Positions 1 to 64,000 of a DNA stretch of 64,000 bases are shown here, piece after piece (the stretch's first letter is position 1; each line of letters starts with the position of its first letter). The notes beneath the pieces were generated by a model that saw nothing but the letters and a program-made list of their open reading frames with translations, did not search any database and was not told the DNA's origin. A program made the position numbers and the translations under genes. Source of the DNA: Ruania alkalisoli (lineage in GTDB: Bacteria > Actinomycetota > Actinomycetes > Actinomycetales > Beutenbergiaceae); assembly GCF_014960965.1 (NCBI RefSeq), contig NZ_CP063169.1, positions 281,581 to 345,580 on the forward strand, written 5' to 3'.

Positions 1-139
1 AAGATTTTCGGACGAGCTCATTCATGACGTCGACTGACCAGTGCGGCCTGACGACGTCTGCCTCCGCCAGTCTCAGGAGCGTGTCAGTGAGAGACGCCGG
101 GTAGAGGACATTGGTGTCCAGGAAGACCGGGAAGAGCAT
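1..139 (-). CDS. PIN-domain (VapC-like) toxin, partial
   Basis: The reading frame starts with ATG at 139 and runs off the left edge, so only about 46 residues are visible. The N-terminus contains FLDTNVLYP, the first acidic strand of PIN-domain ribonucleases, with the conserved Asp. A helix and the segment WSVDVMNELVRK follow, where a second acidic residue (the Glu of NEL) is expected. The start lies 3 bp after the stop of the upstream HTH protein, the usual antitoxin-toxin coupling. PIN toxins cut RNA; the target here cannot be told. The family call is firm and the toxin role is inferred from the pairing. Confidence 0.75.
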   Translation of the reverse strand, partial: MLFPVFLDTNVLYPASLTDTLLRLAEADVVRPHWSVDVMNELVRKS

Positions 140-142
140 CCG

Positions 143-649
143 TCACCGTGTTTTCGGCGGCGGGCCGTCGAGCAGGTCGTACAGGCCGTCGTCCTCCGCG
201 TCGCGGGCCATCTCATCCAGCGCTGCCGCGCGTTCGTTGCGCAGCTGCTCGGCGTATGCAATCAGATCGTCGATGCGGACGTAGCGGTGGCGCCCAGGTT
301 TGATGAAGGGGATGGCGCCAGACTCCAGGAGCTTGACCAAAGTTGGCCGGGAGATGCCGAGGTAGTTGGCGGCCTCCTGGGTGGTGAGTTGGGCGTTGAG
401 GGGGGCCACGTGGATCGCAAGGCCGTGCTTCATCGCTTCGTAGACCTGGAGCAAGATCTCGAAGGCTTCTCGGGGCAGCGGGATTTCCTCGTTGTGAGGA
501 CCGATGAGCGCGGGTCGCTCAGTGGTTGCCGCCGCCATGGCTTCGAGTTGTTCGGCGAACTTTTCCGTGACGGACTCTGTCTCGGACGAGGGGACGTAGG
601 TTCTTGGGCTGCCGGAGTTCGCCGGCCGGGCCGGGTTGGCGGTAGGCAT
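143..649 (-). CDS. excisionase-family HTH antitoxin partner of PIN protein
   Basis: This is a 168-residue protein. Residues about 88-138 form a MerR/excisionase-type winged HTH, with LTTQEAANYLGISRPTLVKL followed by a short wing and IPFIKPGRHRYVRIDDL. The N-terminal 85 residues are polar and less conserved; the C-terminus is acidic (AEDDGLYDLLDG) and could be the part that blocks the toxin. The gene sits directly upstream of the PIN gene with a 3-bp gap, so the two are co-transcribed. By analogy with other PIN-linked HTH proteins it should bind its own promoter and neutralise the toxin. A simple regulator role is the alternative. Confidence 0.7.
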   Translation of the reverse strand: MPTANPARPANSGSPRTYVPSSETESVTEKFAEQLEAMAAATTERPALIGPHNEEIPLPREAFEILLQVYEAMKHGLAIHVAPLNAQLTTQEAANYLGISRPTLVKLLESGAIPFIKPGRHRYVRIDDLIAYAEQLRNERAAALDEMARDAEDDGLYDLLDGPPPKTR

Positions 650-685
650 GAACCCAGCGTAATCGAAAAAAACGAAACGCGGAGG

Positions 686-1414
686 TTACACGTGGATCGA
701 AGACCCCGTCGGCAGCACTGGCTTCAGCGTGTAGCGCGAGTTCCCCCAGGTCACGTACAGCAGCGGTGCAGCCGCCAGCCCGACGGCGAGGGCGGGGTGG
801 ATCACGAAGAGTCCCCCGAGCAGGGCGAACACTGCGAACGACGCCAACGTCAGGTACCAGCGCCGCACACCCAGGTAGAGGGAGGCGCGCAGGACGTCAC
901 GCAGCCGGGCATCCGGGCGCTCGACGGTCGCGACCAGGGCGAGCAGCGCCGTCGAGGCGGCCAGCGCGAACAGCACCACGAAGAACGGGGTGAGCACCGC
1001 ACCCCACGGTGAGCCCCACAGGGCGAGCACATCCACCACGAGCACCACCGCCGTCAGGGACAGGCCCAGCCCGAGACCGAGGGAGCGGCGCAGGTGCCGT
1101 GCCCACGAGCGCCAGAACGTGCGGATGACCTCCGTGCCGCGGGTGGTGGAGTAGTGCGTGAAGACGGCGAAGGCAGCGGTGAGTGCGGGCGTGGCGAGCA
1201 CGCCCGCACCCAGTAGCGCCGGCCACGAGGTGACCGGGTCGGTGCTGACCAGCAGCACCAGCAGCGGGATCGTGGCGAGCAGCAGCATGGCGTTGGTGCC
1301 GAGTACCAGGTACCCGACGCCGATCACGGTCTCCCAGGTGTCGGCGGAGGGCATGCGCAGCAGGCGCCTGCGCGCCGGCTGCCCGCCTCGCCCGGTACCC
1401 GCCATGCTCGCCAT
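686..1414 (-). CDS. DUF624 family membrane protein (YesL-like)
   Basis: A 242-residue protein with about five hydrophobic segments and a cytoplasmic arginine-rich N-terminus. The pattern of an early helix pair, the stretch TFWRSWARHLRRS, and a late pair ending near WGNSRYTLKP resembles the DUF624 family. These proteins are usually encoded next to ABC sugar-transporter permeases in Firmicutes and Actinobacteria; their biochemical role is unknown. It is the last gene of the sugar-uptake operon, starting 2 bp after the preceding permease stop. A GAAGGG motif 7 nt upstream supports the ATG at 1414. Confidence 0.75.
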   Translation of the reverse strand: MASMAGTGRGGQPARRRLLRMPSADTWETVIGVGYLVLGTNAMLLLATIPLLVLLVSTDPVTSWPALLGAGVLATPALTAAFAVFTHYSTTRGTEVIRTFWRSWARHLRRSLGLGLGLSLTAVVLVVDVLALWGSPWGAVLTPFFVVLFALAASTALLALVATVERPDARLRDVLRASLYLGVRRWYLTLASFAVFALLGGLFVIHPALAVGLAAAPLLYVTWGNSRYTLKPVLPTGSSIHV

Positions 1415-1416
1415 TG

Positions 1417-2307
1417 TCAGCCCTTCAGGCCCGCGGTGGCGATGCCTTGCACGAAGTAGCGCTGCCCGAGCATGAAGATCAGCGCGATCGGCAGCACCGA
1501 GATCACCGAGCCGGTCATGATCAGCGCGTACTCGGCGTTGTACTGCGAGACGAAGGACTTCAGACCGATCTGGATGGTCCAGATGTCGCGGTCACGCAGG
1601 TAGATCAGTGGGCCGAGGTAGTCGTTCCAGGTGTTGACGAACGTCAGCAGCGTCAGCGTGGCCACGGCCGGTCCGGAGAGCGGCAGCACGATCTTGCGCC
1701 AGATCGAGTACTCCGAGAGGCCGTCGATGCGCGCCGCCTCGGAGAGCTCCTCCGGGATGGACTCGTAGTACTGCTTCATCAGGAACACCCCGAACGCGCT
1801 GAACGTCTGCAGCGCCAGGATGGACCACAGCGTGTTCGACAGCCCGACCTTGGAGAGCATGATGAACTGCGGGATCATGTACGCCTGCCACGGCACGGCG
1901 ATGGTGGCCACATAGGTCAGGAACAGCACGTCGCGGCCGGGGAAGCGCAGCTTGGAGAAGCCATAGGCCGCGAAGGAGCCCGTGAGCACCTGCAGGAAGG
2001 TCACGCTCACCGAGAGGATCAACGTGTTCTTGACCCAGGTGAGCATGTCGGCCTTGGCCCAGATGTCCAGGTAGTTGCGCCAGACCACCGGGTCCGGCAA
2101 CCACTGGATCGGCACGGAGAAGACCTGGTTGTTCGTCTTCAACGAGGAGGTGACCATCCAGAAGAACGGCAGCATGATCGCGGCCGCGGCGATGATCATC
2201 GCGACGTACAGCGCGATGCGCGCGGCCAGCTTGCGTCCGCGGCGGGGATCCTGACGCAGCGCCGGGGCGGGGGAGGTGCCCGGGCGGTCGAGTGTCACGG
2301 TCGCCAT
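1417..2307 (-). CDS. carbohydrate ABC transporter permease, MalG type
   Basis: A 296-residue integral membrane protein with six predicted membrane helices. The EAA loop that contacts the ATPase is visible as EELSEAARIDGLSEYSIWRK followed by IVLPLSGP. The N-terminal part contains WMVTSSLKTNNQVF, characteristic of MalG-like subunits of CUT1 importers. Its ATG overlaps the stop of the MalF-type gene by one base (TGATG), so translation is coupled. It should form the membrane channel with the neighbouring permease. No ATPase gene is nearby, so a shared MsiK-like ATPase is likely, as is common in Actinobacteria (inference). Confidence 0.93.
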   Translation of the reverse strand: MATVTLDRPGTSPAPALRQDPRRGRKLAARIALYVAMIIAAAAIMLPFFWMVTSSLKTNNQVFSVPIQWLPDPVVWRNYLDIWAKADMLTWVKNTLILSVSVTFLQVLTGSFAAYGFSKLRFPGRDVLFLTYVATIAVPWQAYMIPQFIMLSKVGLSNTLWSILALQTFSAFGVFLMKQYYESIPEELSEAARIDGLSEYSIWRKIVLPLSGPAVATLTLLTFVNTWNDYLGPLIYLRDRDIWTIQIGLKSFVSQYNAEYALIMTGSVISVLPIALIFMLGQRYFVQGIATAGLKG

Positions 2308-3239
2308 CAGACTTCCTTCCTCTTGTTCAGCAGGAACTGCACGACCGTCAGCCCGAGGCAGATGAAGAACAGCACCACGGCCACGGCGGAGGCGTAGCCG
2401 AAGTCGTTCTCCTCGAAGCCCTTGCGGTAGATGTACTGGGCGAGCACGAGCGTGGAGGTGCCCGGTCCGCCGTCGGTCATGACCAGGATCAGGTCGAGCA
2501 CCTTGAAGCTCTGGATCGTCAGGATCACGGTGACGAAGAAGGTCGTCGGCCGCAGGCTCGGCACGGTCACGTTCCAGAACCGCTGGATCGCGTGGGCGCC
2601 GTCCACCCGGGCTGCCTCGTAGAGCTCACGTGGGATGGCCTGCAGTCCGGCGAGGAAGAGCAGCATGTAGTAGCCCATCTCGCGCCACACGCTGGTCAGC
2701 ACCACGGCCGGCATCGACCAGGTGGCCGAGGTGGTCCATCCGGGCGGGTTGTCGATTCCCAGCGCCATCAGGAACTGGTTGATCGGCCCCGAGTCGGGGG
2801 AGAAGAGCATGTTCCACACCACCGCGATCGCCACGATCGAGGTGATGTAGGGGAAGAAGGCGACGGTGCGGAAGAACGCGATCCCGCGCATCTTGTGGTT
2901 GAGCAGCAGCGCCAGGCCGAGTGAGACCGCCAGGGTCAGCGGGATGTGCAGCACCGCGTAGTAGCCGGTGTTGATCAGCGCCGTGTGGAACGTGCCGTCG
3001 GTGAGCAGCCGGGCGAAGTTCTCCAGGCCGATCCAGTTGGCCTGCCCGAACGCGTTCCAGGACGTGAAGGCCAGGTAGAACAAGGTGACCACCGGCACGA
3101 GCGTCAGTACCGCGAAGCCGATGAAGTTCGGGAGGATGAAGGTCCACCCGATGAAGGTGTTGCGCAGCGTCAACCGACTGCGGTTCCGGCGCGGTGGGGG
3201 TGCCGGTGCAGCGGGGGCGTCCACGGCTGTCGTCGCCAT
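2307..3239 (-). CDS. carbohydrate ABC transporter permease, MalF type
   Basis: A 310-residue protein with six predicted helices after a short proline-rich cytoplasmic N-terminus. Family markers include FTSWNAFGQANWIGLENFARL in the first periplasmic loop region and an EAA loop, RELYEAARVDGAHAIQRFWN. It is the first permease gene of a CUT1 operon and lies 71 bp after the binding-protein gene, with a strong hairpin in that gap. A GGAGGAGAAC sequence precedes the ATG. The substrate cannot be read from the permease; the neighbouring DUF2264 protein suggests a plant or microbial polysaccharide fragment. Confidence 0.93.
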   Translation of the reverse strand: MATTAVDAPAAPAPPPRRNRSRLTLRNTFIGWTFILPNFIGFAVLTLVPVVTLFYLAFTSWNAFGQANWIGLENFARLLTDGTFHTALINTGYYAVLHIPLTLAVSLGLALLLNHKMRGIAFFRTVAFFPYITSIVAIAVVWNMLFSPDSGPINQFLMALGIDNPPGWTTSATWSMPAVVLTSVWREMGYYMLLFLAGLQAIPRELYEAARVDGAHAIQRFWNVTVPSLRPTTFFVTVILTIQSFKVLDLILVMTDGGPGTSTLVLAQYIYRKGFEENDFGYASAVAVVLFFICLGLTVVQFLLNKRKEV

Positions 3240-3259
3240 GGTTCTCCTCCTCGATCAGT

Positions 3260-3294
3260 GGTACCGGCCGGCCCGTGGTGGGCCGGCCGGTACC
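3260..3294 (-). terminator. 15-bp perfect hairpin between binding-protein and permease genes
   Basis: The arms at 3260-3274 and 3280-3294 are exact reverse complements (GGTACCGGCCGGCCC in one arm) with a 5-nt loop. No T tract follows on the coding strand. The position between a binding-protein gene and its permease genes is typical of hairpins that protect the upstream mRNA or partly stop transcription, so that the binding protein is made in excess. Confidence 0.7.
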
Positions 3295-3310
3295 GGGAAA
3301 CTAGCGTGGA

Positions 3311-4612
3311 TCAGCCGAGGACCTCGGACTGAGCCCGGTCCATCGCCTCGGCGATGCCGTCGGCCGGGGAGACCGTGCCGGACAGGATGGCCGAGTGGGC
3401 GTCACTGAGGATGTTCTGCAGCGTCGCAGTGTCGGCCGAGACCGGGTTCTCCGGACGGACCTCGTGCGTGGAGAACGCGAACTGCGAGAGCTCGTCGGTC
3501 GGAACGCCCTCGATCGAGAAGTAGGTCTCGGTCACCGCGTCGTTGGTGATGGCGGGGGTGATGCCGATCTCGGCGAGCGCCGAGGCCGCGTCCTCACTGG
3601 CGACGAATGCCAGGAAGTCCTTTGCCGCGGCAGCCACGTCAGCGTCCACGGCCGGGTTGATGCCGATACCGGTCGGGTCGGCGAAGGTCACCGGGTTGTC
3701 CGTGGTGCTGGAGTCCAGCTGAGGGGCCGGAGCGAAGCCCCAGTTGAACTGCTCGGCGTCGCCGCTCTCCTGCTGGGCCAGCAGCGTGGCCACGTACCAG
3801 GAGCCCATCGGCATCATCGCGGCCTGCTGGGTGCCGAACTGGGACTGGTAGGTCACCGAGTTGGTGGTGACAGCGCCGAAGTTCATCTGGGCGCCCGCAT
3901 CCTGCAGCTCGACGATGCGCTCATACCACGGCACGAGGTACTCCCACTCACCGGAGAGCACGTCCGCTGCCGGGTCCTGTGCGTTGGCGAAGCCCTGCAG
4001 GGTGGACTGCCAGCTGTGCTGGTAGGTGCCCAGTGCGTCTCCGCCGAGTGCCTCTGTCAGCTCCTCGGCCGTGGCGGCGTAGTCGTCCCACGTCCACGAA
4101 CCGTCCGGGTAGTCGATCCCGGCCTGGTCGAAGAGGTCCGTGTTGTAGTACAGGTACCAGGCGTCCTGGCGGTAGGGGATGGCGTAGGTGGCGCCGTCGA
4201 CCGTGTAGGCGTCCACACCGTTCACCTCGTCACCGACCTCGATATCGGACAGGTCGAGCAGCTGCCCGCCGTCCTGATAGGTCACGAAGTTCTTCAGGTT
4301 CTTCAGCACGTACATGTCCGGTGCCGAACCCGCCGCCAGGTCGGCGATCATCTGGGTGTCGTACTCGGTGGCGTCGTACTCCTGCAGCTCCACGGTCACG
4401 TCCGGGTTCTGCTCGTTGTAGGCGTCGGCCAGCACCTGGAACTCCGGGGTGGTGGCCAGGCTCCAGCCGGCGAGGGTGATGGTGTCGACATTCTCTGCGT
4501 TGCCGGCGTCACCTTCACCTCCTCCGGCGGTGTCGTCGCCGCCACTGCAGGCGGTCAGGGTCAGTGCTGCGGCAGCCAGGGCGGCTGCGCCGGTCAGCAT
4601 GGTGCGCTTCAT
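3311..4612 (-). CDS. extracellular sugar-binding lipoprotein of ABC transporter
   Basis: A 433-residue solute-binding protein. The start is set at the ATG at 4612 because AAGGAGAGG lies just upstream and the next residues, MKRTMLTGAAALAAAALTL, are a signal peptide ending in the lipobox LTAC. The mature protein has the family 1 (MalE-like) layout, with NVDTITLAGWSLATTPEFQVL at the N-terminus, and aromatic residues (WYLYYN, SWQST, GSWYVA) that could line a sugar site. The ATG overlaps the DUF2264 stop by 4 bp, so the gene is internal to the operon. The substrate is unknown. Confidence 0.92.
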   Translation of the reverse strand: MKRTMLTGAAALAAAALTLTACSGGDDTAGGGEGDAGNAENVDTITLAGWSLATTPEFQVLADAYNEQNPDVTVELQEYDATEYDTQMIADLAAGSAPDMYVLKNLKNFVTYQDGGQLLDLSDIEVGDEVNGVDAYTVDGATYAIPYRQDAWYLYYNTDLFDQAGIDYPDGSWTWDDYAATAEELTEALGGDALGTYQHSWQSTLQGFANAQDPAADVLSGEWEYLVPWYERIVELQDAGAQMNFGAVTTNSVTYQSQFGTQQAAMMPMGSWYVATLLAQQESGDAEQFNWGFAPAPQLDSSTTDNPVTFADPTGIGINPAVDADVAAAAKDFLAFVASEDAASALAEIGITPAITNDAVTETYFSIEGVPTDELSQFAFSTHEVRPENPVSADTATLQNILSDAHSAILSGTVSPADGIAEAMDRAQSEVLG

Positions 4613-6609
4613 TGCGTGATCCTCTCCTTGAGGTCTCGTGCCCGGATGGGCGTGGGTGTGTCCTTCGTGGTGTCCGTGGGCACCTCGCCGATGTCGACGG
4701 CGGTACCGGAGCCGTCCGCCCACTCGATCCAGGCGGTGCCGGCGTCGAGGTGGACGAAGGGGGGCGGCGGTAGCAGCTCGCTACCGGCCAGACCGAGCGC
4801 GAGGGCGTACCAACCCGGCGCCGGTGCAGTACTGAGGATCCCGACGCAGGTGTGCGCGCCGAGGGGAGTGGCGTCGTCGTGGTGCTCGGTGCGCGCCGCC
4901 GTCCACCCGTGCAGGCCGAGCAGGGCGGCCTCGTGAGTCTGGCTGCGCAGCAGATTCCCGACGGCGGAGCCCGGCTGGGCCTGCCCGCTCGCCTTCGCCT
5001 CAGCCGCGGTATCGATCACGACGCCGGAATCGTCGGAGAGTGCCCAGCCGCCTGCTTCGAGCGCTACCGCCTCGGAGGAGGGGGAGGCAAGGTGGACCAG
5101 ACGCACCTCCCAGGCCCCGTGCAGGACGGAGATGGTGGTGAGGGTGCCGGCATCGATGGCCTCCCCCTGGGCGCCGGATCCGTGCAGCTGCTGCTGTTCG
5201 GCGGGACGCAGCCAGTGCGCGCGAGCACGAGAGGCGGCAAGGGTGGTCGCGGTGGCGGCGTTCTCCACAGGGAGGGTGGTCATCCCGCTGCGGTGGCTGC
5301 GACGGCCGGAGCCGTCGGTGAGCACCACGGACTGGTCGGCCGGGTTCTGCCAGGCATCGGTGTGCAGCAGCGGGAAGGTGGCCGTGGAGTAGGCCAGGCG
5401 CGCGTAGAGGGGAGAGTCTCCCCCGGCGGATCCGGTGAGGGCATGGTCGGTGCCGTGGTTGGCCAGCCGCACGACGCCGTCGGCGGTGGTGCCACTGACC
5501 ACCCACGCGGGTGCGGCGATCGTGCGAACCGTGTCCTCCTGCTCGTGCGGGAGGAGGTGCTCCGGGGCGGTCCACACCGGGTGCCCGGCCGGGAGGGCGA
5601 GCCCGAGCAGGCCCTTGCTCGCCCAGTACGGGGAGCCGGTGCCCGAGTAGGACTGCGCTAGCGAGCGCCATGGGCGGTGCCAGCCCAGGTCCAGCAGCCC
5701 GCGCTCGTTCGGCACGTGCTGGGCGAAGTGATCCACCACGCCGAGTGCGGCCCGCCGCAGCGTTCCGAGCGGAACCGAGGGCACATCGGCGATCGCGCCC
5801 GCCCAGAACGGGCCAGCGGCGGCGAAGCGGTAGATGAGGCTACGGCCCTGGATGAGGGGTGAGCCGTCGGCGCCGATCAGGTGCACGGCGTCGGTGAGGA
5901 AGCGGTCCAGGCGCTCGCGGTCACGCTCGGCCCGCGGTGCGGCGATATCCTCGGCGCCGGCCATGCGTCCCCACAACGTGGGGTACAGGTGCATCGCCCA
6001 GCCGATGTAGTGGTCATAGGAGCGCTCGTCGCCGTCGCGGTACCAGCCCTCGCGCTCGTAGAACTCCTCGTGCAGGGCAAGATCGGCGTGGATGTCCTCG
6101 AGGCGGTGTGGTCCGCCGACCGATCGCAGGAACGTCTCCACGGTGATGCGGAACCACAGCCAGTTGCAGCGCGGGTAGGTCTCGTCGCCGACGACCTCGG
6201 CGAGGTAGTCCACCACCTGCTCCTGCACGCGAGGGCCGAGGGTGTCCCACAGCCACGGCCGGGTCATGTCCAGGATGAGCGCGAGCGAGGCAGCCTCGAC
6301 CTTGGCCTGCGGGTGCTCGGTGGGGCGGACCCAGCGCTCGGGGTGGCCGGGGTCGGTCCCGGCGGCCAGGCCGCGGGCGTACGGCTCGAGGCGGGCGCCG
6401 TCGTCGTGGCCATCGCCTGCGGCCCGGAAACCGGCGGCGAGGAACGTACGGGCGAAACCCTCGAGGCCGTCCACGGCTGTGCCGTATCCGCCTGGCGATC
6501 CCGGGAGCGTGATGAGGGAGCCGGCGGGAGAGCGATAGGGCTCGACGGCGGCCAGCAGCTGGTCGGCGAAGGCCACCAGCTCCTCGCGGGTGCGGACGCG
6601 GGTGCCCAT
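4609..6609 (-). CDS. DUF2264 domain protein, putative polysaccharide-processing enzyme
   Basis: A 666-residue protein. The N-terminal half matches the DUF2264 pattern: EGFARTFLAAG, NWLWFRITVETFLRSVGG, DGDERSYDHYIGWAMHLYPTLWG, and SPYWASKGLLGLALP. Such proteins are usually found in carbohydrate-utilisation loci and have an (alpha/alpha) toroid followed by a beta domain, as in polysaccharide lyases and heparinases. No signal peptide is seen, so it should act in the cytoplasm on imported oligosaccharide. The start at 6609 is preferred because it overlaps the upstream stop by one base (TGATG) and the preceding 78 in-frame codons are low-complexity out-of-frame sequence. The exact reaction is unknown. 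Confidence 0.82.
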   Translation of the reverse strand: MGTRVRTREELVAFADQLLAAVEPYRSPAGSLITLPGSPGGYGTAVDGLEGFARTFLAAGFRAAGDGHDDGARLEPYARGLAAGTDPGHPERWVRPTEHPQAKVEAASLALILDMTRPWLWDTLGPRVQEQVVDYLAEVVGDETYPRCNWLWFRITVETFLRSVGGPHRLEDIHADLALHEEFYEREGWYRDGDERSYDHYIGWAMHLYPTLWGRMAGAEDIAAPRAERDRERLDRFLTDAVHLIGADGSPLIQGRSLIYRFAAAGPFWAGAIADVPSVPLGTLRRAALGVVDHFAQHVPNERGLLDLGWHRPWRSLAQSYSGTGSPYWASKGLLGLALPAGHPVWTAPEHLLPHEQEDTVRTIAAPAWVVSGTTADGVVRLANHGTDHALTGSAGGDSPLYARLAYSTATFPLLHTDAWQNPADQSVVLTDGSGRRSHRSGMTTLPVENAATATTLAASRARAHWLRPAEQQQLHGSGAQGEAIDAGTLTTISVLHGAWEVRLVHLASPSSEAVALEAGGWALSDDSGVVIDTAAEAKASGQAQPGSAVGNLLRSQTHEAALLGLHGWTAARTEHHDDATPLGAHTCVGILSTAPAPGWYALALGLAGSELLPPPPFVHLDAGTAWIEWADGSGTAVDIGEVPTDTTKDTPTPIRARDLKERITQ

Positions 6610-7622
6610 CAGGCGCTCACCGCCGCGGTCTCGTCGGTGACTGCACCGGGCAGCGGCCGGCCGGCGATCAGTGCCTCGAGGCCGTCGAGTGCGAACTGCG
6701 CCAGGCGCCGGGTCTCGGTGCCCAGCGAGCCGGCCAGGTGCGGGGTGACGGTGACGTTCGGCAGGTCGAGCAGCGGGTGCTGCGCGGGGAGCGGTTCGGG
6801 GTCGGTGACGTCGAGGATCGCGTCGAGCCGGCCGGCGGAGCATTCGGCGAGCAGTGCGTCGTGGTCCATCAGGGCGCCCCGGGCGGTGTTGATGATCGTG
6901 GCGCCGTCGGGGAGCAGGGCCAGCTCAGCGGCGCCGATCATGTTCCGGGTGGCCGGCAGCAGCGGGGCGTGCAGCGAGAGGATCTCCGCGCGGGCCAGGA
7001 CCTCGGGTAGGGGGAGCAACTCACCGCCGAGCCGGCGGACCTCGGCCGGGTCGGCGAACGGGTCGGCCACGAGAATCGGGCCGTGGTCGAGGATGCGCAG
7101 CAGGTCGAGAACGCGGCGGCCGATCTTCGACAGGCCCACGATCCCGATCGTGCGGCCGTAGTTGGAGAGGGCGTCGTCGTCGAAGGAGGTCTCCCACGTG
7201 CCTGGTGCCAGGCGCCCGTGCGCCGCGAGCGGGAGGGCGCGCTTGCCGGCAAGGATGATCGCCGCGAGCGTGTACTCGGCCACGGGCACGGCGTTCATCT
7301 CCGCTGCCGATGCCACGGCGATGCCCCGGGTGTGCACGCTCGCGGGCACGAGTCCGCGGACGCTGCCGGCCGCGTGGATGATCGAGCGGAGCCGGGGGGC
7401 GGCGTCCAGCTGGGAGTCGGTGATCGGCGGGCAGCCCCAGGAGGTGAGGAGCACCTCGGTCTCGGCCAGTTGGGTAGCGGACATGGCGGCGATACTGTCC
7501 GTGCAGATCGGATCGCTGAGAATGGCGAGGTCAGTGAGGCGCTGGAGTTCGGCGGGCCCGAACTGTCGCCGGAACGTCGCCGGGGCCATCACCGCAGCGG
7601 TGAGGGGGCGGATGGTCGCCAC
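6609..7622 (-). CDS. NAD-dependent D-2-hydroxyacid dehydrogenase family protein
   Basis: A 337-residue protein. The NAD-binding Rossmann motif is GIVGLSKIGRRVLDLL; the catalytic Arg lies in NTARGALMDHDAL, the Glu near DVTDPEPLP, and the His in VTPHLAGS. It belongs to the SerA/PdxB/GhrB superfamily; in sugar loci these enzymes reduce or oxidise sugar-derived 2-keto acids. It is the first gene of the leftward operon. The GTG at 7622 is chosen because AAGGGAG lies 5 nt upstream and a longer frame would run into the operator-like region at 7662-7715. Substrate unknown. Confidence 0.85.
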   Translation of the reverse strand: MATIRPLTAAVMAPATFRRQFGPAELQRLTDLAILSDPICTDSIAAMSATQLAETEVLLTSWGCPPITDSQLDAAPRLRSIIHAAGSVRGLVPASVHTRGIAVASAAEMNAVPVAEYTLAAIILAGKRALPLAAHGRLAPGTWETSFDDDALSNYGRTIGIVGLSKIGRRVLDLLRILDHGPILVADPFADPAEVRRLGGELLPLPEVLARAEILSLHAPLLPATRNMIGAAELALLPDGATIINTARGALMDHDALLAECSAGRLDAILDVTDPEPLPAQHPLLDLPNVTVTPHLAGSLGTETRRLAQFALDGLEALIAGRPLPGAVTDETAAVSA

Positions 7623-7661
7623 GGCAACTCCCTTGGGTCCTGTGCGAGTAAGGTGTCGTAC

Positions 7662-7715
7662 CGATCGAAAAACGATCAAAACAACCTAGTACGATCGGAT
7701 ACAGTAAGTTCGATC
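7662..7715. promoter_or_regulatory. CGATC repeat cluster, probable operator of divergent regulator
   Basis: Four CGATC elements begin at 7662, 7673, 7692 and 7711, two of them as CGATCG. Spacings are 11, 19 and 19 bp. The cluster is AT-rich compared with its surroundings and sits between the leftward operon and the rightward regulator gene. This suits repeated half-sites for the DeoR-type HTH of that regulator (inference). Confidence 0.5.
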
Positions 7716-7803
7716 AATGCGGGTGTCAACCGACGTCGGTGGCGGCTGCCAACCAGCCGGGCTCTGCTGACCGGGGCTCTAGGCTGACCAACCAGGACGG
7801 TGA

Positions 7804-8919
7804 GTGATCGTGGCGAGGGATGTGATGGCGCAGACGTCGATCGAAGGACGGCGACCGCCGGTGGGGTCGCGTCAGGCGGAGGTGCTGGCCGCTGTCTCCG
7901 ACCGGGGCACCGTGCGGGTGACTGAGCTGGCAGCCGAGCTCGGGGTCACCCCGGTGACCGTGCGGCGCGCCGTCTCCGAGCTGGCCGACGCGGGATTGGT
8001 GCGTCGCGTGCACGGGGGAGCGACCGCCGTCGGGCCCCGCCTCTCCGGACGGACCTCCGGGCCGGCCGGAGCCACGGTCGGGATGCTCGTCCCCTCGCTC
8101 GACTACTACTGGCCCGACGTCGCGCGCGGAGCCGAGGAGGAGGCCAAGCGCCTCGGACTGCGGGTGACGCTGCGCGGCTCGGTCTACCAGGCACCGGACG
8201 AGCGCGTCGATCTGCAACGGCTCATCGATGCCGGGGCAGACGGGCTGCTCATCGCGCCGACACTCGACGGCGCCGGTGGTGACCTGATGCGAGAGTGGCT
8301 CGCCGACGCCCCGGTGCCGGTCGTGCTCATGGAGCGCACCGCGTCGGTGGGGTCGGTGCAGCGCACCGTCGAGTCGGTCATCACCGATCACGGCGACGGG
8401 ACCGCTATGGCCGTGCACCATCTTGTGGGGCTCGGGCACCGGCTGGTCGGTGTGGCACTGAGCAAGGACTCCCCGCACGCGCCGCGACTGCACACCGACT
8501 GGCTCGCCGCCTGTGCTGAACATGGGCTCGACCCGGCGTCGGTGGTGGACTGGCGCATCCCGGATCGGCGCGAGCCCGGCTTCGATCCGGCGATCGATGC
8601 GATCATCGACGATGTGGTGGCGACCGGCACGACGGCCTTGCTCGTGCACTCCGACCCGGAGGCGATCCGGCTGATCCAGCGTGCGGAGGAACGCGGACTC
8701 AGTGTGCCCGGTGACCTCTCGGTTGTCTCCTATGACGATCAGGTGGCCGCGATGTCGGCTCCCGCGCTGACCGCGGTGCGCCCGCCGCGTCGCACGATCG
8801 GGCGCACGGCCGTGGGACTGCTCGCGGCGCGGATGGCCGACGCCGGCCGGCCCGTGCACCGGGTCATGGTGAGCCCGACGCTGATGGTGCGGGATTCGAG
8901 CGGGCCGCCGCGGGTCTAG
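7804..8919 (+). CDS. transcriptional regulator: DeoR-type HTH with LacI-type sensor domain
   Basis: A 371-residue protein. Residues about 22-75 are a DeoR-like winged HTH: RQAEVLAAVSDRGTVRVTEL, LGVTPVTVRRAVSEL, and the wing motif LVRRVHGGA. From residue 90 a periplasmic-binding-like sugar sensor follows, as in LacI/GalR proteins (VGMLVPSLDYYWPDVARGAE, DGLLIAPT, GDLSVVSYDDQ). True LacI proteins have a different N-terminal HTH with a hinge helix, so this is the hybrid architecture. It is divergent from the uptake operon and probably controls it in response to the imported sugar. GTG at 7804 (AGGA upstream) and ATG at 7825 (GAGGGA upstream) are both possible starts. Confidence 0.85.
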   Translation: MIVARDVMAQTSIEGRRPPVGSRQAEVLAAVSDRGTVRVTELAAELGVTPVTVRRAVSELADAGLVRRVHGGATAVGPRLSGRTSGPAGATVGMLVPSLDYYWPDVARGAEEEAKRLGLRVTLRGSVYQAPDERVDLQRLIDAGADGLLIAPTLDGAGGDLMREWLADAPVPVVLMERTASVGSVQRTVESVITDHGDGTAMAVHHLVGLGHRLVGVALSKDSPHAPRLHTDWLAACAEHGLDPASVVDWRIPDRREPGFDPAIDAIIDDVVATGTTALLVHSDPEAIRLIQRAEERGLSVPGDLSVVSYDDQVAAMSAPALTAVRPPRRTIGRTAVGLLAARMADAGRPVHRVMVSPTLMVRDSSGPPRV

Positions 8920-8972
8920 GGCGGGCGTGGGCCGGTCGGGCTGCATCTGTGGTGTGGCGCCGCTGGTCTTCA

Positions 8973-9137
8973 GGGTGGCCTGGGTGTCGCGGCAGGGCTG
9001 AGATTCGACATCCAGGCCACCCGCGTCAGCTCCGAGCCCTCTCTAGGCAGGCTCCCCGGACATAGCTTCCGGTGCGGATTCACTTTCGATGCGCGGACAT
9101 AGGCCGGAACCTGGGTCGGTGCCTGGAAGTTCGGTCG
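8973..9137. repeat. dispersed intergenic repeat, copy 1, with long hairpin
   Basis: The gene-free stretch 8920-9150 holds this element. A 17-bp stem (8973-8989 with 9006-9022, one G-T wobble) encloses a 16-nt loop. The same loop and right arm recur at 12392-12441, and the flanking parts (GGACATAG near 9058 and TCGGTGCCTGGAAG near 9115) recur there too. No coding potential is seen. Function unknown. Confidence 0.75.
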
Positions 9138-9150
9138 GCGCCGGCGGAGA

Positions 9151-9867
9151 TCAGTCCGGGTGGGCGATGTCGACGACCACGCGGTAGGGGTCGGTCAGGG
9201 AGAACACGCGGAAGTCGGCGCGTTCGTGGCCGACGCCGATGAAGAGGGATGCCGAGCCGCCCGGCGCGCCCACATACTCCACGTCTGTGATGGTGGTTCC
9301 CGGAAGTTCGGCGTCTGGAGGCGGGACGAACCCGTTGTCGTTGATGCGCCTGGCGGCTCCGTTGATGCCGACACCGAGAATATCTCGTCCCTCGATGGGG
9401 ATATCGATGAACGCTTCGGAAGGGCTCGCGCACGTAATGTAGGCAGCGTTGAGTCCCGGTTGTGTCGGTTCCGGGTCGGGATTGCGCTGCTGGGCCGTGG
9501 TGAACTCGGCGACGAGTCGCTCGTATCCGTTGTGCACACCGACGCGCAAGTCGCTGAGTACGAGGTAGCGCCCGCTCTGTTCCTGGATCGCTGCGCGGGA
9601 GTCATAGGGCAGGAAGTCCTCGGCGGACGTGGGGTGTGTGAGTTCGTCCTCGTCGGCGTAGGTGAGTTCGCTCCGGCACTCCGGGAGTTCCTCATCATCG
9701 TGGGGATGGGGAGTTTGTGGCGCAGTCTCCGTGCCGTCGTCTGCCGGCGTGGAACTCGGCGCCGAGGTCGATGACGCGGTGGGCCGTGCCGAGTCGTCGG
9801 ATTCGGTGCATCCAGCGGCCACGAAGGCGAGGCCGAGCGCCATCACGAGGTGCCGTGTGCGTCGCAT
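9151..9867 (-). CDS. AMIN-like domain lipoprotein, paralog A
   Basis: A 238-residue lipoprotein. The ATG at 9867 follows GGAGG; the signal peptide MRRTRHLVMALGLAFVAAGC ends in a lipobox Cys. A Ser/Thr/Pro-rich spacer (residues 22-60) leads to a domain that starts ELTYADEDELTHPTSAEDF and ends GHERADFRVFSLTDPYRVVV. The ending is typical of actinobacterial AMIN-like proteins, thought to bind cell-wall or surface glycan. It has a close paralog at 11445-12212 with an almost identical C-terminal end at DNA level. Role unknown beyond an exported, membrane-anchored protein. Confidence 0.8.
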   Translation of the reverse strand: MRRTRHLVMALGLAFVAAGCTESDDSARPTASSTSAPSSTPADDGTETAPQTPHPHDDEELPECRSELTYADEDELTHPTSAEDFLPYDSRAAIQEQSGRYLVLSDLRVGVHNGYERLVAEFTTAQQRNPDPEPTQPGLNAAYITCASPSEAFIDIPIEGRDILGVGINGAARRINDNGFVPPPDAELPGTTITDVEYVGAPGGSASLFIGVGHERADFRVFSLTDPYRVVVDIAHPD

Positions 9868-9943
9868 GCTCCTCCATCTGCCGCGGCGATGAGACCCTCC
9901 CACGCTACGACGCCCGCTGGCCGGTGTCAGCCGGGAAGGGTCG

Positions 9944-10966
9944 CTAGTCCGGCTCGTGTTTCCGTCGTGCGAGGTGATGCTCGGCGGCGATGAGGCGTTC
10001 GAGGTCCCGCTGCTCCTCGGCGTCGGCGTGTTCCCTCTCATGCGAACGCCTGATCTCGTCGAAGTCACGGTAGCGATCAGCCGTGATCGACTCAGCGGAT
10101 CGCGCCGAAACGGCCCCGGCACCACTGAGAACCGGGCGCTCGTCGAAATCGAGGAACCGGTCGGTCTGCCGCACCCATTCGGCCATCGTGATCTGTTGAC
10201 GCCGCCGCGCGCGGTCCTCGGCGAAGTCCAGGAACCGGGTGGTGAGCAGGTTGAGCATGCTCAATTCATCGTCCCTCAGGTAGTTCTTCGCCACCGCAAC
10301 ATCGCGCTTACGTACGCGATCTCCTTGCCAGTTCGTGAGCCCCATGTTCGCTGCATCGGCATCGGCCCGTTGCGCCACCAACTCAGCGGCGGTGTGCCCC
10401 GTGACGGCGTAGAGCAGCTTGTTCTGGATGGTTGCGAAGAACTCCTGCGCCAGAGGATTGTCGGATCGGTAGTCCACGCTGGTAGCGGCGAAGATGTCTC
10501 GGGCCTTCTGGTAGAAGCGCTTCTCGGACGCCCGGATGTCTCGGATGCGTTCGAGCAGCTCGTCGAAGTAGTCGACGGCGGCCGGATCCTTCAGGCGTTC
10601 GTCCTGGAGTGCGAAGCCTTTCACGAGATACTCGCGAAGGACGGTCGTTGCCCACTGCCGGAACTGCACCGCCCGATCGGTCGTGACGCGATAGCCCACC
10701 GCAAGCACCATGTCGAGGTTGTAGACCTGCACCTGACGGCGCACCTGCCGCGATCCCTCGGATCGAACTATCAACTCTGAGTTGATAGTTGCCTCGCTCA
10801 GTTCGCCGTCATCGAGCACGCGGGCGATGGTCTGCTGGACGTTCTGCCTTGACGTGCCGTACAGATCGGCCAGTTCCTGTTGAGTGAGCCAGACTGTGCC
10901 GTCGACGGCTCGCAGTTGCACCTGCGAGCCGTCTCCTGAGGTGTAGAGAATGATCTCGCCCGTCAT
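9944..10966 (-). CDS. RhuM family protein
   Basis: A 340-residue protein of the RhuM family (named after a Salmonella pathogenicity-island gene). Markers: VWLTQQELADLYGTSRQNVQ, an HTH-like segment near residue 25; then YNLDMVLAVGYRV and QFRQWATTVLREYLVKGFAL; and the C-terminal part FFATIQNKLLYAVTGHTAAE. RhuM proteins are scattered in islands, prophages and defence regions; function is not known. The ATG at 10966 has AGGGTGG upstream and is preferred over 10996. It lies between two paralogous lipoprotein genes and beside a decayed toxin-antitoxin pair, consistent with a mobile patch. Confidence 0.88.
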   Translation of the reverse strand: MTGEIILYTSGDGSQVQLRAVDGTVWLTQQELADLYGTSRQNVQQTIARVLDDGELSEATINSELIVRSEGSRQVRRQVQVYNLDMVLAVGYRVTTDRAVQFRQWATTVLREYLVKGFALQDERLKDPAAVDYFDELLERIRDIRASEKRFYQKARDIFAATSVDYRSDNPLAQEFFATIQNKLLYAVTGHTAAELVAQRADADAANMGLTNWQGDRVRKRDVAVAKNYLRDDELSMLNLLTTRFLDFAEDRARRRQQITMAEWVRQTDRFLDFDERPVLSGAGAVSARSAESITADRYRDFDEIRRSHEREHADAEEQRDLERLIAAEHHLARRKHEPD

Positions 10967-11062
10967 AGGCGCCACCCTACGGACCGGGGCCGACATGCTG
11001 CCGATTCATCCACAGGGAAGCAGTTCCAGGGGGCATCGACATACACATGCGAAAGTAGGCGC

Positions 11063-11332
11063 ATGTCGGTCATGGAACGTCGTCTGCAGTTGCTGCTCGA
11101 TCGCGCGCGCTACGAGCGTGTGGCAGCCGAAGCGGCACGTTCTCATCGCAGTGTCGCGGCCGTCATTCGCGAAGCCATCGACCTGCAGTTCCCCGACGAC
11201 CGTGCTGATGTTCGCGCCCGGGCAGCGCAGTCCTTCCTTGCGTTGCAGCCCGACGGCGTCCCCGGCGAGTGCGCAGCGGACCTTAAGCGGCAGTACGCGG
11301 AGGAGTCGGCCGTGAGGATCGACTCTCTGTGA
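11063..11332 (+). CDS. ribbon-helix-helix antitoxin-like protein
   Basis: An 89-residue protein with an N-terminal ribbon-helix-helix fold: MERRLQLLLDRARYERVAAE followed by RSVAAVIREAIDL, which matches CopG/Arc-type antitoxins. The C-terminal half is the likely toxin-binding tail. The last codons overlap the GTG of a short PIN-like remnant by 4 bp, so this is the surviving half of a VapBC-type module. It may still repress its own promoter. Confidence 0.75.
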   Translation: MSVMERRLQLLLDRARYERVAAEAARSHRSVAAVIREAIDLQFPDDRADVRARAAQSFLALQPDGVPGECAADLKRQYAEESAVRIDSL

Positions 11333-11409
11333 CCCCGCTCTTCCTCGGACCTGCGGTCCTGCTGCTCGCCATCGGCGGCCAGCACCCGGCGGATCTCGCT
11401 CTCGACTGA
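11329..11409 (+). pseudogene. remnant of PIN-domain toxin (VapC-like)
   Basis: The frame opens with GTG inside the antitoxin stop (GTGA) and encodes only 26 residues before a stop at 11407. The start VTPLFLGPAVLLLAIGGQHP lines up with the usual PIN opening, in which a catalytic Asp sits in FLDTxVLLYAIGGEHP. Here that Asp is Gly and the rest of the domain is missing. The toxin is therefore dead, and 3' deletion is the simplest explanation. Too short for statistical support. Confidence 0.55.
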
Positions 11410-11444
11410 CGTCCAGCGTACGGCGCTTGTGCTCAGGCAGCCGT

Positions 11445-12212
11445 TCAGTCCGGGTGGGCGATGTCGACCACCACGCGGTAGGGGTCGGTCAGTGAGAACA
11501 CGCGGAAGTCGGCGCGTTCGTGGCCGACGCCGAGGTAGAGCCCGTGAGCGCCTCCGGTCTGTTCCTGGTAGTCGATGTCGGTGATGGCGACTCCGGAAGG
11601 GTCAACCTCGGGTGTTTCGGCATCGTCGGAGAATCGCGGGGTGCCGCCGATGATGGAGACCGCGAGGATGTCTTCGCCGGTGATGGGGATCTCCTCGCCG
11701 CTACCCTCCGCGCCCGCGCACTCGACATAGGCCGCATAGAGTCCCGGCTCGTCGGTGTAGCCATGGGGGTTGGTGTACTCGGCGACGAACCGGTCGAACC
11801 CGTCGTGCTCCGCGGTCCGGACCACCGTGAGCTCGTAGGCGCTTTCGCTGTGCTCCTGAATCTGACTGGCATAGTCGTAGGGCACGAAATCGCCCGGCTC
11901 GGGCCTCGGGAGCGACCAGTCCCAGTCGTCGGCATAGGTGAGTTCGCCGCTGCACCCGGAGTTCGAGTCGTCGGGAGTCGGACTTGGTGTGCGCGGGTCA
12001 GCGGACTCCGGCTCCGCTGGTTCGGAGGATTCGCCCGGTGCGCCCGACGCGTCCGGCTCACTCGCAGTCGTCGGTGCTGCACTCGATGTGCCGGTGCCTG
12101 CCGAGGGTGAGGAGTCATCCGATCCCGTGCAGCCGGCAACCAGTGCTGCGGCGGCGGCAGAGGCGACGAGCCCCACTCCGCGCGTGCCAATCCCCTTCGG
12201 CCGACCCCACAT
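11445..12212 (-). CDS. AMIN-like domain lipoprotein, paralog B
   Basis: A 255-residue paralog of the lipoprotein at 9151-9867. The signal peptide ends in the lipobox VAGC, followed by a Ser/Pro/Glu-rich spacer of about 60 residues and then a domain beginning GELTYADDWDW. The final 25 residues are identical to those of paralog A, and the last about 75 bp of the genes differ at very few positions, whereas the middle is much more diverged. Recent gene conversion or selection on the C-terminus could explain this. The start could also lie a few codons downstream. Confidence 0.8.
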   Translation of the reverse strand: MWGRPKGIGTRGVGLVASAAAAALVAGCTGSDDSSPSAGTGTSSAAPTTASEPDASGAPGESSEPAEPESADPRTPSPTPDDSNSGCSGELTYADDWDWSLPRPEPGDFVPYDYASQIQEHSESAYELTVVRTAEHDGFDRFVAEYTNPHGYTDEPGLYAAYVECAGAEGSGEEIPITGEDILAVSIIGGTPRFSDDAETPEVDPSGVAITDIDYQEQTGGAHGLYLGVGHERADFRVFSLTDPYRVVVDIAHPD

Positions 12213-12391
12213 GGTCCCCAACGCTAGGCCGCTACGTCTGACCTGTCGACCGCTGCGCCGATCTTGCCTAACCGGCTCCAGGCATGGACCGACACGGAGC
12301 GCAACCTTGGGCCGCGAGCGATCACCGCTTCGTGTTCGCCCGTTCCCCGGGCCCGGATGCCTCGGTCCCCACGTACCAGGGCCGGGCGTGA

Positions 12392-12537
12392 GGGTGGCCT
12401 CAGTGTCGCGGCAGGGCTGAGATTCGACATCCAGGCCACCCTCGTCGGGGTCCCTGGACACAGGTTCCCTGCTGCCGACCGACCTTCCGGGCGCGGACAG
12501 AGGCGGCCCCCTGGTCGGTGCCTGGAAGGTGTGTCGG
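12392..12537. repeat. dispersed intergenic repeat, copy 2, with long hairpin
   Basis: This lies in the 354-bp gene-free stretch 12213-12566. Arms 12392-12408 and 12425-12441 enclose the same 16-nt loop as copy 1 at 8990-9005; the left arm carries two mismatches. Downstream, segments around 12478-12537 again resemble copy 1 (GCGCGGACA, TCGGTGCCTGGAAG). The rest of the stretch (12213-12391) shows no recognisable signal. Confidence 0.75.
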
Positions 12538-12566
12538 TGAGGCGACGTGGACTGGAGCTGCCCGCT

Positions 12567-13853
12567 CTACTCCGGCTCGTCCGTCGGCGCCAGGTACTCG
12601 ATCTGCGGCACCTCGTGCGTACCGGCGTGATGCACCGAGACCCCCGCCAACCGTGCACCCTCGCCGATGCAGGTCACCCGTAGGCGCTGCGCGGTCACCG
12701 GCGGGTGAGCGTGCAGGCGCCGGTGACCGATGGTGCCGCCGTCGGCCAGCAGCACGTCACCGTCGAGGTCGTCGCTCTCCACACTCACCCGGAACGCGGT
12801 GACGCGCTGCCCGTCGCCCAGCTCCTCCGCCAGGTCGAGGTGATCGAAGGTCTCGGGGGCGTCGAAGTGGACCTGCCAGACGCCGTCGGCAATCTGCTCG
12901 ATCTCCCCGCGCACGGGTGAGCCGAAACGGCGATCCAGCTCGGCGCGGAGCTCCCGCAGGCGCGCCACATCGGCGTCGTCGATCAGGCCGCGCGTATCCG
13001 GCGGCACGTTCAGCAGCAGGTTCGCCCCCAACCCCACCGACCGGTAGTAGATGGCGAGCAGATGCTCCACACTCTTCGGTGCGTCATCCGCCGCCCAGAA
13101 CCAGCCGCGCCGGATCGAGACATCCGCCTCCGGCGGCACGTACCGGGCGCGGTCCAGGTGGATAACGGTGTCCGTGTAGTTGTCCAGACTGGCGCTGTCG
13201 ACGGCGTACCGCACCGGGTCGGCAGCGAGCCCGTCCTCGTTGCCGATCCACCGGATCGTCGGGGTGCCCATGTTGAAGACCATCGCGCCGGGCTGCAGTT
13301 CGGCCACGAGCGCCATGATCGCGTCCCAGTCGTAGCTGCGGCCTGCGGACCCGGCGCCGTCGAACCACAGCTCCACAAGTTCGCCGTAGTTCGTGCACAA
13401 CTCGCGCAGCTGGGCCAGGTAGAGGGCGTCGTAGGCCTCGGGGTCCGGGTACTCCGGTGCGTGCCGGTCCCACGGGGAGAGGTACAGGCCGAGACCGATC
13501 CCCTCGGCTCGGCACGCCTGCGCCACCTCCGCGACCAGATCGCCCTGGCCGCCACGCCACGGTGAGGACGCCACCGAGTAGTCGGTGGTGGTCGTGGGCC
13601 ACAGACAGAACCCGTCGTGGTGCTTGGCGGTGAGCACCACGTACCGGGCGCCGACCTCGACGGCGGTGCGCACCCACTGCCGGGCGTCGAGGTGGGTGGG
13701 GGCGAACGAGGAGGCGGGCAGCGTGCCGTCGCTCCACTCCTTGCCGGCGAAGGTGTTGACGCCCACATGGAAGAAGACGCCGAACTCGAGACGCTGCCAC
13801 GCGAGCTGTGCGGCTGACGGCCGCGGAACGGGGGAGGGATGGTGGTCTGTCAC
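12567..13853 (-). CDS. GH29 alpha-L-fucosidase
   Basis: A 428-residue glycoside hydrolase of family 29. The TIM-barrel signature runs from LEFGVFFHVGVNTFAGKEWS through YVVLTAKHHDGFCLWPT to ELWFDGAG, whose Asp is the expected catalytic nucleophile. A small beta-rich C-terminal domain follows after about residue 330. No signal peptide is seen, so it probably acts in the cytoplasm on imported fucosylated oligosaccharides. The GTG at 13853 is chosen because it begins just before the conserved region; another GTG at 13889 would overlap the divergent gene. It stands alone on its strand. Confidence 0.9.
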   Translation of the reverse strand: MTDHHPSPVPRPSAAQLAWQRLEFGVFFHVGVNTFAGKEWSDGTLPASSFAPTHLDARQWVRTAVEVGARYVVLTAKHHDGFCLWPTTTTDYSVASSPWRGGQGDLVAEVAQACRAEGIGLGLYLSPWDRHAPEYPDPEAYDALYLAQLRELCTNYGELVELWFDGAGSAGRSYDWDAIMALVAELQPGAMVFNMGTPTIRWIGNEDGLAADPVRYAVDSASLDNYTDTVIHLDRARYVPPEADVSIRRGWFWAADDAPKSVEHLLAIYYRSVGLGANLLLNVPPDTRGLIDDADVARLRELRAELDRRFGSPVRGEIEQIADGVWQVHFDAPETFDHLDLAEELGDGQRVTAFRVSVESDDLDGDVLLADGGTIGHRRLHAHPPVTAQRLRVTCIGEGARLAGVSVHHAGTHEVPQIEYLAPTDEPE

Positions 13854-13867
13854 CGGTGTAGTCCAGC

Positions 13868-15028
13868 ATGGCCGGTATGGATCGCGCACATCTGGAACAG
13901 CAGCTCACGACCCACATCGGCCCTGACGCCATCCCGGGGCTGACCTGGTACGTCCGCGACGGAGACCAGGTTCTGACCGGAGCGCTCGGTCACCGTGACC
14001 TCGAAGCCACCGCACCGATCGATACCGATGAGGTGTTCCGGATCGCTTCGATGACCAAACCGGTGACGGCGGCCCTCGCCCTGATGCTGGTGGCCGACGG
14101 TGCCGTCGGGCTCACCGACCCTGTGGACGCCCACCTCCCGGAGCTCGCCGACCGGCGGGTACTGCGCCACCCCCACGCCGACATCGACGATACCGTGCCC
14201 GCCGATCGGCCGATCACGCTCGCCGACCTGCTCACCAACACCAGCGGCTGGGGGATGGACTTCAGCGACTTCAGCCCCACCCCGCTCGATGCCGCGTGGG
14301 CAGCGCGGGGGATTGTGGCCGGGCCGCCGGCACCGGCCGGGGTGCTCTCGACGGAAGCCTGGCTCACCGCCGCGGCCGACCTGCCGCTTCGGCATCAGCC
14401 GGGGGAGCGCTGGCTGTACAACACGCCCTCCCTCGTCACGGGCCTCTTCATCGAGCGCGCCACCGGCTCCAGATTGGGTGAGGTGATGGCCGAACGGGTC
14501 TTCGACCCGCTCGGGATGACTGACACCGGCTTCTGGGTACCACCCCAGAACCGGCGGCGGTTCGGAGCCTGCTTCGGTGCGGGCACCGACGTCTACGATC
14601 CCGCCGACGGTCAGTGGGCCGCGATCCCACCGCGCGAGGGTGGCGACGCCGGACTGGTTTCCACCGTGAGCGACTACGGGCGGTTCGCCGATCTGGTCCG
14701 CGCCGGGGGCGCCGTCGGGGATCGCCAGGTGATCCCGCGGGAACTGGTGCGGGCGATGACCACGAATCAGCTACCCGACCACGTCCTCGCCCGCGGGGGA
14801 CCGGACCCGGACGGAACGGGCTGGGGGTACGGCTGCGAGGTGCGCACCACACGGGCGCCGAGCGGCCTGGCAGCGGGAGCCTACGGCTGGAACGGCGGGC
14901 TGGGATCGCGGTGGTTCACCGACCCGGCCAGTGATCGCACGGGGATTCTGCTGACGAACCGGATGTGGAGCTCGCCCCAGATCCCACCGGTGTTCAGCGA
15001 GTTCGAGCCGCTGGTGGCGGCGGGCTAG
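13868..15028 (+). CDS. serine hydrolase, beta-lactamase class C family
   Basis: A 386-residue protein with the SxxK motif in RIASMTKPVTAALALML (residues about 58-74) and the Tyr of the YxN region in LYNTPSLVTGLFIERATG. The C-terminal part includes GYGWNGGLGSRWFTDP, near where the third motif (HxG/KTG) is normally found. Such proteins are esterases, D-aminopeptidases or peptidases more often than true beta-lactamases. No signal peptide is visible. It is divergent from the fucosidase by 14 bp and its stop overlaps the convergent neighbour's stop. Confidence 0.85.
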   Translation: MAGMDRAHLEQQLTTHIGPDAIPGLTWYVRDGDQVLTGALGHRDLEATAPIDTDEVFRIASMTKPVTAALALMLVADGAVGLTDPVDAHLPELADRRVLRHPHADIDDTVPADRPITLADLLTNTSGWGMDFSDFSPTPLDAAWAARGIVAGPPAPAGVLSTEAWLTAAADLPLRHQPGERWLYNTPSLVTGLFIERATGSRLGEVMAERVFDPLGMTDTGFWVPPQNRRRFGACFGAGTDVYDPADGQWAAIPPREGGDAGLVSTVSDYGRFADLVRAGGAVGDRQVIPRELVRAMTTNQLPDHVLARGGPDPDGTGWGYGCEVRTTRAPSGLAAGAYGWNGGLGSRWFTDPASDRTGILLTNRMWSSPQIPPVFSEFEPLVAAG

Positions 15029-15660
15029 CGTCCGGCCACCAGGTGCGGCGCACCCGGCCCCGTCAGTACCCCGCCCTCGACCGGGCGACCCGAGACAGCC
15101 ATCAGGAGGTCGACCGCCCGGCCTGTGACCTCCGGGCCGGTACCCCAGGTCTGGTCGGTCGCGGCGTCGACGAGGCGCACGCCCTGGGCGCGCTCGCGGC
15201 CGCCGCCGAAGGAGACCGTGGTGCGGAGCTGGTAGTTCAGGGCTTCGTGGATCGCGGCACTGGGGTAGGTTGCCTCGATTCCCAGCGGACGGCGGATGTC
15301 CTCGCCGTGCACGATCGCCTCGACTAGCCGGGTGGCTCGGTGTGCGGGCGGAGTCCGCTGCAGGTGGCCGGCCTCGCGGAACGCGGCCAGTGTCTGGCTG
15401 GGGTCGGTATGCCGGTAGCGCCGGACCCCGTTCTCATTGGCCCGGTCGAAGTCACCCTTCGCGCGCACCATCGACCAGGCGAAGGCGAGGCGTCCAGCGA
15501 GCGCCGTGTCGAGCAGGTGGGCCAGCACATCGTGCACGCTCCAGCCCTCGCACAGGGACGGTGTCTCCCATCGGGGAGTTGGCAGTGCGGAGAGGTCGTC
15601 CGCGAGCTGCGCCCGCTCCTCGTGCACCAGTTGCCAGATCTCGCTCGTGCTCAGTCTCAT
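15025..15660 (-). CDS. maleylpyruvate isomerase family, mycothiol-dependent-type enzyme
   Basis: A 211-residue protein with an N-terminal DinB-like four-helix bundle: WETPSLCEGWSVHDVLAHLLDT holds the usual metal-binding His, and VEAIVHGEDIRRPLG the second region. The C-terminal domain (GTGPEVTGRAVDLLMAVSGR) matches mycothiol-dependent enzymes of Actinobacteria. The substrate is unknown; detoxification by mycothiol transfer is the family theme. GAGGTGGA upstream supports the ATG at 15660. The stop codon overlaps that of the serine hydrolase. Confidence 0.82.
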   Translation of the reverse strand: MRLSTSEIWQLVHEERAQLADDLSALPTPRWETPSLCEGWSVHDVLAHLLDTALAGRLAFAWSMVRAKGDFDRANENGVRRYRHTDPSQTLAAFREAGHLQRTPPAHRATRLVEAIVHGEDIRRPLGIEATYPSAAIHEALNYQLRTTVSFGGGRERAQGVRLVDAATDQTWGTGPEVTGRAVDLLMAVSGRPVEGGVLTGPGAPHLVAGR

Positions 15661-15772
15661 CAAGTCCACCTCGACTACCCGTCCGTTGTTACTACGGTAA
15701 CAGTAGCGCATGCTACGAATAAAGTAGTTCTGTCGTGCGAAGGATGGTGAGCGAGGTGCATCTCTGCGCGGA

Positions 15773-16738
15773 TTACGACGGCGTCCCCAGAGCGCGCGTG
15801 AACCGGCTCGCCCAGGCGCGCATCACCTCACGCACCTGGGCGGGCTCCACCGAGAGGATCTCCCCACCGGTGTGGGCCAGGGCGAAGGCCATCCACTCCG
15901 GGTTGATTCCCTCCGCATGCACCCGGCACCGGCCCGGCCCGGACTCGGTGACGTCGAACCAGCGCCCGATCCGCTCGCGCACCTGATCGGCGTCCGCAGC
16001 AATCTCGGCGCTCACCTCGGGGCCGCGACTTCCGCGGCGCAGCCCGGCACGGACATAGGCTGCGGCGTCGCCCCCGGGAACCTCGCGCGGGCGGAAGCGG
16101 ACGCCCGTCGGTGACGGTTCGCGCACCCGGTCCAGCCGGAAGCTGCGCCAGTCGGCTCGGTCGAGGTCGTAGCCGAGAAGGTAGTAGCGCCGGCCCACCG
16201 TGACCAGGCGTACGGGTTCTACGTGGCGTTCCGTGGCCTCGCCGGAAGCGCTGGAATAGCCGAAACGTACCCGTTCGGCATCCCGGCACGCCTGGGCGAG
16301 AGCTACGAGTGTGCCGGGGTCGGTCGCCTCACTCGCAGGAGCCTCCGGGCGCAGGGAGTCAGTGGTCGCCCCGATCGCCTCCACCTGACGTCGAAGCCGT
16401 TGCGGTAGCACCGGCACCACGGTGGCCAGCGCTCGCACCGACGCCTCCGCCACGTTCGCCAGCCCCGAGTGCGCCGCGGACTGCAAACCCACCACGAGTG
16501 CGACGGCCTCGTCGTCGTCGAGTACCAGCGGCGGCATCGCCGCGCCGGGGGCCAGCTGGTAGCCGCCACCCACGCCACGGTCGGCCTGTACCGGATAGCC
16601 GAGATCGCGGAGCCGGTCGATATCGCGCCGCAGAGTGCGAATCGATACCTCCAGCCGGTCGGCGAGGTCGTCCCCGGACCAGTACCGATGGGTCTGCAGC
16701 AGCGACAGCAGGCGGAGTGTGCGCGAGCTTGTGCTCAT
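15773..16738 (-). CDS. WYL-domain transcriptional regulator (YafY type)
   Basis: A 321-residue regulator. The N-terminal HTH is SRTLRLLSLLQTHRYWSGDD with EVSIRTLRRDIDRLRDLGYP, and the middle contains GVGGGYQLAPG. The WYL domain is centred on VTVGRRYYLLGYDLDRADWRSFRLDRV, with a WCX-like C-terminal extension to the end. WYL regulators sense ligands, often nucleotides or DNA-damage products. It is divergent from a DinB-family gene, a common pairing, and probably controls it. GGAAGG upstream supports the ATG at 16738. Confidence 0.9.
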   Translation of the reverse strand: MSTSSRTLRLLSLLQTHRYWSGDDLADRLEVSIRTLRRDIDRLRDLGYPVQADRGVGGGYQLAPGAAMPPLVLDDDEAVALVVGLQSAAHSGLANVAEASVRALATVVPVLPQRLRRQVEAIGATTDSLRPEAPASEATDPGTLVALAQACRDAERVRFGYSSASGEATERHVEPVRLVTVGRRYYLLGYDLDRADWRSFRLDRVREPSPTGVRFRPREVPGGDAAAYVRAGLRRGSRGPEVSAEIAADADQVRERIGRWFDVTESGPGRCRVHAEGINPEWMAFALAHTGGEILSVEPAQVREVMRAWASRFTRALGTPS

Positions 16739-16771
16739 GAATTGCACCCTTCCTCCGATAGCGGTCAAAAA

Positions 16772-16794
16772 TTGACACTAATGCCTCCTAGTGT
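16772..16794. promoter_or_regulatory. inverted repeat and -35-like element between WYL and DinB genes
   Basis: ACACTA at 16775-16780 and TAGTGT at 16789-16794 form an inverted repeat with an 8-bp spacer. TTGACA at 16772-16777 resembles a -35 box facing the DinB gene. The location in the 110-bp divergent gap makes it the best candidate for the WYL regulator's operator. No clear -10 box was found. Confidence 0.4.
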
Positions 16795-16848
16795 GGAGAT
16801 ACCAGCCACGAGAGGCGGCCTGCGGCCGCCGGAAGAAGGGAATACGTC

Positions 16849-17400
16849 ATGACCGAGTCGACCATGGCCACCGTCACCACCGAACTGACCGGCGAGCGCG
16901 GCGATCTGCTGCACTCGCTGACCAACGCCAGGCACTTCCTGCGCTTCACTGCTCGCGACCTCACCGACGAGCAGGCTCGCACTCGCACCACGGTGAGCGA
17001 GTTGACGATCGGCGGGTTGATCAAGCACGTGTGTGCCATGGAGGCGCAGTGGGCGGACTTCACGGTCAACGGCAAGGCGAACATGGAATGGGAGGGAACG
17101 GACTTCTCGAACATTCCCCCGGAGGTGCTGGCGCAGTTCGCGCAGGGGTTTCAGATGCTCCCCGAGGAGACGCTCGCCGGCGTGCTGGATCGTTACGCCG
17201 AGATCGCCGCACGCACCGACGAGGTGCTCGCCGGGACCGACCTCGATCTGGTTCAGGAGCTTCCGCAGGCACCCTGGTTCACCGACACCGCGTGGTCGAA
17301 CCGGCGCGTGTTCCTGCACATCATCGCCGAGACCGCGCAGCACGCCGGCCACGCGGACATCATCCGGGAGTCCCTGGACGGGGCGAAGAGCATGGGGTGA
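16849..17400 (+). CDS. DinB family protein
   Basis: A 183-residue four-helix-bundle protein. Family markers include TNARHFLRFTARDLTDEQAR, the first metal-ligand region LTIGGLIKHVCAMEAQW, and the C-terminal HIIAETAQHAGHADIIRE with the HxxxH pair. DinB proteins are metal-binding and often thiol-dependent; the true reaction is unknown for most. It is divergent from the WYL regulator and convergent with a permease operon (6-bp gap). GAAGGG lies upstream of the ATG. Confidence 0.88.
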   Translation: MTESTMATVTTELTGERGDLLHSLTNARHFLRFTARDLTDEQARTRTTVSELTIGGLIKHVCAMEAQWADFTVNGKANMEWEGTDFSNIPPEVLAQFAQGFQMLPEETLAGVLDRYAEIAARTDEVLAGTDLDLVQELPQAPWFTDTAWSNRRVFLHIIAETAQHAGHADIIRESLDGAKSMG

Positions 17401-17406
17401 GTTGGC

Positions 17407-18297
17407 TCACCGCACCCCGGTCACGCCCAGCGAGGATGTGATCTGCTTCTGGAAGATCACGAACAACGTCACCAGCGGTGCGATCGCGATCGTGGTGGCC
17501 GCCATCACCAGCGTCCAGTTCCCGGCGTACTGCGTCTGCAGCGCCGCGGTGGCCACGGTGATCACATTCCACTCCTGCGCCGGGGCGATGATCAGCGGCC
17601 AGAGGAAGTTGTTCCACTGGGTGACCACGGTGATGAGCAGCAGCGTGGCCAGGATCGGCTTGTTCATCGGCACCATGATCTGCCAGAGGCGCCGCCACAC
17701 GCCGGCACCGTCGATGGTGGCCGCGTCCAGCACATCCGCGGGGGTAGAGCGGAAGTTCTCCCGGAGCAGGAAGATCGCATACGGGGAGCCGAACAGGAAC
17801 GGCAGCACCAGGCCGAGGAAGGTGTTCTTCAGGCCCAGCGAGGTCATCATCGAATACAGCGGGATGATCGTCACCACCGCCGGGATCATCAGTGTGGCCA
17901 CGTACACCCAGAACAGGGTGTCCCGGCCGGGGAAGTCGAGCTGGGCGAAGGCATAGGCGGCCAGGATCGAGCACAGCATCTGCCCGGCCACCAGTACCAG
18001 CACCACCTGCGCGGTCACCGCGATCGGCACCACGAAGTTGTACTGCTCGGAGAACAGGCTGGTGAAGTTCTCCGTCGTCACCGGATCCGGCAGGCTCACC
18101 GGCCACGTGGTGTTGAACTGCCGCGGGGTCTTGAGTGAGGTGAGCAGCGAGAACAGGAACGGCCCGAGCATCAGGGCAGCACCTGCGAGGAGGAACGCGT
18201 ACGTCAACGCATTCGCGAGCAGGCGAGAAGCCCGGGCCGACGGCGTCCGGCGGGCTGGGGCAGGTGAGGTGACAGTGGCCATGGGCTGCTCCGTCAT
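17407..18297 (-). CDS. carbohydrate ABC transporter permease, MalG type (second system)
   Basis: A 296-residue membrane protein with six predicted helices. The N-terminal cytoplasmic segment is followed by FLFSLLTSLKTPRQF, and the EAA loop is TPADVLDAATIDGAGVWRRLWQIMVP, slightly divergent at the usual Glu. It is coupled to the MalF-type gene by a 4-bp ATGA overlap. It belongs to a CUT1 importer. The operon carries no binding protein or ATPase. Confidence 0.92.
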   Translation of the reverse strand: MTEQPMATVTSPAPARRTPSARASRLLANALTYAFLLAGAALMLGPFLFSLLTSLKTPRQFNTTWPVSLPDPVTTENFTSLFSEQYNFVVPIAVTAQVVLVLVAGQMLCSILAAYAFAQLDFPGRDTLFWVYVATLMIPAVVTIIPLYSMMTSLGLKNTFLGLVLPFLFGSPYAIFLLRENFRSTPADVLDAATIDGAGVWRRLWQIMVPMNKPILATLLLITVVTQWNNFLWPLIIAPAQEWNVITVATAALQTQYAGNWTLVMAATTIAIAPLVTLFVIFQKQITSSLGVTGVR

Positions 18298-19166
18298 GAC
18301 ATGTCGTAGGTGATCCGGCGCCGGAAGTAGCGCTGCTGGATGAGGGTGATCGCGACGAGCACCAAGAACAGGACGACCGCCATCGCAGCTGCGCGGCCCA
18401 GGCGGAGGTTGACGAACGCCTCGTCATAGATCCGGCTGGCGATCACATCGGTGCGGAAGGCCGGGCCTCCCCGGGTCATCGCGTAGATGGAGTCGAACAC
18501 CTGGAACGAGGCGATCACGGAGGTGACCGTCACGAAGAACATCGTCGGTCGCAACAACGGCAGCGTGATCGAGCGCAGGATGCGCGCGGCAGCGGCACCG
18601 TCCAGCTTGGCCGCCTCGTACACCGCCACCGGGATCTGCTGCAGCCCGGCCAGGAAGAACAGCGAGATGTAGCCCACCGTCGTCCACACCTGCACGAACA
18701 CCACGGCCGGGAGCGCGAGCTGCGGGTCGGTGAGCCACTCGACCCGCCGCCCGATCAGGGCGTTCAGCACCCCGTAGGAGGGGTCGAGGATCCATTTCCA
18801 CACCACACCCAGAGCCAAGGGTGCGCTCACCCACGGCAAGACGTACAGCACGCGCAACCAGCTCGTGCCTGGCAGGCCACGGTTGATGGCGATCGCCAGC
18901 AGCAGACCCAGCGCGATCGCCGTCGGGATGGACAGCAGTGTGAACACTGCCGTGACCCACAGCGAGTTGGCGAAGCGCTCGGAAGTGAGCAGGTACGCGT
19001 AGTTCTCCAGGCCCACCCACTCCGGAGCGGAGATCAGATCCCACTCCATGAAGGACATTCCCAGCACCACCAGCACCGGCAGCAGCAGGAAGCCGCCGAC
19101 TCCGACGAAGCTGGGCAGCAGCATTGCATACGCTGCTCGTGCCTCGTGCCGCCGTCGTGCGTTCAC
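18294..19166 (-). CDS. carbohydrate ABC transporter permease, MalF type (second system)
   Basis: A 290-residue membrane protein with six predicted helices; the markers are SFMEWDLISAPEWVGLENYA and the EAA loop PVAVYEAAKLDGAAAARILR. The GTG start at 19166 has GGAG 5 nt upstream. Only 98 bp separate it from the GH16 gene, and no binding-protein gene or remnant is visible there. The permeases must use a binding protein encoded elsewhere, or the operon has lost it. Confidence 0.92.
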   Translation of the reverse strand: MNARRRHEARAAYAMLLPSFVGVGGFLLLPVLVVLGMSFMEWDLISAPEWVGLENYAYLLTSERFANSLWVTAVFTLLSIPTAIALGLLLAIAINRGLPGTSWLRVLYVLPWVSAPLALGVVWKWILDPSYGVLNALIGRRVEWLTDPQLALPAVVFVQVWTTVGYISLFFLAGLQQIPVAVYEAAKLDGAAAARILRSITLPLLRPTMFFVTVTSVIASFQVFDSIYAMTRGGPAFRTDVIASRIYDEAFVNLRLGRAAAMAVVLFLVLVAITLIQQRYFRRRITYDMS

Positions 19167-19264
19167 CCGCGCTCCGTTCCATGACCTCTGCGGGTGACCT
19201 TAGCCGGGGATGGCCCGTTCGGACGGCAACACGTCCGCTCACGGTGGATCGGAAGACCAGAACC

Positions 19265-20179
19265 TCACAGCGGCGTGATGCGCGTCCAGTCGATGTGAGC
19301 GGCGATATCGCGCACGCGCGGACGCTCCACAGCGTCCGGGTTGCCCTCGGGCCACCAGCCGTCGGTGTGCCAGACGTTGTGAAGAAGGTAGGCGGGCACG
19401 TGCGGGATTCGGTCGCTGGGTCCCTGGTAGTCCCAGAGGGTGATCGTCTGGCCGTCGACGACGATCCAGAAGAGCACCCGGTCAGGCTCCCAGGTGAAGC
19501 CGTACTCGTAGTACTCGGCCGAGGAGTCGAATCCGGGCACTGCCGGGATACTCGCCGGCTGCGCCTGCGCTCCGGAGATCGGGTCGCAGTAGTGCCCGCC
19601 GAAGCCTTCGTAGTGGCAGGTCGAGAGGATTTGCCCGGTGGCGAGATTGACGGCACGCATCACCCGGCTCTGGGCGCCGTCGGAGGGCCGGTAGTCGGTC
19701 CACACGGTCATGTAGAGGACCTCGGGCTGCGCGCAGAGGGTCTCGAAGTCGATCTCGCTGTTGTCGGGAAGGCCGTCGCCGTCGGAGTCGGAGCCGTCGT
19801 GGAAGTAGGTGAACATCTGGCCGGTGACCACGCCGGCGTTGGGTTGAGCCGAGCAGTCCGCCGTTCGTAGGCGTGACTCGAAGGTGCCGTAGAGGAACCG
19901 GTCGTAGGACTCGCCGTAGGCGCCTCCGCCTGGTCCGGCGGTCGCGTTCTTCGGTAGCTCCAGCCGCAGGGCCAGGTTGTCCTCGGCCGAGGGGTCCCAC
20001 GTGCCGGGATCGGAGGAGCTGCGCGCTAGGTCATAGGTGATGAAGTGCTCGGGTGCGGCGTCCCAGTCCTCCATCAGTACCGAGGCAGTGCCCGCCTGCG
20101 CGGGTGCAGCCCCGATCGCGGCGGCGGGAAGGACGAGAGCGGTCGCGACCACGGCGACCAGGCGAGCTCGGCGGGTCAT
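19265..20179 (-). CDS. secreted GH16-like glycoside hydrolase
   Basis: A 304-residue secreted protein. The ATG at 20179 follows GAGGAG; MTRRARLVAVVATALVLPAA begins a signal peptide that ends near AQAG. The catalytic motif EIDFE of clan GH-B (nucleophile Glu, Asp, acid/base Glu) lies near residue 141. Downstream, EYYEYGFTWEPDRVLFWI and AHIDWTRI match the concanavalin-like sandwich of GH16. GH16 enzymes cut beta-1,3/1,4-glucans, agars or related polymers; the specificity here is open. Its neighbours are a sugar permease pair, so it probably feeds that importer. Confidence 0.82.
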   Translation of the reverse strand: MTRRARLVAVVATALVLPAAAIGAAPAQAGTASVLMEDWDAAPEHFITYDLARSSSDPGTWDPSAEDNLALRLELPKNATAGPGGGAYGESYDRFLYGTFESRLRTADCSAQPNAGVVTGQMFTYFHDGSDSDGDGLPDNSEIDFETLCAQPEVLYMTVWTDYRPSDGAQSRVMRAVNLATGQILSTCHYEGFGGHYCDPISGAQAQPASIPAVPGFDSSAEYYEYGFTWEPDRVLFWIVVDGQTITLWDYQGPSDRIPHVPAYLLHNVWHTDGWWPEGNPDAVERPRVRDIAAHIDWTRITPL

Positions 20180-20303
20180 GACGGGTCGACTCCTCAGCGG
20201 ATCGTTGGTGACGGTCCGCTCAGTGTGTCGGTCAGGCACCCTCCCCGCACCTGGTCGTCCGTATAACGGTCAGTGGATGCCTGATGCTCGTCCAGGAGGG
20301 TTC

Positions 20304-20350
20304 GGTGGTCGTGGCCGTGGCAGCAACGAGAGCTCGCGGTCACGACCACC
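20304..20350 (-). terminator. long hairpin downstream of small membrane protein gene
   Basis: GGTGGTCGTG at 20304-20313 pairs with CACGACCACC at 20341-20350, and further pairs with wobbles extend the stem inward. There is no T run. It lies 10 bp beyond the stop of the leftward gene at 20360, so it could end that transcript. The rest of the 180-bp stretch 20180-20359 shows nothing else. Confidence 0.5.
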
Positions 20351-20359
20351 GGAGGAGAT

Positions 20360-20581
20360 CTATCGATGCCCGATCGGGCGTCCATTCCTGGTGACGTGCC
20401 ACCGGTGCTGCCCGTCGGCGCCTTGCACCGGCTCGATGGCTACCCGGGTGGTGAGTTTGCCGGCCACGGCCAGTGCGCCGCCGATGGCGACGAGGGCGAG
20501 GAACCAGTAGAGACCGGTCGCGGCGGTGAGTCCGAATCCGGTTGCGGCAAGAGTTGCTGAGTTGGCAGGGCCGCTGTACAT
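20360..20581 (-). CDS. small single-pass membrane protein
   Basis: A 73-residue protein. One hydrophobic segment, from about residue 17 to 40 (GLTAATGLYWFLALVAIGGA), is followed by a basic C-terminus ending NGRPIGHR. AAGGAG lies 10 nt before the ATG. It follows the GT2 gene on the same strand by 85 bp and may be a small partner of that membrane glycosyltransferase. No known family was recognised. Confidence 0.6.
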   Translation of the reverse strand: MYSGPANSATLAATGFGLTAATGLYWFLALVAIGGALAVAGKLTTRVAIEPVQGADGQHRWHVTRNGRPIGHR

Positions 20582-20666
20582 GAAGAGACGTCGCTCCTTC
20601 GTTCGTGATGCTGGTGGTTTGTCGCTGTTCTGTTGTTCTGCAGTGGACTTCTTGTGCGTCAGGTGC

Positions 20667-21815
20667 TCACGTGTGGACCCACTCTCCTTTCCTGCCCGAG
20701 AGGAAGCTGAGTGCTGCGGCGCAGAAGATCAGCAGGAGGAAGACGTTGTAGAACGGCTCCACGGTGAGTGTGAGAATCCGGGCGCGCCGGCCCATGCGCC
20801 AGACCATCGCCATGTTCGCCAGCAGGATGCACGCGGCCAGGCCCGTCCACCACGGCGAGAGTGAGAGTGTCCCCAGTCCCAGCAGGATCGCCACGAGCAG
20901 CACGTGCGCAGCGACCGCCAGCACGGACAGTGCCAGGCCCGCCTGCTGGCGCCAGTACACCCAGCGCATGTGCCAAGGCATGCGGGAGCCGTAGGCCTGA
21001 AGGTTCCGCAGTGCGCCGAGGTACCAGCGGTGGCGCTGCTGCCACAACATGGAGGGTGTGTCCATCACATCGGTGGTCGTTGTCATCTCCACCGGAGACA
21101 AGCACTGGTAGCCGCACGCCAGCATCGCGAAGGTGAGCTCGTTGTCCTCGGTGAGGCTGAAGGTGTCGTAGAACGAGGCTCCGGACGGAAGGGTCTCACC
21201 GTCGCGGGCGGACTTGACGGCGTTCAGTGCCTGCACGCTGATCAGCGCCCCGGTACCGCTCAGTACGAAGGCCCGTTCACCGCGCTGCACGATCTCGCGC
21301 CGGTACCGGTAGTACTCCATGCGTTGCAGGTACCCGATGGTGGAGCGGCACTCGCGGCCGATGAATGCACCGCCGACCCCGCCGACCTTTCCTGTCAGCC
21401 GTTCGGAGGCTATCTCGATGAACGTCTCAGAGAGGGTGGTATCGGCATCCATCGCCAGCACCGCGTCGGAGTCCTCCAGCAGTGGCACCACGAACTCGAG
21501 TGCCATGTTCAACGCACCGGCCTTCTTGTCCTTGTTCGGTTCGGCGAGGAACACCAGGGCGCCGTGTTCGCGCGCGACGTCCTCGGTCCCGTCGGTGCAG
21601 TTGTTGGCGACCACCACGGTCACCGTTGGCTGCACGGATTGCTGCGCGATGCTGTCGATCGTCGCCGCGATCGACCCGGCCTCGTTGTAGGCGGGGATGA
21701 GAACGACGATCCGGCGCGCCTCGGAAGAAGCGGCGAGCCGTGCGGCGATCTGCGACCTGTCGTCGATCGTGTCGCCGCGGAGTGTCGTGGTGGGCGATGG
21801 GGCAAGCGTGGTCAC
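20667..21815 (-). CDS. processive-type family 2 glycosyltransferase
   Basis: A 382-residue membrane glycosyltransferase. GT2 motifs in order: LIPAYNEAGS (nucleotide-sugar site), NNCTDGT, MDADTT (metal-binding DxD), SLTEDNELT (catalytic ED region) and QQRHRW (the Q/RxxRW motif of polymerising enzymes such as cellulose, chitin, hyaluronan and PNAG synthases). Three or four C-terminal helices follow. It is divergent from the sigma-factor gene and belongs to the envelope cluster. The sugar donor cannot be deduced. Confidence 0.9.
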   Translation of the reverse strand: MTTLAPSPTTTLRGDTIDDRSQIAARLAASSEARRIVVLIPAYNEAGSIAATIDSIAQQSVQPTVTVVVANNCTDGTEDVAREHGALVFLAEPNKDKKAGALNMALEFVVPLLEDSDAVLAMDADTTLSETFIEIASERLTGKVGGVGGAFIGRECRSTIGYLQRMEYYRYRREIVQRGERAFVLSGTGALISVQALNAVKSARDGETLPSGASFYDTFSLTEDNELTFAMLACGYQCLSPVEMTTTTDVMDTPSMLWQQRHRWYLGALRNLQAYGSRMPWHMRWVYWRQQAGLALSVLAVAAHVLLVAILLGLGTLSLSPWWTGLAACILLANMAMVWRMGRRARILTLTVEPFYNVFLLLIFCAAALSFLSGRKGEWVHT

Positions 21816-22149
21816 GGGGTCCTTTTCGTCAGGTCTGGGCGTGTGTTCAGTCGCTGCCTGTGAGAGGAGCTATCGGCCGCCGCGATGACGCGCCCCTGGT
21901 ATGACCTCCGTCACGCGCCTGGATCAGTTCCGACTCCGGGTTCCCGCCCGTTCGGTGGCTCCTCCGGACGGTGTTCAGTTGCAGGTGCGCTGGCTAGGCT
22001 GAGAACCGCGGCAGGGGGGCGCCTGTGATGTGGAGCACACTCGCGTCACGATTCGATGCGTCGTGCGTGACATGGGCGGCAGGTCCCGGTGCCCCGAGGC
22101 TCCGCAGCTCAGCGCGCGCGAGCGCGCTCACAAGTCAGATTCGGATCTC
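21816..22149. other. divergent intergenic region, GT2 / sigma factor
   Basis: This 334-bp stretch separates the leftward GT2 gene from the rightward sigma-factor gene. Apart from the CRP-like site at 22024-22039 no clear promoter, RNA or repeat was recognised. In-frame codons upstream of the chosen sigma start (from 22030) lack the look of a conserved domain. Confidence 0.5.
22024..22039. promoter_or_regulatory. CRP/GlxR-like site upstream of sigma-factor gene
   Basis: TGTGATGTGGAGCACA fits the TGTGA-N6-TCACA pattern with one mismatch in the right half. It lies about 110 bp before the chosen start of the sigma-factor gene. A second such site lies at 24131-24146 in the same cluster, which raises its credibility. 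Confidence 0.45.
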
Positions 22150-24099
22150 ATGAACAACCCACAGCAAAGGCAGAGCGGGCCGTTCGCCGAGCGCTCAGAC
22201 GACGAGCTGCTGGCGATGGTTCGGGCGGGCGACACCGCGGCCTACTCAGCGCTCTATCGTCGGCACCGGCACGGTGCGGTGCGGTTCGCGCAGCGTTTCG
22301 GCGACTCGCACGAGGCGCAGGACGTCGTTCAGGAAGCGTTCCTGAAGGTCCTCAAGATCATCGACTCCGGTGGAGGTCCGCGGGAGGGATTTGTGGGTTA
22401 CCTCATGCGTGCTGTCCGGAACGAGTTCACTGACCGATCCCGTCGAGTACGGGAGGTGCCGGTCGACGATGTCGAGGCGTCGGCGGCTGCCGGTGAGCAG
22501 GTCGTGCCCGACGGCGTCGACCAGATGCTTGAGCGTGGCCTGGTCACCCGAGCTTTCGGCTCGTTGCCGAAGAACTGGCAGGAGGTGCTGTGGCTGACCG
22601 AGGTCGAGGGGCGGACTCCGCGTGCACTGGCCACCCAGATGCAGCAGAGCCCGAACGCCGTGGCCCAGCTCTCCCGTCGAGCTCGTGAGGGATTCCGGAC
22701 GGCGTGGCTTCAGGCGCACGTGAGCGTCGCCTCCGCAGATGCCGAGTGCCGTCGCAGTGCCGGCATGCTCGGGGAGTACGAGCGAGGTCAGCTGAGCCCA
22801 ATCCGCGTGTCGCGCGTCGAGGCGCATCTCGAGGGCTGTGCGAGCTGTGCTCAGGCGCTGGCCGAACTTCGTGACGTGTCGACCCGGATGCGCGGTGTGC
22901 TGGCCCCGGTCGTGCTTGCCTCACCTGCGTTGCTGACAGACCTGGCGAGCACGATCTGTGCTCCGGATGCCCCCAAGGCAGCACAGAACAGTGGCTCGAC
23001 GGCCGGCGCGGAGACGGTGCTGAGCTCAGCGACCACCTCAGGTGCGGCAGCGGCCAGCTCGGGACCCGGCGCAGCTGCTGGAGCCGGAGCGGCCTCGGCC
23101 ACGCGCATGGTGCTTCCTTCGTGGCTACGCAATCCGGGTCGGGCGCGTCGTTGGGTGACCGTCGTCACCGGAGCCGTCGTCGCTGTGGCTGCGGCCATTG
23201 TCGTGGTGACGGATGCCCCGTCCGCGGACGAGCCGGCTGCCGCCCATGGGCCTCGGACGCTGGCACCGATGCCGGGCGGTTCTGGCGGGCCGGACCCAGC
23301 CGACGCCGACGAGACTCCACCCGCAGACGCTGCCACGGACCGCGCACCGGGAGATGACACCGAGAGCGAGGTCGCCGAGGCCGACGCAGCATCAGCGTCG
23401 CAGCCGGCGCCTCCGCTGACGGCAAGACGTGCACCGCCGGAGCCCGTGCCGGCCGCCGAACCAGGTGGAGTTGCCGAGCCTGAACCAGAACCGGAACCCG
23501 AACGGGAGCCGGAACCCGAGCCTGAACCAGAGCCGGAACCGGAACCTGCGCCGGATGCGCCGACAACGACCTTTCCGGCAGCGGGGAGCTATTCCTACCC
23601 GATCGAACTCTCGGGCACGGCCGAGCCGGGCGCGTTGGTTCGGATCCTCGATGGCGCCGGCGCCGAGGTCGCCACCACCACGGCCGGCACGGACGGAGCC
23701 TGGAGCGTCACCCCTGCCCCCGGGGCACCCGACGTCGCCATCAGCTACCAGGCACTGCAGGAGGTTGACGGCGTGCCCTCCGCGCCCAGCGAGGCCACCG
23801 CGGAGTACACCTATGCGGCGCCTCAGATCCTCCAGCCAGGTGATGGAGCCACCGTCGAGCGGGTCGAAGCAGGGGGCGGCACCCTGACCGTCTGGGCGCG
23901 AGTGGCCGTCCCTGCCAATCACGGATACCAGGTTCTGGTCGACGGCGAAGCCACCTACTTCCCGCCTGCGGAGAACGACCGCGAGATCGACCATTTCATC
24001 CCCATGGATCCCGGGGAACACACCCTCGCTGTCCGGTTCAACGATGCGGCGACCGGTGAGCTGGGGGCTGTGCGGGAGTCGACGTTCACGGTGGTCTGA
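22150..24099 (+). CDS. ECF sigma factor fused to anti-sigma-like zinc finger, membrane helix and outer domain
   Basis: About 649 residues from the ATG at 22150; the ribosome site is weak, so the start is uncertain. Residues about 15-75 are sigma region 2 (DDELLAMVRAGDTAAYSALY), and about 130-190 are region 4 (SLPKNWQEVLWLTEVEGRTP). A zinc-finger anti-sigma motif follows (C, then VEAHLEGCASCAQAL, giving the H-C-C ligands). A membrane helix lies at about 334-356. Outside the cell come a Pro/Glu-repeat rod at about 440-470 and Ig-like beta domains to the end. Sigma, anti-sigma and sensor in one chain suggests regulated release at the membrane. Sigma factors with such extensions are known in Actinobacteria; this sensor domain is not recognised. 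Confidence 0.85.
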   Translation: MNNPQQRQSGPFAERSDDELLAMVRAGDTAAYSALYRRHRHGAVRFAQRFGDSHEAQDVVQEAFLKVLKIIDSGGGPREGFVGYLMRAVRNEFTDRSRRVREVPVDDVEASAAAGEQVVPDGVDQMLERGLVTRAFGSLPKNWQEVLWLTEVEGRTPRALATQMQQSPNAVAQLSRRAREGFRTAWLQAHVSVASADAECRRSAGMLGEYERGQLSPIRVSRVEAHLEGCASCAQALAELRDVSTRMRGVLAPVVLASPALLTDLASTICAPDAPKAAQNSGSTAGAETVLSSATTSGAAAASSGPGAAAGAGAASATRMVLPSWLRNPGRARRWVTVVTGAVVAVAAAIVVVTDAPSADEPAAAHGPRTLAPMPGGSGGPDPADADETPPADAATDRAPGDDTESEVAEADAASASQPAPPLTARRAPPEPVPAAEPGGVAEPEPEPEPEREPEPEPEPEPEPEPAPDAPTTTFPAAGSYSYPIELSGTAEPGALVRILDGAGAEVATTTAGTDGAWSVTPAPGAPDVAISYQALQEVDGVPSAPSEATAEYTYAAPQILQPGDGATVERVEAGGGTLTVWARVAVPANHGYQVLVDGEATYFPPAENDREIDHFIPMDPGEHTLAVRFNDAATGELGAVRESTFTVV

Positions 24100-24130
24100 G
24101 CCCCGGACAAACCGCGCCATCCCACTGGTC

Positions 24131-24146
24131 TGTGATGCACACCACA
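24131..24146. promoter_or_regulatory. CRP/GlxR-like site upstream of secreted Ig-like protein gene
   Basis: TGTGATGCACACCACA matches TGTGA-N6-TCACA except for one base. It is 103 bp before the ATG at 24249, inside the 149-bp gap between the sigma factor and the next gene. Confidence 0.45.
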
Positions 24147-24248
24147 AGGCTGTTGCGTCATTGTCACGCTTGTTCTGCGTGAAGGGGGGCAGAGCGGCGT
24201 TACCGCGACAGGTGGCGCTGCGACCCCTTCATCGAACGGAGCATCGTC

Positions 24249-25337
24249 ATGCCCAGAAACCGGGCTCTCGTGGCCGCTGGTCTCGCTCTCCTCGTGCTGC
24301 TGCTCGCCGTTCCGGCCGTCGCACCTCAGGCCCTGACGGCGTGGGCGCGACCTGGCACCACGAACGACAGTCACGCAGAGCCCGTCACGTGGTCGGTCAC
24401 CGTGGACGAAGCGGCGACCAGTCGCTGGGGCACCTTCGACGTGGCCCTCACGTGGACGGACCCGGCCGCGAGCACCCGCGACGGATTCGTCCTGGACCTT
24501 CCTGCAGAACTGGTCCCTCTGACGGACACCTTCGACGTGCGTGCGGCCACCGGACAGGTCGTGGCGAGGGCCGCCGTCGACGATGGGGCGCTCACGCTCA
24601 CCTACACCGATCATGCCCTCGGAACTCTCACCGGCACAGCCACTTTCGTCGCCGGATGGGACGACGGCCCCAGCCCGGGTGAGGACATCACTCTCACGTT
24701 CTCGGCCGTGGGTACCACGGTCGACGTGGCGATCAGCCTTGATGCGGAGGATGAGGACTCACCCGGCCCGCGCCTGTATGGCTACTGGCGCGACCGCGCC
24801 ATCGAGGACACCGCATCACCAGAGGCAGCATTGCAGTGGCGGGTAGTCACCGGACGTGGCCCGGTGCGCGACACGGTCATCGATACCGAGCTCGGTGACG
24901 GCCATCGACTCGATTGCACCGGCATCACTGGCCGCCTGCAGACCGCGTTCGAGGCGAACGGGGATGCGTCCGCAGCCCATGACCTGCCGGCGGGTGCCCT
25001 CGACGTCGTCTCCTGCGATGGGTCCGGCTTCACGGTCGATCTACCCGAGGTCGAGCCCGGCACGGCCCTGATGGTCCTGTTCTCCAGCACAGTCACCGAC
25101 CCAGCGAGAACGGACTACTCCACCTCCGCTGGCTTCGCCCCCGGCTCTCGCGACCTGAACAGCACGATCGAACGCGCTACGAGCATCGGCACCGGGAGTG
25201 TCGCCGTGAGCGAGCCCACCGCCGGTGCGAGCCAGCCGCGCGCCTTCCTCCAGTCGCCTGGCTGGCTCTGGCTGCCGCTGGCCCTGCTGGCTCTCGGCGG
25301 CTCGACCCTGCTGTACCGGCTCGCGCGCCGCCGCTGA
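24249..25337 (+). CDS. secreted Ig-like adhesin-type protein with C-terminal membrane anchor
   Basis: A 362-residue exported protein. A signal peptide (RALVAAGLALLVLLLAVPAV) leads to two beta-sandwich domains. The first, from WSVTVDEAATSRWGTFDVAL, resembles the Ig-like adhesin folds seen before SdrD- or collagen-binding-type repeats. The C-terminus has one hydrophobic helix (SPGWLWLPLALLALGGSTLL) and a basic tail YRLARRR. No LPxTG motif precedes it, so it is a membrane-anchored surface protein. GGAG precedes the ATG. It is followed by the PIG-L gene after 56 bp. Ligand unknown. Confidence 0.7.
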   Translation: MPRNRALVAAGLALLVLLLAVPAVAPQALTAWARPGTTNDSHAEPVTWSVTVDEAATSRWGTFDVALTWTDPAASTRDGFVLDLPAELVPLTDTFDVRAATGQVVARAAVDDGALTLTYTDHALGTLTGTATFVAGWDDGPSPGEDITLTFSAVGTTVDVAISLDAEDEDSPGPRLYGYWRDRAIEDTASPEAALQWRVVTGRGPVRDTVIDTELGDGHRLDCTGITGRLQTAFEANGDASAAHDLPAGALDVVSCDGSGFTVDLPEVEPGTALMVLFSSTVTDPARTDYSTSAGFAPGSRDLNSTIERATSIGTGSVAVSEPTAGASQPRAFLQSPGWLWLPLALLALGGSTLLYRLARRR

Positions 25338-25393
25338 CCGCAGTCCGGCCCCGTTCCCGCTCAGCACATCTCCAGAAGGAAGCAGTCGACGTC

Positions 25394-26293
25394 ATGCACC
25401 ATGCCCTCACCCTGGTCCTGTCCATCCTCGTCCTTGCCGCCGTGCTCACTCAGGGCGAGTGGATCTCGCGGCACGTGCGTTACGCCCCGGCGGTGCGTGC
25501 TGCCGCTGTCACCATCGTCGCGCTCCTCATCCCGGCCAACGCCCAGGCGCTCTGGGTCGCCCCCGGATCTCCGTTCGCGGTGGTCGTGGCAGTCGCCTCG
25601 GTGGCGCTCCTGATCGGTTATGCCGGGGCGATCGTGCTACTCCGCTTCGCCGCCCCTCCGGTGGCGGCGCCACGTCGCATCCTCGCCATCGGGGCCCATC
25701 CGGACGATCTCGAGCTTGCCTGTGGAGGTGCGCTGGCCAAGTTCGTCGATGCCGGCCATGACGTGCACGTGCTGGTGATGAGCCGCGGCTCCGTCGGCGG
25801 CGACCAGGGCGAGCGCATTGTCGAAGCCCGCCGTGGTGCCAGCTTCCTCGGAGCCCAGAGCGTGGTCGTGCACGACTTCCCGGACACGATGCTGCAGGAG
25901 GTTGGTCAGGGGCTCGTCGCTGCCATCGAGGCGGCCATCACACAGGTCTGCCCAGATGTGATCCTCACCCATTCGGCGCACGACCAGCACCAGGATCACG
26001 CGGCCGTACACGCTGCGACGCTGCGCGCGGCTCGTACCCAGTCCACGATCTTGTGCTACGAATCCCCGTCGGTCACTCGCGACTTCAACCCGAGTGTGTT
26101 CATCGATATCGCCGACTATCTCGACATCAAGGTGCAGGCGGTCCGGATGCACCGGGACCAGTCCGGCAAGCCGTACATGAGCGCCCAGCGGCTGCGCGGG
26201 GTGGCGACGTTCCGCGGTGCGCAGGCGAAGCGGCAGTTCGCCGAGGCCTACGAACCGGTCCGGCTGCTCGGATCCGCGGTGGGAGACCTGTGA
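25394..26293 (+). CDS. membrane-anchored PIG-L family deacetylase
   Basis: A 299-residue protein with two or three N-terminal hydrophobic segments (residues 5-90) followed by a PIG-L/LmbE domain. The zinc-binding motif is AIGAHPDDLELACGG (near residue 100), and the second metal region is HSAHDQHQDHAAVHAAT. Family members remove acetyl groups from N-acetylglucosamine units, as in GPI and mycothiol synthesis. Here the membrane tether and the adjacent polymerising glycosyltransferase suggest deacetylation of a membrane-linked glycan precursor. The stop overlaps the next ATG by one base. Confidence 0.87.
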   Translation: MHHALTLVLSILVLAAVLTQGEWISRHVRYAPAVRAAAVTIVALLIPANAQALWVAPGSPFAVVVAVASVALLIGYAGAIVLLRFAAPPVAAPRRILAIGAHPDDLELACGGALAKFVDAGHDVHVLVMSRGSVGGDQGERIVEARRGASFLGAQSVVVHDFPDTMLQEVGQGLVAAIEAAITQVCPDVILTHSAHDQHQDHAAVHAATLRAARTQSTILCYESPSVTRDFNPSVFIDIADYLDIKVQAVRMHRDQSGKPYMSAQRLRGVATFRGAQAKRQFAEAYEPVRLLGSAVGDL

Positions 26294-27174
26294 TGCGCGT
26301 TCTGGTCACCGGTTCCGGCGGGCCGGCGGGCCGCGCCCTCATCGCGATGCTGGCCGAGCGGGGCCTCGACGTGCTGGGCGCCGACATGGCTCCGGTCATG
26401 GGGCTGCCGGTACCGACAAGGCGTCTCCCGGCTGCCGCGGACCCGCTGTTCCTGACCGAGCTGGGCGCGCTGGTTGAGTCGGAGTCGATCGACCTGCTCG
26501 TCCCGACAGTCAGCGAAGAGCTGCCGGTCCTCGCCTCGGCGGTCGCGCGTGAACTCTGGCCCCATGCGTGCGGCGTGGTCATCGGGGAGGCCGATGCGGT
26601 TCGTGCTGCCGATGACAAGCTCGTCACCGCGCAGCGTCTACGCGCAGCGGATGTGAGCGTGCCGCGGTTCGCGCGGCCCAGCCAGCTCTCGTCCGTGGTT
26701 GAGGCGACGTCCTGGTGGGGTGCACCGATCGTCCTGAAGCCGCGGGTTTCCCGTGGCGGGAGGGGCGTGCACCTCCTCAGCTCCGACCGGGATCTCGACT
26801 GGCGGATGATCGGCGACGATCAGATCGTGCAGGAGTTCGCTCCAGGGATCGAGTATGCACCGGTGGTCTACCGACCTCGTGCTGGGGCGTCCGGTGATGT
26901 GACCGTCGTCCTGGAGAAGAGTGCGGCCGGTGACCGGATCCGCCGCGTGGAGGCGCCGGACGTCGCTGCGCTCGCACTCCGGGCGGCCGGGGCGCTCGGC
27001 TTGACGGGGCCGGTCGACGTCGACGTCCGTCGCGACCCGGCGGGACGGCCCGTCGTGCTCGAGGTCAACGCCCGCGTGGGTGCGAACGTCGGGCTCGCTC
27101 CGGAGCTCGTGGACGCCATGCTGGCCGACCATGCGCGACTCGCGCAGGAGACCGGGCCGGCGTGGGTGACGTGA
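26293..27174 (+). CDS. ATP-grasp ligase
   Basis: A 293-residue protein. The N-terminal segment MRVLVTGSGGPAGRALIAML is a PreATP-grasp Rossmann fold. The ATP-grasp core follows, with VLKPRVSRGGRGVHLL (ATP-binding Lys and glycine loop), IVQEFAPGIEY, and DVDVRRDPAGRPVVLEVNAR (metal-binding Glu and Asn). This is the pattern of carbamoyl-phosphate-synthase-like and peptide-ligase-like enzymes that activate a carboxylate and join it to an amine. Between a deacetylase and a glycosyltransferase, amidation of a freed sugar amine is an attractive hypothesis. It overlaps the GT2 gene by 13 bp when the GTG at 27162 is used. Confidence 0.87.
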   Translation: MRVLVTGSGGPAGRALIAMLAERGLDVLGADMAPVMGLPVPTRRLPAAADPLFLTELGALVESESIDLLVPTVSEELPVLASAVARELWPHACGVVIGEADAVRAADDKLVTAQRLRAADVSVPRFARPSQLSSVVEATSWWGAPIVLKPRVSRGGRGVHLLSSDRDLDWRMIGDDQIVQEFAPGIEYAPVVYRPRAGASGDVTVVLEKSAAGDRIRRVEAPDVAALALRAAGALGLTGPVDVDVRRDPAGRPVVLEVNARVGANVGLAPELVDAMLADHARLAQETGPAWVT

Positions 27175-28562
27175 TCGACGTGGCCGGGGCGGGCGCCTCG
27201 GCGGTCCTCCTGTGGGGTGGGCTCGCACTGATGGTCTTCGGCATCGCCAAGCTCGTGATGGTGCCGCTCGCGGTGGCTTTCGAGTGGCGGGAGCATCGGC
27301 GCTCACGCCGCGGTCACCACACCCTCCTCAACGAGAAGCCATGGGTCTCGGTGATCGTCCCCGCGTACAACGAAGGGCCGGTACTCAACGGCTGTGTGCG
27401 TTCCCTGATCACTAACGGGTACGAGCGCCTGGAGGTGGTGATCGTCGACGACGGATCCACCGACGACACCCCCGCGGTGGCCGCTGAGCTGGCCGCGCGC
27501 TACCCGCAGGTGCGCCTGGTGCGGCAGGAGAACGCCGGCAAGGGGGCAGCGCTGAACCGGGGCATTGCCGTTGCGGGCGGGGAGGTCCTGCTGTTCGTCG
27601 ACTCCGATGGGATCTTCGCTCCCGGCGCGGTGGCGGAGATGCTCCGCGGATTCGATCGCCCGGACGTCGGTGCCGTGTGCGGGGACGACCGGCCGGTGAA
27701 TCTGAACCGGATCCAGACCCGCCTGCTGGCGATCCTCTCCCACGCCGGCACCGGCATGGTCCGGCGCGCCCTGACGATGATCGGATGTCTGCCCATCGTC
27801 TCAGGCAATGTCGGCGCCTTTCCCCGTGAGGTGATCTCCGAGATCGGCGGCTTCGACGAGACCACCGTGGGTGAGGACCTGGAACTGACGTGGCGGGTGC
27901 ATCGCGCCGGATATCGCGTGGTGTTTCGTCCGCGCGCCCTGGTCTACGCCGAGTCACCATCGACGATCCGTACGCTCTGGCGTCAGCGGGTCCGGTGGGC
28001 GCGGGGCCTGCTCCAGACGATGCGCATCCATCGATCGATGATCGGGAACCCGCGCTACGGCGCATTCGGAATCTACCTCGTTGTCAACACCCTGACCATG
28101 ATCGTGATGCCGCTGCTGCAGCTGCTGGTGCTGACGTCGCTGCCGGTGGTGAGCGCCGTCGGTACCGTCCCTGTTCAAGGTTCCACCGTGGCGGTCCTCG
28201 GGTGGCTCGGAATCGCCGTCTCGCTCGTGGTGGTCGGCTTCGCCACGCTGCTCAACCGGGCCGCACGGGATCTGCGCCACCTGTGGACCGTGCCGCTGTG
28301 GCCGGTCTACGCGACAGCCCTCGCAGCAGTGATGGCGTGCGCTCTGTGGAAGGAAGCGCGCGGCGGACCTGCGTCATGGAACAAGATGACCCGGACCGGC
28401 GTCGTGAGCGTGCAGGACCTGCGCGAGCGACCCGCGCGCGAGCCGGTGAGTGTGCGGGCGTCACCGCCGGTACTGGTGCGCCGTGCTCCCCGCCACCGCC
28501 TGGCAGTCGACGCTTTTGGTGAACCTGGACGCACGTATAGGATGCGCGGGCGGGCGGCGTAG
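27162..28562 (+). CDS. processive-type family 2 glycosyltransferase (PgaC/IcaA-like layout)
   Basis: A 466-residue membrane glycosyltransferase. An N-terminal helix is followed by the GT2 domain with VIVPAYNEGPV, VDDGSTDDT, FVDSDG, GEDLELTWRVHRAGY and the polymerase motif QRVRW. Three or four helices follow from residue 295 on, and the C-terminal tail is basic. The layout is that of poly-N-acetylglucosamine and hyaluronan synthases. A GTG at 27162 with GGAG 11 nt upstream is used; a GTG at 27171 overlapping the upstream stop is also possible. It is the second such enzyme in the cluster. Confidence 0.9.
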   Translation: MGDVIDVAGAGASAVLLWGGLALMVFGIAKLVMVPLAVAFEWREHRRSRRGHHTLLNEKPWVSVIVPAYNEGPVLNGCVRSLITNGYERLEVVIVDDGSTDDTPAVAAELAARYPQVRLVRQENAGKGAALNRGIAVAGGEVLLFVDSDGIFAPGAVAEMLRGFDRPDVGAVCGDDRPVNLNRIQTRLLAILSHAGTGMVRRALTMIGCLPIVSGNVGAFPREVISEIGGFDETTVGEDLELTWRVHRAGYRVVFRPRALVYAESPSTIRTLWRQRVRWARGLLQTMRIHRSMIGNPRYGAFGIYLVVNTLTMIVMPLLQLLVLTSLPVVSAVGTVPVQGSTVAVLGWLGIAVSLVVVGFATLLNRAARDLRHLWTVPLWPVYATALAAVMACALWKEARGGPASWNKMTRTGVVSVQDLRERPAREPVSVRASPPVLVRRAPRHRLAVDAFGEPGRTYRMRGRAA

Positions 28563-28634
28563 CGCCCGGCGCCGAGCCGGCGCGGTGGCTGGCAGGCATG
28601 TGCATGTCGGCCACGGCAGGTGAGGAGACGTTGA

Positions 28635-31073
28635 GTGACGGAGGCCGGCCACGGCGCACTCAGGCGCTCGTCCCTCGTGTCGACGTTCGAGCAGCTGGGG
28701 CCCGGGTCGGTGGTCATGATCAGCGGACCATACGGCAGCGGGCGAGGCACGCTGGTCCGGCAGTGGCTGGCTGAGCAGGGGCTGGACTCGGTCTGGTGGA
28801 ACACCGCGCGTACCCTCCCTCGTATCACCGAGGAAGAGAAGGAGACTTCCGCGGATGTCGTGGTCGTGCGACTGCACGACGGCGGCACGCACGATGTGGA
28901 GTCGATCCTTGCCTGCCGCGCGAGGTGGCCGGAGGCGATCCTCGCTGTCATCAGTCCCTATGGGTGGCCCGACGGGTTGCGTTCGGGACCCCTTCGACCC
29001 GAAGTGGTCGTCTCGGCGCACGACCTGGCCTTCTCGGCTGACGAGGTCGCCTCGTGGGCATCCGATCTCGGCGTCACGGTCTCCGCGACGCAGACTGCCT
29101 CGATCATCGACGCGACCGGTGGGTATGCCGTGGTGGTGGACGCCGTCGTGCGCCGTGCCGCCGTCGAGGGAGGGTACTCTCCGGATACTCTCGCCCGTGG
29201 TTGTGACGAGGCGGTATCTGACCTCTCTGCCGCCGCTTCTGGCGGTGTGGTGCCCTGGGATCTGTGGGAGGTGTCGCTGCTCACTGCATTCGGCGGCTCT
29301 CTCGCGCCAGTGGTCATCGAGACGCTGTGGGCCCGGGCGCGGCAGGGGCCTGCCGCGCTACGCGTGATGCGGGACAGTGGCGTGATCGCCGATGTGGCCG
29401 ACGGCAGACTCGGCCTGGCCCCCGGAATCCGGGCAGCGTGCCGGCGCCGGTTCGGCACCGACCTCCCGCACGACCGGCACTGGCAGATCCTTCACCCGCT
29501 ACTCGACCGGTGGGCGGCTGCTGGTCACCTGGACGATGCCACGACCCTGATGGGAACCACAGATCTGGACGGTGCCCGTACTCAGCTCATGGCCCGGCAC
29601 TGGACCCGTCTCGCCGAACTTCCCGCGCCCGCCGTGCGGGAGCGGCTCGCGAATATCGGGCCCCATTCCGACCCACATCTGCTCGTGGCGTTGAGCCGCG
29701 CGATGATTGATGTCTCCCACCCAGGCCATCCAGGGGAGATCTCCGTGCGCGACAGGGAGCGCGCCGGTGCGCTGCTCGCGGAGGCGACGGCCACCGGAGG
29801 GCTCGACGTGCCAGCCGTTGCCATGGCCACGGCACTCCACGCTGTTGTCCTTCGTGCACGCGGGCGCCATGACGACGCCTATGCCCTGCATGAGCACACC
29901 GTGGACGATCCCGGGCATGTCGCGTCGGCGCAGGCTGGCGTCACACTCCAGGCGGGTTTGAGTGCGATGTCAGTCGGTGCGTTGCCACGAGCGGGCGAGC
30001 ACTTCGGTGCCGCGGCTCAGCATGCCAACGAGGCGGGGCAGCCGCCTGTGGCCGCCATGGCCACCGAACTCGAGGAACTCGTGTACATCCTCGGGGCAGA
30101 CCCGGCGCAGTGGTGGCGGCGCACGAGACTCCAGACCGCGACATCGTCAGGCTGGCACAAGGTCACCCGCCTCGTCCGCCTCGTCCGTGCTGTCCGTACC
30201 GTCGACGTGGCAGCGATGCTCGAGGCGCGTGCGGATGACACCGAAGCCGCGACCGTGGACGACCCAGTGGTGATCGACCTGTTCGCCTGGTGCTTCCAGG
30301 CGATGGCCCTGACCCTCCTGGACCGCCCGCACGTAGCGCTGACCCACACCCAGGTCCTGCAGACGGCGCTCGCCGATGGTGAACTCTCCGCTTTCGAGCA
30401 GCGCATGCTGGTCGTCGCACGGGCCGAGGCTCTCTCAGCGAGCGGCGATCCGGCCGCGGCGCTGGAGTTGCTGGCAGAGCACTATGGCGAACCAGACCAT
30501 CGCTACGACGTCGAGCTGCTGCGTGCCCGCGCAGAGATCGACAGCGGTGAGTACGCCGCAGCGCTCACCCGGATCGAGCGGACTATCGCCGGGCACGACG
30601 GACACCTCGGCAGGCATACGGCCTGGGGACACGTGTTGCTGGCGATCGCCCACCGCGGGGTGGGTTCGGCGCGTGAGTCGGACCGTGTGCTGGAATCGGC
30701 GCTCGCGGCCGCGGCCCGCAACGGTCAGCGGCAGCCGTTCGCACGACAGGGCCTGGATGAGTTCGGGCGGCTGATCGCACAGGGACAGCGGCTGGCGCTG
30801 GATCCAGTGACGCATCAGTTCCTGACCGAACTGATGTCCACGCGTGACATGCTGCGCGCGGTCACGGCGCCCGTCACGCTGACCACGCGCGAGCGGCTCC
30901 TGCTCGAACGGCTCGTCCGGACTGAAGGGGTACGGCGTCTCGCGGGGGAGCTGCACGTCTCGCCGAACACTGTGAAGTCTCAGTTGAGGACGCTCTACCG
31001 CAAGTTGGACGTGTCCTCCCGGGCGGAGGCGATCCGGGTGGCGCAGGCGATGAGGCTCGTCCCGCTGACCTGA
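28635..31073 (+). CDS. large LuxR-type (LAL/MalT-like) transcriptional regulator
   Basis: An 812-residue regulator. A P-loop GPYGSGRGT lies at residues 31-39 of the NTPase domain. The middle 550 residues are helical and repeat-like, as in MalT sensor domains. The C-terminal LuxR HTH spans about 742-806: TLTTRERLLLERLVRTEGVR, LHVSPNTVKSQLRTLYRKLD, SRAEAIRVAQ. Several Walker B candidates exist, none certain. GAGGAG precedes the GTG. It sits between the glycan genes and the large surface-protein gene and probably controls one or both; three 11-bp direct repeats lie just downstream. Confidence 0.87.
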   Translation: MTEAGHGALRRSSLVSTFEQLGPGSVVMISGPYGSGRGTLVRQWLAEQGLDSVWWNTARTLPRITEEEKETSADVVVVRLHDGGTHDVESILACRARWPEAILAVISPYGWPDGLRSGPLRPEVVVSAHDLAFSADEVASWASDLGVTVSATQTASIIDATGGYAVVVDAVVRRAAVEGGYSPDTLARGCDEAVSDLSAAASGGVVPWDLWEVSLLTAFGGSLAPVVIETLWARARQGPAALRVMRDSGVIADVADGRLGLAPGIRAACRRRFGTDLPHDRHWQILHPLLDRWAAAGHLDDATTLMGTTDLDGARTQLMARHWTRLAELPAPAVRERLANIGPHSDPHLLVALSRAMIDVSHPGHPGEISVRDRERAGALLAEATATGGLDVPAVAMATALHAVVLRARGRHDDAYALHEHTVDDPGHVASAQAGVTLQAGLSAMSVGALPRAGEHFGAAAQHANEAGQPPVAAMATELEELVYILGADPAQWWRRTRLQTATSSGWHKVTRLVRLVRAVRTVDVAAMLEARADDTEAATVDDPVVIDLFAWCFQAMALTLLDRPHVALTHTQVLQTALADGELSAFEQRMLVVARAEALSASGDPAAALELLAEHYGEPDHRYDVELLRARAEIDSGEYAAALTRIERTIAGHDGHLGRHTAWGHVLLAIAHRGVGSARESDRVLESALAAAARNGQRQPFARQGLDEFGRLIAQGQRLALDPVTHQFLTELMSTRDMLRAVTAPVTLTTRERLLLERLVRTEGVRRLAGELHVSPNTVKSQLRTLYRKLDVSSRAEAIRVAQAMRLVPLT

Positions 31074-31101
31074 CCCGTCTCAGTCCGCGACCATCAGCGT
31101 C

Positions 31102-31130
31102 TCACCCTCGCTTCACCCTCGTTTCACCCC
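31102..31130 (+). promoter_or_regulatory. three direct repeats at 11-bp spacing before surface-protein gene
   Basis: TCACCCT or TCACCCC elements begin at 31102, 31113 and 31124, that is one per helical turn, about 110-130 bp before the surface-protein start. Heptamers spaced 11 bp apart are the usual binding pattern of activators that stack on one face of DNA, as for SARP proteins. The neighbouring LuxR-type regulator is the natural candidate here (inference). Confidence 0.5.
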
Positions 31131-31234
31131 AGGTGACTCTGGCCCTGCGTCAGGGTGCGGAGTTGGATGGGCTGCGGGTGGCTGTTGTGTGCCACCCGTC
31201 GAGAGCACCGCCGGGTGCGGGGGAGGACAAGTTC

Positions 31235-34200
31235 GTGCACATGGAACGACGGATCGGCCGGCAGGCGGCCGCAGTGGCGGCGACGACGGCCCTGGTCGGT
31301 TCGATGATGGTCGCCGTAGCCGGAGCTGCAACAGCGACCACGGGCGACGAGATCACCGGCTCTGTCTGGCAGGACTACGACGCCAACGGGACCTTCGACT
31401 CCTACGAGGACGGTCTCGCAGGAATCGAGGTGGTCGCCTATGACGCCGACGGGAACGTGGCCGGGCCGGTCACCACCGCCCAGGACGGGACCTACGCACT
31501 CGCGGTGACTTCGGACGCTCCCGGATGGCGAGTGGAGGCGAACCTCCCGGATGGCCCGCAGTGGGACCAGTGGCGACCCGCCGCGGTCGGTCGCGCGGGA
31601 GACCCGTCCAACGGGACCACGGTGCAGTTCGTGACGGTGACCGATGGCGCAGGCGTCGATGGGGTGGACTTCTCATTCCACGTGCCGACGGCCTATGTGG
31701 AGAACGACCCGCTCGTCTACATCCCGGTGCTGCAGGCTGGGGTTTCCGACGGCGCCTCCGCCGATCTGCCCGGCTCCGCCGTCATCAACTGGACGGCGGA
31801 GAACGGTGGCTCACCGGTACCGCAGAGCGGCGTGGTGCCGTTCAGTGAGATCGGGGCCACCAACGGTTCGGCGATGGTGCGCGCAGAGTCCTCCGATGAC
31901 ATTCCCACGGCCTTCGCGGCCGCCTACCTGCGGCGCCACGTGGGCTTCGGTCCTGGCGGCATCGGCGCCATCTACCGCGTGAGCCCGGACGGCGCGGACT
32001 GGACGGCACCGACGGCGTCCGCTGAGCTGTATGTGGACGTGACCGACTACGGCATCGATCTCGGCGGACCGGACCCACTCGCCGACCCCACCGATCCCGA
32101 CGGGCTCCGCCCAGATGTCACGGCAATGAACCCCGGATACGACTGGGCGCGTGATGCCCAGGCATGGAACAACGTCGGACGTGCCGGCCTCGGTCTGATG
32201 GCCATGAGCCCGGATGAGCGCTACCTGTTCGTGGTCAATCTGCACAACCGCTCCATCATCCGCATCGATACCGGAGGGGATCCCTCAGCGGCACCGGTCG
32301 CGGTTGAGGAGTTCGAGCTGGACGGGACCTTCCCGGACTCCTCCGACGTGCGCCCCTACGGCGTCACGGTGGATCCGCTCACCGGGACCATGTACCTGAC
32401 GGCGACGGATACGGCCGAGTCCACGCAGGACTACACGGACCTGCATGGCTACGTCTATTCCTTCGGCGCCGAGGCGCCTGGATCCCTGACGCCGGTGCTG
32501 GACTTCCCGCTCGACTTCGACCGGGATGACTTCACCGATCACTTTTTCCCGTGGGCCACCGAGCTCAGTGACTACACCTCGACCGACAGTCGCCAGGGCG
32601 GGACGGCGCCGGCGGTCCAGGACCATGGCAACGGAACGGTCTCGGTCTTCATGCCGCAGCCGATCGTGGCATCCGCCCAGGTGCTGCACGGTGACCTCGT
32701 GCTCGGGGTCCGCGACCTGGCCGGCGACATCTTCGCCATCCAGACGAACCTCTCCGGTGACCCCGCAGACCCGGACGCGAGACTGCTCGCTCACGAGCGG
32801 TCGGAGGGCGATGTCTTCATCGCCGCCCCGAACGGAGATGGCACGTTCGCGCTGGAGAACGACGGCGTCCACGCCGGCGTCGTCGGGAACGGGGCGCTCC
32901 AAGGAGACCTGGGCCCGGGCGGGCTCCGGTACTTTGACACCGGCTACACCCCGTTCAACCAGGACAACGAGTCCACCGGATCGATCGTGGTGATGCCGAG
33001 CCGCCCGGACGGGATCATGACGACCGGCATTCACGTGGCCAACGGCGGTCTGCAGGAAGGTACTCGTCGTCTGTTCCAGGACTCCGGTGCCGCCTACGAC
33101 CCGGCAGGAGCGCTGATCCGGAGCACCAGTGGAACCATGGTGACGTCCAAGGGCAACGGCCTCGGAAATGCCACCGTGCTCGCGTCGGCCGCCCCGATCG
33201 AGATCGGCAACTACGTCTGGTACGACGTCGACAACGACGGTGTGCAGGATCCGGACGAGACACCGGTCGAGGGCGCGACGGTGAACCTGTACGAGGTCGC
33301 CGGGGACGGCACCCGGACCCTCGTCAACAGCACGACGACAAACGCGCAGGGTGAGTACTACTTCTCCTCCTTCGACGAGGCGTACCAGCTGGCGACCAAC
33401 ACCGACTACGTCGTGGGGGTGGACAACCCGGACGATTACGCGGCTGGTGGTCCGCTGGAGAACTGGTACCCGACGGTGCCGGACACCGGTGACGACGCCT
33501 CGGTGGACGCTGATCGCAACGACTCCGATGGTCTGGTCGAGGAGACCGCTGACGGGTGGTTCCCGTTCGCCGCGATCACCACCGGTGGTCCCGGGGAGAA
33601 CGACCACACCATCGACTTCGGCTATTCGAACATCGACTACGAGTTCGACAAGCGGACGGTCTCCGGGCCGACGCAGTCTCCCGAGGATGACGGCACCTGG
33701 GTACTCGAGTATGAGCTGATCGCCGAGAACACCGGTGCGATCGACGGTGCGTATGGCCTCACCGATGACCTCACCGGTTATGGCGACGGCATCATCGTCA
33801 CCGACACTGAGGTGGTCTCGGGTCCGGACGGTGCGGCGTTGAACCCGGACTGGGACGGCGTCGATGACATGCGCGTGATCACCGAGGGCATGCCGATCAC
33901 GGCTGGCTCCACGGTGGAGAACGAGAGCGAGCACGTCTACCTGCTCCGCGTGACGGTCGCGCTCGAGGCTGATGCCGACACGAACGAAGCCCTTGTGGAG
34001 GCCGAGCAGCTCGCCTGCCGGGAGGGCCAGACCTCGGGCGACGAGGTGCCTACGACCGGCTTGTTCAACGAGGCCACCATGGAACCGGACAATCACAGCG
34101 CGTTCGTCGACGACGAGTGCGGTGAGTTGCCGAAGGTCGTCGTCGACAAGAGCGTGACAAGCGAACCGGCCGTCGTCGACCCAGAGACCAATCCGGGTGA

Positions 34201-36109
34201 GTACACCATCACCTACGGGCTGACCGTCACCAACGAGACCGACGTGGCCACCACCTATGACCTGACCGATTCGCTCCGGTTCGGTGAAGGTATCGAGATC
34301 GTGGAGGGGTCGATCACGACCCGAGCGCTGGACCCGGCCGACACGGTCCTCAACGCCGCCTATGACGGTGTGATCGACGACCTGATCGTCGGCGATGTGC
34401 CGATCGAAGGCGGTGCCGTGCACACCTACGAGGTCTCCGTCCACTACACCGTCGACCTACCCGAGCGCGCCGAGGGCGATGTGGCGCCGGATCCGTCGGC
34501 CTGCCGGGACGAGGCCACGCTCGACACTGATGAGGTCACGGGTCTGTACAACCAAGCATCCACCTCATTCAATGGGTATCGCGACTACGACGATGAGTGC
34601 CGTGAGGTGGGTGAGGTCACCCACGACAAGGAGCTCCTCTCAGCGGATCCGGTGGGTGAGGGCCAGTGGGAGATCCTCTACCAGATCGAGGTGAGCAACG
34701 AGGGTGTCGAGCCCGTGGGCTACGACCTGGATGACGAGTTGCACTTCGGCGAGGGCATCGAGGTGGTGAGTTCCGCCGTCACCGGGACCCCGGACGGGGT
34801 GACCCTGGCGGACCCGGCGTGGAACGGGCAGGAGAACACCCGGATCGTCTCCGAGGTCTCGATGCCGGGCACTGACGATGAGGGATATACCCCGCACGTG
34901 TACGAACTGACCGTGCTGGCGGACGTGCCGCTGAACTTCGCCGATGCGGTCGACGGCGTTGACCCAGCGACGTGTGGCGAGGGTGTGGTCGACCATGCCG
35001 ACCCACAGGCACGCGCGTTCCTCAATGTCTCGCACCTGAGGGACGAGGCGGGTGCGACCGAGGACGACGACGCGTGCGCAGCGCCGCCGGAGCTGGTGAT
35101 CGACAAGACTGTAGACGCCGGATCTCCGGTGCCGCAGGGCGATGGCACCTGGTTGGTGACGTACGGCCTTGAGGTGTCCAACACCGGCGGCATGGCCGGG
35201 GAGTATGACCTGGTCGATGTGCTGCTGTTCGGTGATGACGTCGAGGTGCTCAGCGCCGGGGTGACGACCGCTCCTGAGGGCGTGGATGTCAACGATTCCT
35301 GGACTGGAAGCGAGGCGGAGCTGGGTGGTTCGCTCATCGCCGCCGATGTACCGCTCGATGCCGGTGCCGTGCACTCCTACGAGGTACAGGTGGCCGTCAC
35401 CGTCGCTGACCCGTCCGATCCTGAGTCGGTGAGTGCGGCGTTCACGTGCCCCGAGCCAGGGTCACGGGAGAGCGCCGGACTGAACAACCAGGCGGTGATC
35501 GGGCACAACGATCTGAGTGCTGACGATGTGGTCTGCCCCGAGCCGGCCGTGATCGTGATGGACAAGACCATCTCGTACGGGCCGGATCTGGACGCCAACG
35601 GCCACTACACGATCACCTACCAGATCGAGGTCACCAATCCGGGGGAGAACGAGACCCTCTACGATCTGGCCGACGAGCTCCACTACGGCGACGGGATCGA
35701 GGTCACCGATGCAGACGTCACCTCAGCTCCCGACGGCGTCCAGGTGAACCCTGCATGGACGGGAACGGGTAACGATCTGGTCATCGCTACGTCAGTTCCT
35801 CTCCCAGGCGGAGCAACACATGTCTACACTGTCATCGTGACCGGAATGATCGCCGAGTCTGCGCTGAGCGTAGCCACGATGGCTTGCCCACCCGCCGAGA
35901 GCGCGGGAGAGAGCGGGGGCTTCTTGAATGTTGCCACCGTCACCGGGGCGGGCATCGTGTTGCAGGACGATGCCTGTGCCAGCCCGCCCGACGAGCTCCC
36001 TACCACCGGAGCCGACGGTATGGGCGCCCTCGCGGCACTCGCCGCCCTGACCGCGATCACCGGTGCGGTGCTGGTGGCACTCCGATTCCGGAAGGGACGG
36101 ATCGACTGA
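31235..36109 (+). CDS. large LPTTG-anchored surface protein with SdrD_B and DUF11-like repeats
   Basis: About 1,624 residues. A GTG at 31235 is 8 nt after GGGAGG; the ATG at 31241 is the alternative. A signal peptide covers about 1-35. An SdrD B-type domain follows (GSVWQDYDANGTFDSYEDGL). The region at about 150-650 looks like a beta-propeller (MSPDERYLFVVNLHNRSIIR). A second SdrD B domain lies near 655 (GNYVWYDVDNDGVQDPDETP). Five DUF11-like beta domains of about 160 residues follow, each opening with a xxDKxxxS-type strand. The C-terminus is DELPTTG (near 1588), a hydrophobic helix and RFRKGRID: a sortase sorting signal. It is probably an adhesin or stalk protein. Confidence 0.9.
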   Translation: MHMERRIGRQAAAVAATTALVGSMMVAVAGAATATTGDEITGSVWQDYDANGTFDSYEDGLAGIEVVAYDADGNVAGPVTTAQDGTYALAVTSDAPGWRVEANLPDGPQWDQWRPAAVGRAGDPSNGTTVQFVTVTDGAGVDGVDFSFHVPTAYVENDPLVYIPVLQAGVSDGASADLPGSAVINWTAENGGSPVPQSGVVPFSEIGATNGSAMVRAESSDDIPTAFAAAYLRRHVGFGPGGIGAIYRVSPDGADWTAPTASAELYVDVTDYGIDLGGPDPLADPTDPDGLRPDVTAMNPGYDWARDAQAWNNVGRAGLGLMAMSPDERYLFVVNLHNRSIIRIDTGGDPSAAPVAVEEFELDGTFPDSSDVRPYGVTVDPLTGTMYLTATDTAESTQDYTDLHGYVYSFGAEAPGSLTPVLDFPLDFDRDDFTDHFFPWATELSDYTSTDSRQGGTAPAVQDHGNGTVSVFMPQPIVASAQVLHGDLVLGVRDLAGDIFAIQTNLSGDPADPDARLLAHERSEGDVFIAAPNGDGTFALENDGVHAGVVGNGALQGDLGPGGLRYFDTGYTPFNQDNESTGSIVVMPSRPDGIMTTGIHVANGGLQEGTRRLFQDSGAAYDPAGALIRSTSGTMVTSKGNGLGNATVLASAAPIEIGNYVWYDVDNDGVQDPDETPVEGATVNLYEVAGDGTRTLVNSTTTNAQGEYYFSSFDEAYQLATNTDYVVGVDNPDDYAAGGPLENWYPTVPDTGDDASVDADRNDSDGLVEETADGWFPFAAITTGGPGENDHTIDFGYSNIDYEFDKRTVSGPTQSPEDDGTWVLEYELIAENTGAIDGAYGLTDDLTGYGDGIIVTDTEVVSGPDGAALNPDWDGVDDMRVITEGMPITAGSTVENESEHVYLLRVTVALEADADTNEALVEAEQLACREGQTSGDEVPTTGLFNEATMEPDNHSAFVDDECGELPKVVVDKSVTSEPAVVDPETNPGEYTITYGLTVTNETDVATTYDLTDSLRFGEGIEIVEGSITTRALDPADTVLNAAYDGVIDDLIVGDVPIEGGAVHTYEVSVHYTVDLPERAEGDVAPDPSACRDEATLDTDEVTGLYNQASTSFNGYRDYDDECREVGEVTHDKELLSADPVGEGQWEILYQIEVSNEGVEPVGYDLDDELHFGEGIEVVSSAVTGTPDGVTLADPAWNGQENTRIVSEVSMPGTDDEGYTPHVYELTVLADVPLNFADAVDGVDPATCGEGVVDHADPQARAFLNVSHLRDEAGATEDDDACAAPPELVIDKTVDAGSPVPQGDGTWLVTYGLEVSNTGGMAGEYDLVDVLLFGDDVEVLSAGVTTAPEGVDVNDSWTGSEAELGGSLIAADVPLDAGAVHSYEVQVAVTVADPSDPESVSAAFTCPEPGSRESAGLNNQAVIGHNDLSADDVVCPEPAVIVMDKTISYGPDLDANGHYTITYQIEVTNPGENETLYDLADELHYGDGIEVTDADVTSAPDGVQVNPAWTGTGNDLVIATSVPLPGGATHVYTVIVTGMIAESALSVATMACPPAESAGESGGFLNVATVTGAGIVLQDDACASPPDELPTTGADGMGALAALAALTAITGAVLVALRFRKGRID

Positions 36110-36120
36110 CTGCACCGCCC

Positions 36121-36978
36121 ATGATCGGCGGAAACCGCACCTGCCCCCTAGCGGTGACCGTCGCCCGGATCCGGTTCCAGACCAGCTCCCCTGCATGGTC
36201 TGGGACCGGATCCACCTCACACCCATCCGTCGGCCGAACCCGTGCCGGCCGGTGGCTTCGGGCGGTGGCCGGCATGCTCCTGCTGGTGCTTGCCCTGACG
36301 GCCTGTGCTGGTGAGACGACGCGCCCGTTGACCACGGCGGAGTCTGAGCTGCTGGCCCTGACGCGGTTCCGCAATTTCGACGCCGGCGTGCGCAGCGTCT
36401 CCTTCGCGGTCACCGATGCTGGGACGCGCTACGAGATCGACGCCTGGGTCGATTTCCAGGCCGGAGCAGGGTATGGGACGGTTCAGCTGCCGGACGCCGA
36501 GGAGTCAGCACTCCTCGCGTGGACCAGTCAGGGCGTCGCCACTGCGGCAACCGCTCCGACCGGTCCGGCGCCGCTGCCTCCCCCCACTCAGGGCTGGACA
36601 TCGTCGGAGCTGCTGCCCGGGCAGTCTCGATTGCACGCTGTGCTGGCTGTGCTCCTCAGCCTCGGTAGCGATCGGCCCGACAACCCGGTGCTGCTCGCCC
36701 AGACCGACGCTCGGTGGCTGCGGGAAGACTCCGTCGCGGGCACTGCGGTGACAGTCTTTCGAGGGCCGTCGTCAGATGCCCCGGCCGGGGCCGGCAGCAC
36801 CACCGGCACCCCCGCCCCGTCCGGGCCGGATGAGAGCGGGGCAGCCGAGGTGCGCTACTGGGTGGCCGACGACGGCGTCCTGCACCGGCTCGAGGTCAGC
36901 CTCGGGGGTGATCAGGACGCGGTGGTCATCGACCTCGACGATGCCGATGTGACCTTCGACCTCTCCCAGCTGCAGTGA
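36121..36978 (+). CDS. putative lipoprotein, function unknown
   Basis: About 285 residues from the ATG at 36121; the start is uncertain because no ribosome site is evident. A hydrophobic stretch, AGMLLLVLALTACAG, ends in a lipobox, but it lies about 50 residues from this start, so a nearer start such as the GTG at 36153 may be used. The mature part has beta strands (VRSVSFAVTDAGTRYEIDAW, VRYWVADDGVLHRLEV) reminiscent of LolA/LppX-like lipid-binding lipoproteins. It begins 11 bp after the surface-protein stop and is probably co-transcribed. No family was firmly recognised. Confidence 0.6.
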   Translation: MIGGNRTCPLAVTVARIRFQTSSPAWSGTGSTSHPSVGRTRAGRWLRAVAGMLLLVLALTACAGETTRPLTTAESELLALTRFRNFDAGVRSVSFAVTDAGTRYEIDAWVDFQAGAGYGTVQLPDAEESALLAWTSQGVATAATAPTGPAPLPPPTQGWTSSELLPGQSRLHAVLAVLLSLGSDRPDNPVLLAQTDARWLREDSVAGTAVTVFRGPSSDAPAGAGSTTGTPAPSGPDESGAAEVRYWVADDGVLHRLEVSLGGDQDAVVIDLDDADVTFDLSQLQ

Positions 36979-36984
36979 CAGTCC

Positions 36985-39914
<2,930 letters not shown>

Positions 39915-39918
<4 letters not shown>

Positions 39919-40298
39919 GAACCGCTCCCCGTCATCGCGAGGTAGGCGTCGCGGTCCAGCAGTCCGGCGGCGACGTCGGTCACCCGCACCTTGATCAGCC
40001 ACCCGTCCTCGAACGGGGAGGAGTTGACCAGGTCAGGGTTGGCGTCGACCTCCTCGTTGACCTCGATCACCTCCCCAGCCACGGGCGCGTACAGGTCGGA
40101 GACGGACTTGGTGGACTCGATCTCTCCGATGGCCTCGCCGATCGTGAGCATGCTGCCGACGTCGGGCAGGTCCACGTAGACGACGTCCCCAAGCTGCTCG
40201 GCGGCGTAGTCGGTGATGCCGATCGTGGCGATGTCGTCGGTGATCTCCAGCCACTCGTGCTGGGCGGTGTACTGCAAGGTGGTCAGGTGGTCGGTCAT
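39915..40298 (-). CDS. gcvH: glycine cleavage system H protein
   Basis: A 127-residue lipoyl carrier. The lipoylated lysine is in [17 protein letters not shown], and the opening ([29 protein letters not shown]) is typical of GcvH. It shuttles the aminomethyl group between GcvP, GcvT and the L protein. The ATG overlaps the gcvT stop by 4 bp (ATGA), and its stop overlaps the TTG start of gcvP by 4 bp. Length is normal. Confidence 0.98.
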
Positions 40299-41635
40299 GA
40301 TGTTCTCCGGTAGAAGGGCGGGGTGGTCAGCCTCGCGCGGATGGGTGTCCCGCGCACGTCGATGATCAGGTCGGCTTCGGGGTCCTCGGCAACAGCGCAG
40401 TCCACGTAGGCCAGCGCAATCGGGTGCCCGAGAGTGGGGCTCAGCGCACCGCTGGTGATCTCGCCGACCACCCGGTCGCCCTGGCGCACGGCGTAGCCGG
40501 CACGCCCTGCCCGGCGCCCCTCGGCGACCAATCCCACCAGGACTCGCGCCTGCGGGCGCGGCTCCAGGGCCGGTTCGCCGATGAAGCCTCGCTTGTCGGC
40601 GGGGATGACTCGGCCCAGGCCGGCCTGTGCCGGGACGATGTCGCGGGAGAGCTCGTGGCCGTACAGCGGCATCCCGGCCTCCAGTCGCAGCGTGTCCCGT
40701 GCGGCCAGCCCGGCCGGGACCAGGCCGTGAGACTCACCTGCTGCCAGCAGTGCGCGCCACAGTGACGCCGCGTGCTCGGCGGCGACGTAGAGCTCGAACC
40801 CGTCCTCACCGGTGTACCCGGTGCGCGCCAGCAGCAGCGGCGTCGTCCCGGATGTGCTGCCGCGGTGCCCGCCGCCGGCGCTGCCGTCACCACCGACGCC
40901 ACGGTCACCGGGGGTGAAGTTGTGGTCGGTTTTCGCTCGATTATCGACGCCCGGCTCACCGGGGGTGAGGTTGGCGTCGGTGTTCGTCCGATTATCGACG
41001 CCCGGCTCACCGGGGGTGAGGTTGGCGTCGGTCCAGGCATAGTTCTTCACCTCGGCCAAGGGCATACCCAGTCCGGAGATCGTTCCGTCTGCCACGACCT
41101 CGTCGAGGATGGTCACGGCGCGCGGGCCCTGCAGCGCGAGCAGCGCGTAGTCGTCCGAGCCGTCGGTCACCGTGACGTCGAAACCGTCGGCCCGTGTGGT
41201 CAGCTCAGCCGCCACCACCTCCCGATTCGCGGCGTTGGCGATCACCAGGAACTCCTGCTCCTCGAGCCGGTACACCACCAGGTCGTCCAGGATCCCGCCG
41301 TCGGGGGCGAGCAGCATCGTGTACTTCGCGCGCCCGACCTTCACCGCCGAGAGCCGCCCGGCGAGCGCGAAGTCGAGGTACTCCCCGGCCTGCGATCCGC
41401 GCACGAAGATCTCGCCCATGTGGGAGATGTCGAACAGCCCGGCCGCCTCCCGCACAGCGGTGTGCTCGGCGCGGTCGGAGGTGTAGCGCACCGGCATCCA
41501 CCACCCGCCGAAGTCCGTGAAAGCAGCACCGAGTGCCTCGTGCTCGGCCCGCAGCGGCGTCTCCCGTGGCGCGCCCCCGTCCGCCTCGGCTCCAGCGTCA
41601 GCCCCATCCATGGAATCGCTCGTCGAATTGGTCAC
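40295..41635 (-). CDS. gcvT: aminomethyltransferase (T protein) with repeat insertion
   Basis: A 446-residue T protein, roughly 70 residues longer than usual. It transfers the aminomethyl carbon from GcvH to tetrahydrofolate. Family motifs: FGGWWMPVRYTSDRAEHTAV, LFDISHMGEIFVRG, and RTGYTGEDGFELY. Between YAWTDA and LLLARTGYTGE, where family members have a short link, lies an insert of about 60 residues made of TDANLTPGEPGVDNR units and a Gly-rich tail. It stays in frame, so the enzyme may still work with a surface loop. The GTG at 41635 has GAGGAGG 5 nt upstream. Confidence 0.95.
   Translation of the reverse strand: MTNSTSDSMDGADAGAEADGGAPRETPLRAEHEALGAAFTDFGGWWMPVRYTSDRAEHTAVREAAGLFDISHMGEIFVRGSQAGEYLDFALAGRLSAVKVGRAKYTMLLAPDGGILDDLVVYRLEEQEFLVIANAANREVVAAELTTRADGFDVTVTDGSDDYALLALQGPRAVTILDEVVADGTISGLGMPLAEVKNYAWTDANLTPGEPGVDNRTNTDANLTPGEPGVDNRAKTDHNFTPGDRGVGGDGSAGGGHRGSTSGTTPLLLARTGYTGEDGFELYVAAEHAASLWRALLAAGESHGLVPAGLAARDTLRLEAGMPLYGHELSRDIVPAQAGLGRVIPADKRGFIGEPALEPRPQARVLVGLVAEGRRAGRAGYAVRQGDRVVGEITSGALSPTLGHPIALAYVDCAVAEDPEADLIIDVRGTPIRARLTTPPFYRRTS
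40901..41031. repeat. 51-bp tandem repeat inside gcvT
   Basis: Two copies of a 51-bp unit (about 40939-40989 and 40990-41031, the last incomplete) are identical over at least 42 bp. A diverged third copy covers about 40901-40938. Each unit adds 17 codons and preserves the frame. The unit contains TTATCGACGCCCGGC and CTCACCGGGGGTGAGG, the latter a short palindrome. Confidence 0.9.
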
Positions 41636-41649
41636 GCCATCCTCCTCGA

Positions 41650-43083
41650 TCAGCACTCGACCACGTTCACGGCGAGCCCGCCAGTGGCAGTTTCCTTGTA
41701 CTTGTCACTCATGTCCTTGCCCGTCTGCCGCATGGTCTCGATCACCTGGTCCAGTGACACCCGGTGCGTACCGTCTCCCCACATGGCCATCTTGGCGGCA
41801 TTGACCGCCTTACCGGCGGCGATTGCGTTGCGTTCGATACACGGAATCTGCACCAGACCGCCCACCGGGTCACACGTCAGCCCGAGATTGTGCTCCATCG
41901 CGATCTCGGCGGCGTTCTCCACCTGTTCCGGCGTCCCGCCAAGCACAGCCGCCAGGCCACCGGCAGCCATCGAGGACGCCGATCCCACCTCGCCCTGGCA
42001 GCCCACCTCGGCGCCGGAGATCGACGCGCGCGCCTTGTACAAGGACCCGATCGCAGCCGCCGTGAGCAGGAAGGTGACGGCGATGTCGTCCCGGGCTGCG
42101 CCGTCGGCGCATACGGCGGGGGAGTAGTACGTGGCGTACTCCAGCACCGCCGGGATCACCCCGGCCGCGCCATTCGTCGGTGCTGTGACCACCCGCCCAC
42201 CGGCCGCGTTCTCCTCGTTCACCGCCAGGGCCACCAGATTCACCCACTCCTGTGCGAAGCCCGGGTCACGGTCTGGATCCTCCGCCTGCAGCCGCGCGGC
42301 CCAGGCAGGCGCCCGACGGCGCACCTTCAGCCCGCCCGGGAGCTCCCCTGAGGCGGCCGTCCCGCTCGCGACGCACTCGGTCATCGCGTCGCGGATGTGC
42401 AGCACCCCCGCCCGCACCGCGGCCTCGGCCCGGTCAGGCGCCTCGCCGCGCAGGGCGATCTCGTTGCGCAGGGCGATCTCGGCGATACTCAGGCGCTCGC
42501 GGGTACACAGCGCCAGCAGCTCCGCGGCCGTTCCGAACGGGAGCGGCACCTCGCCGGCCATCTCGGGATGGTGACCGGTGCGCACAGGCTGAGGGTCGCC
42601 GTCGGGAGTCTCCCGCACCACGAAACCTCCGCCCACGGAGTAGTAAGTCTCCTCGGCCACCTGGTGGCCAGCGGCATCGCGTGCGCACAGGCGCAGGGCG
42701 TTGGTGTGATGGGCGAGCACGGTGAGCGGACGCATGACGATCTGGTCGGGGCCGAAGGGCAGCGAGATCGTGCCGCCCAGGAGCACGGTGCGCTCGCGGG
42801 CGATCCGGTCCGAGCGCTCGATGACCTCACGGGTGCTGACCTGATCGGGGGCGCACCCCTCGAGGCCGAGCAGCACCGCCGTCGGGGTGCCGTGCCCGTG
42901 CCCGGTGGCGGCGAGGGAGCCGAACAGTTCCACCTCAAGGCTCGCCACATCGGTAGGGTCGGCGATCCGGGTGGTGAAGTCGCGGGCGGCGCGCATCGGA
43001 CCGACAGTGTGCGAACTGGACGGGCCGATCCCGACCGTGAACAGGTCGAAGACGCCCACGTAGGCGGGGGGCGGTGACGTCAT
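41650..43083 (-). CDS. sdaA: L-serine ammonia-lyase, iron-sulfur type, single chain
   Basis: A 477-residue L-serine dehydratase converting serine to pyruvate and ammonia. The beta-type domain begins [20 protein letters not shown]; the alpha-type domain holds [20 protein letters not shown] and [20 protein letters not shown]. These cysteines plus the C-terminal residue in NVVEC match the [4Fe-4S] ligands of type II enzymes, in which the C-terminal Cys caps the cluster. As first gene after a glycine riboswitch and upstream of gcvT-gcvH-gcvP, it lets excess glycine and serine be burned together. The ATG at 43083 has AGGAG 7 nt upstream. Confidence 0.95.
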
Positions 43084-43084
43084 C

Positions 43085-43129
43085 GAGGAACTCCTGGGTC
43101 GGGTGCGCAGGGTGCGGCCTGAGTTCCTC
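43085..43129 (-). promoter_or_regulatory. expression platform hairpin masking the sdaA ribosome site
   Basis: On the transcript, GAGGAACTC (43129 to 43121, just after the second aptamer) is perfectly complementary to GAGTTCCTC (43093 to 43085). The second arm contains the last three bases of the AGGAG ribosome site (43095-43091) and ends 1 nt before the ATG. Pairing would hide the site. Translational control by glycine is inferred. Confidence 0.7.
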
Positions 43130-43310
43130 CCGCTCTGTCTTGTGCCTGAGAGATTGTGCAGATCGTGCTGTCTGCTTGCCCCGTCGGCGGGTGCCCTGGT
43201 CGCAGCCAGTCACCACTCTCCAGAGTGACCTACCGCCACGGTGCGTGGGCCTGAGAGTTTCCCGGGAGGATTTGCTCCTACGGCAGCCGCGGGATGCGGC
43301 GTTCTCCCAT
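43126..43310 (-). ncRNA. tandem glycine riboswitch
   Basis: Read on the minus strand, the first aptamer runs from GGGAGAACGCCG near 43310 through GGAGCAAATCCTCC to AACTCTCAGGCCC; the second runs from GGAGAGTGG through GGGGCAAGCAGACAGC to AATCTCTCAGGCACAAGACAGAG. The two CTCTCAGGC boxes and the GxxGCAAxC-type boxes are the conserved core of glycine aptamers, joined by a short linker as in known tandem riboswitches. It precedes sdaA and the gcv genes. Confidence 0.93.
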
Positions 43311-43468
43311 GGCGGGTAGACGGTCGATGATGTTGTGTCGGTCAGTGTAGCGGGGGTGGGGGCGCTCCAGCAGGTCGGGCGCGATGGCGTGCGAACACAA
43401 CTGACGGCCCACAGCGACTCCGTGCCACATCTGGCACGGAGGCCCCGAGGACCGTCGGTTCCGTCCGG

Positions 43469-43903
43469 CTACTCTCCGTCGAACCACGACCGGTGCTGCC
43501 ACAGCAGAGCGCTGCCCACCCCGATCCACAGCACCGGCACGATGACCTGCGGGCCAAGGACCTGGTAGACCAGCGCGAGCACGCACCCGAAGGTCGTCAC
43601 CGCGCCGAGCAGCAACAGGCCGTACATCGCGGGCTTCCGGCGCCTGAGGACCCCGACGGCGCAGGTGATCGACAGACCGGCCGCGATCAGGAGAGTGCCG
43701 CCGAGCAGCGGGACAACGGTGGTGCTGTGTGCGCCCAGGGGTCCCAGCTGTTCCGGTGCCACACTGCCGAGCGCCAGCAGGCCGCCGCCTAGCAGGGTGA
43801 GGACGAAGGTGCCCAGGAGTGTCATGACTGCGACAGCGGTGATGCCACCGGGCCGAGCGGGTTGGTCGCGACGAGCCGGCGTGGTGGGTCGGTGTGCGCT
43901 CAT
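43469..43903 (-). CDS. small four-helix membrane protein, function unknown
   Basis: A 144-residue protein with a polar N-terminus (residues 1-20) and four hydrophobic segments: TAVAVMTLLGTFVLTLLGGG, VVPLLGGTLLIAAGLSITCA, AMYGLLLLGAVTTFGCVLAL, and VIVPVLWIGVGSALLW, then HRSWFDGE. Proteins of this form (unnamed four-TM) are common in Actinobacteria. It stands alone between the riboswitch operon and the glycan locus. No known function. Confidence 0.7.
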   Translation of the reverse strand: MSAHRPTTPARRDQPARPGGITAVAVMTLLGTFVLTLLGGGLLALGSVAPEQLGPLGAHSTTVVPLLGGTLLIAAGLSITCAVGVLRRRKPAMYGLLLLGAVTTFGCVLALVYQVLGPQVIVPVLWIGVGSALLWQHRSWFDGE

Positions 43904-44108
43904 CGGGCCCTCCGCTCGTGCGTGGCGCAGATTCTAGCGACTCCGCGCAGTCGACCGTCGAGCCGGTGGACCTGACGGATCATGTGCTCAAAGCCGACAG
44001 CGTTGTTTGGCGCTGAGCCCGTCGATCTGCGCGTCGTTCCCTCGGCAATGGAGGCCGTCATAGCTCCTGGACTCTCTCATGGAGATTGCCATCGCCGGGC
44101 GCATCTCC

Positions 44109-44137
44109 TTGTCCTGGGGTCGAGCCCGTACTATGGT
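44109..44137 (+). promoter_or_regulatory. sigma-70-type promoter of surface glycosidase gene
   Basis: TTGTCC (44109-44114) and TATGGT (44132-44137) are separated by 17 bp. The predicted start site falls at about 44144, at the edge of the palindromic operator, which suits repression by a LacI-type protein. Confidence 0.6.
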
Positions 44138-44144
44138 GGAGCCA

Positions 44145-44172
44145 GACAACGTTGTCCCAGCGTTGCGCAACG
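44145..44172. promoter_or_regulatory. LacI-type operators before first surface glycosidase gene
   Basis: GACAACGTTGTC (44145-44156) is a perfect 12-bp palindrome sharing its ACAACGTTGT core with the sites at 56590 and 59764. A second palindrome, CGTTGCGCAACG (44161-44172), follows at once. Both overlap the expected start of transcription. Confidence 0.75.
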
Positions 44173-44202
44173 TCACGAAGAAGTGGCAGAGAGGAGAGTC
44201 CC

Positions 44203-47200
44203 ATGCGGAGGTTTTCCGCGGTCTTTTTACCCAGCGCGCTTGTGCTGGGCGTGCTTGGCCCGGTTTCAGGTGCTGCGGCCGAGTCTGTGGTTGATCCGTT
44301 GGATCTGGGGTTGAGTGGTCCGGATCAGCAGCGGTCGATGAGTTTGCCGGAGTCTCGGTTGGTGTTGAATCCGCAGAACTTCTATTTGCCGGAGTCGGAG
44401 GTTGAGCAGAACACGGGGCCGTCGATGCCGTTGGGTGCGGGGTATTACGCCCATGATGAGGCGGTCACGATGCCTGACTTCTTCGAGTTGTTCGAGGGGG
44501 CTGCTGGGGATCCGCCGGTGTTGGCTGATGATCCGAGTGGGATCGAGGTCGGGTTTGCTGATGAGTTTGATGAGTTTTCGGATGAGTGGGTGCCCGAACC
44601 CGGTCTGGACGTGAGCATCGTTGATGGTGTGGCGCACCTGTCGGTGTTGCCTGATTCGCCGGTTCCGTGGCCTGCGATGGCTCGTGAGGTGACGGTGGAC
44701 ATGGATGTGACGCCGGTGCTGCGGGTGGCGTTGCCGTCGGTGAGTGGGCAGTGGGCGTTGAAGCTCAATGATGGTGCTGATGTGGATATCGAGGTTCAGC
44801 CGGGTTCTTCTGCTGGGGGTGTGCACAGTTTCGACCTGAGCTCGATCACGGGGTGGGGTGGTGAGCAGACGTTCACGATCAAGTTCTTCGCGGTCGGTGG
44901 TGATGCGCAGATCCAGATGGACAGTCTGCGGTTGCAGGGCCAGCAGGCTGGTTTCGTCGACAACTTCACTTCCGAGACGTTGGAGTGGGATGTTGGCGCG
45001 GGTATGGGCGCTGAGGTTGCTGATGGTGCGTTGACGTTGTCGGTGTTGCCGGAGAACCAGTACGGCTATGGCGCGATTCAGCGCGGGGTCGATGTGGATC
45101 TGGATGAGTTCCCGGTGTTGCGGCTGGCGTTGCCGAGCACGTCCGGGGACTGGGCGTTGAAGGTGAGCGCTGGTGGTGGTGCGGATATCGATCTGGAGGC
45201 GGGTTCGAACGAGTCCGGTGTGCATAGCTTTGATGTTGTTGCCGCGACCGGCTGGTCGGGCTCGACATCGTTCACGATCAAGTTGTTCGCTGTTGGTGGT
45301 GGCGCGCAGATCGTGGTGGACAGTGTGCGCTTGGTGAGTGCGGCGCAGGGTCAGCAGTGGGTCCACGGTGCTGATGAGTACGAGAACTTCTGGTCCCCGG
45401 CCTCGCTGGACTTCTCCGCGACCTACCCCGGCGGAACTGTCGTCCAGGGCGCAGACACCATGGTCGGTCACGATGGCATCGTGCGTGAGCTGGAGATTGA
45501 CGAATCGGCCGGTGATGGCCAGGTGCTCCGCGTGGGTGGATCCTTCGTCGGGTCGGTGAGCGTTGACGCACAGGCGGGCGTGCTCACCGTGGTCGGCGAC
45601 CACATGCGGTATGCGATCGCGATGCCGGGTCTGGATGAGGTGTTCTTCTTCGAGTCTCGTGACGAGATGCTCGCCGGGGGTCCCGCATCGAGTGAACCCA
45701 CGTCCCGGATGGGCGTCTGGGTGGCTGCTGTTGATCCGGGCGCTTCGTCGGTGCGGATCGGCGCTGGGTTCTCCGTCGACGATATGGCGGAGGCAGTGAC
45801 TCGTGCGCAGGAGGCGGCGAGTACGCCGGTGGCTGACGCTCGTCAAGAACTCGTTGACTTCTGGGCCGAGGCGTTGGCTGGGGTGCCGCACCCGGATGAC
45901 TTCGACCTGCGCGCGTTGCCCGAGGACGGGGGCGTGAGCGCACAGGAGGTGCGCAGTGCGTATTACCGGGCGTTCGTGGCGTTGTATTCCAACGTGTTGC
46001 CGCCTCAGCCCGAGACTGGGTTCGCCTATCGCACGGTGGCGACCGGTAAGCCCTCGATGTGGAATCACGGGGCGGACGGGGCGCGATCGGCGGCGGCGTG
46101 GGAGAGCTTCATCGGCGTCCAGTTCCTGGCCTATATCGACCCGGAAGCGGCGTGGGACTCCTACAACGGCTTGATGTCCTTGGTCGATGCTGAGGGAACG
46201 TTGGGTGGGGAGAGTTTGCCCAGCCGCAAGGCTCAGGCCGCGTGGGTGCTGTATGCGATGACCGGGGACGAGAACGAGTTGGCGACCAGCTACGACTCGC
46301 TGATCCGGTTGCTGCAGTGGCAGGCCGAGAACCCCCGCTGGGTCTACGGCGCCTACGACCACCCCGGCGAGCGGGATGCTGAGTTCGTCACCTCGCTGAT
46401 CGTGGACGTCGACTTCGGTATCCAGATCGCTGAGGTCCTGGGCCACACCGAGGACATCACCATGCTGGCGGACCTGCGCGCGGAGCTCCTCACCGGATAC
46501 GAAGACCACTACTGGGACACGCCGACTCAGAGCCCACCGCGGCAGTACTACTTCCCCGGTGACCCGAGCTGCGGTCCTCGCGGCGGGTGTTACGGCAACC
46601 TCTTCCAGACCGCTATGGCACTGCATGTGGACGGTTTGGACGACGAGCGAATCGGCGCACTGAAGGCGTTCGTGGACGCGTCCTACGATCCGGACGAGCA
46701 GTTCGCCGGCTTCGCCGACGTGAAGTACACCAACATGTCGTACACGCTGTATGGGCTGCTGGAGAACGGTGAGGCCGGGCAGGCGGAGACCTTGGTCAAT
46801 GCTGTACTGCGAGAGATCATCAGCAGCGGGTCCTTCGCGGAGGCCTACAACCCGTCGCCGGAGGGCGCGATCCCGGTGGGGGTGCGGCCGTCGATCTTCG
46901 GCCTGGCAGCGGTGATCGACTCGGTCTGGATCAACAATGGATACCGGATGGATCTGGGTACACCGCATGCGGTCGTGACTCCTGAGGTCGACGGTGCCGT
47001 GCAGGGCATTGCCTATCGAGGTCAGGAGCTGAACGTAGCTGCGGATGCTGCTGCTCAGGAAGTGGTCTTCTCCGGTAGCGCTGTCGCGTCGACCGAGGGA
47101 TGCAACACCATCACCGGAGTCGCAATCGGCTCCACCGTCCCCCTTCCCACCGAATGCGAGGGTGGTACCGATCCGGACCCGACCGACCCGACGGACCCGG

Positions 47201-47670
47201 ATCCGTCCGATCCTGGAACCGGGCCCGAGCCCGCTTCGGAGGAAGACTTGACCGACGACACTCGCGGCGAGGTGAACGTGCCCGCCACGGCTCATCGGGG
47301 CGAGACGATCGAGGTCGGTGTCCCGAGCGCGGCCGGCGAGCGCGTCCATGTCTGGCTGCAGTCGGACCCGACGCTGCTGGTCTCGGGAACGGTGTCTGCC
47401 GGCGGGACGATCAGCGTCACCATCGCGGCCGATGCCAGCCTCGGCGACCACAAGGTCGTCGTTCAGGCCAACGATGGGTCACTGATCGGCTGGGCACCGC
47501 TGGAGATCGTCGAGGTGCCGACCACTGGCGGGGACGGCACCAGCGATCACGACGGGCTGGCCGACACCGGAGCCGGTGGTGTGCACCTTGCCCTGGTGGC
47601 ACTGAGCGCGCTGCTGCTCGGTGGCCTGGTGCTGGTCGTCCGGCACCGAACGGTCATCGCTCGCAACTGA
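44203..47670 (+). CDS. cell-wall-anchored putative glycosidase, copy 1
   Basis: A 1,155-residue exported protein. GAGAGGAGAG precedes the ATG. A signal peptide ends near SGAAAE. Two beta-sandwich repeats at about 117-246 and 250-380 look like carbohydrate-binding modules (each has WALKLN or WALKVS and FTIKxFAVGG motifs). A further beta domain leads to an (alpha/alpha)6-type region at about 548-920 (FAYRTVATGKPSMWNHGADG, SRKAQAAWVLYAMTGDENEL), similar in style to six-hairpin glycosidases such as GH63/GH37 relatives. An Ig-like domain at about 1020-1105 is absent from copy 2. The end is LADTG (1119-1123), a helix and RHRTVIARN: a class E sortase signal. Enzyme activity is inferred. Confidence 0.78.
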   Translation: MRRFSAVFLPSALVLGVLGPVSGAAAESVVDPLDLGLSGPDQQRSMSLPESRLVLNPQNFYLPESEVEQNTGPSMPLGAGYYAHDEAVTMPDFFELFEGAAGDPPVLADDPSGIEVGFADEFDEFSDEWVPEPGLDVSIVDGVAHLSVLPDSPVPWPAMAREVTVDMDVTPVLRVALPSVSGQWALKLNDGADVDIEVQPGSSAGGVHSFDLSSITGWGGEQTFTIKFFAVGGDAQIQMDSLRLQGQQAGFVDNFTSETLEWDVGAGMGAEVADGALTLSVLPENQYGYGAIQRGVDVDLDEFPVLRLALPSTSGDWALKVSAGGGADIDLEAGSNESGVHSFDVVAATGWSGSTSFTIKLFAVGGGAQIVVDSVRLVSAAQGQQWVHGADEYENFWSPASLDFSATYPGGTVVQGADTMVGHDGIVRELEIDESAGDGQVLRVGGSFVGSVSVDAQAGVLTVVGDHMRYAIAMPGLDEVFFFESRDEMLAGGPASSEPTSRMGVWVAAVDPGASSVRIGAGFSVDDMAEAVTRAQEAASTPVADARQELVDFWAEALAGVPHPDDFDLRALPEDGGVSAQEVRSAYYRAFVALYSNVLPPQPETGFAYRTVATGKPSMWNHGADGARSAAAWESFIGVQFLAYIDPEAAWDSYNGLMSLVDAEGTLGGESLPSRKAQAAWVLYAMTGDENELATSYDSLIRLLQWQAENPRWVYGAYDHPGERDAEFVTSLIVDVDFGIQIAEVLGHTEDITMLADLRAELLTGYEDHYWDTPTQSPPRQYYFPGDPSCGPRGGCYGNLFQTAMALHVDGLDDERIGALKAFVDASYDPDEQFAGFADVKYTNMSYTLYGLLENGEAGQAETLVNAVLREIISSGSFAEAYNPSPEGAIPVGVRPSIFGLAAVIDSVWINNGYRMDLGTPHAVVTPEVDGAVQGIAYRGQELNVAADAAAQEVVFSGSAVASTEGCNTITGVAIGSTVPLPTECEGGTDPDPTDPTDPDPSDPGTGPEPASEEDLTDDTRGEVNVPATAHRGETIEVGVPSAAGERVHVWLQSDPTLLVSGTVSAGGTISVTIAADASLGDHKVVVQANDGSLIGWAPLEIVEVPTTGGDGTSDHDGLADTGAGGVHLALVALSALLLGGLVLVVRHRTVIARN
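44260..45467 (+). repeat. long direct repeat, left copy (pairs with 47875-49082)
   Basis: This 1.2-kb block matches 47875-49082 at a constant offset of 3,615 bp. I found two base differences: G/T at 44851 (Gly to Trp) and a silent T/C near 45231. It encodes the mature N-terminus and both CBM-like domains. Confidence 0.9.
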
Positions 47671-47675
47671 GCAGT

Positions 47676-47755
47676 TCCGGCGTCGATCCGACCCTCCTGG
47701 CCGGATCGACGCCGGAGCACGTGCTGCTCACGGGCTTGCCCTGCGGGCAAGCCCG
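47676..47755 (+). terminator. two strong hairpins between the surface glycosidase genes
   Basis: The first hairpin has 15-bp perfect arms (47676-47690 with 47702-47716) and an 11-nt loop. The second has 11-bp arms (47731-47741 with 47745-47755) and a 3-nt loop. Neither has a T tract. They lie in the 141-bp gap and may end or stabilise the first transcript. Confidence 0.7.
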
Positions 47756-47811
47756 CTGTCGTTCCCATCGTTGGTCGAGCCACGCTGTTGTGGCAGGAGG
47801 GAGAGTTCCTG

Positions 47812-50800
47812 ATGCGGAGACTCTCTGCAGTGTTGATGCCTGGGGTGCTTGTGGTGGGGGTGGTGGTTGCGGGGCCGGTTTCAGGTGCTGCGGCCGAGTC
47901 TGTGGTTGATCCGTTGGATCTGGGGTTGAGTGGTCCGGATCAGCAGCGGTCGATGAGTTTGCCGGAGTCTCGGTTGGTGTTGAATCCGCAGAACTTCTAT
48001 TTGCCGGAGTCGGAGGTTGAGCAGAACACGGGGCCGTCGATGCCGTTGGGTGCGGGGTATTACGCCCATGATGAGGCGGTCACGATGCCTGACTTCTTCG
48101 AGTTGTTCGAGGGGGCTGCTGGGGATCCGCCGGTGTTGGCTGATGATCCGAGTGGGATCGAGGTCGGGTTTGCTGATGAGTTTGATGAGTTTTCGGATGA
48201 GTGGGTGCCCGAACCCGGTCTGGACGTGAGCATCGTTGATGGTGTGGCGCACCTGTCGGTGTTGCCTGATTCGCCGGTTCCGTGGCCTGCGATGGCTCGT
48301 GAGGTGACGGTGGACATGGATGTGACGCCGGTGCTGCGGGTGGCGTTGCCGTCGGTGAGTGGGCAGTGGGCGTTGAAGCTCAATGATGGTGCTGATGTGG
48401 ATATCGAGGTTCAGCCGGGTTCTTCTGCTGGGGGTGTGCACAGTTTCGACCTGAGCTCGATCACGTGGTGGGGTGGTGAGCAGACGTTCACGATCAAGTT
48501 CTTCGCGGTCGGTGGTGATGCGCAGATCCAGATGGACAGTCTGCGGTTGCAGGGCCAGCAGGCTGGTTTCGTCGACAACTTCACTTCCGAGACGTTGGAG
48601 TGGGATGTTGGCGCGGGTATGGGCGCTGAGGTTGCTGATGGTGCGTTGACGTTGTCGGTGTTGCCGGAGAACCAGTACGGCTATGGCGCGATTCAGCGCG
48701 GGGTCGATGTGGATCTGGATGAGTTCCCGGTGTTGCGGCTGGCGTTGCCGAGCACGTCCGGGGACTGGGCGTTGAAGGTGAGCGCTGGTGGTGGTGCGGA
48801 TATCGATCTGGAGGCGGGTTCGAACGAGTCCGGTGTGCATAGCTTCGATGTTGTTGCCGCGACCGGCTGGTCGGGCTCGACATCGTTCACGATCAAGTTG
48901 TTCGCTGTTGGTGGTGGCGCGCAGATCGTGGTGGACAGTGTGCGCTTGGTGAGTGCGGCGCAGGGTCAGCAGTGGGTCCACGGTGCTGATGAGTACGAGA
49001 ACTTCTGGTCCCCGGCCTCGCTGGACTTCTCCGCGACCTACCCCGGCGGAACTGTCGTCCAGGGCGCAGACACCATGGTCGGCTTGGACTCGATGGTGCG
49101 TGAGATCACGATCGAACAGGCTTCTGCTGAGGGAGACGTGCTGCGGGTAGCCGGTAGCTTCGTCGGGGCTGTCGACGTCGATACGGGTGCCGGTGTGATC
49201 ACTGTCGAGGACGAGAACGTCAGCTATGCGGTCGCGCTTCCTGGACTCGGGGACGTGTCCTTCTTCGAATCGCTCGAAGAGTTCGAGGTCGGTGGGCCTG
49301 CGTCGACTGAGCCGACGTCCCGGATGGGTGTCTGGGCGGCATCGGTGCCGGCATCGGCCGCGCAGGTGCGCATCGGTGCGGGCTTCTCCGTCGATGACAC
49401 CGAGGAGGCGGTGGCACGCGCGGTGGAGGCCGCCGGGACTTCTGCGGCGGATGCTCGCGCGGACCTGGTCGAGTTCTGGGCCGAGGCGTTGGCTGGGGTG
49501 CCGCACCCGGATGACTTCTCCCTACTGGGAGTGTCTGACGATCGCGGACTCACCGATGAGCAGGTCCGCAGTGCGTACTACCGGGCGTTCGTGGCGTTGT
49601 ATTCCAACGTGTTGCCGCCTCAGCCCGAGACTGGGTTCGCCTATCGCACGGTGGCGACCGGTAAGCCCTCGATGTGGAACCACGGGGCCGACGGGGCACG
49701 ATCGGCGGCGGCGTGGGAGAGCTTCATCGGCGTCCAGTTCCTGGCCTATATCGACCCGGAAGCGGCGTGGGACTCCTACAACGGCTTGATGTCCTTGGTC
49801 GATGCTGAGGGAACGTTGGGTGGGGAGAGTTTGCCCAGCCGCAAGGCTCAGGCCGCGTGGGTGCTGTATGCGATGACCGGGGACGAGAACGAGTTGGCGA
49901 CCAGCTACGACTCGCTGATCCGGTTGCTGCAGTGGCAGGCCGAGAACCCCCGCTGGATTTACGGCGCCTACGACCACCCCGGCGAGCGAGACTCCGAGTT
50001 CGTCACCTCGTTGATCGTGGATGTCGATTACGGCATCCAGATCGCCGAGGTCCTGGGCCACACCGAGGACATCACCATGCTGGCGGACCTGCGCGCGGAG
50101 CTCCTCACCGGATACCAGGAGGATTTCTGGGAGTCCCCTGATGAGCTCCCGGCGCGGTGGTACATCCCGGGCGACCCCGAGTGCGACGTCCTCGGAGCAT
50201 GCTTTGGCGACGAGTTGCACGATCTCCAGACGCTGAGTTCGATGCACCTGGAGGGACTCGACGACGAACGACACGCGACCCTCGAGTCGTTCTTCGACTC
50301 GGTCTACCGGCCGGACGAGCAGCTCGCCGGCTTCGCCGGCGTGAAGTACACGAGCCTGTCATTCACCGCGTACGCGCTGTTCGATCACGGTCGGGCGCAG
50401 GCGGCGCAGACGCTCACCAGCACCCTGCTGCGCGACATCGTCGCCAGCGGGTCCTTCGCAGAGGCCTACAACCCGTCCGAATCCGGCCCCGTCCCGATGG
50501 GCGTGCGCCCCTCGATCTTCGGCCTGGCTTCCGTCATCGACGCCGTCTGGCTCAACAACGGGTACCGGATGGACCTGGGAGAGCCCCACGCCTTGCTAGC
50601 TCCAGGAGTCGAGGGTGGCCTGACCGGCATTGCCTATCGTGGCCTGGAGCTGAATGTGGCTGCTGATGCCGCGGCTCAGGAAGTGGTCTTCTCCGATAGC
50701 GCTGTTGCGTCGACCGAGGGATGCAACACCATCACCGGAGTCGCGATCGGCTCCACCATCGCCCTTCCCGCCGAGTGTGAGGGTGGCACCGATCCCGACC

Positions 50801-51036
50801 CGACGGATCCAACCGACCCGACGGACCCGGGCACGACAGATCCCGGTGCTGGGCCTGACTCGGAGGAAAGCGTGTCCGAGACGCCCACCCTCGGTGGGGA
50901 CAGCACCGGCGGCCGCGACGGACTGGCCGACACTGGAGCCGGGGTGCTGCCGCTTGCGCTGGCGGCGCTGTGCGCCCTGCTTCTCGGCGGGCTGGTCCTG
51001 CTTGCTCGTCACCAAGTGGTGACCGCTCGCAGCTGA
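47812..51036 (+). CDS. cell-wall-anchored putative glycosidase, copy 2
   Basis: A 1,074-residue tandem paralog of copy 1, with GGAGGGAGAG before the ATG. The signal peptide differs, but residues from SGAAAESVVDP through both CBM-like domains are nearly identical. The middle beta domain is diverged without length change, then the first part of the (alpha/alpha)6 domain is again almost identical (DNA 49571-50115 with 45956-46500). The later catalytic part differs, and the Ig-like domain is missing. LADTG lies at 1038-1042, then a helix and RHQVVTARS. No operator like that of copy 1 precedes it, so it may depend on read-through. Different specificity in the diverged half is likely. Confidence 0.78.
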   Translation: MRRLSAVLMPGVLVVGVVVAGPVSGAAAESVVDPLDLGLSGPDQQRSMSLPESRLVLNPQNFYLPESEVEQNTGPSMPLGAGYYAHDEAVTMPDFFELFEGAAGDPPVLADDPSGIEVGFADEFDEFSDEWVPEPGLDVSIVDGVAHLSVLPDSPVPWPAMAREVTVDMDVTPVLRVALPSVSGQWALKLNDGADVDIEVQPGSSAGGVHSFDLSSITWWGGEQTFTIKFFAVGGDAQIQMDSLRLQGQQAGFVDNFTSETLEWDVGAGMGAEVADGALTLSVLPENQYGYGAIQRGVDVDLDEFPVLRLALPSTSGDWALKVSAGGGADIDLEAGSNESGVHSFDVVAATGWSGSTSFTIKLFAVGGGAQIVVDSVRLVSAAQGQQWVHGADEYENFWSPASLDFSATYPGGTVVQGADTMVGLDSMVREITIEQASAEGDVLRVAGSFVGAVDVDTGAGVITVEDENVSYAVALPGLGDVSFFESLEEFEVGGPASTEPTSRMGVWAASVPASAAQVRIGAGFSVDDTEEAVARAVEAAGTSAADARADLVEFWAEALAGVPHPDDFSLLGVSDDRGLTDEQVRSAYYRAFVALYSNVLPPQPETGFAYRTVATGKPSMWNHGADGARSAAAWESFIGVQFLAYIDPEAAWDSYNGLMSLVDAEGTLGGESLPSRKAQAAWVLYAMTGDENELATSYDSLIRLLQWQAENPRWIYGAYDHPGERDSEFVTSLIVDVDYGIQIAEVLGHTEDITMLADLRAELLTGYQEDFWESPDELPARWYIPGDPECDVLGACFGDELHDLQTLSSMHLEGLDDERHATLESFFDSVYRPDEQLAGFAGVKYTSLSFTAYALFDHGRAQAAQTLTSTLLRDIVASGSFAEAYNPSESGPVPMGVRPSIFGLASVIDAVWLNNGYRMDLGEPHALLAPGVEGGLTGIAYRGLELNVAADAAAQEVVFSDSAVASTEGCNTITGVAIGSTIALPAECEGGTDPDPTDPTDPTDPGTTDPGAGPDSEESVSETPTLGGDSTGGRDGLADTGAGVLPLALAALCALLLGGLVLLARHQVVTARS
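47875..49082 (+). repeat. long direct repeat, right copy (pairs with 44260-45467)
   Basis: The partner of the block at 44260-45467; the sequence departs abruptly after TGGTCGG at 49082 while the offset stays at 3,615 bp, so divergence beyond it is by substitution. Confidence 0.9.
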
Positions 51037-51040
51037 GCAC

Positions 51041-51084
51041 GTTCCGGCGTCGATCCGGCCCCACCGCGGGACCGTCGCCGGAAC
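51041..51084. terminator. hairpin between convergent genes
   Basis: GTTCCGGCG (51041-51049) pairs with CGCCGGAAC (51076-51084), with a GC-rich inner part that can fold further. It lies between the rightward glycosidase gene and the leftward esterase operon and can serve both strands. It resembles the hairpin at 47676. Confidence 0.6.
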
Positions 51085-51114
51085 TGTGTCTGCACGCCCC
51101 TCAGGCGGTGGTTA

Positions 51115-52086
51115 TCACAGGCGGCTGCGCAACCACTTCACCTGGCGTACCCAATGGGTGGTGCCGCCGCCTTCGTGGCCGTTGTATGGGTAGACCGCCA
51201 TCTCCTTGTCCGCGCTCTCCAGCTGGTGGTAGGCGGCAAAGACGGTCGACGGCATCGAGATGTCATCCATCAAGGCGACCGACATCAGGACCGGAGCCCG
51301 CACCGAGGAGGCGAAGGAGACGCCGTCGAGATAGGACAGCGTGCGCAGCACCTGGGGGGTGGAGTCGCGGTGAACGGACAGATACTGACGGAGTTCGCCG
51401 GCAGCGTCGGCTGAGGCCAGTTGCAGGTAGCGCTCGAGATGGCACAGGAAGGGCACATCGGGCAACGCGGCGCGGACCAGTGTGGACAACCCGGCCGCTG
51501 CGAGCGCGACCCCACCGCCTTGGCTCGTGCCGGTGACGGCGATCCGCGCGGGGTTGACGACGTCCAGTTGCGCAGCCGCCTCGACGAGCAGGACGGCGTC
51601 GGTGTAGAGCCGCCGGTAGTAGCTCGTTGTCGGATCGTCGATCCCGCGGGAGAGGAAGCCACCCGCTGCCGGGCGGCTGCCATGGGGATCGGGTGTGGCG
51701 CCGGGGCCGCCGTTCGGCCACGCGCTGCCCTGTCCTCGCGTGTCCATGACCAGATGGGCAAAGCCGCTGGCGGCCCAGCCCAGCCGGTCGCCGGCCCATC
51801 CGCGCCCGCCCCCGTAGCCGATGAACTCGACCACTGTGGGGAATGGGCCCGGCCCGCTCGGGTGCAGCAGCCATGCCTTGATCGGGTCGCCGCCGAAACC
51901 CGAGAACGTCACGTCCCATGCCGCCAGCTCGGTGAGAGGAGTCTCAGCCCGGGACACCACGGTCTGCCGCGCCAGTGCTCGCGACTCCTGCAGCGTCGAG
52001 GACCAGAACTGGTCGAAGTCGGCGGGCCGGGAAACCTGGGGACGGTAGGACCAGAGCTCATCCAGCGTCAGATCGGTCTGGGGCAT
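51115..52086 (-). CDS. CE7 acetylxylan esterase / cephalosporin C deacetylase family
   Basis: A 323-residue alpha/beta hydrolase of the AXE1 family. The N-terminal segment (ELWSYRPQVSRPADFDQFWS) is characteristic. The catalytic Ser is in VTGTSQGGGVALAAAG, the Asp in VALMDDISMPSTVFA, and the His in NGHEGGGTTHW; RGQGS is also conserved. CE7 enzymes remove acetyl groups from short sugar chains in the cytoplasm. No signal peptide is seen. It is the last gene of the operon, 12 bp after the GH38 gene, so it may deacetylate imported acetylated mannosides. Confidence 0.9.
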   Translation of the reverse strand: MPQTDLTLDELWSYRPQVSRPADFDQFWSSTLQESRALARQTVVSRAETPLTELAAWDVTFSGFGGDPIKAWLLHPSGPGPFPTVVEFIGYGGGRGWAGDRLGWAASGFAHLVMDTRGQGSAWPNGGPGATPDPHGSRPAAGGFLSRGIDDPTTSYYRRLYTDAVLLVEAAAQLDVVNPARIAVTGTSQGGGVALAAAGLSTLVRAALPDVPFLCHLERYLQLASADAAGELRQYLSVHRDSTPQVLRTLSYLDGVSFASSVRAPVLMSVALMDDISMPSTVFAAYHQLESADKEMAVYPYNGHEGGGTTHWVRQVKWLRSRL

Positions 52087-52098
52087 GGTGAGCGGTTC

Positions 52099-54471
52099 CT
52101 AACTGTTCACACGGAAGGTCTCCGGGCCCGCCCCGAGGGCGCAGGCACGCTCCAGCGCGTCGGTGGCACCCATCTCGCCCCAGGCAACATGAAACCGGAA
52201 CTCGTGGAAGCCGCTGACGTCGGCCCGGAAGTTCGTCTCCCACGTCGTGTTCAGGGCCCATGCGGCAACCTCGCGCTGATTCGCCTGCTGGTCCGGGCCG
52301 TCGTTCAATCGGATCGCTCGGTGGTCGATACCACCGAGAGAGATTAACGGTGTGTCCGGAGTGGCGACGGCGACCGCGTAACCGCCGGCCTCCTGCACGA
52401 AACCTCGCTGGAGGAGCAGGTAGTCCTGCAACGTGCCGTGGATCTGATCGATCGCCGGGCGTAGCAGCGCGCCGGTCTTCTCGACCCACAGCGTCCCGGC
52501 GCCGTCCGGCCCGAACGGCAGGGGGAGGAGGAGGTTCTCGGCCTCCCAGCTGCCCGCGGCGCGACATCTGACCGAGACGTTCAGCAGCGGTTCGATCATC
52601 GAGCACTCGAGCTCGACCCGGACGTGCTCGAAGCCGGGCAGGCTCAGCTGTAGCTCGGCTCTGGTGGCAATCGGACCGCGGGAGGTCACCCTAGCGGCGG
52701 TGACCTTGGCACTGGTGACCGCCGCCTGGGCAGGAGTCCTGTTCCTCCCGGACGCCATCCGGGGGCCGACGGGGTCGGAGCCGCTCTGCCATCGCGAGTG
52801 CACAGCGGCGAACGGCGCCTGGCCCGTGCCCCGCAGAATGCTGCGACCGGTGGCGAGGTCGACCACCTCGGCGATCCCACGATGCGGGTCGAGCACGATG
52901 CGGGTTCGCGCTCCCTCCAGGACGTGCTCGTCAGTGTCCTCAGCGCCATTCGTGCTGACGTCGGCGACACGGTCCACCCCGGCGATCTGGCCGCTGTGTG
53001 CCGGCTCTTCACGCACCTCCACGACCGTGTCGTAGCCCGGGGGCATCTCGAGCTCGACGAGCAACTCGACCCCTCGCGGCACCGGGCGGCTCTGACAACG
53101 CAGGGCTCTGCCCTCGTGGTAGGCGACCGGCTCCGTGCCCAGGCGCGTGAAGAGCCAGTCATCGATGTGCAGGCGTAGCACTGACAGTGTCGATGCCGAT
53201 GTGTTGACCGCTCGGTAGCGCAACGGCTCGTTCTTCGAGGGCAGGAACGTCTCCCCACCAGCAGCGCGCGCCCGGGTCAGCGCAGCAGTCGCAGCCGCAT
53301 GGGCCTGTGCCGCTACCGAGGTCTTCGCGACGTCCTGTGCGACGACGTCGGTCAGCCAGGGCATCAGCACCGAGTGGGAGTGACCCCACGTGTGCTCGGC
53401 GTAGATCGCGAGCTGTTGTTGCGCATCGTCGACGTCGGCGAAGATGTCCGCGCCGGTGATGGCGGCCAGGGCCTGGGATCGTTCGAGGCGGCGCTGGGCG
53501 TCGCGAGCGACCCGGAGCTCGCGAGGCGTCGAGGCGACGCCGTCCGCCCACCAGTCCGTCCAGTCGCCGCGCTCGGTGGGGATGTCGCCAAACGCCGGCT
53601 CGTCCCGGAGTGCGTCGAAGAATTCATCGGCGGTGGACAGGCGAACCTGTACGCCGTCCGGATGCCGTTCGTTCCAGTCTCGGACGGCGTCGACGAGTGC
53701 AACATCGGGGGGAGCGTTGTCGGAGGCGGCACCCGAGATCAACGCCGGAACTACGGAATACGGGTAGTCGCGTTCGGCGAGTCCGTCGAGGTAGTCCGCC
53801 ATGCGATCCCGGCGCATCTGCGCCGACGCGGATGCGCCGTGTCCGTCGTAGGCGTCTCTGATCGTGTAGCTCATCGCCCCGCGGGGGCAGAACCCGAGAT
53901 CGTTGCCGAGTTGGTAGTGCGGTGCGACCCAGGCGAGCACCCGGCCACCCGTCGGTCCCTCCCACCAGAATGCGCGCTGGTCACGGCCGCCCGGCGCGAG
54001 TCCGTGGTGAGCGTGAATGCTCGAGAACAGGTGCTGCACGCCGTGCCGGGCCAGGATGTCGGCATATCCCCAGGAGTAGCCGTTGATGTCGGCCGTCAGC
54101 GCGGTACGCAGCGGTTGAGCGTGAGCGGCGAACCAGTCGGTGGCGCGGGCCGTGACCGAGTCCAGCGTGACGGCGTCGATCACCTCCGTCAGGTTGAGGT
54201 AGCTGGCCGACCCGCCGACCTGACCCGACCGGAGCAGTGCGGCTAGCTCGTCGACCTGCTCGCTGCCGGCAGTCGCGAGAAACTGCTCCAACTGCCAGAA
54301 GTTCTCCATCTGCCAGCGATAAGTCGGCGTCGACCGGCACGCCCGGACCACCTCGCGCAGAAAGTCCGCGTGAGCACGAGCCACCTCGGCACGAGGGGAG
54401 GTGTAGCCCAGGTCAGTGTGCGAGTGCGGGATCAGGTGGACCGTGAGTGGGCGCGCGGTCGAACGCATCAT
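52099..54471 (-). CDS. GH38-type alpha-mannosidase
   Basis: A 790-residue enzyme. The N-terminal GH38 domain opens with VHLIPHSHTDLGYTSPRAEV, holding zinc ligands His and Asp. A candidate nucleophile Asp is in LTADINGYSWGYADILARHG. A helical segment and beta-rich C-terminal domains follow to the end, as in the family. GH38 enzymes release alpha-linked mannose with retention. No signal peptide, so it acts on imported oligosaccharide. AAAGG lies 6 nt before the ATG. It is third in the leftward operon. The match to characterised catabolic GH38 enzymes is partial, so linkage specificity is open. Confidence 0.82.
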   Translation of the reverse strand: MMRSTARPLTVHLIPHSHTDLGYTSPRAEVARAHADFLREVVRACRSTPTYRWQMENFWQLEQFLATAGSEQVDELAALLRSGQVGGSASYLNLTEVIDAVTLDSVTARATDWFAAHAQPLRTALTADINGYSWGYADILARHGVQHLFSSIHAHHGLAPGGRDQRAFWWEGPTGGRVLAWVAPHYQLGNDLGFCPRGAMSYTIRDAYDGHGASASAQMRRDRMADYLDGLAERDYPYSVVPALISGAASDNAPPDVALVDAVRDWNERHPDGVQVRLSTADEFFDALRDEPAFGDIPTERGDWTDWWADGVASTPRELRVARDAQRRLERSQALAAITGADIFADVDDAQQQLAIYAEHTWGHSHSVLMPWLTDVVAQDVAKTSVAAQAHAAATAALTRARAAGGETFLPSKNEPLRYRAVNTSASTLSVLRLHIDDWLFTRLGTEPVAYHEGRALRCQSRPVPRGVELLVELEMPPGYDTVVEVREEPAHSGQIAGVDRVADVSTNGAEDTDEHVLEGARTRIVLDPHRGIAEVVDLATGRSILRGTGQAPFAAVHSRWQSGSDPVGPRMASGRNRTPAQAAVTSAKVTAARVTSRGPIATRAELQLSLPGFEHVRVELECSMIEPLLNVSVRCRAAGSWEAENLLLPLPFGPDGAGTLWVEKTGALLRPAIDQIHGTLQDYLLLQRGFVQEAGGYAVAVATPDTPLISLGGIDHRAIRLNDGPDQQANQREVAAWALNTTWETNFRADVSGFHEFRFHVAWGEMGATDALERACALGAGPETFRVNS

Positions 54472-54488
54472 CGAGAGCCTTTCGAACG

Positions 54489-55658
54489 TCAGGCGAGGGC
54501 CGGCTCCGCCGCGAGTGAGACGGCCCGGCCCCCTTCATGTGACGCCAGGGCAGCGACTGCCAGCCGGTGCGTGGCTGCCGCTTCCCTGGGGTGCGCGGTC
54601 GCGAACCGGGGCCCGAGTTCGCCGGTACGTTCGGCCAGGAAGCAGGCCCACATCTGCAGGATCGCATCGGAGAAACCGAACTCGAAGATCCCGCCCGTGA
54701 CGGTCGGCCAGGCCGACTGGCTGCCGGCGTCGATCTGCTGCCAGGCCTGCTCGCTGCCACCACCGGAGAGCGGGATCTTTGCGAAGATCTCCACCCGCTT
54801 GGGGTTCTTGGTGCTGAAACGTACGCCACCTTCCATGCCGACCACCTCGAGGAGCCAGGTGTTCTTCTCGCCCGGATCGATCCGCTTGGTCTCCACAGTC
54901 ATCGGGAAGGAGTACTCGCCGGAGTCGACACGGCAGTGCAACACCGCGTTGTCCCACGTGTCGCAGGGAACGGGAACGCCATCCGGCCCGGGTCGTTCGG
55001 TGACGATGTTCTCGAGATCGGCGTAGACCGTACGCGGAGCCCACCCGAGCCGCAGTGGCACGTGCCAGGCGTGCAGACCGAGGTCGTTCATGACCCCCGC
55101 CGCACCGCACGTGGCGACTTGGCGCTTCCAGTTGATGGCCTTGGTCACGTCCAGGTCGCTGGAGTGCAGAAAGGCGCTACGAGCCGAGACGATCCGGCCG
55201 AGCTCCCCCGAGGCGATCATCCGATAGGCGAGCTGGGCACCGGGGAAGTAGGGCATCTCGCTGGAGCAGCGCACGAAGACGCCGGGGTGCTCGGCGCAGG
55301 CGCGCAGGATGCTCTCGGCTGCCGGGGCGTCGATCCCGAACGGCTTCTCGGCCAGAAGGTCCTTCCCGGCAGCGATGACGTCCGTGTATATGGCTTCGTG
55401 CAGGTCGTGCCGGACGGCCACGTAGACGACGTCGATCTCGTCCGAGGCGAGCATCTCGTGATAGTCGGTGGTGAGTTGAGTGACCGTGTCGATCTGCCGG
55501 AACCACTCCAGGGCCTCGGGCCGGATGTCGCAGACCGCGGTCAGGCGCGGTCGCACTGGGTGGTCGATCAACGCCGGCCATCGCCCGAGAGCGGCGGCGA
55601 GCTCGCGCCCCATCAATCCGCCTCCGATGATCCCGATCCGCACATCGACACCGCTCAT
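54489..55658 (-). CDS. Gfo/Idh/MocA family oxidoreductase
   Basis: A 389-residue NAD(P)-dependent enzyme. The Rossmann motif is GIIGGGLMGRELAAAL, the EKPF motif is in LLAEKPFGIDAPAAES, and the C-terminal substrate domain contains GVMNDLGLHAWHVPLRLGW, with the His expected to take part in catalysis. Members oxidise sugars or sugar acids, or perform NAD-dependent glycosidase-like chemistry. Its ATG overlaps the aldolase stop by 4 bp, and a 17-bp gap leads to the GH38 gene. Its substrate is probably a mannose or acidic sugar derivative. Confidence 0.9.
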   Translation of the reverse strand: MSGVDVRIGIIGGGLMGRELAAALGRWPALIDHPVRPRLTAVCDIRPEALEWFRQIDTVTQLTTDYHEMLASDEIDVVYVAVRHDLHEAIYTDVIAAGKDLLAEKPFGIDAPAAESILRACAEHPGVFVRCSSEMPYFPGAQLAYRMIASGELGRIVSARSAFLHSSDLDVTKAINWKRQVATCGAAGVMNDLGLHAWHVPLRLGWAPRTVYADLENIVTERPGPDGVPVPCDTWDNAVLHCRVDSGEYSFPMTVETKRIDPGEKNTWLLEVVGMEGGVRFSTKNPKRVEIFAKIPLSGGGSEQAWQQIDAGSQSAWPTVTGGIFEFGFSDAILQMWACFLAERTGELGPRFATAHPREAAATHRLAVAALASHEGGRAVSLAAEPALA

Positions 55659-56497
55659 CGGGCGTGCTCCTCGATGATCGCCAGCGCCTCGTCGACACTG
55701 GCATCGGAGTGCACCGTAGCCATCAGTGCCGCCGTGATCCCCGCGGGAGTCCGGTGCTGAATGATGTTGCGCCCGTAGACGATGCCTCGCGCGCCGGCTC
55801 GCAGCACGGCATGGGTGCGCTCCAGCAGTGTCCGGTCATCCACGCGACCGCCGCCGCGCACGAGCACAGGAACCTCACCGGCCACCTCGATCACCCGCTC
55901 GTACTCGGTGATGTCCTCGGACGGGTCGGCCTTGATCAGGTCGGCACCGAGCTCGACCGCCTGCCGAACGAGTGTGGTAATCCGGTCGATATCGCCGTCC
56001 ACCATGTAGCCTCCGGCGGTCGCGTTGTCCTGCATGACCAGTGGTTCGATCATCAGCGGCATACCGAACCGAGTGGCTTCCTCTCGCAGCGCCATGATCG
56101 ACCGGATGTTGGCCTCACGGATCTCCGGGCGGCCGGGCAGCTGCATCAGGTTGACGCACACCGCCACGGCGTCAAGGCGGACCGCGACCTCGATCGCGTT
56201 CGGGACGTGATGGCTGAACAGGTGCTCGTCCAGCGGGTTGCCGTACACGTTCGCGACATCGGTGCGCATCACCAGCGCCGGTTTGTCCCGTTTCGGGATG
56301 CGCTGCAGCAGTGGGGCCTGCCCCATGGTCAGCTGAACGGCGTCGGGAGCCGCGTCCACCAGAGTTTCCACGGTTGCTGGCATGTCGGTGATTCCGGCCA
56401 GGAATGAGGGTTCACCGAAGAAGCCGTGGTCTACGGCCACGTCGAGCGCGCGGCCGGAAGTCGGATGAAACAGCCGGTTGAGGCGATAGGCAGTCAC
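55655..56497 (-). CDS. class I aldolase family protein (LsrF/FBA-like)
   Basis: A 280-residue TIM-barrel protein. Markers: RALDVAVDHGFFGEPSFLAG at the N-terminus, ADLIKADPSEDITEYERVI with the candidate Schiff-base Lys, and VLVRGGGRVDDRTLLERTH with the phosphate loop, then GIVYGRNIIQ. This is the DhnA/LsrF fold, which cleaves phosphorylated ketose-like sugars. The GTG at 56497 is used because AAGGA lies 6 nt upstream and the longer frame would cover the operator. It is the first gene of the leftward operon and divergent from the kinase-isomerase fusion. Confidence 0.85.
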   Translation of the reverse strand: MTAYRLNRLFHPTSGRALDVAVDHGFFGEPSFLAGITDMPATVETLVDAAPDAVQLTMGQAPLLQRIPKRDKPALVMRTDVANVYGNPLDEHLFSHHVPNAIEVAVRLDAVAVCVNLMQLPGRPEIREANIRSIMALREEATRFGMPLMIEPLVMQDNATAGGYMVDGDIDRITTLVRQAVELGADLIKADPSEDITEYERVIEVAGEVPVLVRGGGRVDDRTLLERTHAVLRAGARGIVYGRNIIQHRTPAGITAALMATVHSDASVDEALAIIEEHAR

Positions 56498-56589
56498 GTG
56501 CGGTCCTTGTCCGTCGTCGGGGGATCGCGGCTGAACGCCACGATGTCGATAGGTGCGATATGGCCAGCCGTGTGCCAGAGTAGTGCTGC

Positions 56590-56603
56590 GAAACAACGTT
56601 GTC
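56590..56603. promoter_or_regulatory. LacI-type operator between aldolase and kinase-isomerase genes
   Basis: GAAACAACGTTGTC has the core palindrome ACAACGTTGT (56593-56602) shared with 44145 and 59764. It lies in the divergent gap of about 130 bp and could control both the leftward and rightward units. Confidence 0.75.
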
Positions 56604-56626
56604 TACCTGAACAAAGGAACCGCAGC

Positions 56627-58618
56627 ATGCGCAGAGTTGCCGTCGCTGGGCACGTGTGCCTCGACCTTGTCCCCCGGCAGTTACCGCATGGCGGGCTGGC
56701 GCCAGGATCGCTCGTCGAGGTCGGACCGATCGAGGTCTCACTCGGAGGAAGCGTCGCCAATGCTGCCCGAACGTTGCAGCATCTCGGGCACCCGGTGCGC
56801 GCATGTGCCGTCGTCGGAGATGACGACCTCGCCGATGTGCTGCGCAGGCGGATGGTCGGTCCGCTGCTGCAGGCTGATCTCGTTCAGGTGCCGTCGACGA
56901 CCTCGTACAGTCTTGTGCTCGAGCCTGGCGGGCAGGACCGGGCGTTCTGGCACCACGTGGGCGCCAACGCCGCGTTCGGCGCAGGTGCACTGGACCTCTC
57001 TGGCATCGATCTGCTGCACCTCGGCTACCCGTCATTACTGCCCGGGCTGGTCGTCGACGATGGTGAGCCGCTGCTTGCGCTGCTGCGCGACGCCCGGCAG
57101 CAGGGCGTGACGACCTCGGTCGACTTCGCCGTTGTGAGTCCGGCGGATCGCGCGAGCGGGCCCGACTGGGAGCGCCTGCTCCCGGCCCTGGCGGCCGAGT
57201 GTGATGTGCTCTCCCCCAGTTTGGCCGACTTGCGGTCGATCCTGCCCGACGGCGAACAACTGGCATCGTCCTTTGCGAAGCGGTTGGTGGAGTGGGGGGC
57301 GGGTGTGGTCGCCGTCTCCGACGGCGAGAACGGCCTGACGCTACGGGCCGGCGATCGTGCGCGCCTGCGCGCAGGTGGCGCCGCCCTTGCGCCGCTGGCC
57401 GATGCCTGGGCTAGCACATCGCTGCACCAGCGGGCCGTGCCCGTTGATCGAGTGGTGACCACGAATGGTGCCGGTGATGCTGTGAGTGCTGCGCTGCTCT
57501 ACGCACTCTCCGTCGAACTGGACCCCTCCAGGGCAGCGGCGCTGATGGCCGCCGTTGCGGCGGCGGTCGTCTCCGGCCAGGATCCGGGAGCGGATGCCAT
57601 CGCTCAGCTGTGCCCGGAGCTGGCGGCGCTGGGCGCGATCGAGATCACGGCCAACCAACCGCCGGCCCGGTTCTATCGCGGGGGTGCACAGATTGCAGGC
57701 TTCCGCGGCCAGGCGCACGCGGACGACTACACCCCGGAGGACTGGGTGGCCTCGACCGTGGAGGTCCGTGGCGACGAGCCGACCGGTCTCACTCGCCTTC
57801 CGGACGGGACGATCCTGCGCGAGGCCATCGCGGCGCAACCGGAACACTGGCTGGGTGCGGAGCACGTGGCCCGCTTCGGTGAGGACACGAAGCTGCTGGT
57901 GAAGCTTCTCGACGCCGGGCAGCGCCTGCCGGTCCATGCCCATCCCGACGGCGCGTTCGCCCGACGGGAGGTCGGCACTGCTCACGGCAAGGCGGAGGCC
58001 TGGTACATCCTGACCCCCGGCACCGTGCATCTCGGCCTGCGTGAGCCGGTCCGCCAGGAGGAGATGGCTGACCTCGTCGCGCGCCAGGACGCCGAGACCA
58101 TGCTCGGCCTCCTGCACGAGATTGCGGTGCAGCCGGGCGACTGCGTCTACGTTCCTCCCGGCGTGCTGCACGCGATCGGGGAGGGGATCCTTCTGGTGGA
58201 GGTGCAGGAGCCAGAAGATCTGTCCATCTTGCTGGAATGGCGGGACTTCGATCTGGACGGTGCCGCACACGGCCACCTGGGTCTAGGTTTCGATCGCGCC
58301 CTGGAAGCGGTCGACCTGACGGCAATGACGACCGACCGCCTCGGCGAACTCGTCATGGCCCCAGCCGGAGGTGCGTGCCTGCCCGAGGAAGCCGAGCACT
58401 ACTTCCGGCTCGAGGTGATCTCGGTCGCCGGGGTGACGGACTTGCCCACCGGGTACTGCATCGTCGTGGGTCTGGAGGGGGACGTACAGATCGGCGGAAC
58501 CGGTGGGACGCCCACGTCGGTGGCCGGTGGAAGGTCGGCATTGGTGCCGGCCTACGTTGCAGCGCCCTGGCTGGCCGGCACCGGTCGCGTGGTCGTGCTG
58601 CGTCCACCGCCGCCGTGA
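56627..58618 (+). CDS. PfkB-type sugar kinase fused to class I phosphomannose isomerase
   Basis: A 663-residue fusion. Residues 1-295 are a ribokinase/fructokinase-type kinase with VSLGGSVANAARTLQHLG near the N-terminus and the anion hole/catalytic motif TTNGAGDAVSAALLYAL at about 277-293. From about 338 on, a mannose-6-phosphate isomerase follows: LPVHAHPDGAFAR (zinc His pair, near 435), GKAEAWYILTPG (Glu), VPPGVLHAIGEGILLVEVQE (His). Together they could turn free mannose into fructose 6-phosphate. AAAGGAA precedes the ATG at 56627. The operator at 56590 lies just upstream. Confidence 0.9.
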   Translation: MRRVAVAGHVCLDLVPRQLPHGGLAPGSLVEVGPIEVSLGGSVANAARTLQHLGHPVRACAVVGDDDLADVLRRRMVGPLLQADLVQVPSTTSYSLVLEPGGQDRAFWHHVGANAAFGAGALDLSGIDLLHLGYPSLLPGLVVDDGEPLLALLRDARQQGVTTSVDFAVVSPADRASGPDWERLLPALAAECDVLSPSLADLRSILPDGEQLASSFAKRLVEWGAGVVAVSDGENGLTLRAGDRARLRAGGAALAPLADAWASTSLHQRAVPVDRVVTTNGAGDAVSAALLYALSVELDPSRAAALMAAVAAAVVSGQDPGADAIAQLCPELAALGAIEITANQPPARFYRGGAQIAGFRGQAHADDYTPEDWVASTVEVRGDEPTGLTRLPDGTILREAIAAQPEHWLGAEHVARFGEDTKLLVKLLDAGQRLPVHAHPDGAFARREVGTAHGKAEAWYILTPGTVHLGLREPVRQEEMADLVARQDAETMLGLLHEIAVQPGDCVYVPPGVLHAIGEGILLVEVQEPEDLSILLEWRDFDLDGAAHGHLGLGFDRALEAVDLTAMTTDRLGELVMAPAGGACLPEEAEHYFRLEVISVAGVTDLPTGYCIVVGLEGDVQIGGTGGTPTSVAGGRSALVPAYVAAPWLAGTGRVVVLRPPPP

Positions 58619-58702
58619 GGGGCGCGGACCCGCAACGGAACCGGCGGGTATGAAGCAGCGCTGATTGTAGGGTGTTGCCGACCTGCACCGAGGAGGCGCC
58701 CC

Positions 58703-59701
58703 ATGGATCGTGGCCCCACGATGATCGACGTGGCCGAAGCGGCGTCTGTGTCTTTGAAGACCGTCTCGCGGTACGTCAACGGCGCCACGAACATCAATCC
58801 GGAATTGGCCGAGCGCATCCGCGAGGCGGTCCAAACGCTCGGTTACCGGCGCAATCTTGCAGCTGCCAGCATCCGCCCGGGGTGGACCAGCAGGATGCTC
58901 GGGCTGATCATCGGTGACCTGGGAAACCCGTACTACTCCACACTGGCGAGAGGAGTCGAGCGGGAGGTGCACGCACGTGGGTACATCCTGACAACGGCCA
59001 GCTCGGATGAAGACGCCACGCGTAACGATGAGCTCGTCGACCGCATGCTCGAGCAGCGGGTGGACGGGTTGATCATCGTGCCTCCGTACACCGGCGGGCG
59101 TTCCTGGGCCGACTTGCCACCCCCGCTGCCGCCACGGGTGCTCGTGGACCGGCCGGCTCCCGAGGGCGGCGGATACACCGTGCTCGCGGATAACGCCGCA
59201 GGTGCGGCGCGCGCGGTCGAGCTGCTCGTGCAGGAGGGTGCCACGCGCATCGCCTTCGTCGGCGACTCCGAACTCATCTCGACCATGGCCGAACGGCGCC
59301 AAGGCTATGAGTCGGCGCTCCAGGCTGCCGGTATCGCTGCTGACCCCGCACTGGTCGACCACGGTGTGCACACCGACGAGCAAGCGGAACAGGCCGTGGA
59401 GCGACTGCTGGCCGACCAAGGTGCCGACGCCGTGTTCGCTGCCAACAACCGCGCGTCGATCGGTGCGCTGCGCGCGTTCCGCGCTCGTGGCGAGCGCGTG
59501 CCGCTCATCGGATTCGACGACTTCGAATCGGCTGAGCTGACGTCGCCGGCCACGACTGTCGTCAGCCATGACATCGCGCGGATGGGTGCGATTGCGGCAC
59601 AGACCTTGCTCACCCTGATCGACGGGGATGAACCCGCCGCACTCACGACCGTGCTGCCCGTCGCCCTGCGTCGGCGAGGTTCGGAGCGGGCGGCCAGGTA
59701 G
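58703..59701 (+). CDS. LacI-family transcriptional regulator of the glycan locus
   Basis: A 332-residue classical LacI/GalR protein. The N-terminal HTH is MIDVAEAASVSLKTVSRYVN, the hinge segment RIREAVQTLGYRRNLAAASI. The sensor domain (LGLIIGDLGNPYYSTLARGV, RVPLIGFDDFESAELTSPAT) binds a sugar-type effector. GAGGAGG precedes the ATG. It sits inside the locus and is the natural reader of the ACAACGTTGT sites at 44145, 56590 and 59764. Effector unknown; a mannose or mannoside derivative is a guess from context. Confidence 0.93.
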   Translation: MDRGPTMIDVAEAASVSLKTVSRYVNGATNINPELAERIREAVQTLGYRRNLAAASIRPGWTSRMLGLIIGDLGNPYYSTLARGVEREVHARGYILTTASSDEDATRNDELVDRMLEQRVDGLIIVPPYTGGRSWADLPPPLPPRVLVDRPAPEGGGYTVLADNAAGAARAVELLVQEGATRIAFVGDSELISTMAERRQGYESALQAAGIAADPALVDHGVHTDEQAEQAVERLLADQGADAVFAANNRASIGALRAFRARGERVPLIGFDDFESAELTSPATTVVSHDIARMGAIAAQTLLTLIDGDEPAALTTVLPVALRRRGSERAAR

Positions 59702-59730
59702 CTCTGGCGATAGCTCTCGGGTTGACATGG

Positions 59731-59781
59731 TTGTCAAGATGTCGAGAACCGGGTACCGTTCTACGAAACAACGTTGTTTCG
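59731..59781 (+). promoter_or_regulatory. promoter and operator of ABC importer operon
   Basis: TTGTCA (59731-59736) and TACCGT (59754-59759) are 17 bp apart. The perfect 18-bp palindrome CGAAACAACGTTGTTTCG (59764-59781) follows, over the expected transcription start. Another inverted repeat, TTGACATGGTTGTCAA, lies at 59722-59737. Confidence 0.75.
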
Positions 59782-59806
59782 AGAGAGATGGGCGGTAGGT
59801 CTCACC

Positions 59807-60772
59807 GTGTTGATCGAAGCCTCTGCGCGGAAGCCGCGACGGACCAGGAGTCGCCCCCGGTCACGGGCGGTCCGCAGTGACAAGAGCATCCTGATCCTGG
59901 CCGTGCCGGCCCTCGCGTTCTTTGCCGTGTTCAGCTACGGCCCCATGGTCGGTGTGATTGTCGCGTTCAAGGATTTCAGCATCGTTGACGGGATTCTCGG
60001 CAGTCCCTGGAACGGTCTGGAGAACTTCCGCTTCTTCTTCGAATCCGGCAACGCGGCCCGAGTCGTGCGTAACACGCTGATGTTGAACGCACTCTTCATC
60101 GGCGGGACGCTCATCTCCGGCATGGCGCTGGCGATCATGATCAACGAGGTTCGGCTGCGGCTGCTCAAGCGGACTGCCCAGTCCGTGGTGTTCCTCCCGT
60201 ACTTCATCTCCCCGATCGTCATCAGTGTGATGCTGCAGGCGTTCCTGTCCGGCTTCGGTGGCAGTGGCGGGATGGTCAACGGGCTCCTGGACGGCTTCGG
60301 TATCTCACCCGTCTCCTGGTACACCGAGCCCGGTGCGTGGCCGTGGATCCTGACCGTCGTCAAGATCTGGCAGATGGCGGGCTACACGTCGATCATCTAT
60401 TTGGCGGCCATGACCGCGATTCCTACGGATGTCTATGAGGCGGCGGTCCTTGACGGTGCCTCTCGCTGGAAGATCGCGGTGCGCGTCACGATGCCGCTGA
60501 TCCTGCCGGTGACCGTCATCCTGCTGGTCCTGCAGATCGGCCGCATCTTCATGGGTGATTTCGGCACGATCTACGCGATCATCGGCGACAACGGCACCCT
60601 CTTCGAGACCACGGACGTGATCGACACCTTCGTGTTCCGTGCGCTGCGCACCAGTGGCGACCTCGGCATGACGGCGGCCGTCGGTCTCTTCCAGTCCGTC
60701 GTGGGCTTCGTGCTCATTGCGACAACGGCGCTCATCGCACGCCGTATCAGCCGAAAGTCAGGAGGGTTGTGA
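59807..60772 (+). CDS. ABC transporter permease, LplB/MalF type
   Basis: A 321-residue membrane protein. A basic cytoplasmic N-terminus is followed by six helices; FSYGPMVGVIVAFKDFSIVD and IPTDVYEAAVLDGASRWKIA (the EAA loop) identify a CUT1 permease of the LplB subgroup, which imports oligosaccharides. The GTG at 59807 is used because the longer frame would begin inside the operator; GGTAGGT lies upstream. It is the first gene of the importer operon. No ATPase gene is present. Confidence 0.9.
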   Translation: MLIEASARKPRRTRSRPRSRAVRSDKSILILAVPALAFFAVFSYGPMVGVIVAFKDFSIVDGILGSPWNGLENFRFFFESGNAARVVRNTLMLNALFIGGTLISGMALAIMINEVRLRLLKRTAQSVVFLPYFISPIVISVMLQAFLSGFGGSGGMVNGLLDGFGISPVSWYTEPGAWPWILTVVKIWQMAGYTSIIYLAAMTAIPTDVYEAAVLDGASRWKIAVRVTMPLILPVTVILLVLQIGRIFMGDFGTIYAIIGDNGTLFETTDVIDTFVFRALRTSGDLGMTAAVGLFQSVVGFVLIATTALIARRISRKSGGL

Positions 60773-60776
60773 GGTC

Positions 60777-61727
60777 ATGACCGCCACTGTTACGAGGAAC
60801 ACTTCCACGCCCGCAGATCCCTCACCCGCGTCACCATCGTCGCGACGGGCTGGCCCCCTGCGGCGCGCCCTACGGGGAGACCCGTTCGTGGGCGTCAGCA
60901 CCGTCGCCGTGACGGTGTACGCCTTGGCCTGCGTGATTCCGCTCTGGATCATCCTCGCGTCCTCCCTGACGGCGGAACGTACGTTGGTCCAAACGGGATT
61001 CAGCCTGTGGCCCTCGGACTTCTCGTTGGAGGCCTACAAGGCCCTGTTCTCCGGGAACGACACTCTCATCAACGCCTATCTCGCCACGCTGGTCATCACA
61101 GTGGTCGGTACAGCGGGCGCAGTGATCGCCACGCTCGGGATGGGATGGGTCATCTCGCGCCGGACGGCGATGGCGCGACGCTTCATGGTCGTCGTATACA
61201 TCCCGATGCTCTTCAACGGCGGCCTTGTTCCGCTGTACATCCTGGTCACGCAAGTACTGCATCTGCGCAACACCTACTGGGCGGTCATCCTGCCCCTCCT
61301 CGTCTCACCGTTCCTGGTGTTCGTGGCGATGGCCTTCTTCCGGGACATCCCCGAGGCCGTGCTGGAGTCTGCGCGGATCGATGGCGCCAACGAACTTCGG
61401 GCGTTCTTCTCGATCGTGCTCCCGATTGCCACACCGATCGTGGCGGTGATCGCGCTCTTCTATGCCGTGGCCTATTGGAACGAGTGGTTCTTCCCGCTGC
61501 TGTTCATCAACGACCCAGATCTACGACCACTGCAGCTCCTGCTGCAGAACATGATCGGCAATCTCAATGCAGCACAGGCGCTGCAGCCGACCTCGGGCGT
61601 CTCCGCGCCCGTCTATCAGTTGAGGATGGCGCTGACCGTCGTGACGATCGGCCCGATCATCCTCGCCTACCCCTTCATCCAGCGCTTCTTCGTCACCGGG
61701 CTCACGCTCGGTGCGACCAAGGGCTGA
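60777..61727 (+). CDS. ABC transporter permease, YtcP/MalG type
   Basis: A 316-residue membrane protein with six helices. PLWIILASSLTAERTLVQTG opens the family pattern and the EAA loop is IPEAVLESARIDGANELRAF. The C-terminal stretch RFFVTGLTLGATKG is typical of the YtcP/LplC group that pairs with LplB permeases. It starts 4 bp after the first permease stop, with GGAGG upstream. Its stop overlaps an in-frame ATG of the binding-protein gene by one base. Confidence 0.92.
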   Translation: MTATVTRNTSTPADPSPASPSSRRAGPLRRALRGDPFVGVSTVAVTVYALACVIPLWIILASSLTAERTLVQTGFSLWPSDFSLEAYKALFSGNDTLINAYLATLVITVVGTAGAVIATLGMGWVISRRTAMARRFMVVVYIPMLFNGGLVPLYILVTQVLHLRNTYWAVILPLLVSPFLVFVAMAFFRDIPEAVLESARIDGANELRAFFSIVLPIATPIVAVIALFYAVAYWNEWFFPLLFINDPDLRPLQLLLQNMIGNLNAAQALQPTSGVSAPVYQLRMALTVVTIGPIILAYPFIQRFFVTGLTLGATKG

Positions 61728-61756
61728 TGACGCTTCCCCTACAGATTGGAAGACCC

Positions 61757-63295
61757 GTGGTACACCCTCTCGCCTCATCCGTCAGCCGTCGCCGGATGCT
61801 CCAGGGCTCGTTCGCGCTGGGTGGCGCCGGCCTGGTCGCCGCACTTGCCGGATGCCAGTCCGGCTCCGGTGACAGCTCTTCCGGAGCCGCCACGCTGAAG
61901 TCGCTGCTACCGGGGGACGTCCCGCAGCGGTGGACCGAAGTGCTCGCCGCCGTCAACACCAAGCTCGAGGCCGATACCGGTCTGAGGTTGGACCCCGAGT
62001 TCATCTCCTGGACGAACTACTCCGAGCAGGAGATGCTGAAGTTCACCACGCAGGAGCCGTTCGACTCGGCCCTCGAGGCGACGTGGCTGAACCTGGCACA
62101 GCTCCTGTCCGACGGGGCACTCGCGGACATGACAGAGCTCTGGGAGAGCGGCCGGTTCGAGAACCTCAACGCCACGATCGATGAGCGCATGGTGGAGTAC
62201 GCCAAGTACCAGGGGAGCCTCTACACGATCCCGCTGGTCGCGAACTTCACCAGTCCGCCCGGGTTCGTGATCCGCCAGGACTTGGCCGACAAGTACGGCA
62301 TCGGTGAGATCACCGACTACGAGACTCTCGAGAAGTTCCTCTATGACGTCAAGCAGAAGGATCCCGATCTCATCCCCTTCGGGCTCGACGCAGGATATGT
62401 GAACAACACCGTGGTGCCCAACCCGGTCGCGCTGTTCAATGCGCAGTCGTGGGACGACCCGGCCAAGTGCGTCCAGCTGCTCGGCACCCACTTCGAGGGG
62501 TCGGACCTGACCCCGGTGCCGTTCTGGGAGCAGCCGGACATCCTCGAGTCGCTCGATCGCATGCGGCAGTACTACCTCGACGGCATCCTGAACGAGGACG
62601 CGCTGACCCTCGACATGAGCGCGGTCCGCAGCCTATTCGCCCAGGGAAGGTACGCCTCGACCACTGCCGGTGCAGACGGCCTCACCAGCCCCACCTTCGG
62701 ACCCGTCGCCGACAACGTCGAGGGAGCAGCGATCGCCCAGGTCTTCCCCTTCACGGCCGGCCTGGACGCCGTCATCCCGGCCACCTTCCAGGCGGCGAAC
62801 AACATGGTCGTGCCCGCCTATGCCGAGACGTTGGAGGAGGTTTTCGAGATGATGGATTGGCTCTCTGTCCAGGAGAACCACGACCTGCTCTCGTACGGCA
62901 TCGAGGGAGAGGACTGGGAGGCGACAGGCGAACACTCCTACGAACAGATCAGCGGCTATTCGTTCCCCGCGTTCGCGATGTCGTGGCGCACGCCGCTCGA
63001 GCGCGGTCTGGCCGGCGCGGTCGAGAGCGACCGCGCATGGGTGGAGTGGACCCGCGACTTCGAGAACTTCACGGCCGACCACCTCGCAGGCTTCTATTTC
63101 GACTCCTCCGCAGTGGCCTCAGAGCAGGCGCAAGTCAACGCCGTCTTCGACGAGTACGTCCTTCCGCTGTACGCCGGTGTCAAGGACGTCCAGCCGGGGC
63201 TCGACGAAGCGCGCAGCGCGATGGAAGACGCCGGCTACGAGACAGTCGTCGAGGAGTACCGCCGTCAGGCCACCGACTATCTCGCTGGCTCCTGA
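61757..63295 (+). CDS. extracellular sugar-binding lipoprotein (LipO/family 1 type)
   Basis: A 512-residue binding protein. The N-terminus SSVSRRRMLQGSFALGG has twin arginines and ends in the lipobox LAGC, so it may leave by the Tat route and be lipidated. The size, about 500 residues, fits oligosaccharide-binding proteins that go with LplB/YtcP permeases. The GTG at 61757 has GGAAG 5 nt upstream; the ATG at 61727, overlapping the permease stop, is also possible. Trp-rich regions (WTNYSEQE, WLNLAQ, FWEQPDILE) could stack on sugar rings. Confidence 0.9.
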   Translation: MVHPLASSVSRRRMLQGSFALGGAGLVAALAGCQSGSGDSSSGAATLKSLLPGDVPQRWTEVLAAVNTKLEADTGLRLDPEFISWTNYSEQEMLKFTTQEPFDSALEATWLNLAQLLSDGALADMTELWESGRFENLNATIDERMVEYAKYQGSLYTIPLVANFTSPPGFVIRQDLADKYGIGEITDYETLEKFLYDVKQKDPDLIPFGLDAGYVNNTVVPNPVALFNAQSWDDPAKCVQLLGTHFEGSDLTPVPFWEQPDILESLDRMRQYYLDGILNEDALTLDMSAVRSLFAQGRYASTTAGADGLTSPTFGPVADNVEGAAIAQVFPFTAGLDAVIPATFQAANNMVVPAYAETLEEVFEMMDWLSVQENHDLLSYGIEGEDWEATGEHSYEQISGYSFPAFAMSWRTPLERGLAGAVESDRAWVEWTRDFENFTADHLAGFYFDSSAVASEQAQVNAVFDEYVLPLYAGVKDVQPGLDEARSAMEDAGYETVVEEYRRQATDYLAGS

Positions 63296-63338
63296 TCGCG
63301 CCGGAACCGGACCCACGACCCCACCCCGATAGGACATG

Positions 63339-64000
63339 ATGCTCAGCACCATCTGGCTCGACGGCGAGGACTGGACGCTCCTCGGCTGGCGTCGCAACGA
63401 CTGGGAGCTGGCGAGGACGCCGGCGGCGGACAAGGTGGCCAACCCGGACGTGGCCCCGGTGGCGATGCCGATCCCGGGCTCGGTCCGTGGCGCGCTGCTC
63501 AGTGCCGGCGTCATCGCGGATCCGACGATCGGTCTGCAATCCCGGGACGCGGAGTGGGTTGAGCACCGCGACTGGGAGATCCGACGGCAGTTGCCCGACG
63601 GGCTACTCGGCGGCCACGACGGTGAGGCACAACTGTGGCTGCACTGTGCCGAGCTCGACTATGCCGGGGCAGTTCTGCTCGGCGATCGGGAAGTCGGGCG
63701 GTTCCAAGGCAGCTTCGTCCCTCATGAGTTCGACCTGACCGAGCCGTACGAGGACGGCGAACGGACGCTACGGATCATCCTCACCGCAGCGCCGGATGGT
63801 CTGGCGCAGAACGGGTGGACCTCCCGGATCCGGGCATTCAAGCCGCGTTTCAGTTACGGCTGGGACTGGACTCCTCGGATGGTTTCGGCGGGGATCCCGG
63901 GCCGGGTCCGGCTCGAGCAGCGGCCACGGGAGGGCGCGCGGCTTGTCGTCAGCGCTCGGGGTGACGTCGATGTCTCCCGTGAGACGGCGGTCCTGGAGGT
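63339..64000 (+). CDS. GH2 beta-mannosidase-like enzyme, partial
   Basis: The frame starts at ATG 63336 or 63339 after AGGA and runs off the right edge (about 220 residues visible). WTLLGWRRNDWELAR and MPIPGSVRGALLSAGVIADP match the sugar-binding jelly-roll of GH2 beta-mannosidases. AEWVEHRDWEIRRQLPDG and RIRAFKPRFSYGWDWTPRM correspond to the conserved K-x-x-x-YGWDW-x-P-R region of that subgroup. No signal peptide. It should remove terminal beta-mannose from imported glycans. The catalytic domain lies outside the window, so activity is inferred. Confidence 0.82.
   Translation, partial: MLSTIWLDGEDWTLLGWRRNDWELARTPAADKVANPDVAPVAMPIPGSVRGALLSAGVIADPTIGLQSRDAEWVEHRDWEIRRQLPDGLLGGHDGEAQLWLHCAELDYAGAVLLGDREVGRFQGSFVPHEFDLTEPYEDGERTLRIILTAAPDGLAQNGWTSRIRAFKPRFSYGWDWTPRMVSAGIPGRVRLEQRPREGARLVVSARGDVDVSRETAVLE

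Follow-up and report, generated by a model that had tools for sequence, protein, structure and literature searches.

Gene organization of the locus

The window, by which we mean the whole 64,000-nt stretch of Ruania alkalisoli DNA that was analyzed, carries on its plus strand, in the 5′ to 3′ direction, genes for a sigma factor, a Big_8-like protein, a PIG-L family protein, an ATP-grasp protein, a GT2 enzyme (designated GT2b), a LuxR-type regulator, and an SdrD_B-repeat protein, followed by a lipoprotein-like ORF, as judged from the ORFs and from Pfam and NCBIfam searches. The three core genes encode a PIG-L family N-deacetylase (positions 25394–26293; PF02585, E = 4.3e-26), an ATP-grasp ligase (26290–27174; PF02655, E = 7e-10), and the PgaC-like GT2b (27162–28562; PF13641, E = 9e-36). 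They overlap pairwise by a few bases: the start codon of the ATP-grasp gene, either GTG at 26290 or ATG at 26293, overlaps the PIG-L stop codon, and the ATP-grasp and GT2b genes share 13 nt, so that the three are probably translationally coupled. The overlapping order PIG-L, ATP-grasp, GT2 described in the original prediction is real by these ORFs and domain matches.

Upstream of the core, on the same strand, the sigma gene (22030–24099) encodes a single fusion of an ECF sigma factor, a zf-HC2 anti-sigma domain, and a C-terminal Ig-like domain (PF04542, PF13490, and PF17936), and the next gene (24249–25337) encodes a secreted Big_8-like protein with a C-terminal membrane anchor, whose match to PF17961 (E = 1.5e-4) is just under the cut-off. 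Downstream, also on the plus strand, lie the genes for a large LuxR-type (MalT-like) regulator (28635–31073; PF00196, E = 3.5e-10) and an SdrD_B-repeat surface protein (31133–36109; PF17210, E = 1.9e-22). The latter is the predicted LPTTG protein, and it does exist: it has 1,658 aa, and its C-terminus reads LPTTG, a hydrophobic stretch, and RKGR. The lipoprotein-like ORF ends at 36978. The minus strand carries a second GT2 gene (20667–21815; PF13641, E = 2.9e-20) and, according to the ORF and domain scan, a GH16 gene (19265–20239). Searches of the window genome gave three sortase matches and four PIG-L matches, the PIG-L of the triad being therefore one of several. In a FastTree phylogeny of PIG-L domains, which left out a few sequences lacking the searched motif, the triad and sister groups were separate from the remaining PIG-Ls found in this genus.

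Conservation of the triad

A scan of genome contigs yielded six relatives of the PIG-L, and in five of them (an Isoptericola MAG, Propionibacteriaceae P6A17, Naasia, and two Trueperella) the ATP-grasp and GT2b genes followed directly at the 3′ side. In one of these five loci, L008, GT2b runs off the contig end. The sixth relative, from Phycisphaera (27% identity), had no ATP-grasp and GT2b after PIG-L. When 297 genomes of the order were searched at E 1e-20, PIG-L was matched in 32 and ATP-grasp in 30; both occurred together in 23 genomes, PIG-L alone in 9, and ATP-grasp alone in 7 (Fisher p = 3.8e-21, in a test that favors linkage because the ATP-grasp profile, like that of the hydrolase-like protein described below, was built from linked copies). 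An ATP-grasp gene lay within 6 kb at 25 of 35 PIG-L places. The ATP-grasp loci without PIG-L that were inspected (L147–L149, L151–L154, L208, L209, and L211–L213) mostly represent other contexts; in one of them, L147 (genome G090), ATP-grasp and the sigma gene are retained, with no match to PIG-L or GT2.

Genes at the surveyed loci were called with a basic in-house program, which overlooks some of them (for example, in L061, L147, and L157, three loci that were rechecked by tblastn). Fifteen relatives were compared with the window. Each of PIG-L, ATP-grasp, and GT2b was found by tblastn in all 15, some of the loci being short, and in 14 the three genes were adjacent, in the same order and on the same strand, amid unrelated flanks; the exception, L080, has a PIG-L of the receiver-fused type, placed apart. 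The pairwise distances of the three proteins covaried across 12 loci (r = 0.71, 0.72, and 0.78; permutation p = 0.0001). Within the genus itself, the triad-type PIG-L was present in only two of eight genomes, indicating that it has often been gained or lost. A plasmid search gave one close match, on an Arthrobacter plasmid whose record is unannotated in that stretch; tblastn detected the triad together with the sigma gene there. The triad is therefore a conserved unit in many actinobacteria, more than would be expected by chance. The gene-neighborhood survey proposed with the original prediction thus came out in favor of a single pathway: conserved order, co-occurrence, and covarying distances all support it, the three genes are neighbors in numerous genomes, two sister architectures were found, and the observation that would have spoken against it, a triad not conserved together, was contradicted by its recurrence in order within unrelated surroundings.

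Flanking genes

The neighbors of the core are far less constant. By tblastn, a sigma homologue was found near the triad in five of the 15 relatives, a Big_8-like protein in three (with an LPHTG signal at the end of the L059 protein), and the LuxR-type regulator and the LPTTG protein in a single relative, the closest one; GH16, the lipoprotein, and gcvP were matched in none of the 15 triad loci, some of which are short. The sigma factor and the Big_8-like protein are thus lineage accessories, and the idea that sigma, LuxR, and LPTTG genes form an integral frame is not supported. Nor is the proposal of two polymerizing GT2 enzymes in one system, since only GT2b is conserved with the triad: the second GT2 lies on the minus strand and gave only cross-matches to GT2b (23–28%) in the 15 loci. 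GH16, the lipoprotein, and gcvP were likewise rejected as members because they are not conserved with the triad.

The sigma factor is likely a regulator. Besides its zf-HC2 and Big_6 domains, hydrophobic and proline-rich stretches are visible in it, and sigma factors of a similar layout are already known as ECF52. In the report on these (PMC5826349), they are described as an ECF domain with a zinc finger, a membrane region, a proline-rich extension, and a carbohydrate-binding domain; the likeness of the window sigma is to this description, and its own C-terminal domain is instead Ig-like.

Properties of the core proteins

The HPDD and HQDH motifs of PIG-L are invariant or nearly so among 13 orthologues, and its closest solved relative is the diacetylchitobiose deacetylase 8bgn (E = 1.7e-23). 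Hydropathy gave three N-terminal hydrophobic segments in 11 of the 13, so that, with the PF02585 match, the membrane PIG-L of the original prediction is confirmed. From hydropathy and the positive-inside rule, the catalytic domain is predicted to be cytosolic, with which the receiver-domain fusions of sister PIG-Ls agree.

The D, DxD, GED, and QRVRW motifs of GT2b (the last including QxxRW) are invariant in 14 sequences, and membrane segments are located at its C-terminus. Its best named family is PgaC/IcaA (TIGR03937), at 191.4 bits, which is under the cut-off of 422.3, and its hhalign match to E. coli PgaC (99.9%) spans 229 columns at 33% identity. Its active site, like that of PIG-L, is predicted to face the cytosol. 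For the ATP-grasp protein, the nearest solved structure is 2pn1, and conserved columns were defined across 14 orthologues. Compared with its relatives, the window copy has a seven-residue in-frame loss in a conserved loop (a 21-nt gap against the nearest relative), and the enzyme may therefore be altered.

Sister architectures and a PgaB-like hydrolase fold

Related gene sets fall into three groups. In group (a), PIG-L is fused to a response-regulator receiver domain (PF00072 in 16 and PF02585 in all 18 proteins scanned), and in most loci this gene is followed by those for ATP-grasp, a protein with a PHP domain, and GT2; many of the loci also have a histidine kinase gene close by. Two loci, L066 and L067, have the receiver-PIG-L and kinase without ATP-grasp or GT2, indicating that PIG-L can act without the rest of the set. 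In L080, the receiver-PIG-L and kinase stand beside ATP-grasp, GT2, and hydrolase-like genes of the window type, suggesting that the two PIG-L types are interchangeable.

Group (b) consists of five loci (L077, L160, L161, L205, and L207) with genes for PIG-L, GT2, an exosortase-family protein, and ATP-grasp, joined by a WecB-like epimerase and a HAD hydrolase in the four that are not cut by a contig end. The exosortases exceeded the TIGR04178 cut-off of 23 bits (L161, 37.4; L077, 28.6; L205, 46.3; L207, 34.2; L160, 37.2) and scored below the cut-offs of the named subfamilies that they matched. The exosortase of L077 is fused to ATP-grasp, and in L161 a gene for a choice-of-anchor P protein precedes PIG-L. 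When 296 genomes of the phylum were searched with a profile built from three of these exosortases, the two that matched had been identified as carriers before, and no exosortase match was found in the window genome. An exosortase in G277 was rejected as a member, being located away from the triad (L171). In group (c), PIG-L lies beside a GH6 protein (L082, L083, and L156), with a synthase-like GT2 also present in L082 and L083.

In six relatives (L007, L060, L061, L064, L065, and L080), a gene located after GT2b encodes a protein of some 390 residues. The structural model of this protein (pLDDT 88) placed PgaB at Foldseek ranks 1–7, and a comparison with E. coli PgaB gave a VIA Z of 28.1 over 321 residues at 3.1 Å, against 25.9 for Cwp19 and 24.6 for GH42. 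At the sequence level, hhalign detected no similarity between the six proteins and E. coli PgaB, and the catalytic aspartate could not be located from a MAFFT alignment, which was too weak for this; the link to PgaB is therefore one of predicted fold, with GH42 folds close behind. The corresponding PgaB domain, which founds GH153, cleaves only deacetylated PNAG, according to the original report (PMC5933820). With a profile built from linked copies, the hydrolase-like protein was found in five of the 297 genomes of the order, always beside this ATP-grasp–GT2 pair, and a profile search found the gene absent from the window genome. A family of secreted proteins shared by L063, L068, L069, and L075 was considered as a glycosidase and rejected: Pfam gave nothing for L068, L069, and L063, a PDB sequence search returned only a capsid protein (E = 0.03), hhalign with PgaB found no match, and the model had a pLDDT of 53.

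A putative pathway for a surface glycan

The surface-glycan role put forward in the original prediction is well supported, and we regard such a role by itself as probable. The PgaC-like GT2, together with sister clusters that contain the PgaB-hydrolase-like protein, an exosortase, or WecB, points to a polymer or to an anchor at the surface, and away from a diffusible thiol. The fuller reading is that a synthase-dependent pathway makes a PNAG-like surface glycan, with deacetylation and amide ligation occurring in the cytosol instead of through an exported CE4 enzyme; it has in our view an even chance of being correct.

The analysis shows the conservation, order, domain content, and predicted topology of these genes, from which we infer the substrates, the order of reactions, and a polymeric product. 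Working on the cytosolic side of the membrane, GT2b would polymerize, or start, a beta-linked N-acetylhexosamine glycan from UDP-GlcNAc and extrude it; PIG-L, on the same side, would N-deacetylate the sugar either ahead of polymerization or while it proceeds; and the ATP-grasp enzyme would spend ATP on joining the exposed amine, through an amide bond, to a carboxylate that probably belongs to an amino acid. The result would be a surface glycan whose glucosamine residues are either free or N-acylated, and in several relatives the PgaB-hydrolase-like protein may trim it outside the cell. Control and use of the core may differ among lineages, through the ECF52-like sigma factor in the window, the receiver domain fused to PIG-L, or an exosortase.

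The same enzymes could instead make an aminoacylated glucosaminyl glycolipid: GT2b would add one GlcNAc to a lipid, PIG-L would deacetylate it, and ATP-grasp would attach an amino acid, the lipid being a component of the surface or an anchor for proteins. Both PIG-L and GT2 are held in the membrane with predicted cytosolic active sites, an arrangement suited to a sugar carried on a lipid; GT2b has further matches to lipid glycosyltransferases (HpnI at 51 bits and ceramide glucosyltransferase at E = 1.8e-5), and the exosortase of the five group (b) loci would suit an amine-bearing acceptor. However, the likeness of GT2b to PgaC/IcaA is far stronger (191 bits), and the hydrolase-like and GH6 neighbors suit a polymer, so that we consider a glycolipid possible but doubtful. 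In hopanoid synthesis (HpnI and HpnK) and in the GPI pathway (PIG-A and PIG-L), a sugar added by a glycosyltransferase subsequently loses its N-acetyl group on the cytosolic side of the membrane; the triad differs from these steps, by a comparison made through the HpnI score only, in its ATP-grasp ligase and PgaC-like GT2.

It is also conceivable, but unlikely, that modification occurs at the level of the nucleotide sugar, with UDP-GlcNAc converted to UDP-GlcN and then to UDP-N-acyl-GlcN, from which GT2b would polymerize a fully N-substituted, non-acetylated glycan. The predicted cytosolic site of both enzymes makes action before polymerization easier than action on an extruding chain, and WecB, an enzyme acting on UDP-GlcNAc, is encoded in four sister loci, whereas the closest solved relative of PIG-L acts, going by its name, on diacetylchitobiose.

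In the synthesis of mycothiol (MshA-B-C-D) and bacillithiol (BshA-B-C), a glycosyltransferase, which belongs to GT4 in MshA and BshA, and a PIG-L deacetylase act before a bond is made to the freed amine. A diffusible small molecule of this kind would involve the same order of chemistry, and the top NCBIfam score of PIG-L is to BshB1. That score (81 bits) is nevertheless well below the BshB1 cut-off of 182.5, the score against MshB was 22.7 bits compared with a cut-off of 224.35, GT2b is PgaC-like and not a GT4 enzyme, and the third triad enzyme is an ATP-grasp protein (PF02655) rather than an MshC or BshC ligase. A small molecule is also hard to reconcile with the membrane segments and with exosortase and glycosidases as partners, making such a product very improbable; of the resemblance to mycothiol assembly that had been proposed, the order of the chemistry stands, and the analogy is otherwise weak. 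As for chance neighbors from unrelated pathways, the patchy distribution (the two of eight genus genomes, and some genomes with one gene only) would be compatible with them, but they are refuted by the recurrent order, co-occurrence, and covarying distances, and can practically be dismissed.

Comparison with known systems and implications

The putative surface-glycan pathway that we favor resembles the PNAG systems pgaABCD and icaADBC in its PgaC/IcaA-type GT2, its predicted GlcNAc deacetylase, and, in six relatives, a protein with a predicted fold like that of the PgaB hydrolase domain (GH153). It differs from them in that deacetylation is assigned to a PIG-L enzyme with a predicted cytosolic orientation instead of an exported CE4 enzyme, in having an ATP-grasp ligase within the core, and in the score of GT2b under the family cut-off. 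No CE4-type deacetylase (PgaB N-terminal domain or IcaB) was matched among the ten window-region proteins scanned. Exosortase-linked exopolysaccharide loci (EpsH/XrtA and XrtG) are another known type, which the five group (b) loci resemble in pairing the core with an exosortase; the sister loci add PIG-L and ATP-grasp to it, and the window genome is without an exosortase match. An actinobacterial PNAG system, MatAB of Streptomyces, likewise couples a PgaC-like GT2 to a deacetylase, MatB having an extracellular CE4 domain, whereas the passages of that report consulted here name no ATP-grasp or PIG-L (PMC5972031). PIG-L and ATP-grasp also do not occur in the main text of a survey of EPS operons (PMC7112194). 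Across the open-licence literature, of which coverage was incomplete, no description of a PIG-L, ATP-grasp, and GT2 set was found, in agreement with the earlier statement that no named system has this set, and the triad glycan system seems to be undescribed so far.

More speculatively, and with little probability, the triad may be a bacterial counterpart of GPI anchoring, in which GT2, PIG-L, and ATP-grasp would assemble a glycan or glycolipid with a free amine on the inner side of the membrane. In one branch a histidine kinase would switch this on by acting directly on the receiver-PIG-L, and in another the product would serve the co-encoded exosortase as the acceptor for surface proteins.

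If the favored reading is right, the triad represents a widespread actinobacterial route to a surface glycan that, unlike known PNAG systems, takes the acetyl group off an amino sugar within the cell and probably puts another group in its place by means of ATP-grasp. The receiver-fused PIG-L would then be a response regulator with a glycan deacetylase as its output, and the exosortase branch would provide a concrete lead to the exosortase acceptor, a long-standing question that could be tested with a handful of genes.

Features of the window

The ATP-grasp gene of the triad (26290–27174, plus strand) differed from its closest relative by the in-frame absence of 21 nt within positions 26850–27000, corresponding to the loss of seven residues from a loop that is conserved in the relatives. 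Elsewhere in the window, two long ORFs on the plus strand (44086–51036) had an identical protein stretch in common and showed strong GC skew, and no Pfam family was found for either of them.

Related architectures

In one group, the PIG-L deacetylase is fused to a response-regulator receiver domain (L070:9797–10873, L066:9676–10779, and their relatives); a Pfam scan matched PF00072 in 16 of the 18 members. A histidine kinase gene often adjoins the fusion gene, and in L066 and L067 the kinase is its sole partner. In other loci (L082, L083, and L156), the PIG-L gene is adjoined by a gene for a GH6 protein, with a synthase-like GT2 also close by in the first two. Among the exosortase-type clusters, the ATP-grasp enzyme at L077:12304–14382 carries an exosortase-family domain fused at its N-terminus, and a rho termination-factor gene lies near the cluster in both the L205 and L207 genomes.

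Triad genes elsewhere

The sigma factor, PIG-L, ATP-grasp, and PgaC-like GT2 genes were all present on the Arthrobacter plasmid StoSoilB13-2 (L157, 13035–17815), a stretch that is without annotation in the plasmid record. At L147, in genome G090, the sigma factor and ATP-grasp genes were retained and neither PIG-L nor GT2 was matched; this locus is apparently a remnant.

Follow-up and report, generated by a model that had tools for sequence, protein, structure and literature searches.

We identified a tandem pair of genes in Ruania alkalisoli, here called P1 and P2, that we consider moderately likely to encode secreted, wall-anchored enzymes related to glycoside hydrolase family GH63, most likely inverting alpha-mannosidases, that are switched together with a mannose operon by a LacI-family repressor. 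The pair lies in a stretch of 64,000 nucleotides (NZ_CP063169.1:281581-345580, from GCF_014960965.1), hereafter the window, and positions below are counted from its first nucleotide unless another contig is named. For this pair and its surroundings we computed the domain architecture, the fold class, the catalytic motifs, the presence of a class E sortase, an operator-like palindrome and the gene neighbourhood, each of which is described below.

P1 (44203..47670, plus strand) encodes 1155 amino acids from an ATG start that is supported by the Shine-Dalgarno-like sequence AGAGAGGAGAG. Its paralogue P2 (47812..51036, plus strand) follows 141 bp behind it, also starts with ATG, and encodes 1074 amino acids. 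Both ORFs are real and intact, and the two proteins are 83% identical across 990 residues. In P1, a first segment of a GH63-like N-domain carrying a motif conserved in the family (QQRSMSLPESR..., 44308..44502) is followed by two CBM-like beta-sandwiches (44545..45342), and then by the rest of the N-domain and an (alpha/alpha)6 barrel (45349..47148) homologous to the region that was modelled in P2. The sandwich pair of P2 (48160..48957) is near-identical to that of P1 and precedes a beta domain and (alpha/alpha)6 barrel (48964..50769; model pLDDT 87.8, pTM 0.87); all of these segments lie on the plus strand. Every domain listed in an earlier note on this DNA is thus present, including the two sandwiches per protein, which lie in tandem and share about half of their residues, and the beta domain with its (alpha/alpha)6 region, which is borne out by models of pLDDT 87.8 and 85.5 and by fold matches at Z 22-27. 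The anatomy needs one correction: rather than simply lying ahead of the catalytic region, the sandwiches sit inside its N-domain.

Two observations argue for this insertion. A fuller AlphaFold model of P2 (949 aa, pLDDT 85.5) aligns to the GH63 enzyme YgjK from residue 1 and over 533 residues, versus 478 for the model that begins behind the sandwiches and so omits the first segment, a gain of about 55. In addition, the first part of the N-domain, which contains a conserved QQRW/S-x-S-x-P-x-SR segment, lies upstream of the sandwiches, and relatives carry zero, one or two of them. In an alignment of 31 family members (A2), the stretch between the two N-domain parts measures about 255-312 residues where there are two sandwiches, 134-167 where there is one, and five in the single member with none (L063). 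Given the gain in alignment to YgjK and the variable length of this stretch, the sandwiches are best described as a module inserted in the N-domain rather than as an N-terminal appendage. A profile of the sandwiches (A3) found no match in the PDB, and we therefore call them CBM-like and name no CBM family.

Both proteins begin with a hydrophobic N-terminal signal and end with a TDPDPTDP-type stalk, an LADTG motif, a hydrophobic segment and a basic tail. The class E-type LADTG sorting signal is found at 47557..47571 in P1 and at 50923..50937 in P2, both on the plus strand. LAXTG signals are substrates of class E sortases (PMC5148588), and such a sortase is encoded elsewhere in the genome (NF033747, E 1.3e-77). 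All of the features by which a class E sortase substrate is recognized (a signal peptide, LAXTG, a hydrophobic segment, a basic tail and the sortase itself in the genome) are present. P1 and P2 are accordingly predicted from their sequences to be anchored to the wall by this enzyme, in agreement with the class E signal previously noted in both proteins.

Searches with P1 and P2 against Pfam and NCBIfam gave no family above threshold, and a phmmer search of P1 against PDB sequences likewise gave no match above threshold. A Glyoxalase_6 domain that appeared in the scan of the two proteins is below its cut-off and at chance level. The fold is more informative. Both the model of the catalytic part of P2 (602 aa, AlphaFold, pLDDT 87.8) and the fuller model have GH63 mannosylglycerate hydrolase as their closest match (Z 26-27, rmsd 2.8, 293-294 residues aligned), with Z 27 for 4wvb and Z 25 over up to 533 residues for YgjK, and both show an (alpha/alpha)6 barrel with a preceding beta N-domain, as in GH63. 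Mannosylglycerate hydrolase is followed by YgjK, amylo-alpha-1,6-glucosidase, GH94, GH37, GH78 and GH142 at Z 22-26. Identity in the structural alignments is 13-14% to YgjK and Thermus MgH and 18-20% to MhGgH. Comparison of the family profile with a GH63 set including YgjK (hhalign) gave a probability of 95.5%, or of 97.5% in global mode, with an E of 1.6e-8 that is the value for this single comparison. The Pfam GH63 domain (PF22422, cut-off 27) is not reached by P1 (15.4 bits) or by the catalytic part of P2 (15.2 bits), and the best relative among the matches listed has 21.2 bits. A common fold by itself proves no function.

The weak Pfam matches raise the question of GH78. The GH78 domain PF17389 (cut-off 24.5) is not reached by P1 (11.1 bits) or P2 (11.4 bits); however, one relative attains 24.7 bits over about 120 residues, and on several members the score of the GH78 domain roughly equals or exceeds that of the GH63 domain. 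Since these matches rival each other, sequence alone cannot choose between the clan neighbours. P1 and P2 might then be GH78-like alpha-L-rhamnosidases or other non-mannose exo-glycosidases, such as arabinosidases of GH142 or GH121 type or enzymes of GH37 type, and it is in keeping with this that Bac_rhamnosid6H turns up more often than any other weak Pfam match (in 13 of 17 and in 19 of 31 members; among the matches listed, one is over the cut-off), that GH78 and GH142 structures match the models at Z 22-24, and that the general base occupies one common place in GH63, GH78 and GH37 (PMC7263609). We regard this reading as quite unlikely. Although GH78 enzymes share the barrel, the base position and the weak 6-hairpin domain match, that match is partial and mostly below cut-off, spanning only about 100-130 residues of barrel helices, and GH63 ranks first in both structure comparisons. 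The gene context is also of mannose type, with PMI, PMM, GH92, GH130 or GH38 genes near family members in several genera, and the neighbouring genes examined included none of a rhamnose pathway.

Membership of GH92 can be set aside. GH92 alpha-mannosidases resemble the family in their two-domain layout of beta-sandwich and barrel and in the kind of locus they occupy, and they are its neighbours in other genera, but P1 and P2 have no match to PF07971 or PF17678, and the family has no profile similarity to three GH92 domains (hhalign 0.2%). The evidence supports placing P1 and P2 in an unassigned family with distant kinship to GH63 (clan GH-G type). The earlier note could not place the catalytic region in a numbered family with confidence; none is indeed assigned, although the region can be placed as a distant GH63-clan relative. 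Its description of wall-anchored putative glycosidases of an unassigned family agrees with the fold, the profile alignment of catalytic motifs, the lack of any family match and the class E sortase, and the strong match to a well-studied family that it named as a counter-argument is absent. The family has no assignment in Pfam or NCBIfam and may have received a recent CAZy number. We found no published description of such a family from actinobacteria in the open-licence literature, although one may still exist.

The candidate catalytic residues can be located by comparison with GH63, in which acid and base roles have been described (PMC7263609, PMC6608630). By hhalign, the Glu of FAEAYNP aligns on the general base Glu727 of YgjK (ENYNP), and the W(D/E)S motif aligns on its Asp324. 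The putative base is E880 in P1 (codon at 46840) and E884 in P2 (50461), and the Glu of the WES motif is E634 in P1 (46102) and E636 in P2 (49717), all on the plus strand. The base Glu is kept in all 30 members that reach this position. The Asp of the WDS motif is replaced by Glu in the genus of the window and is Asp in other genera. The acid of YgjK, Asp501, lies in a long A'-region that is truncated in the P1/P2 family, and the GH63 alignment is consequently gapped where the acid falls. The candidate for the general acid is the conserved Asp of ERDsEF, at or just before the start of the following helix (ERDSEF, versus GRDDAAVF in YgjK): D725 in P1 (46375, plus strand) and D727 in P2 (49990, plus strand). 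Of 31 members, 30 have this Asp; L039 has Asn instead. The invariant or near-invariant motifs of A2 (n=31) are QQRW/S-x-S-x-P-x-SR, PET, W(D/E)S, GESLPSRKAQ, ERDsEF, FAEvY and GVRPSxFG. P1 and P2 both keep the putative acid, base and WES Glu, and the loss of catalytic acids in both copies that had been named as a possible objection is not seen.

Compared with GH63, which comprises mannosylglycerate and glucosylglycerate hydrolases, E. coli YgjK and eukaryotic glucosidase I, the family shares the beta N-domain and (alpha/alpha)6 barrel of its best fold match, the base Glu in an ENYNP-like motif and the substrate-holding WDS/WES motif, and its candidate acid Asp stands at a plausibly equivalent position. 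P1 and P2 differ in that they score below the Pfam cut-off, lack the long A'-region, carry sandwiches in the N-domain and are predicted to be wall-anchored. GH94 phosphorylases resemble the family in their two-domain layout, aligning over 530-590 residues at Z 22-23, which invites the reading that P1 and P2 are surface phosphorylases or non-catalytic glycan-binding proteins. This is highly improbable: in GH94 a phosphate analogue occupies the place of the general-base Glu (PMC7263609), but that Glu is kept in every family member reaching the position, the residues proposed for catalysis persist in five divergent lineages of Rarobacter, and both P1 and P2 are predicted to be extracellular.

A mannose glycan as substrate would suit the neighbouring genes. 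Downstream of P2, on the minus strand, lie an AXE1-type acetyl esterase (51115..52086; PF05448, E 6.7e-95), a GH38-type alpha-mannosidase-like enzyme (52099..54471; PF01074, E 6.2e-25), and a Gfo/Idh/MocA oxidoreductase with a DeoC/LacD-type aldolase (54489..56596), the last two being outside standard mannose routes. On the plus strand, an ORF at 56426..58618, whose true start is probably downstream near 56630, joins a PfkB-type sugar kinase (PF00294, 2.5e-24) to a phosphomannose isomerase (ManA)-like part (TIGR00218 manA 3.4e-11, below its cut-off). It is followed on the same strand by a LacI-family regulator (58703..59701; PF00356, PF13377), and by two ABC sugar permeases with a DUF3502 substrate-binding protein (59774..63295). 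Farther upstream in the window, a tandem glycine riboswitch (43125-43319, minus strand; RF00504, 57 and 44 bits) precedes minus-strand serine dehydratase and GcvT/GcvP genes, a 1658-aa protein with SdrD_B-like domains is encoded at 31133-36109, and a single ORF of 689 aa at 22030-24099 combines sigma-70 regions 2 and 4 with a zinc-finger domain of anti-sigma type, a hydrophobic stretch around residue 375 and Ig-like domains at the C terminus.

An operator-like palindrome, ACAACGTTGT, links P1 and P2 to these genes. Its first copy (44146..44155) lies within GACAACGTTGTC (44145-44156) about 50 bp before P1, the second (56593..56602) between the aldolase operon and the kinase/PMI-like gene, and the third (59768..59777) before the ABC permease operon. 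Three exact copies in 64 kb compare with an expected 0.02, and none of 100 shuffles reached three. Two sister species carry ACAACGTTGT at the same three positions, and gene order and content from the esterase to an MGH1-like gene beyond the window are kept in both. The palindrome is likely read by the LacI-family protein. P2 has no site of its own. The presence of ACAACGTTGT at three promoters ties P1/P2 to the mannose operon, and we consider that the two probably form one regulon. The earlier suggestion that the pair stands beside a complete uptake and catabolic locus is strengthened by this three-species palindrome to a probable shared regulon, but "complete" goes beyond what we observed, since we saw no gene for an ATPase at the ABC locus. 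Another palindrome, CGTTGCGCAACG at 44161, does not exceed chance expectation, and a scan for sigma-70-type promoters over 43900-51300 found none.

Relatives were found only in Micrococcales: in three of eight species of the window's genus, in Rarobacter and its near relatives, and in a few other genera. Class-wide (395 genomes) and phylum-wide (296 genomes) samples contained no member beyond the window genome itself. Each of three better genomes of Rarobacter and near relatives has five paralogues, and in a tree the clade of the window's genus (P1, P2 and P3) stands apart from five Rarobacter lineages. A third paralogue just outside the window (L034:11814-14459) is 41-47% identical, has one sandwich, lacks a signal or LADTG, and is apparently cytoplasmic as judged from these features. 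It adjoins genes for a GH2 enzyme whose nearest relatives are beta-mannosidases (5n6u, E 8e-48) and for the MGH1-like enzyme (L034:14314-15921), which has PF22422, a GH65 C-terminal domain and no PDB relative by sequence; the latter was considered as a closer relative of the family, but hhalign shows no similarity (0.2%). In other genera a secreted partner protein adjoins family members (L083:15145-17931, L085:13490-16024, L086:15940-19716, L149 and L150). These partners are 44-52% identical and consist of an unassigned N-domain of about 550 aa and two F5/8 type C domains; none was found in the window genome.

Mannose genes recur beside these relatives. Family members stand beside GH130, PMM, PMI and PL8 genes in one genome (G1026), beside GH92 and PMI in another (G1028), and beside PMI in a third (G248). 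In G1038, GH92 is near one paralogue and GH130 and PMI are near another. Some relatives, among them those in L087, L147, L148 and L150, are outside any mannose gene cluster. As mannose genes accompany homologues in several genera, the mannose link recurs in independently arranged loci. The leading candidate for the substrate, on our analysis, would be yeast or fungal mannan or mannoprotein. Rarobacter faecitabidus produces a yeast-lytic protease with a mannose-binding domain (PMC1458353), and three Rarobacter genomes contain GH76 genes. GH76 is absent from the window genome, and a full alpha-mannan pathway is therefore not evident there. Instead of yeast mannan or N-glycans, the substrate could be another mannose polymer, such as a xanthan-like gum or an acetylated mannan that bears glucuronate. 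This would suit the AXE1 esterase, the GH38 enzyme and the GH2 beta-mannosidase-like enzyme of the locus, as well as the PL8 lyase that adjoins two family members in G1026 and is closest to chondroitinase AC and then to xanthan lyases. We think this unlikely, because no PL8 was found among the neighbours examined in the window's genus or in Rarobacter, and GH92 occurs near homologues in two genera. GH92 is typical of alpha-mannan and N-glycan loci.

The two genes do not diverge evenly. In each of three species, P1 and P2 DNA is about 98-100% identical over residues ~37-400 and 97-100% identical over residues ~607-700, although orthologues differ by 2-17% in these segments. Over residues ~420-600 and 750-930, in contrast, the paralogues are mostly 54-87% identical and the orthologues of the two closest species mostly 77-100%. 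Identical blocks shared by P1 and P2 measure 591, 379, 258 and 236 nt. Because paralogues exceed orthologues in identity in much the same segments, gene conversion has acted there repeatedly. Conversion covers the sandwiches, the WES motif and the putative acid, and the base-bearing half of the barrel falls in the diverged part. A natural hypothesis is that P1 and P2 have diverged in specificity. A tentative extension, to which we give somewhat less than even credence, is that this new GH63-related family opens alpha-mannan-type glycans for fungus-feeding actinobacteria, with P1 and P2 a two-specificity pair under recurrent conversion that keeps the glycan-binding and proton-donor part identical and leaves the base-bearing half of the barrel divergent.

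In the mechanism that we favor, a LacI-type repressor on ACAACGTTGT would switch the surface enzymes and the operon together, and P1 and P2 would hydrolyze alpha-mannosidic bonds with inversion. Asp727 (P2) or Asp725 (P1) would donate the proton and Glu884 (P2) or Glu880 (P1) would activate the water. The -1 sugar would be held by the Glu of the WES motif, which is Asp in other genera. The CBM-like sandwiches would keep the enzyme attached to a glycan rich in mannose, with mannan or mannoprotein of fungi or yeasts as the first candidate. The products would enter through the DUF3502/ABC transporter, and the third paralogue, apparently in the cytoplasm, would complete their breakdown together with GH38, the kinase, PMI and the GH2 beta-mannosidase-like enzyme. 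Catalysis, inversion, alpha-mannose specificity and the natural substrate are what we infer here, together with the identity and binding of the repressor. Given their apparent co-switching with an operon for mannose uptake and breakdown, P1 and P2 probably start the digestion of mannose-rich glycan at the wall.

Common control of a surface enzyme, a transporter, cytoplasmic exo-enzymes and a regulator is also found in the alpha-mannan loci of Bacteroidetes. However, those loci use outer-membrane SusCD-type uptake, in place of which sortase anchoring and ABC uptake appear here. Among Gram-positive bacteria, the bifidobacterial beta-L-arabinobiosidase HypBA2 (GH121) likewise acts at the surface, has a GH63-like barrel and is accompanied by a cluster for ABC import (PMC7263609), although it differs from P1 and P2 in its substrate, its retaining mechanism and its suggested membrane anchoring through a FIVAR-TM region. 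If our explanation is true, P1 and P2 would add to the glycoside hydrolases a family whose catalytic set is conserved and whose substrate class can be tested, and their locus would be a Gram-positive, sortase-displayed counterpart of mannan utilization loci. The conversion tracts would then mark the half of the barrel that may set specificity. A part for the family in the consumption of fungi is suggested by its five lineages in Rarobacter, some members of which are yeast-lytic.
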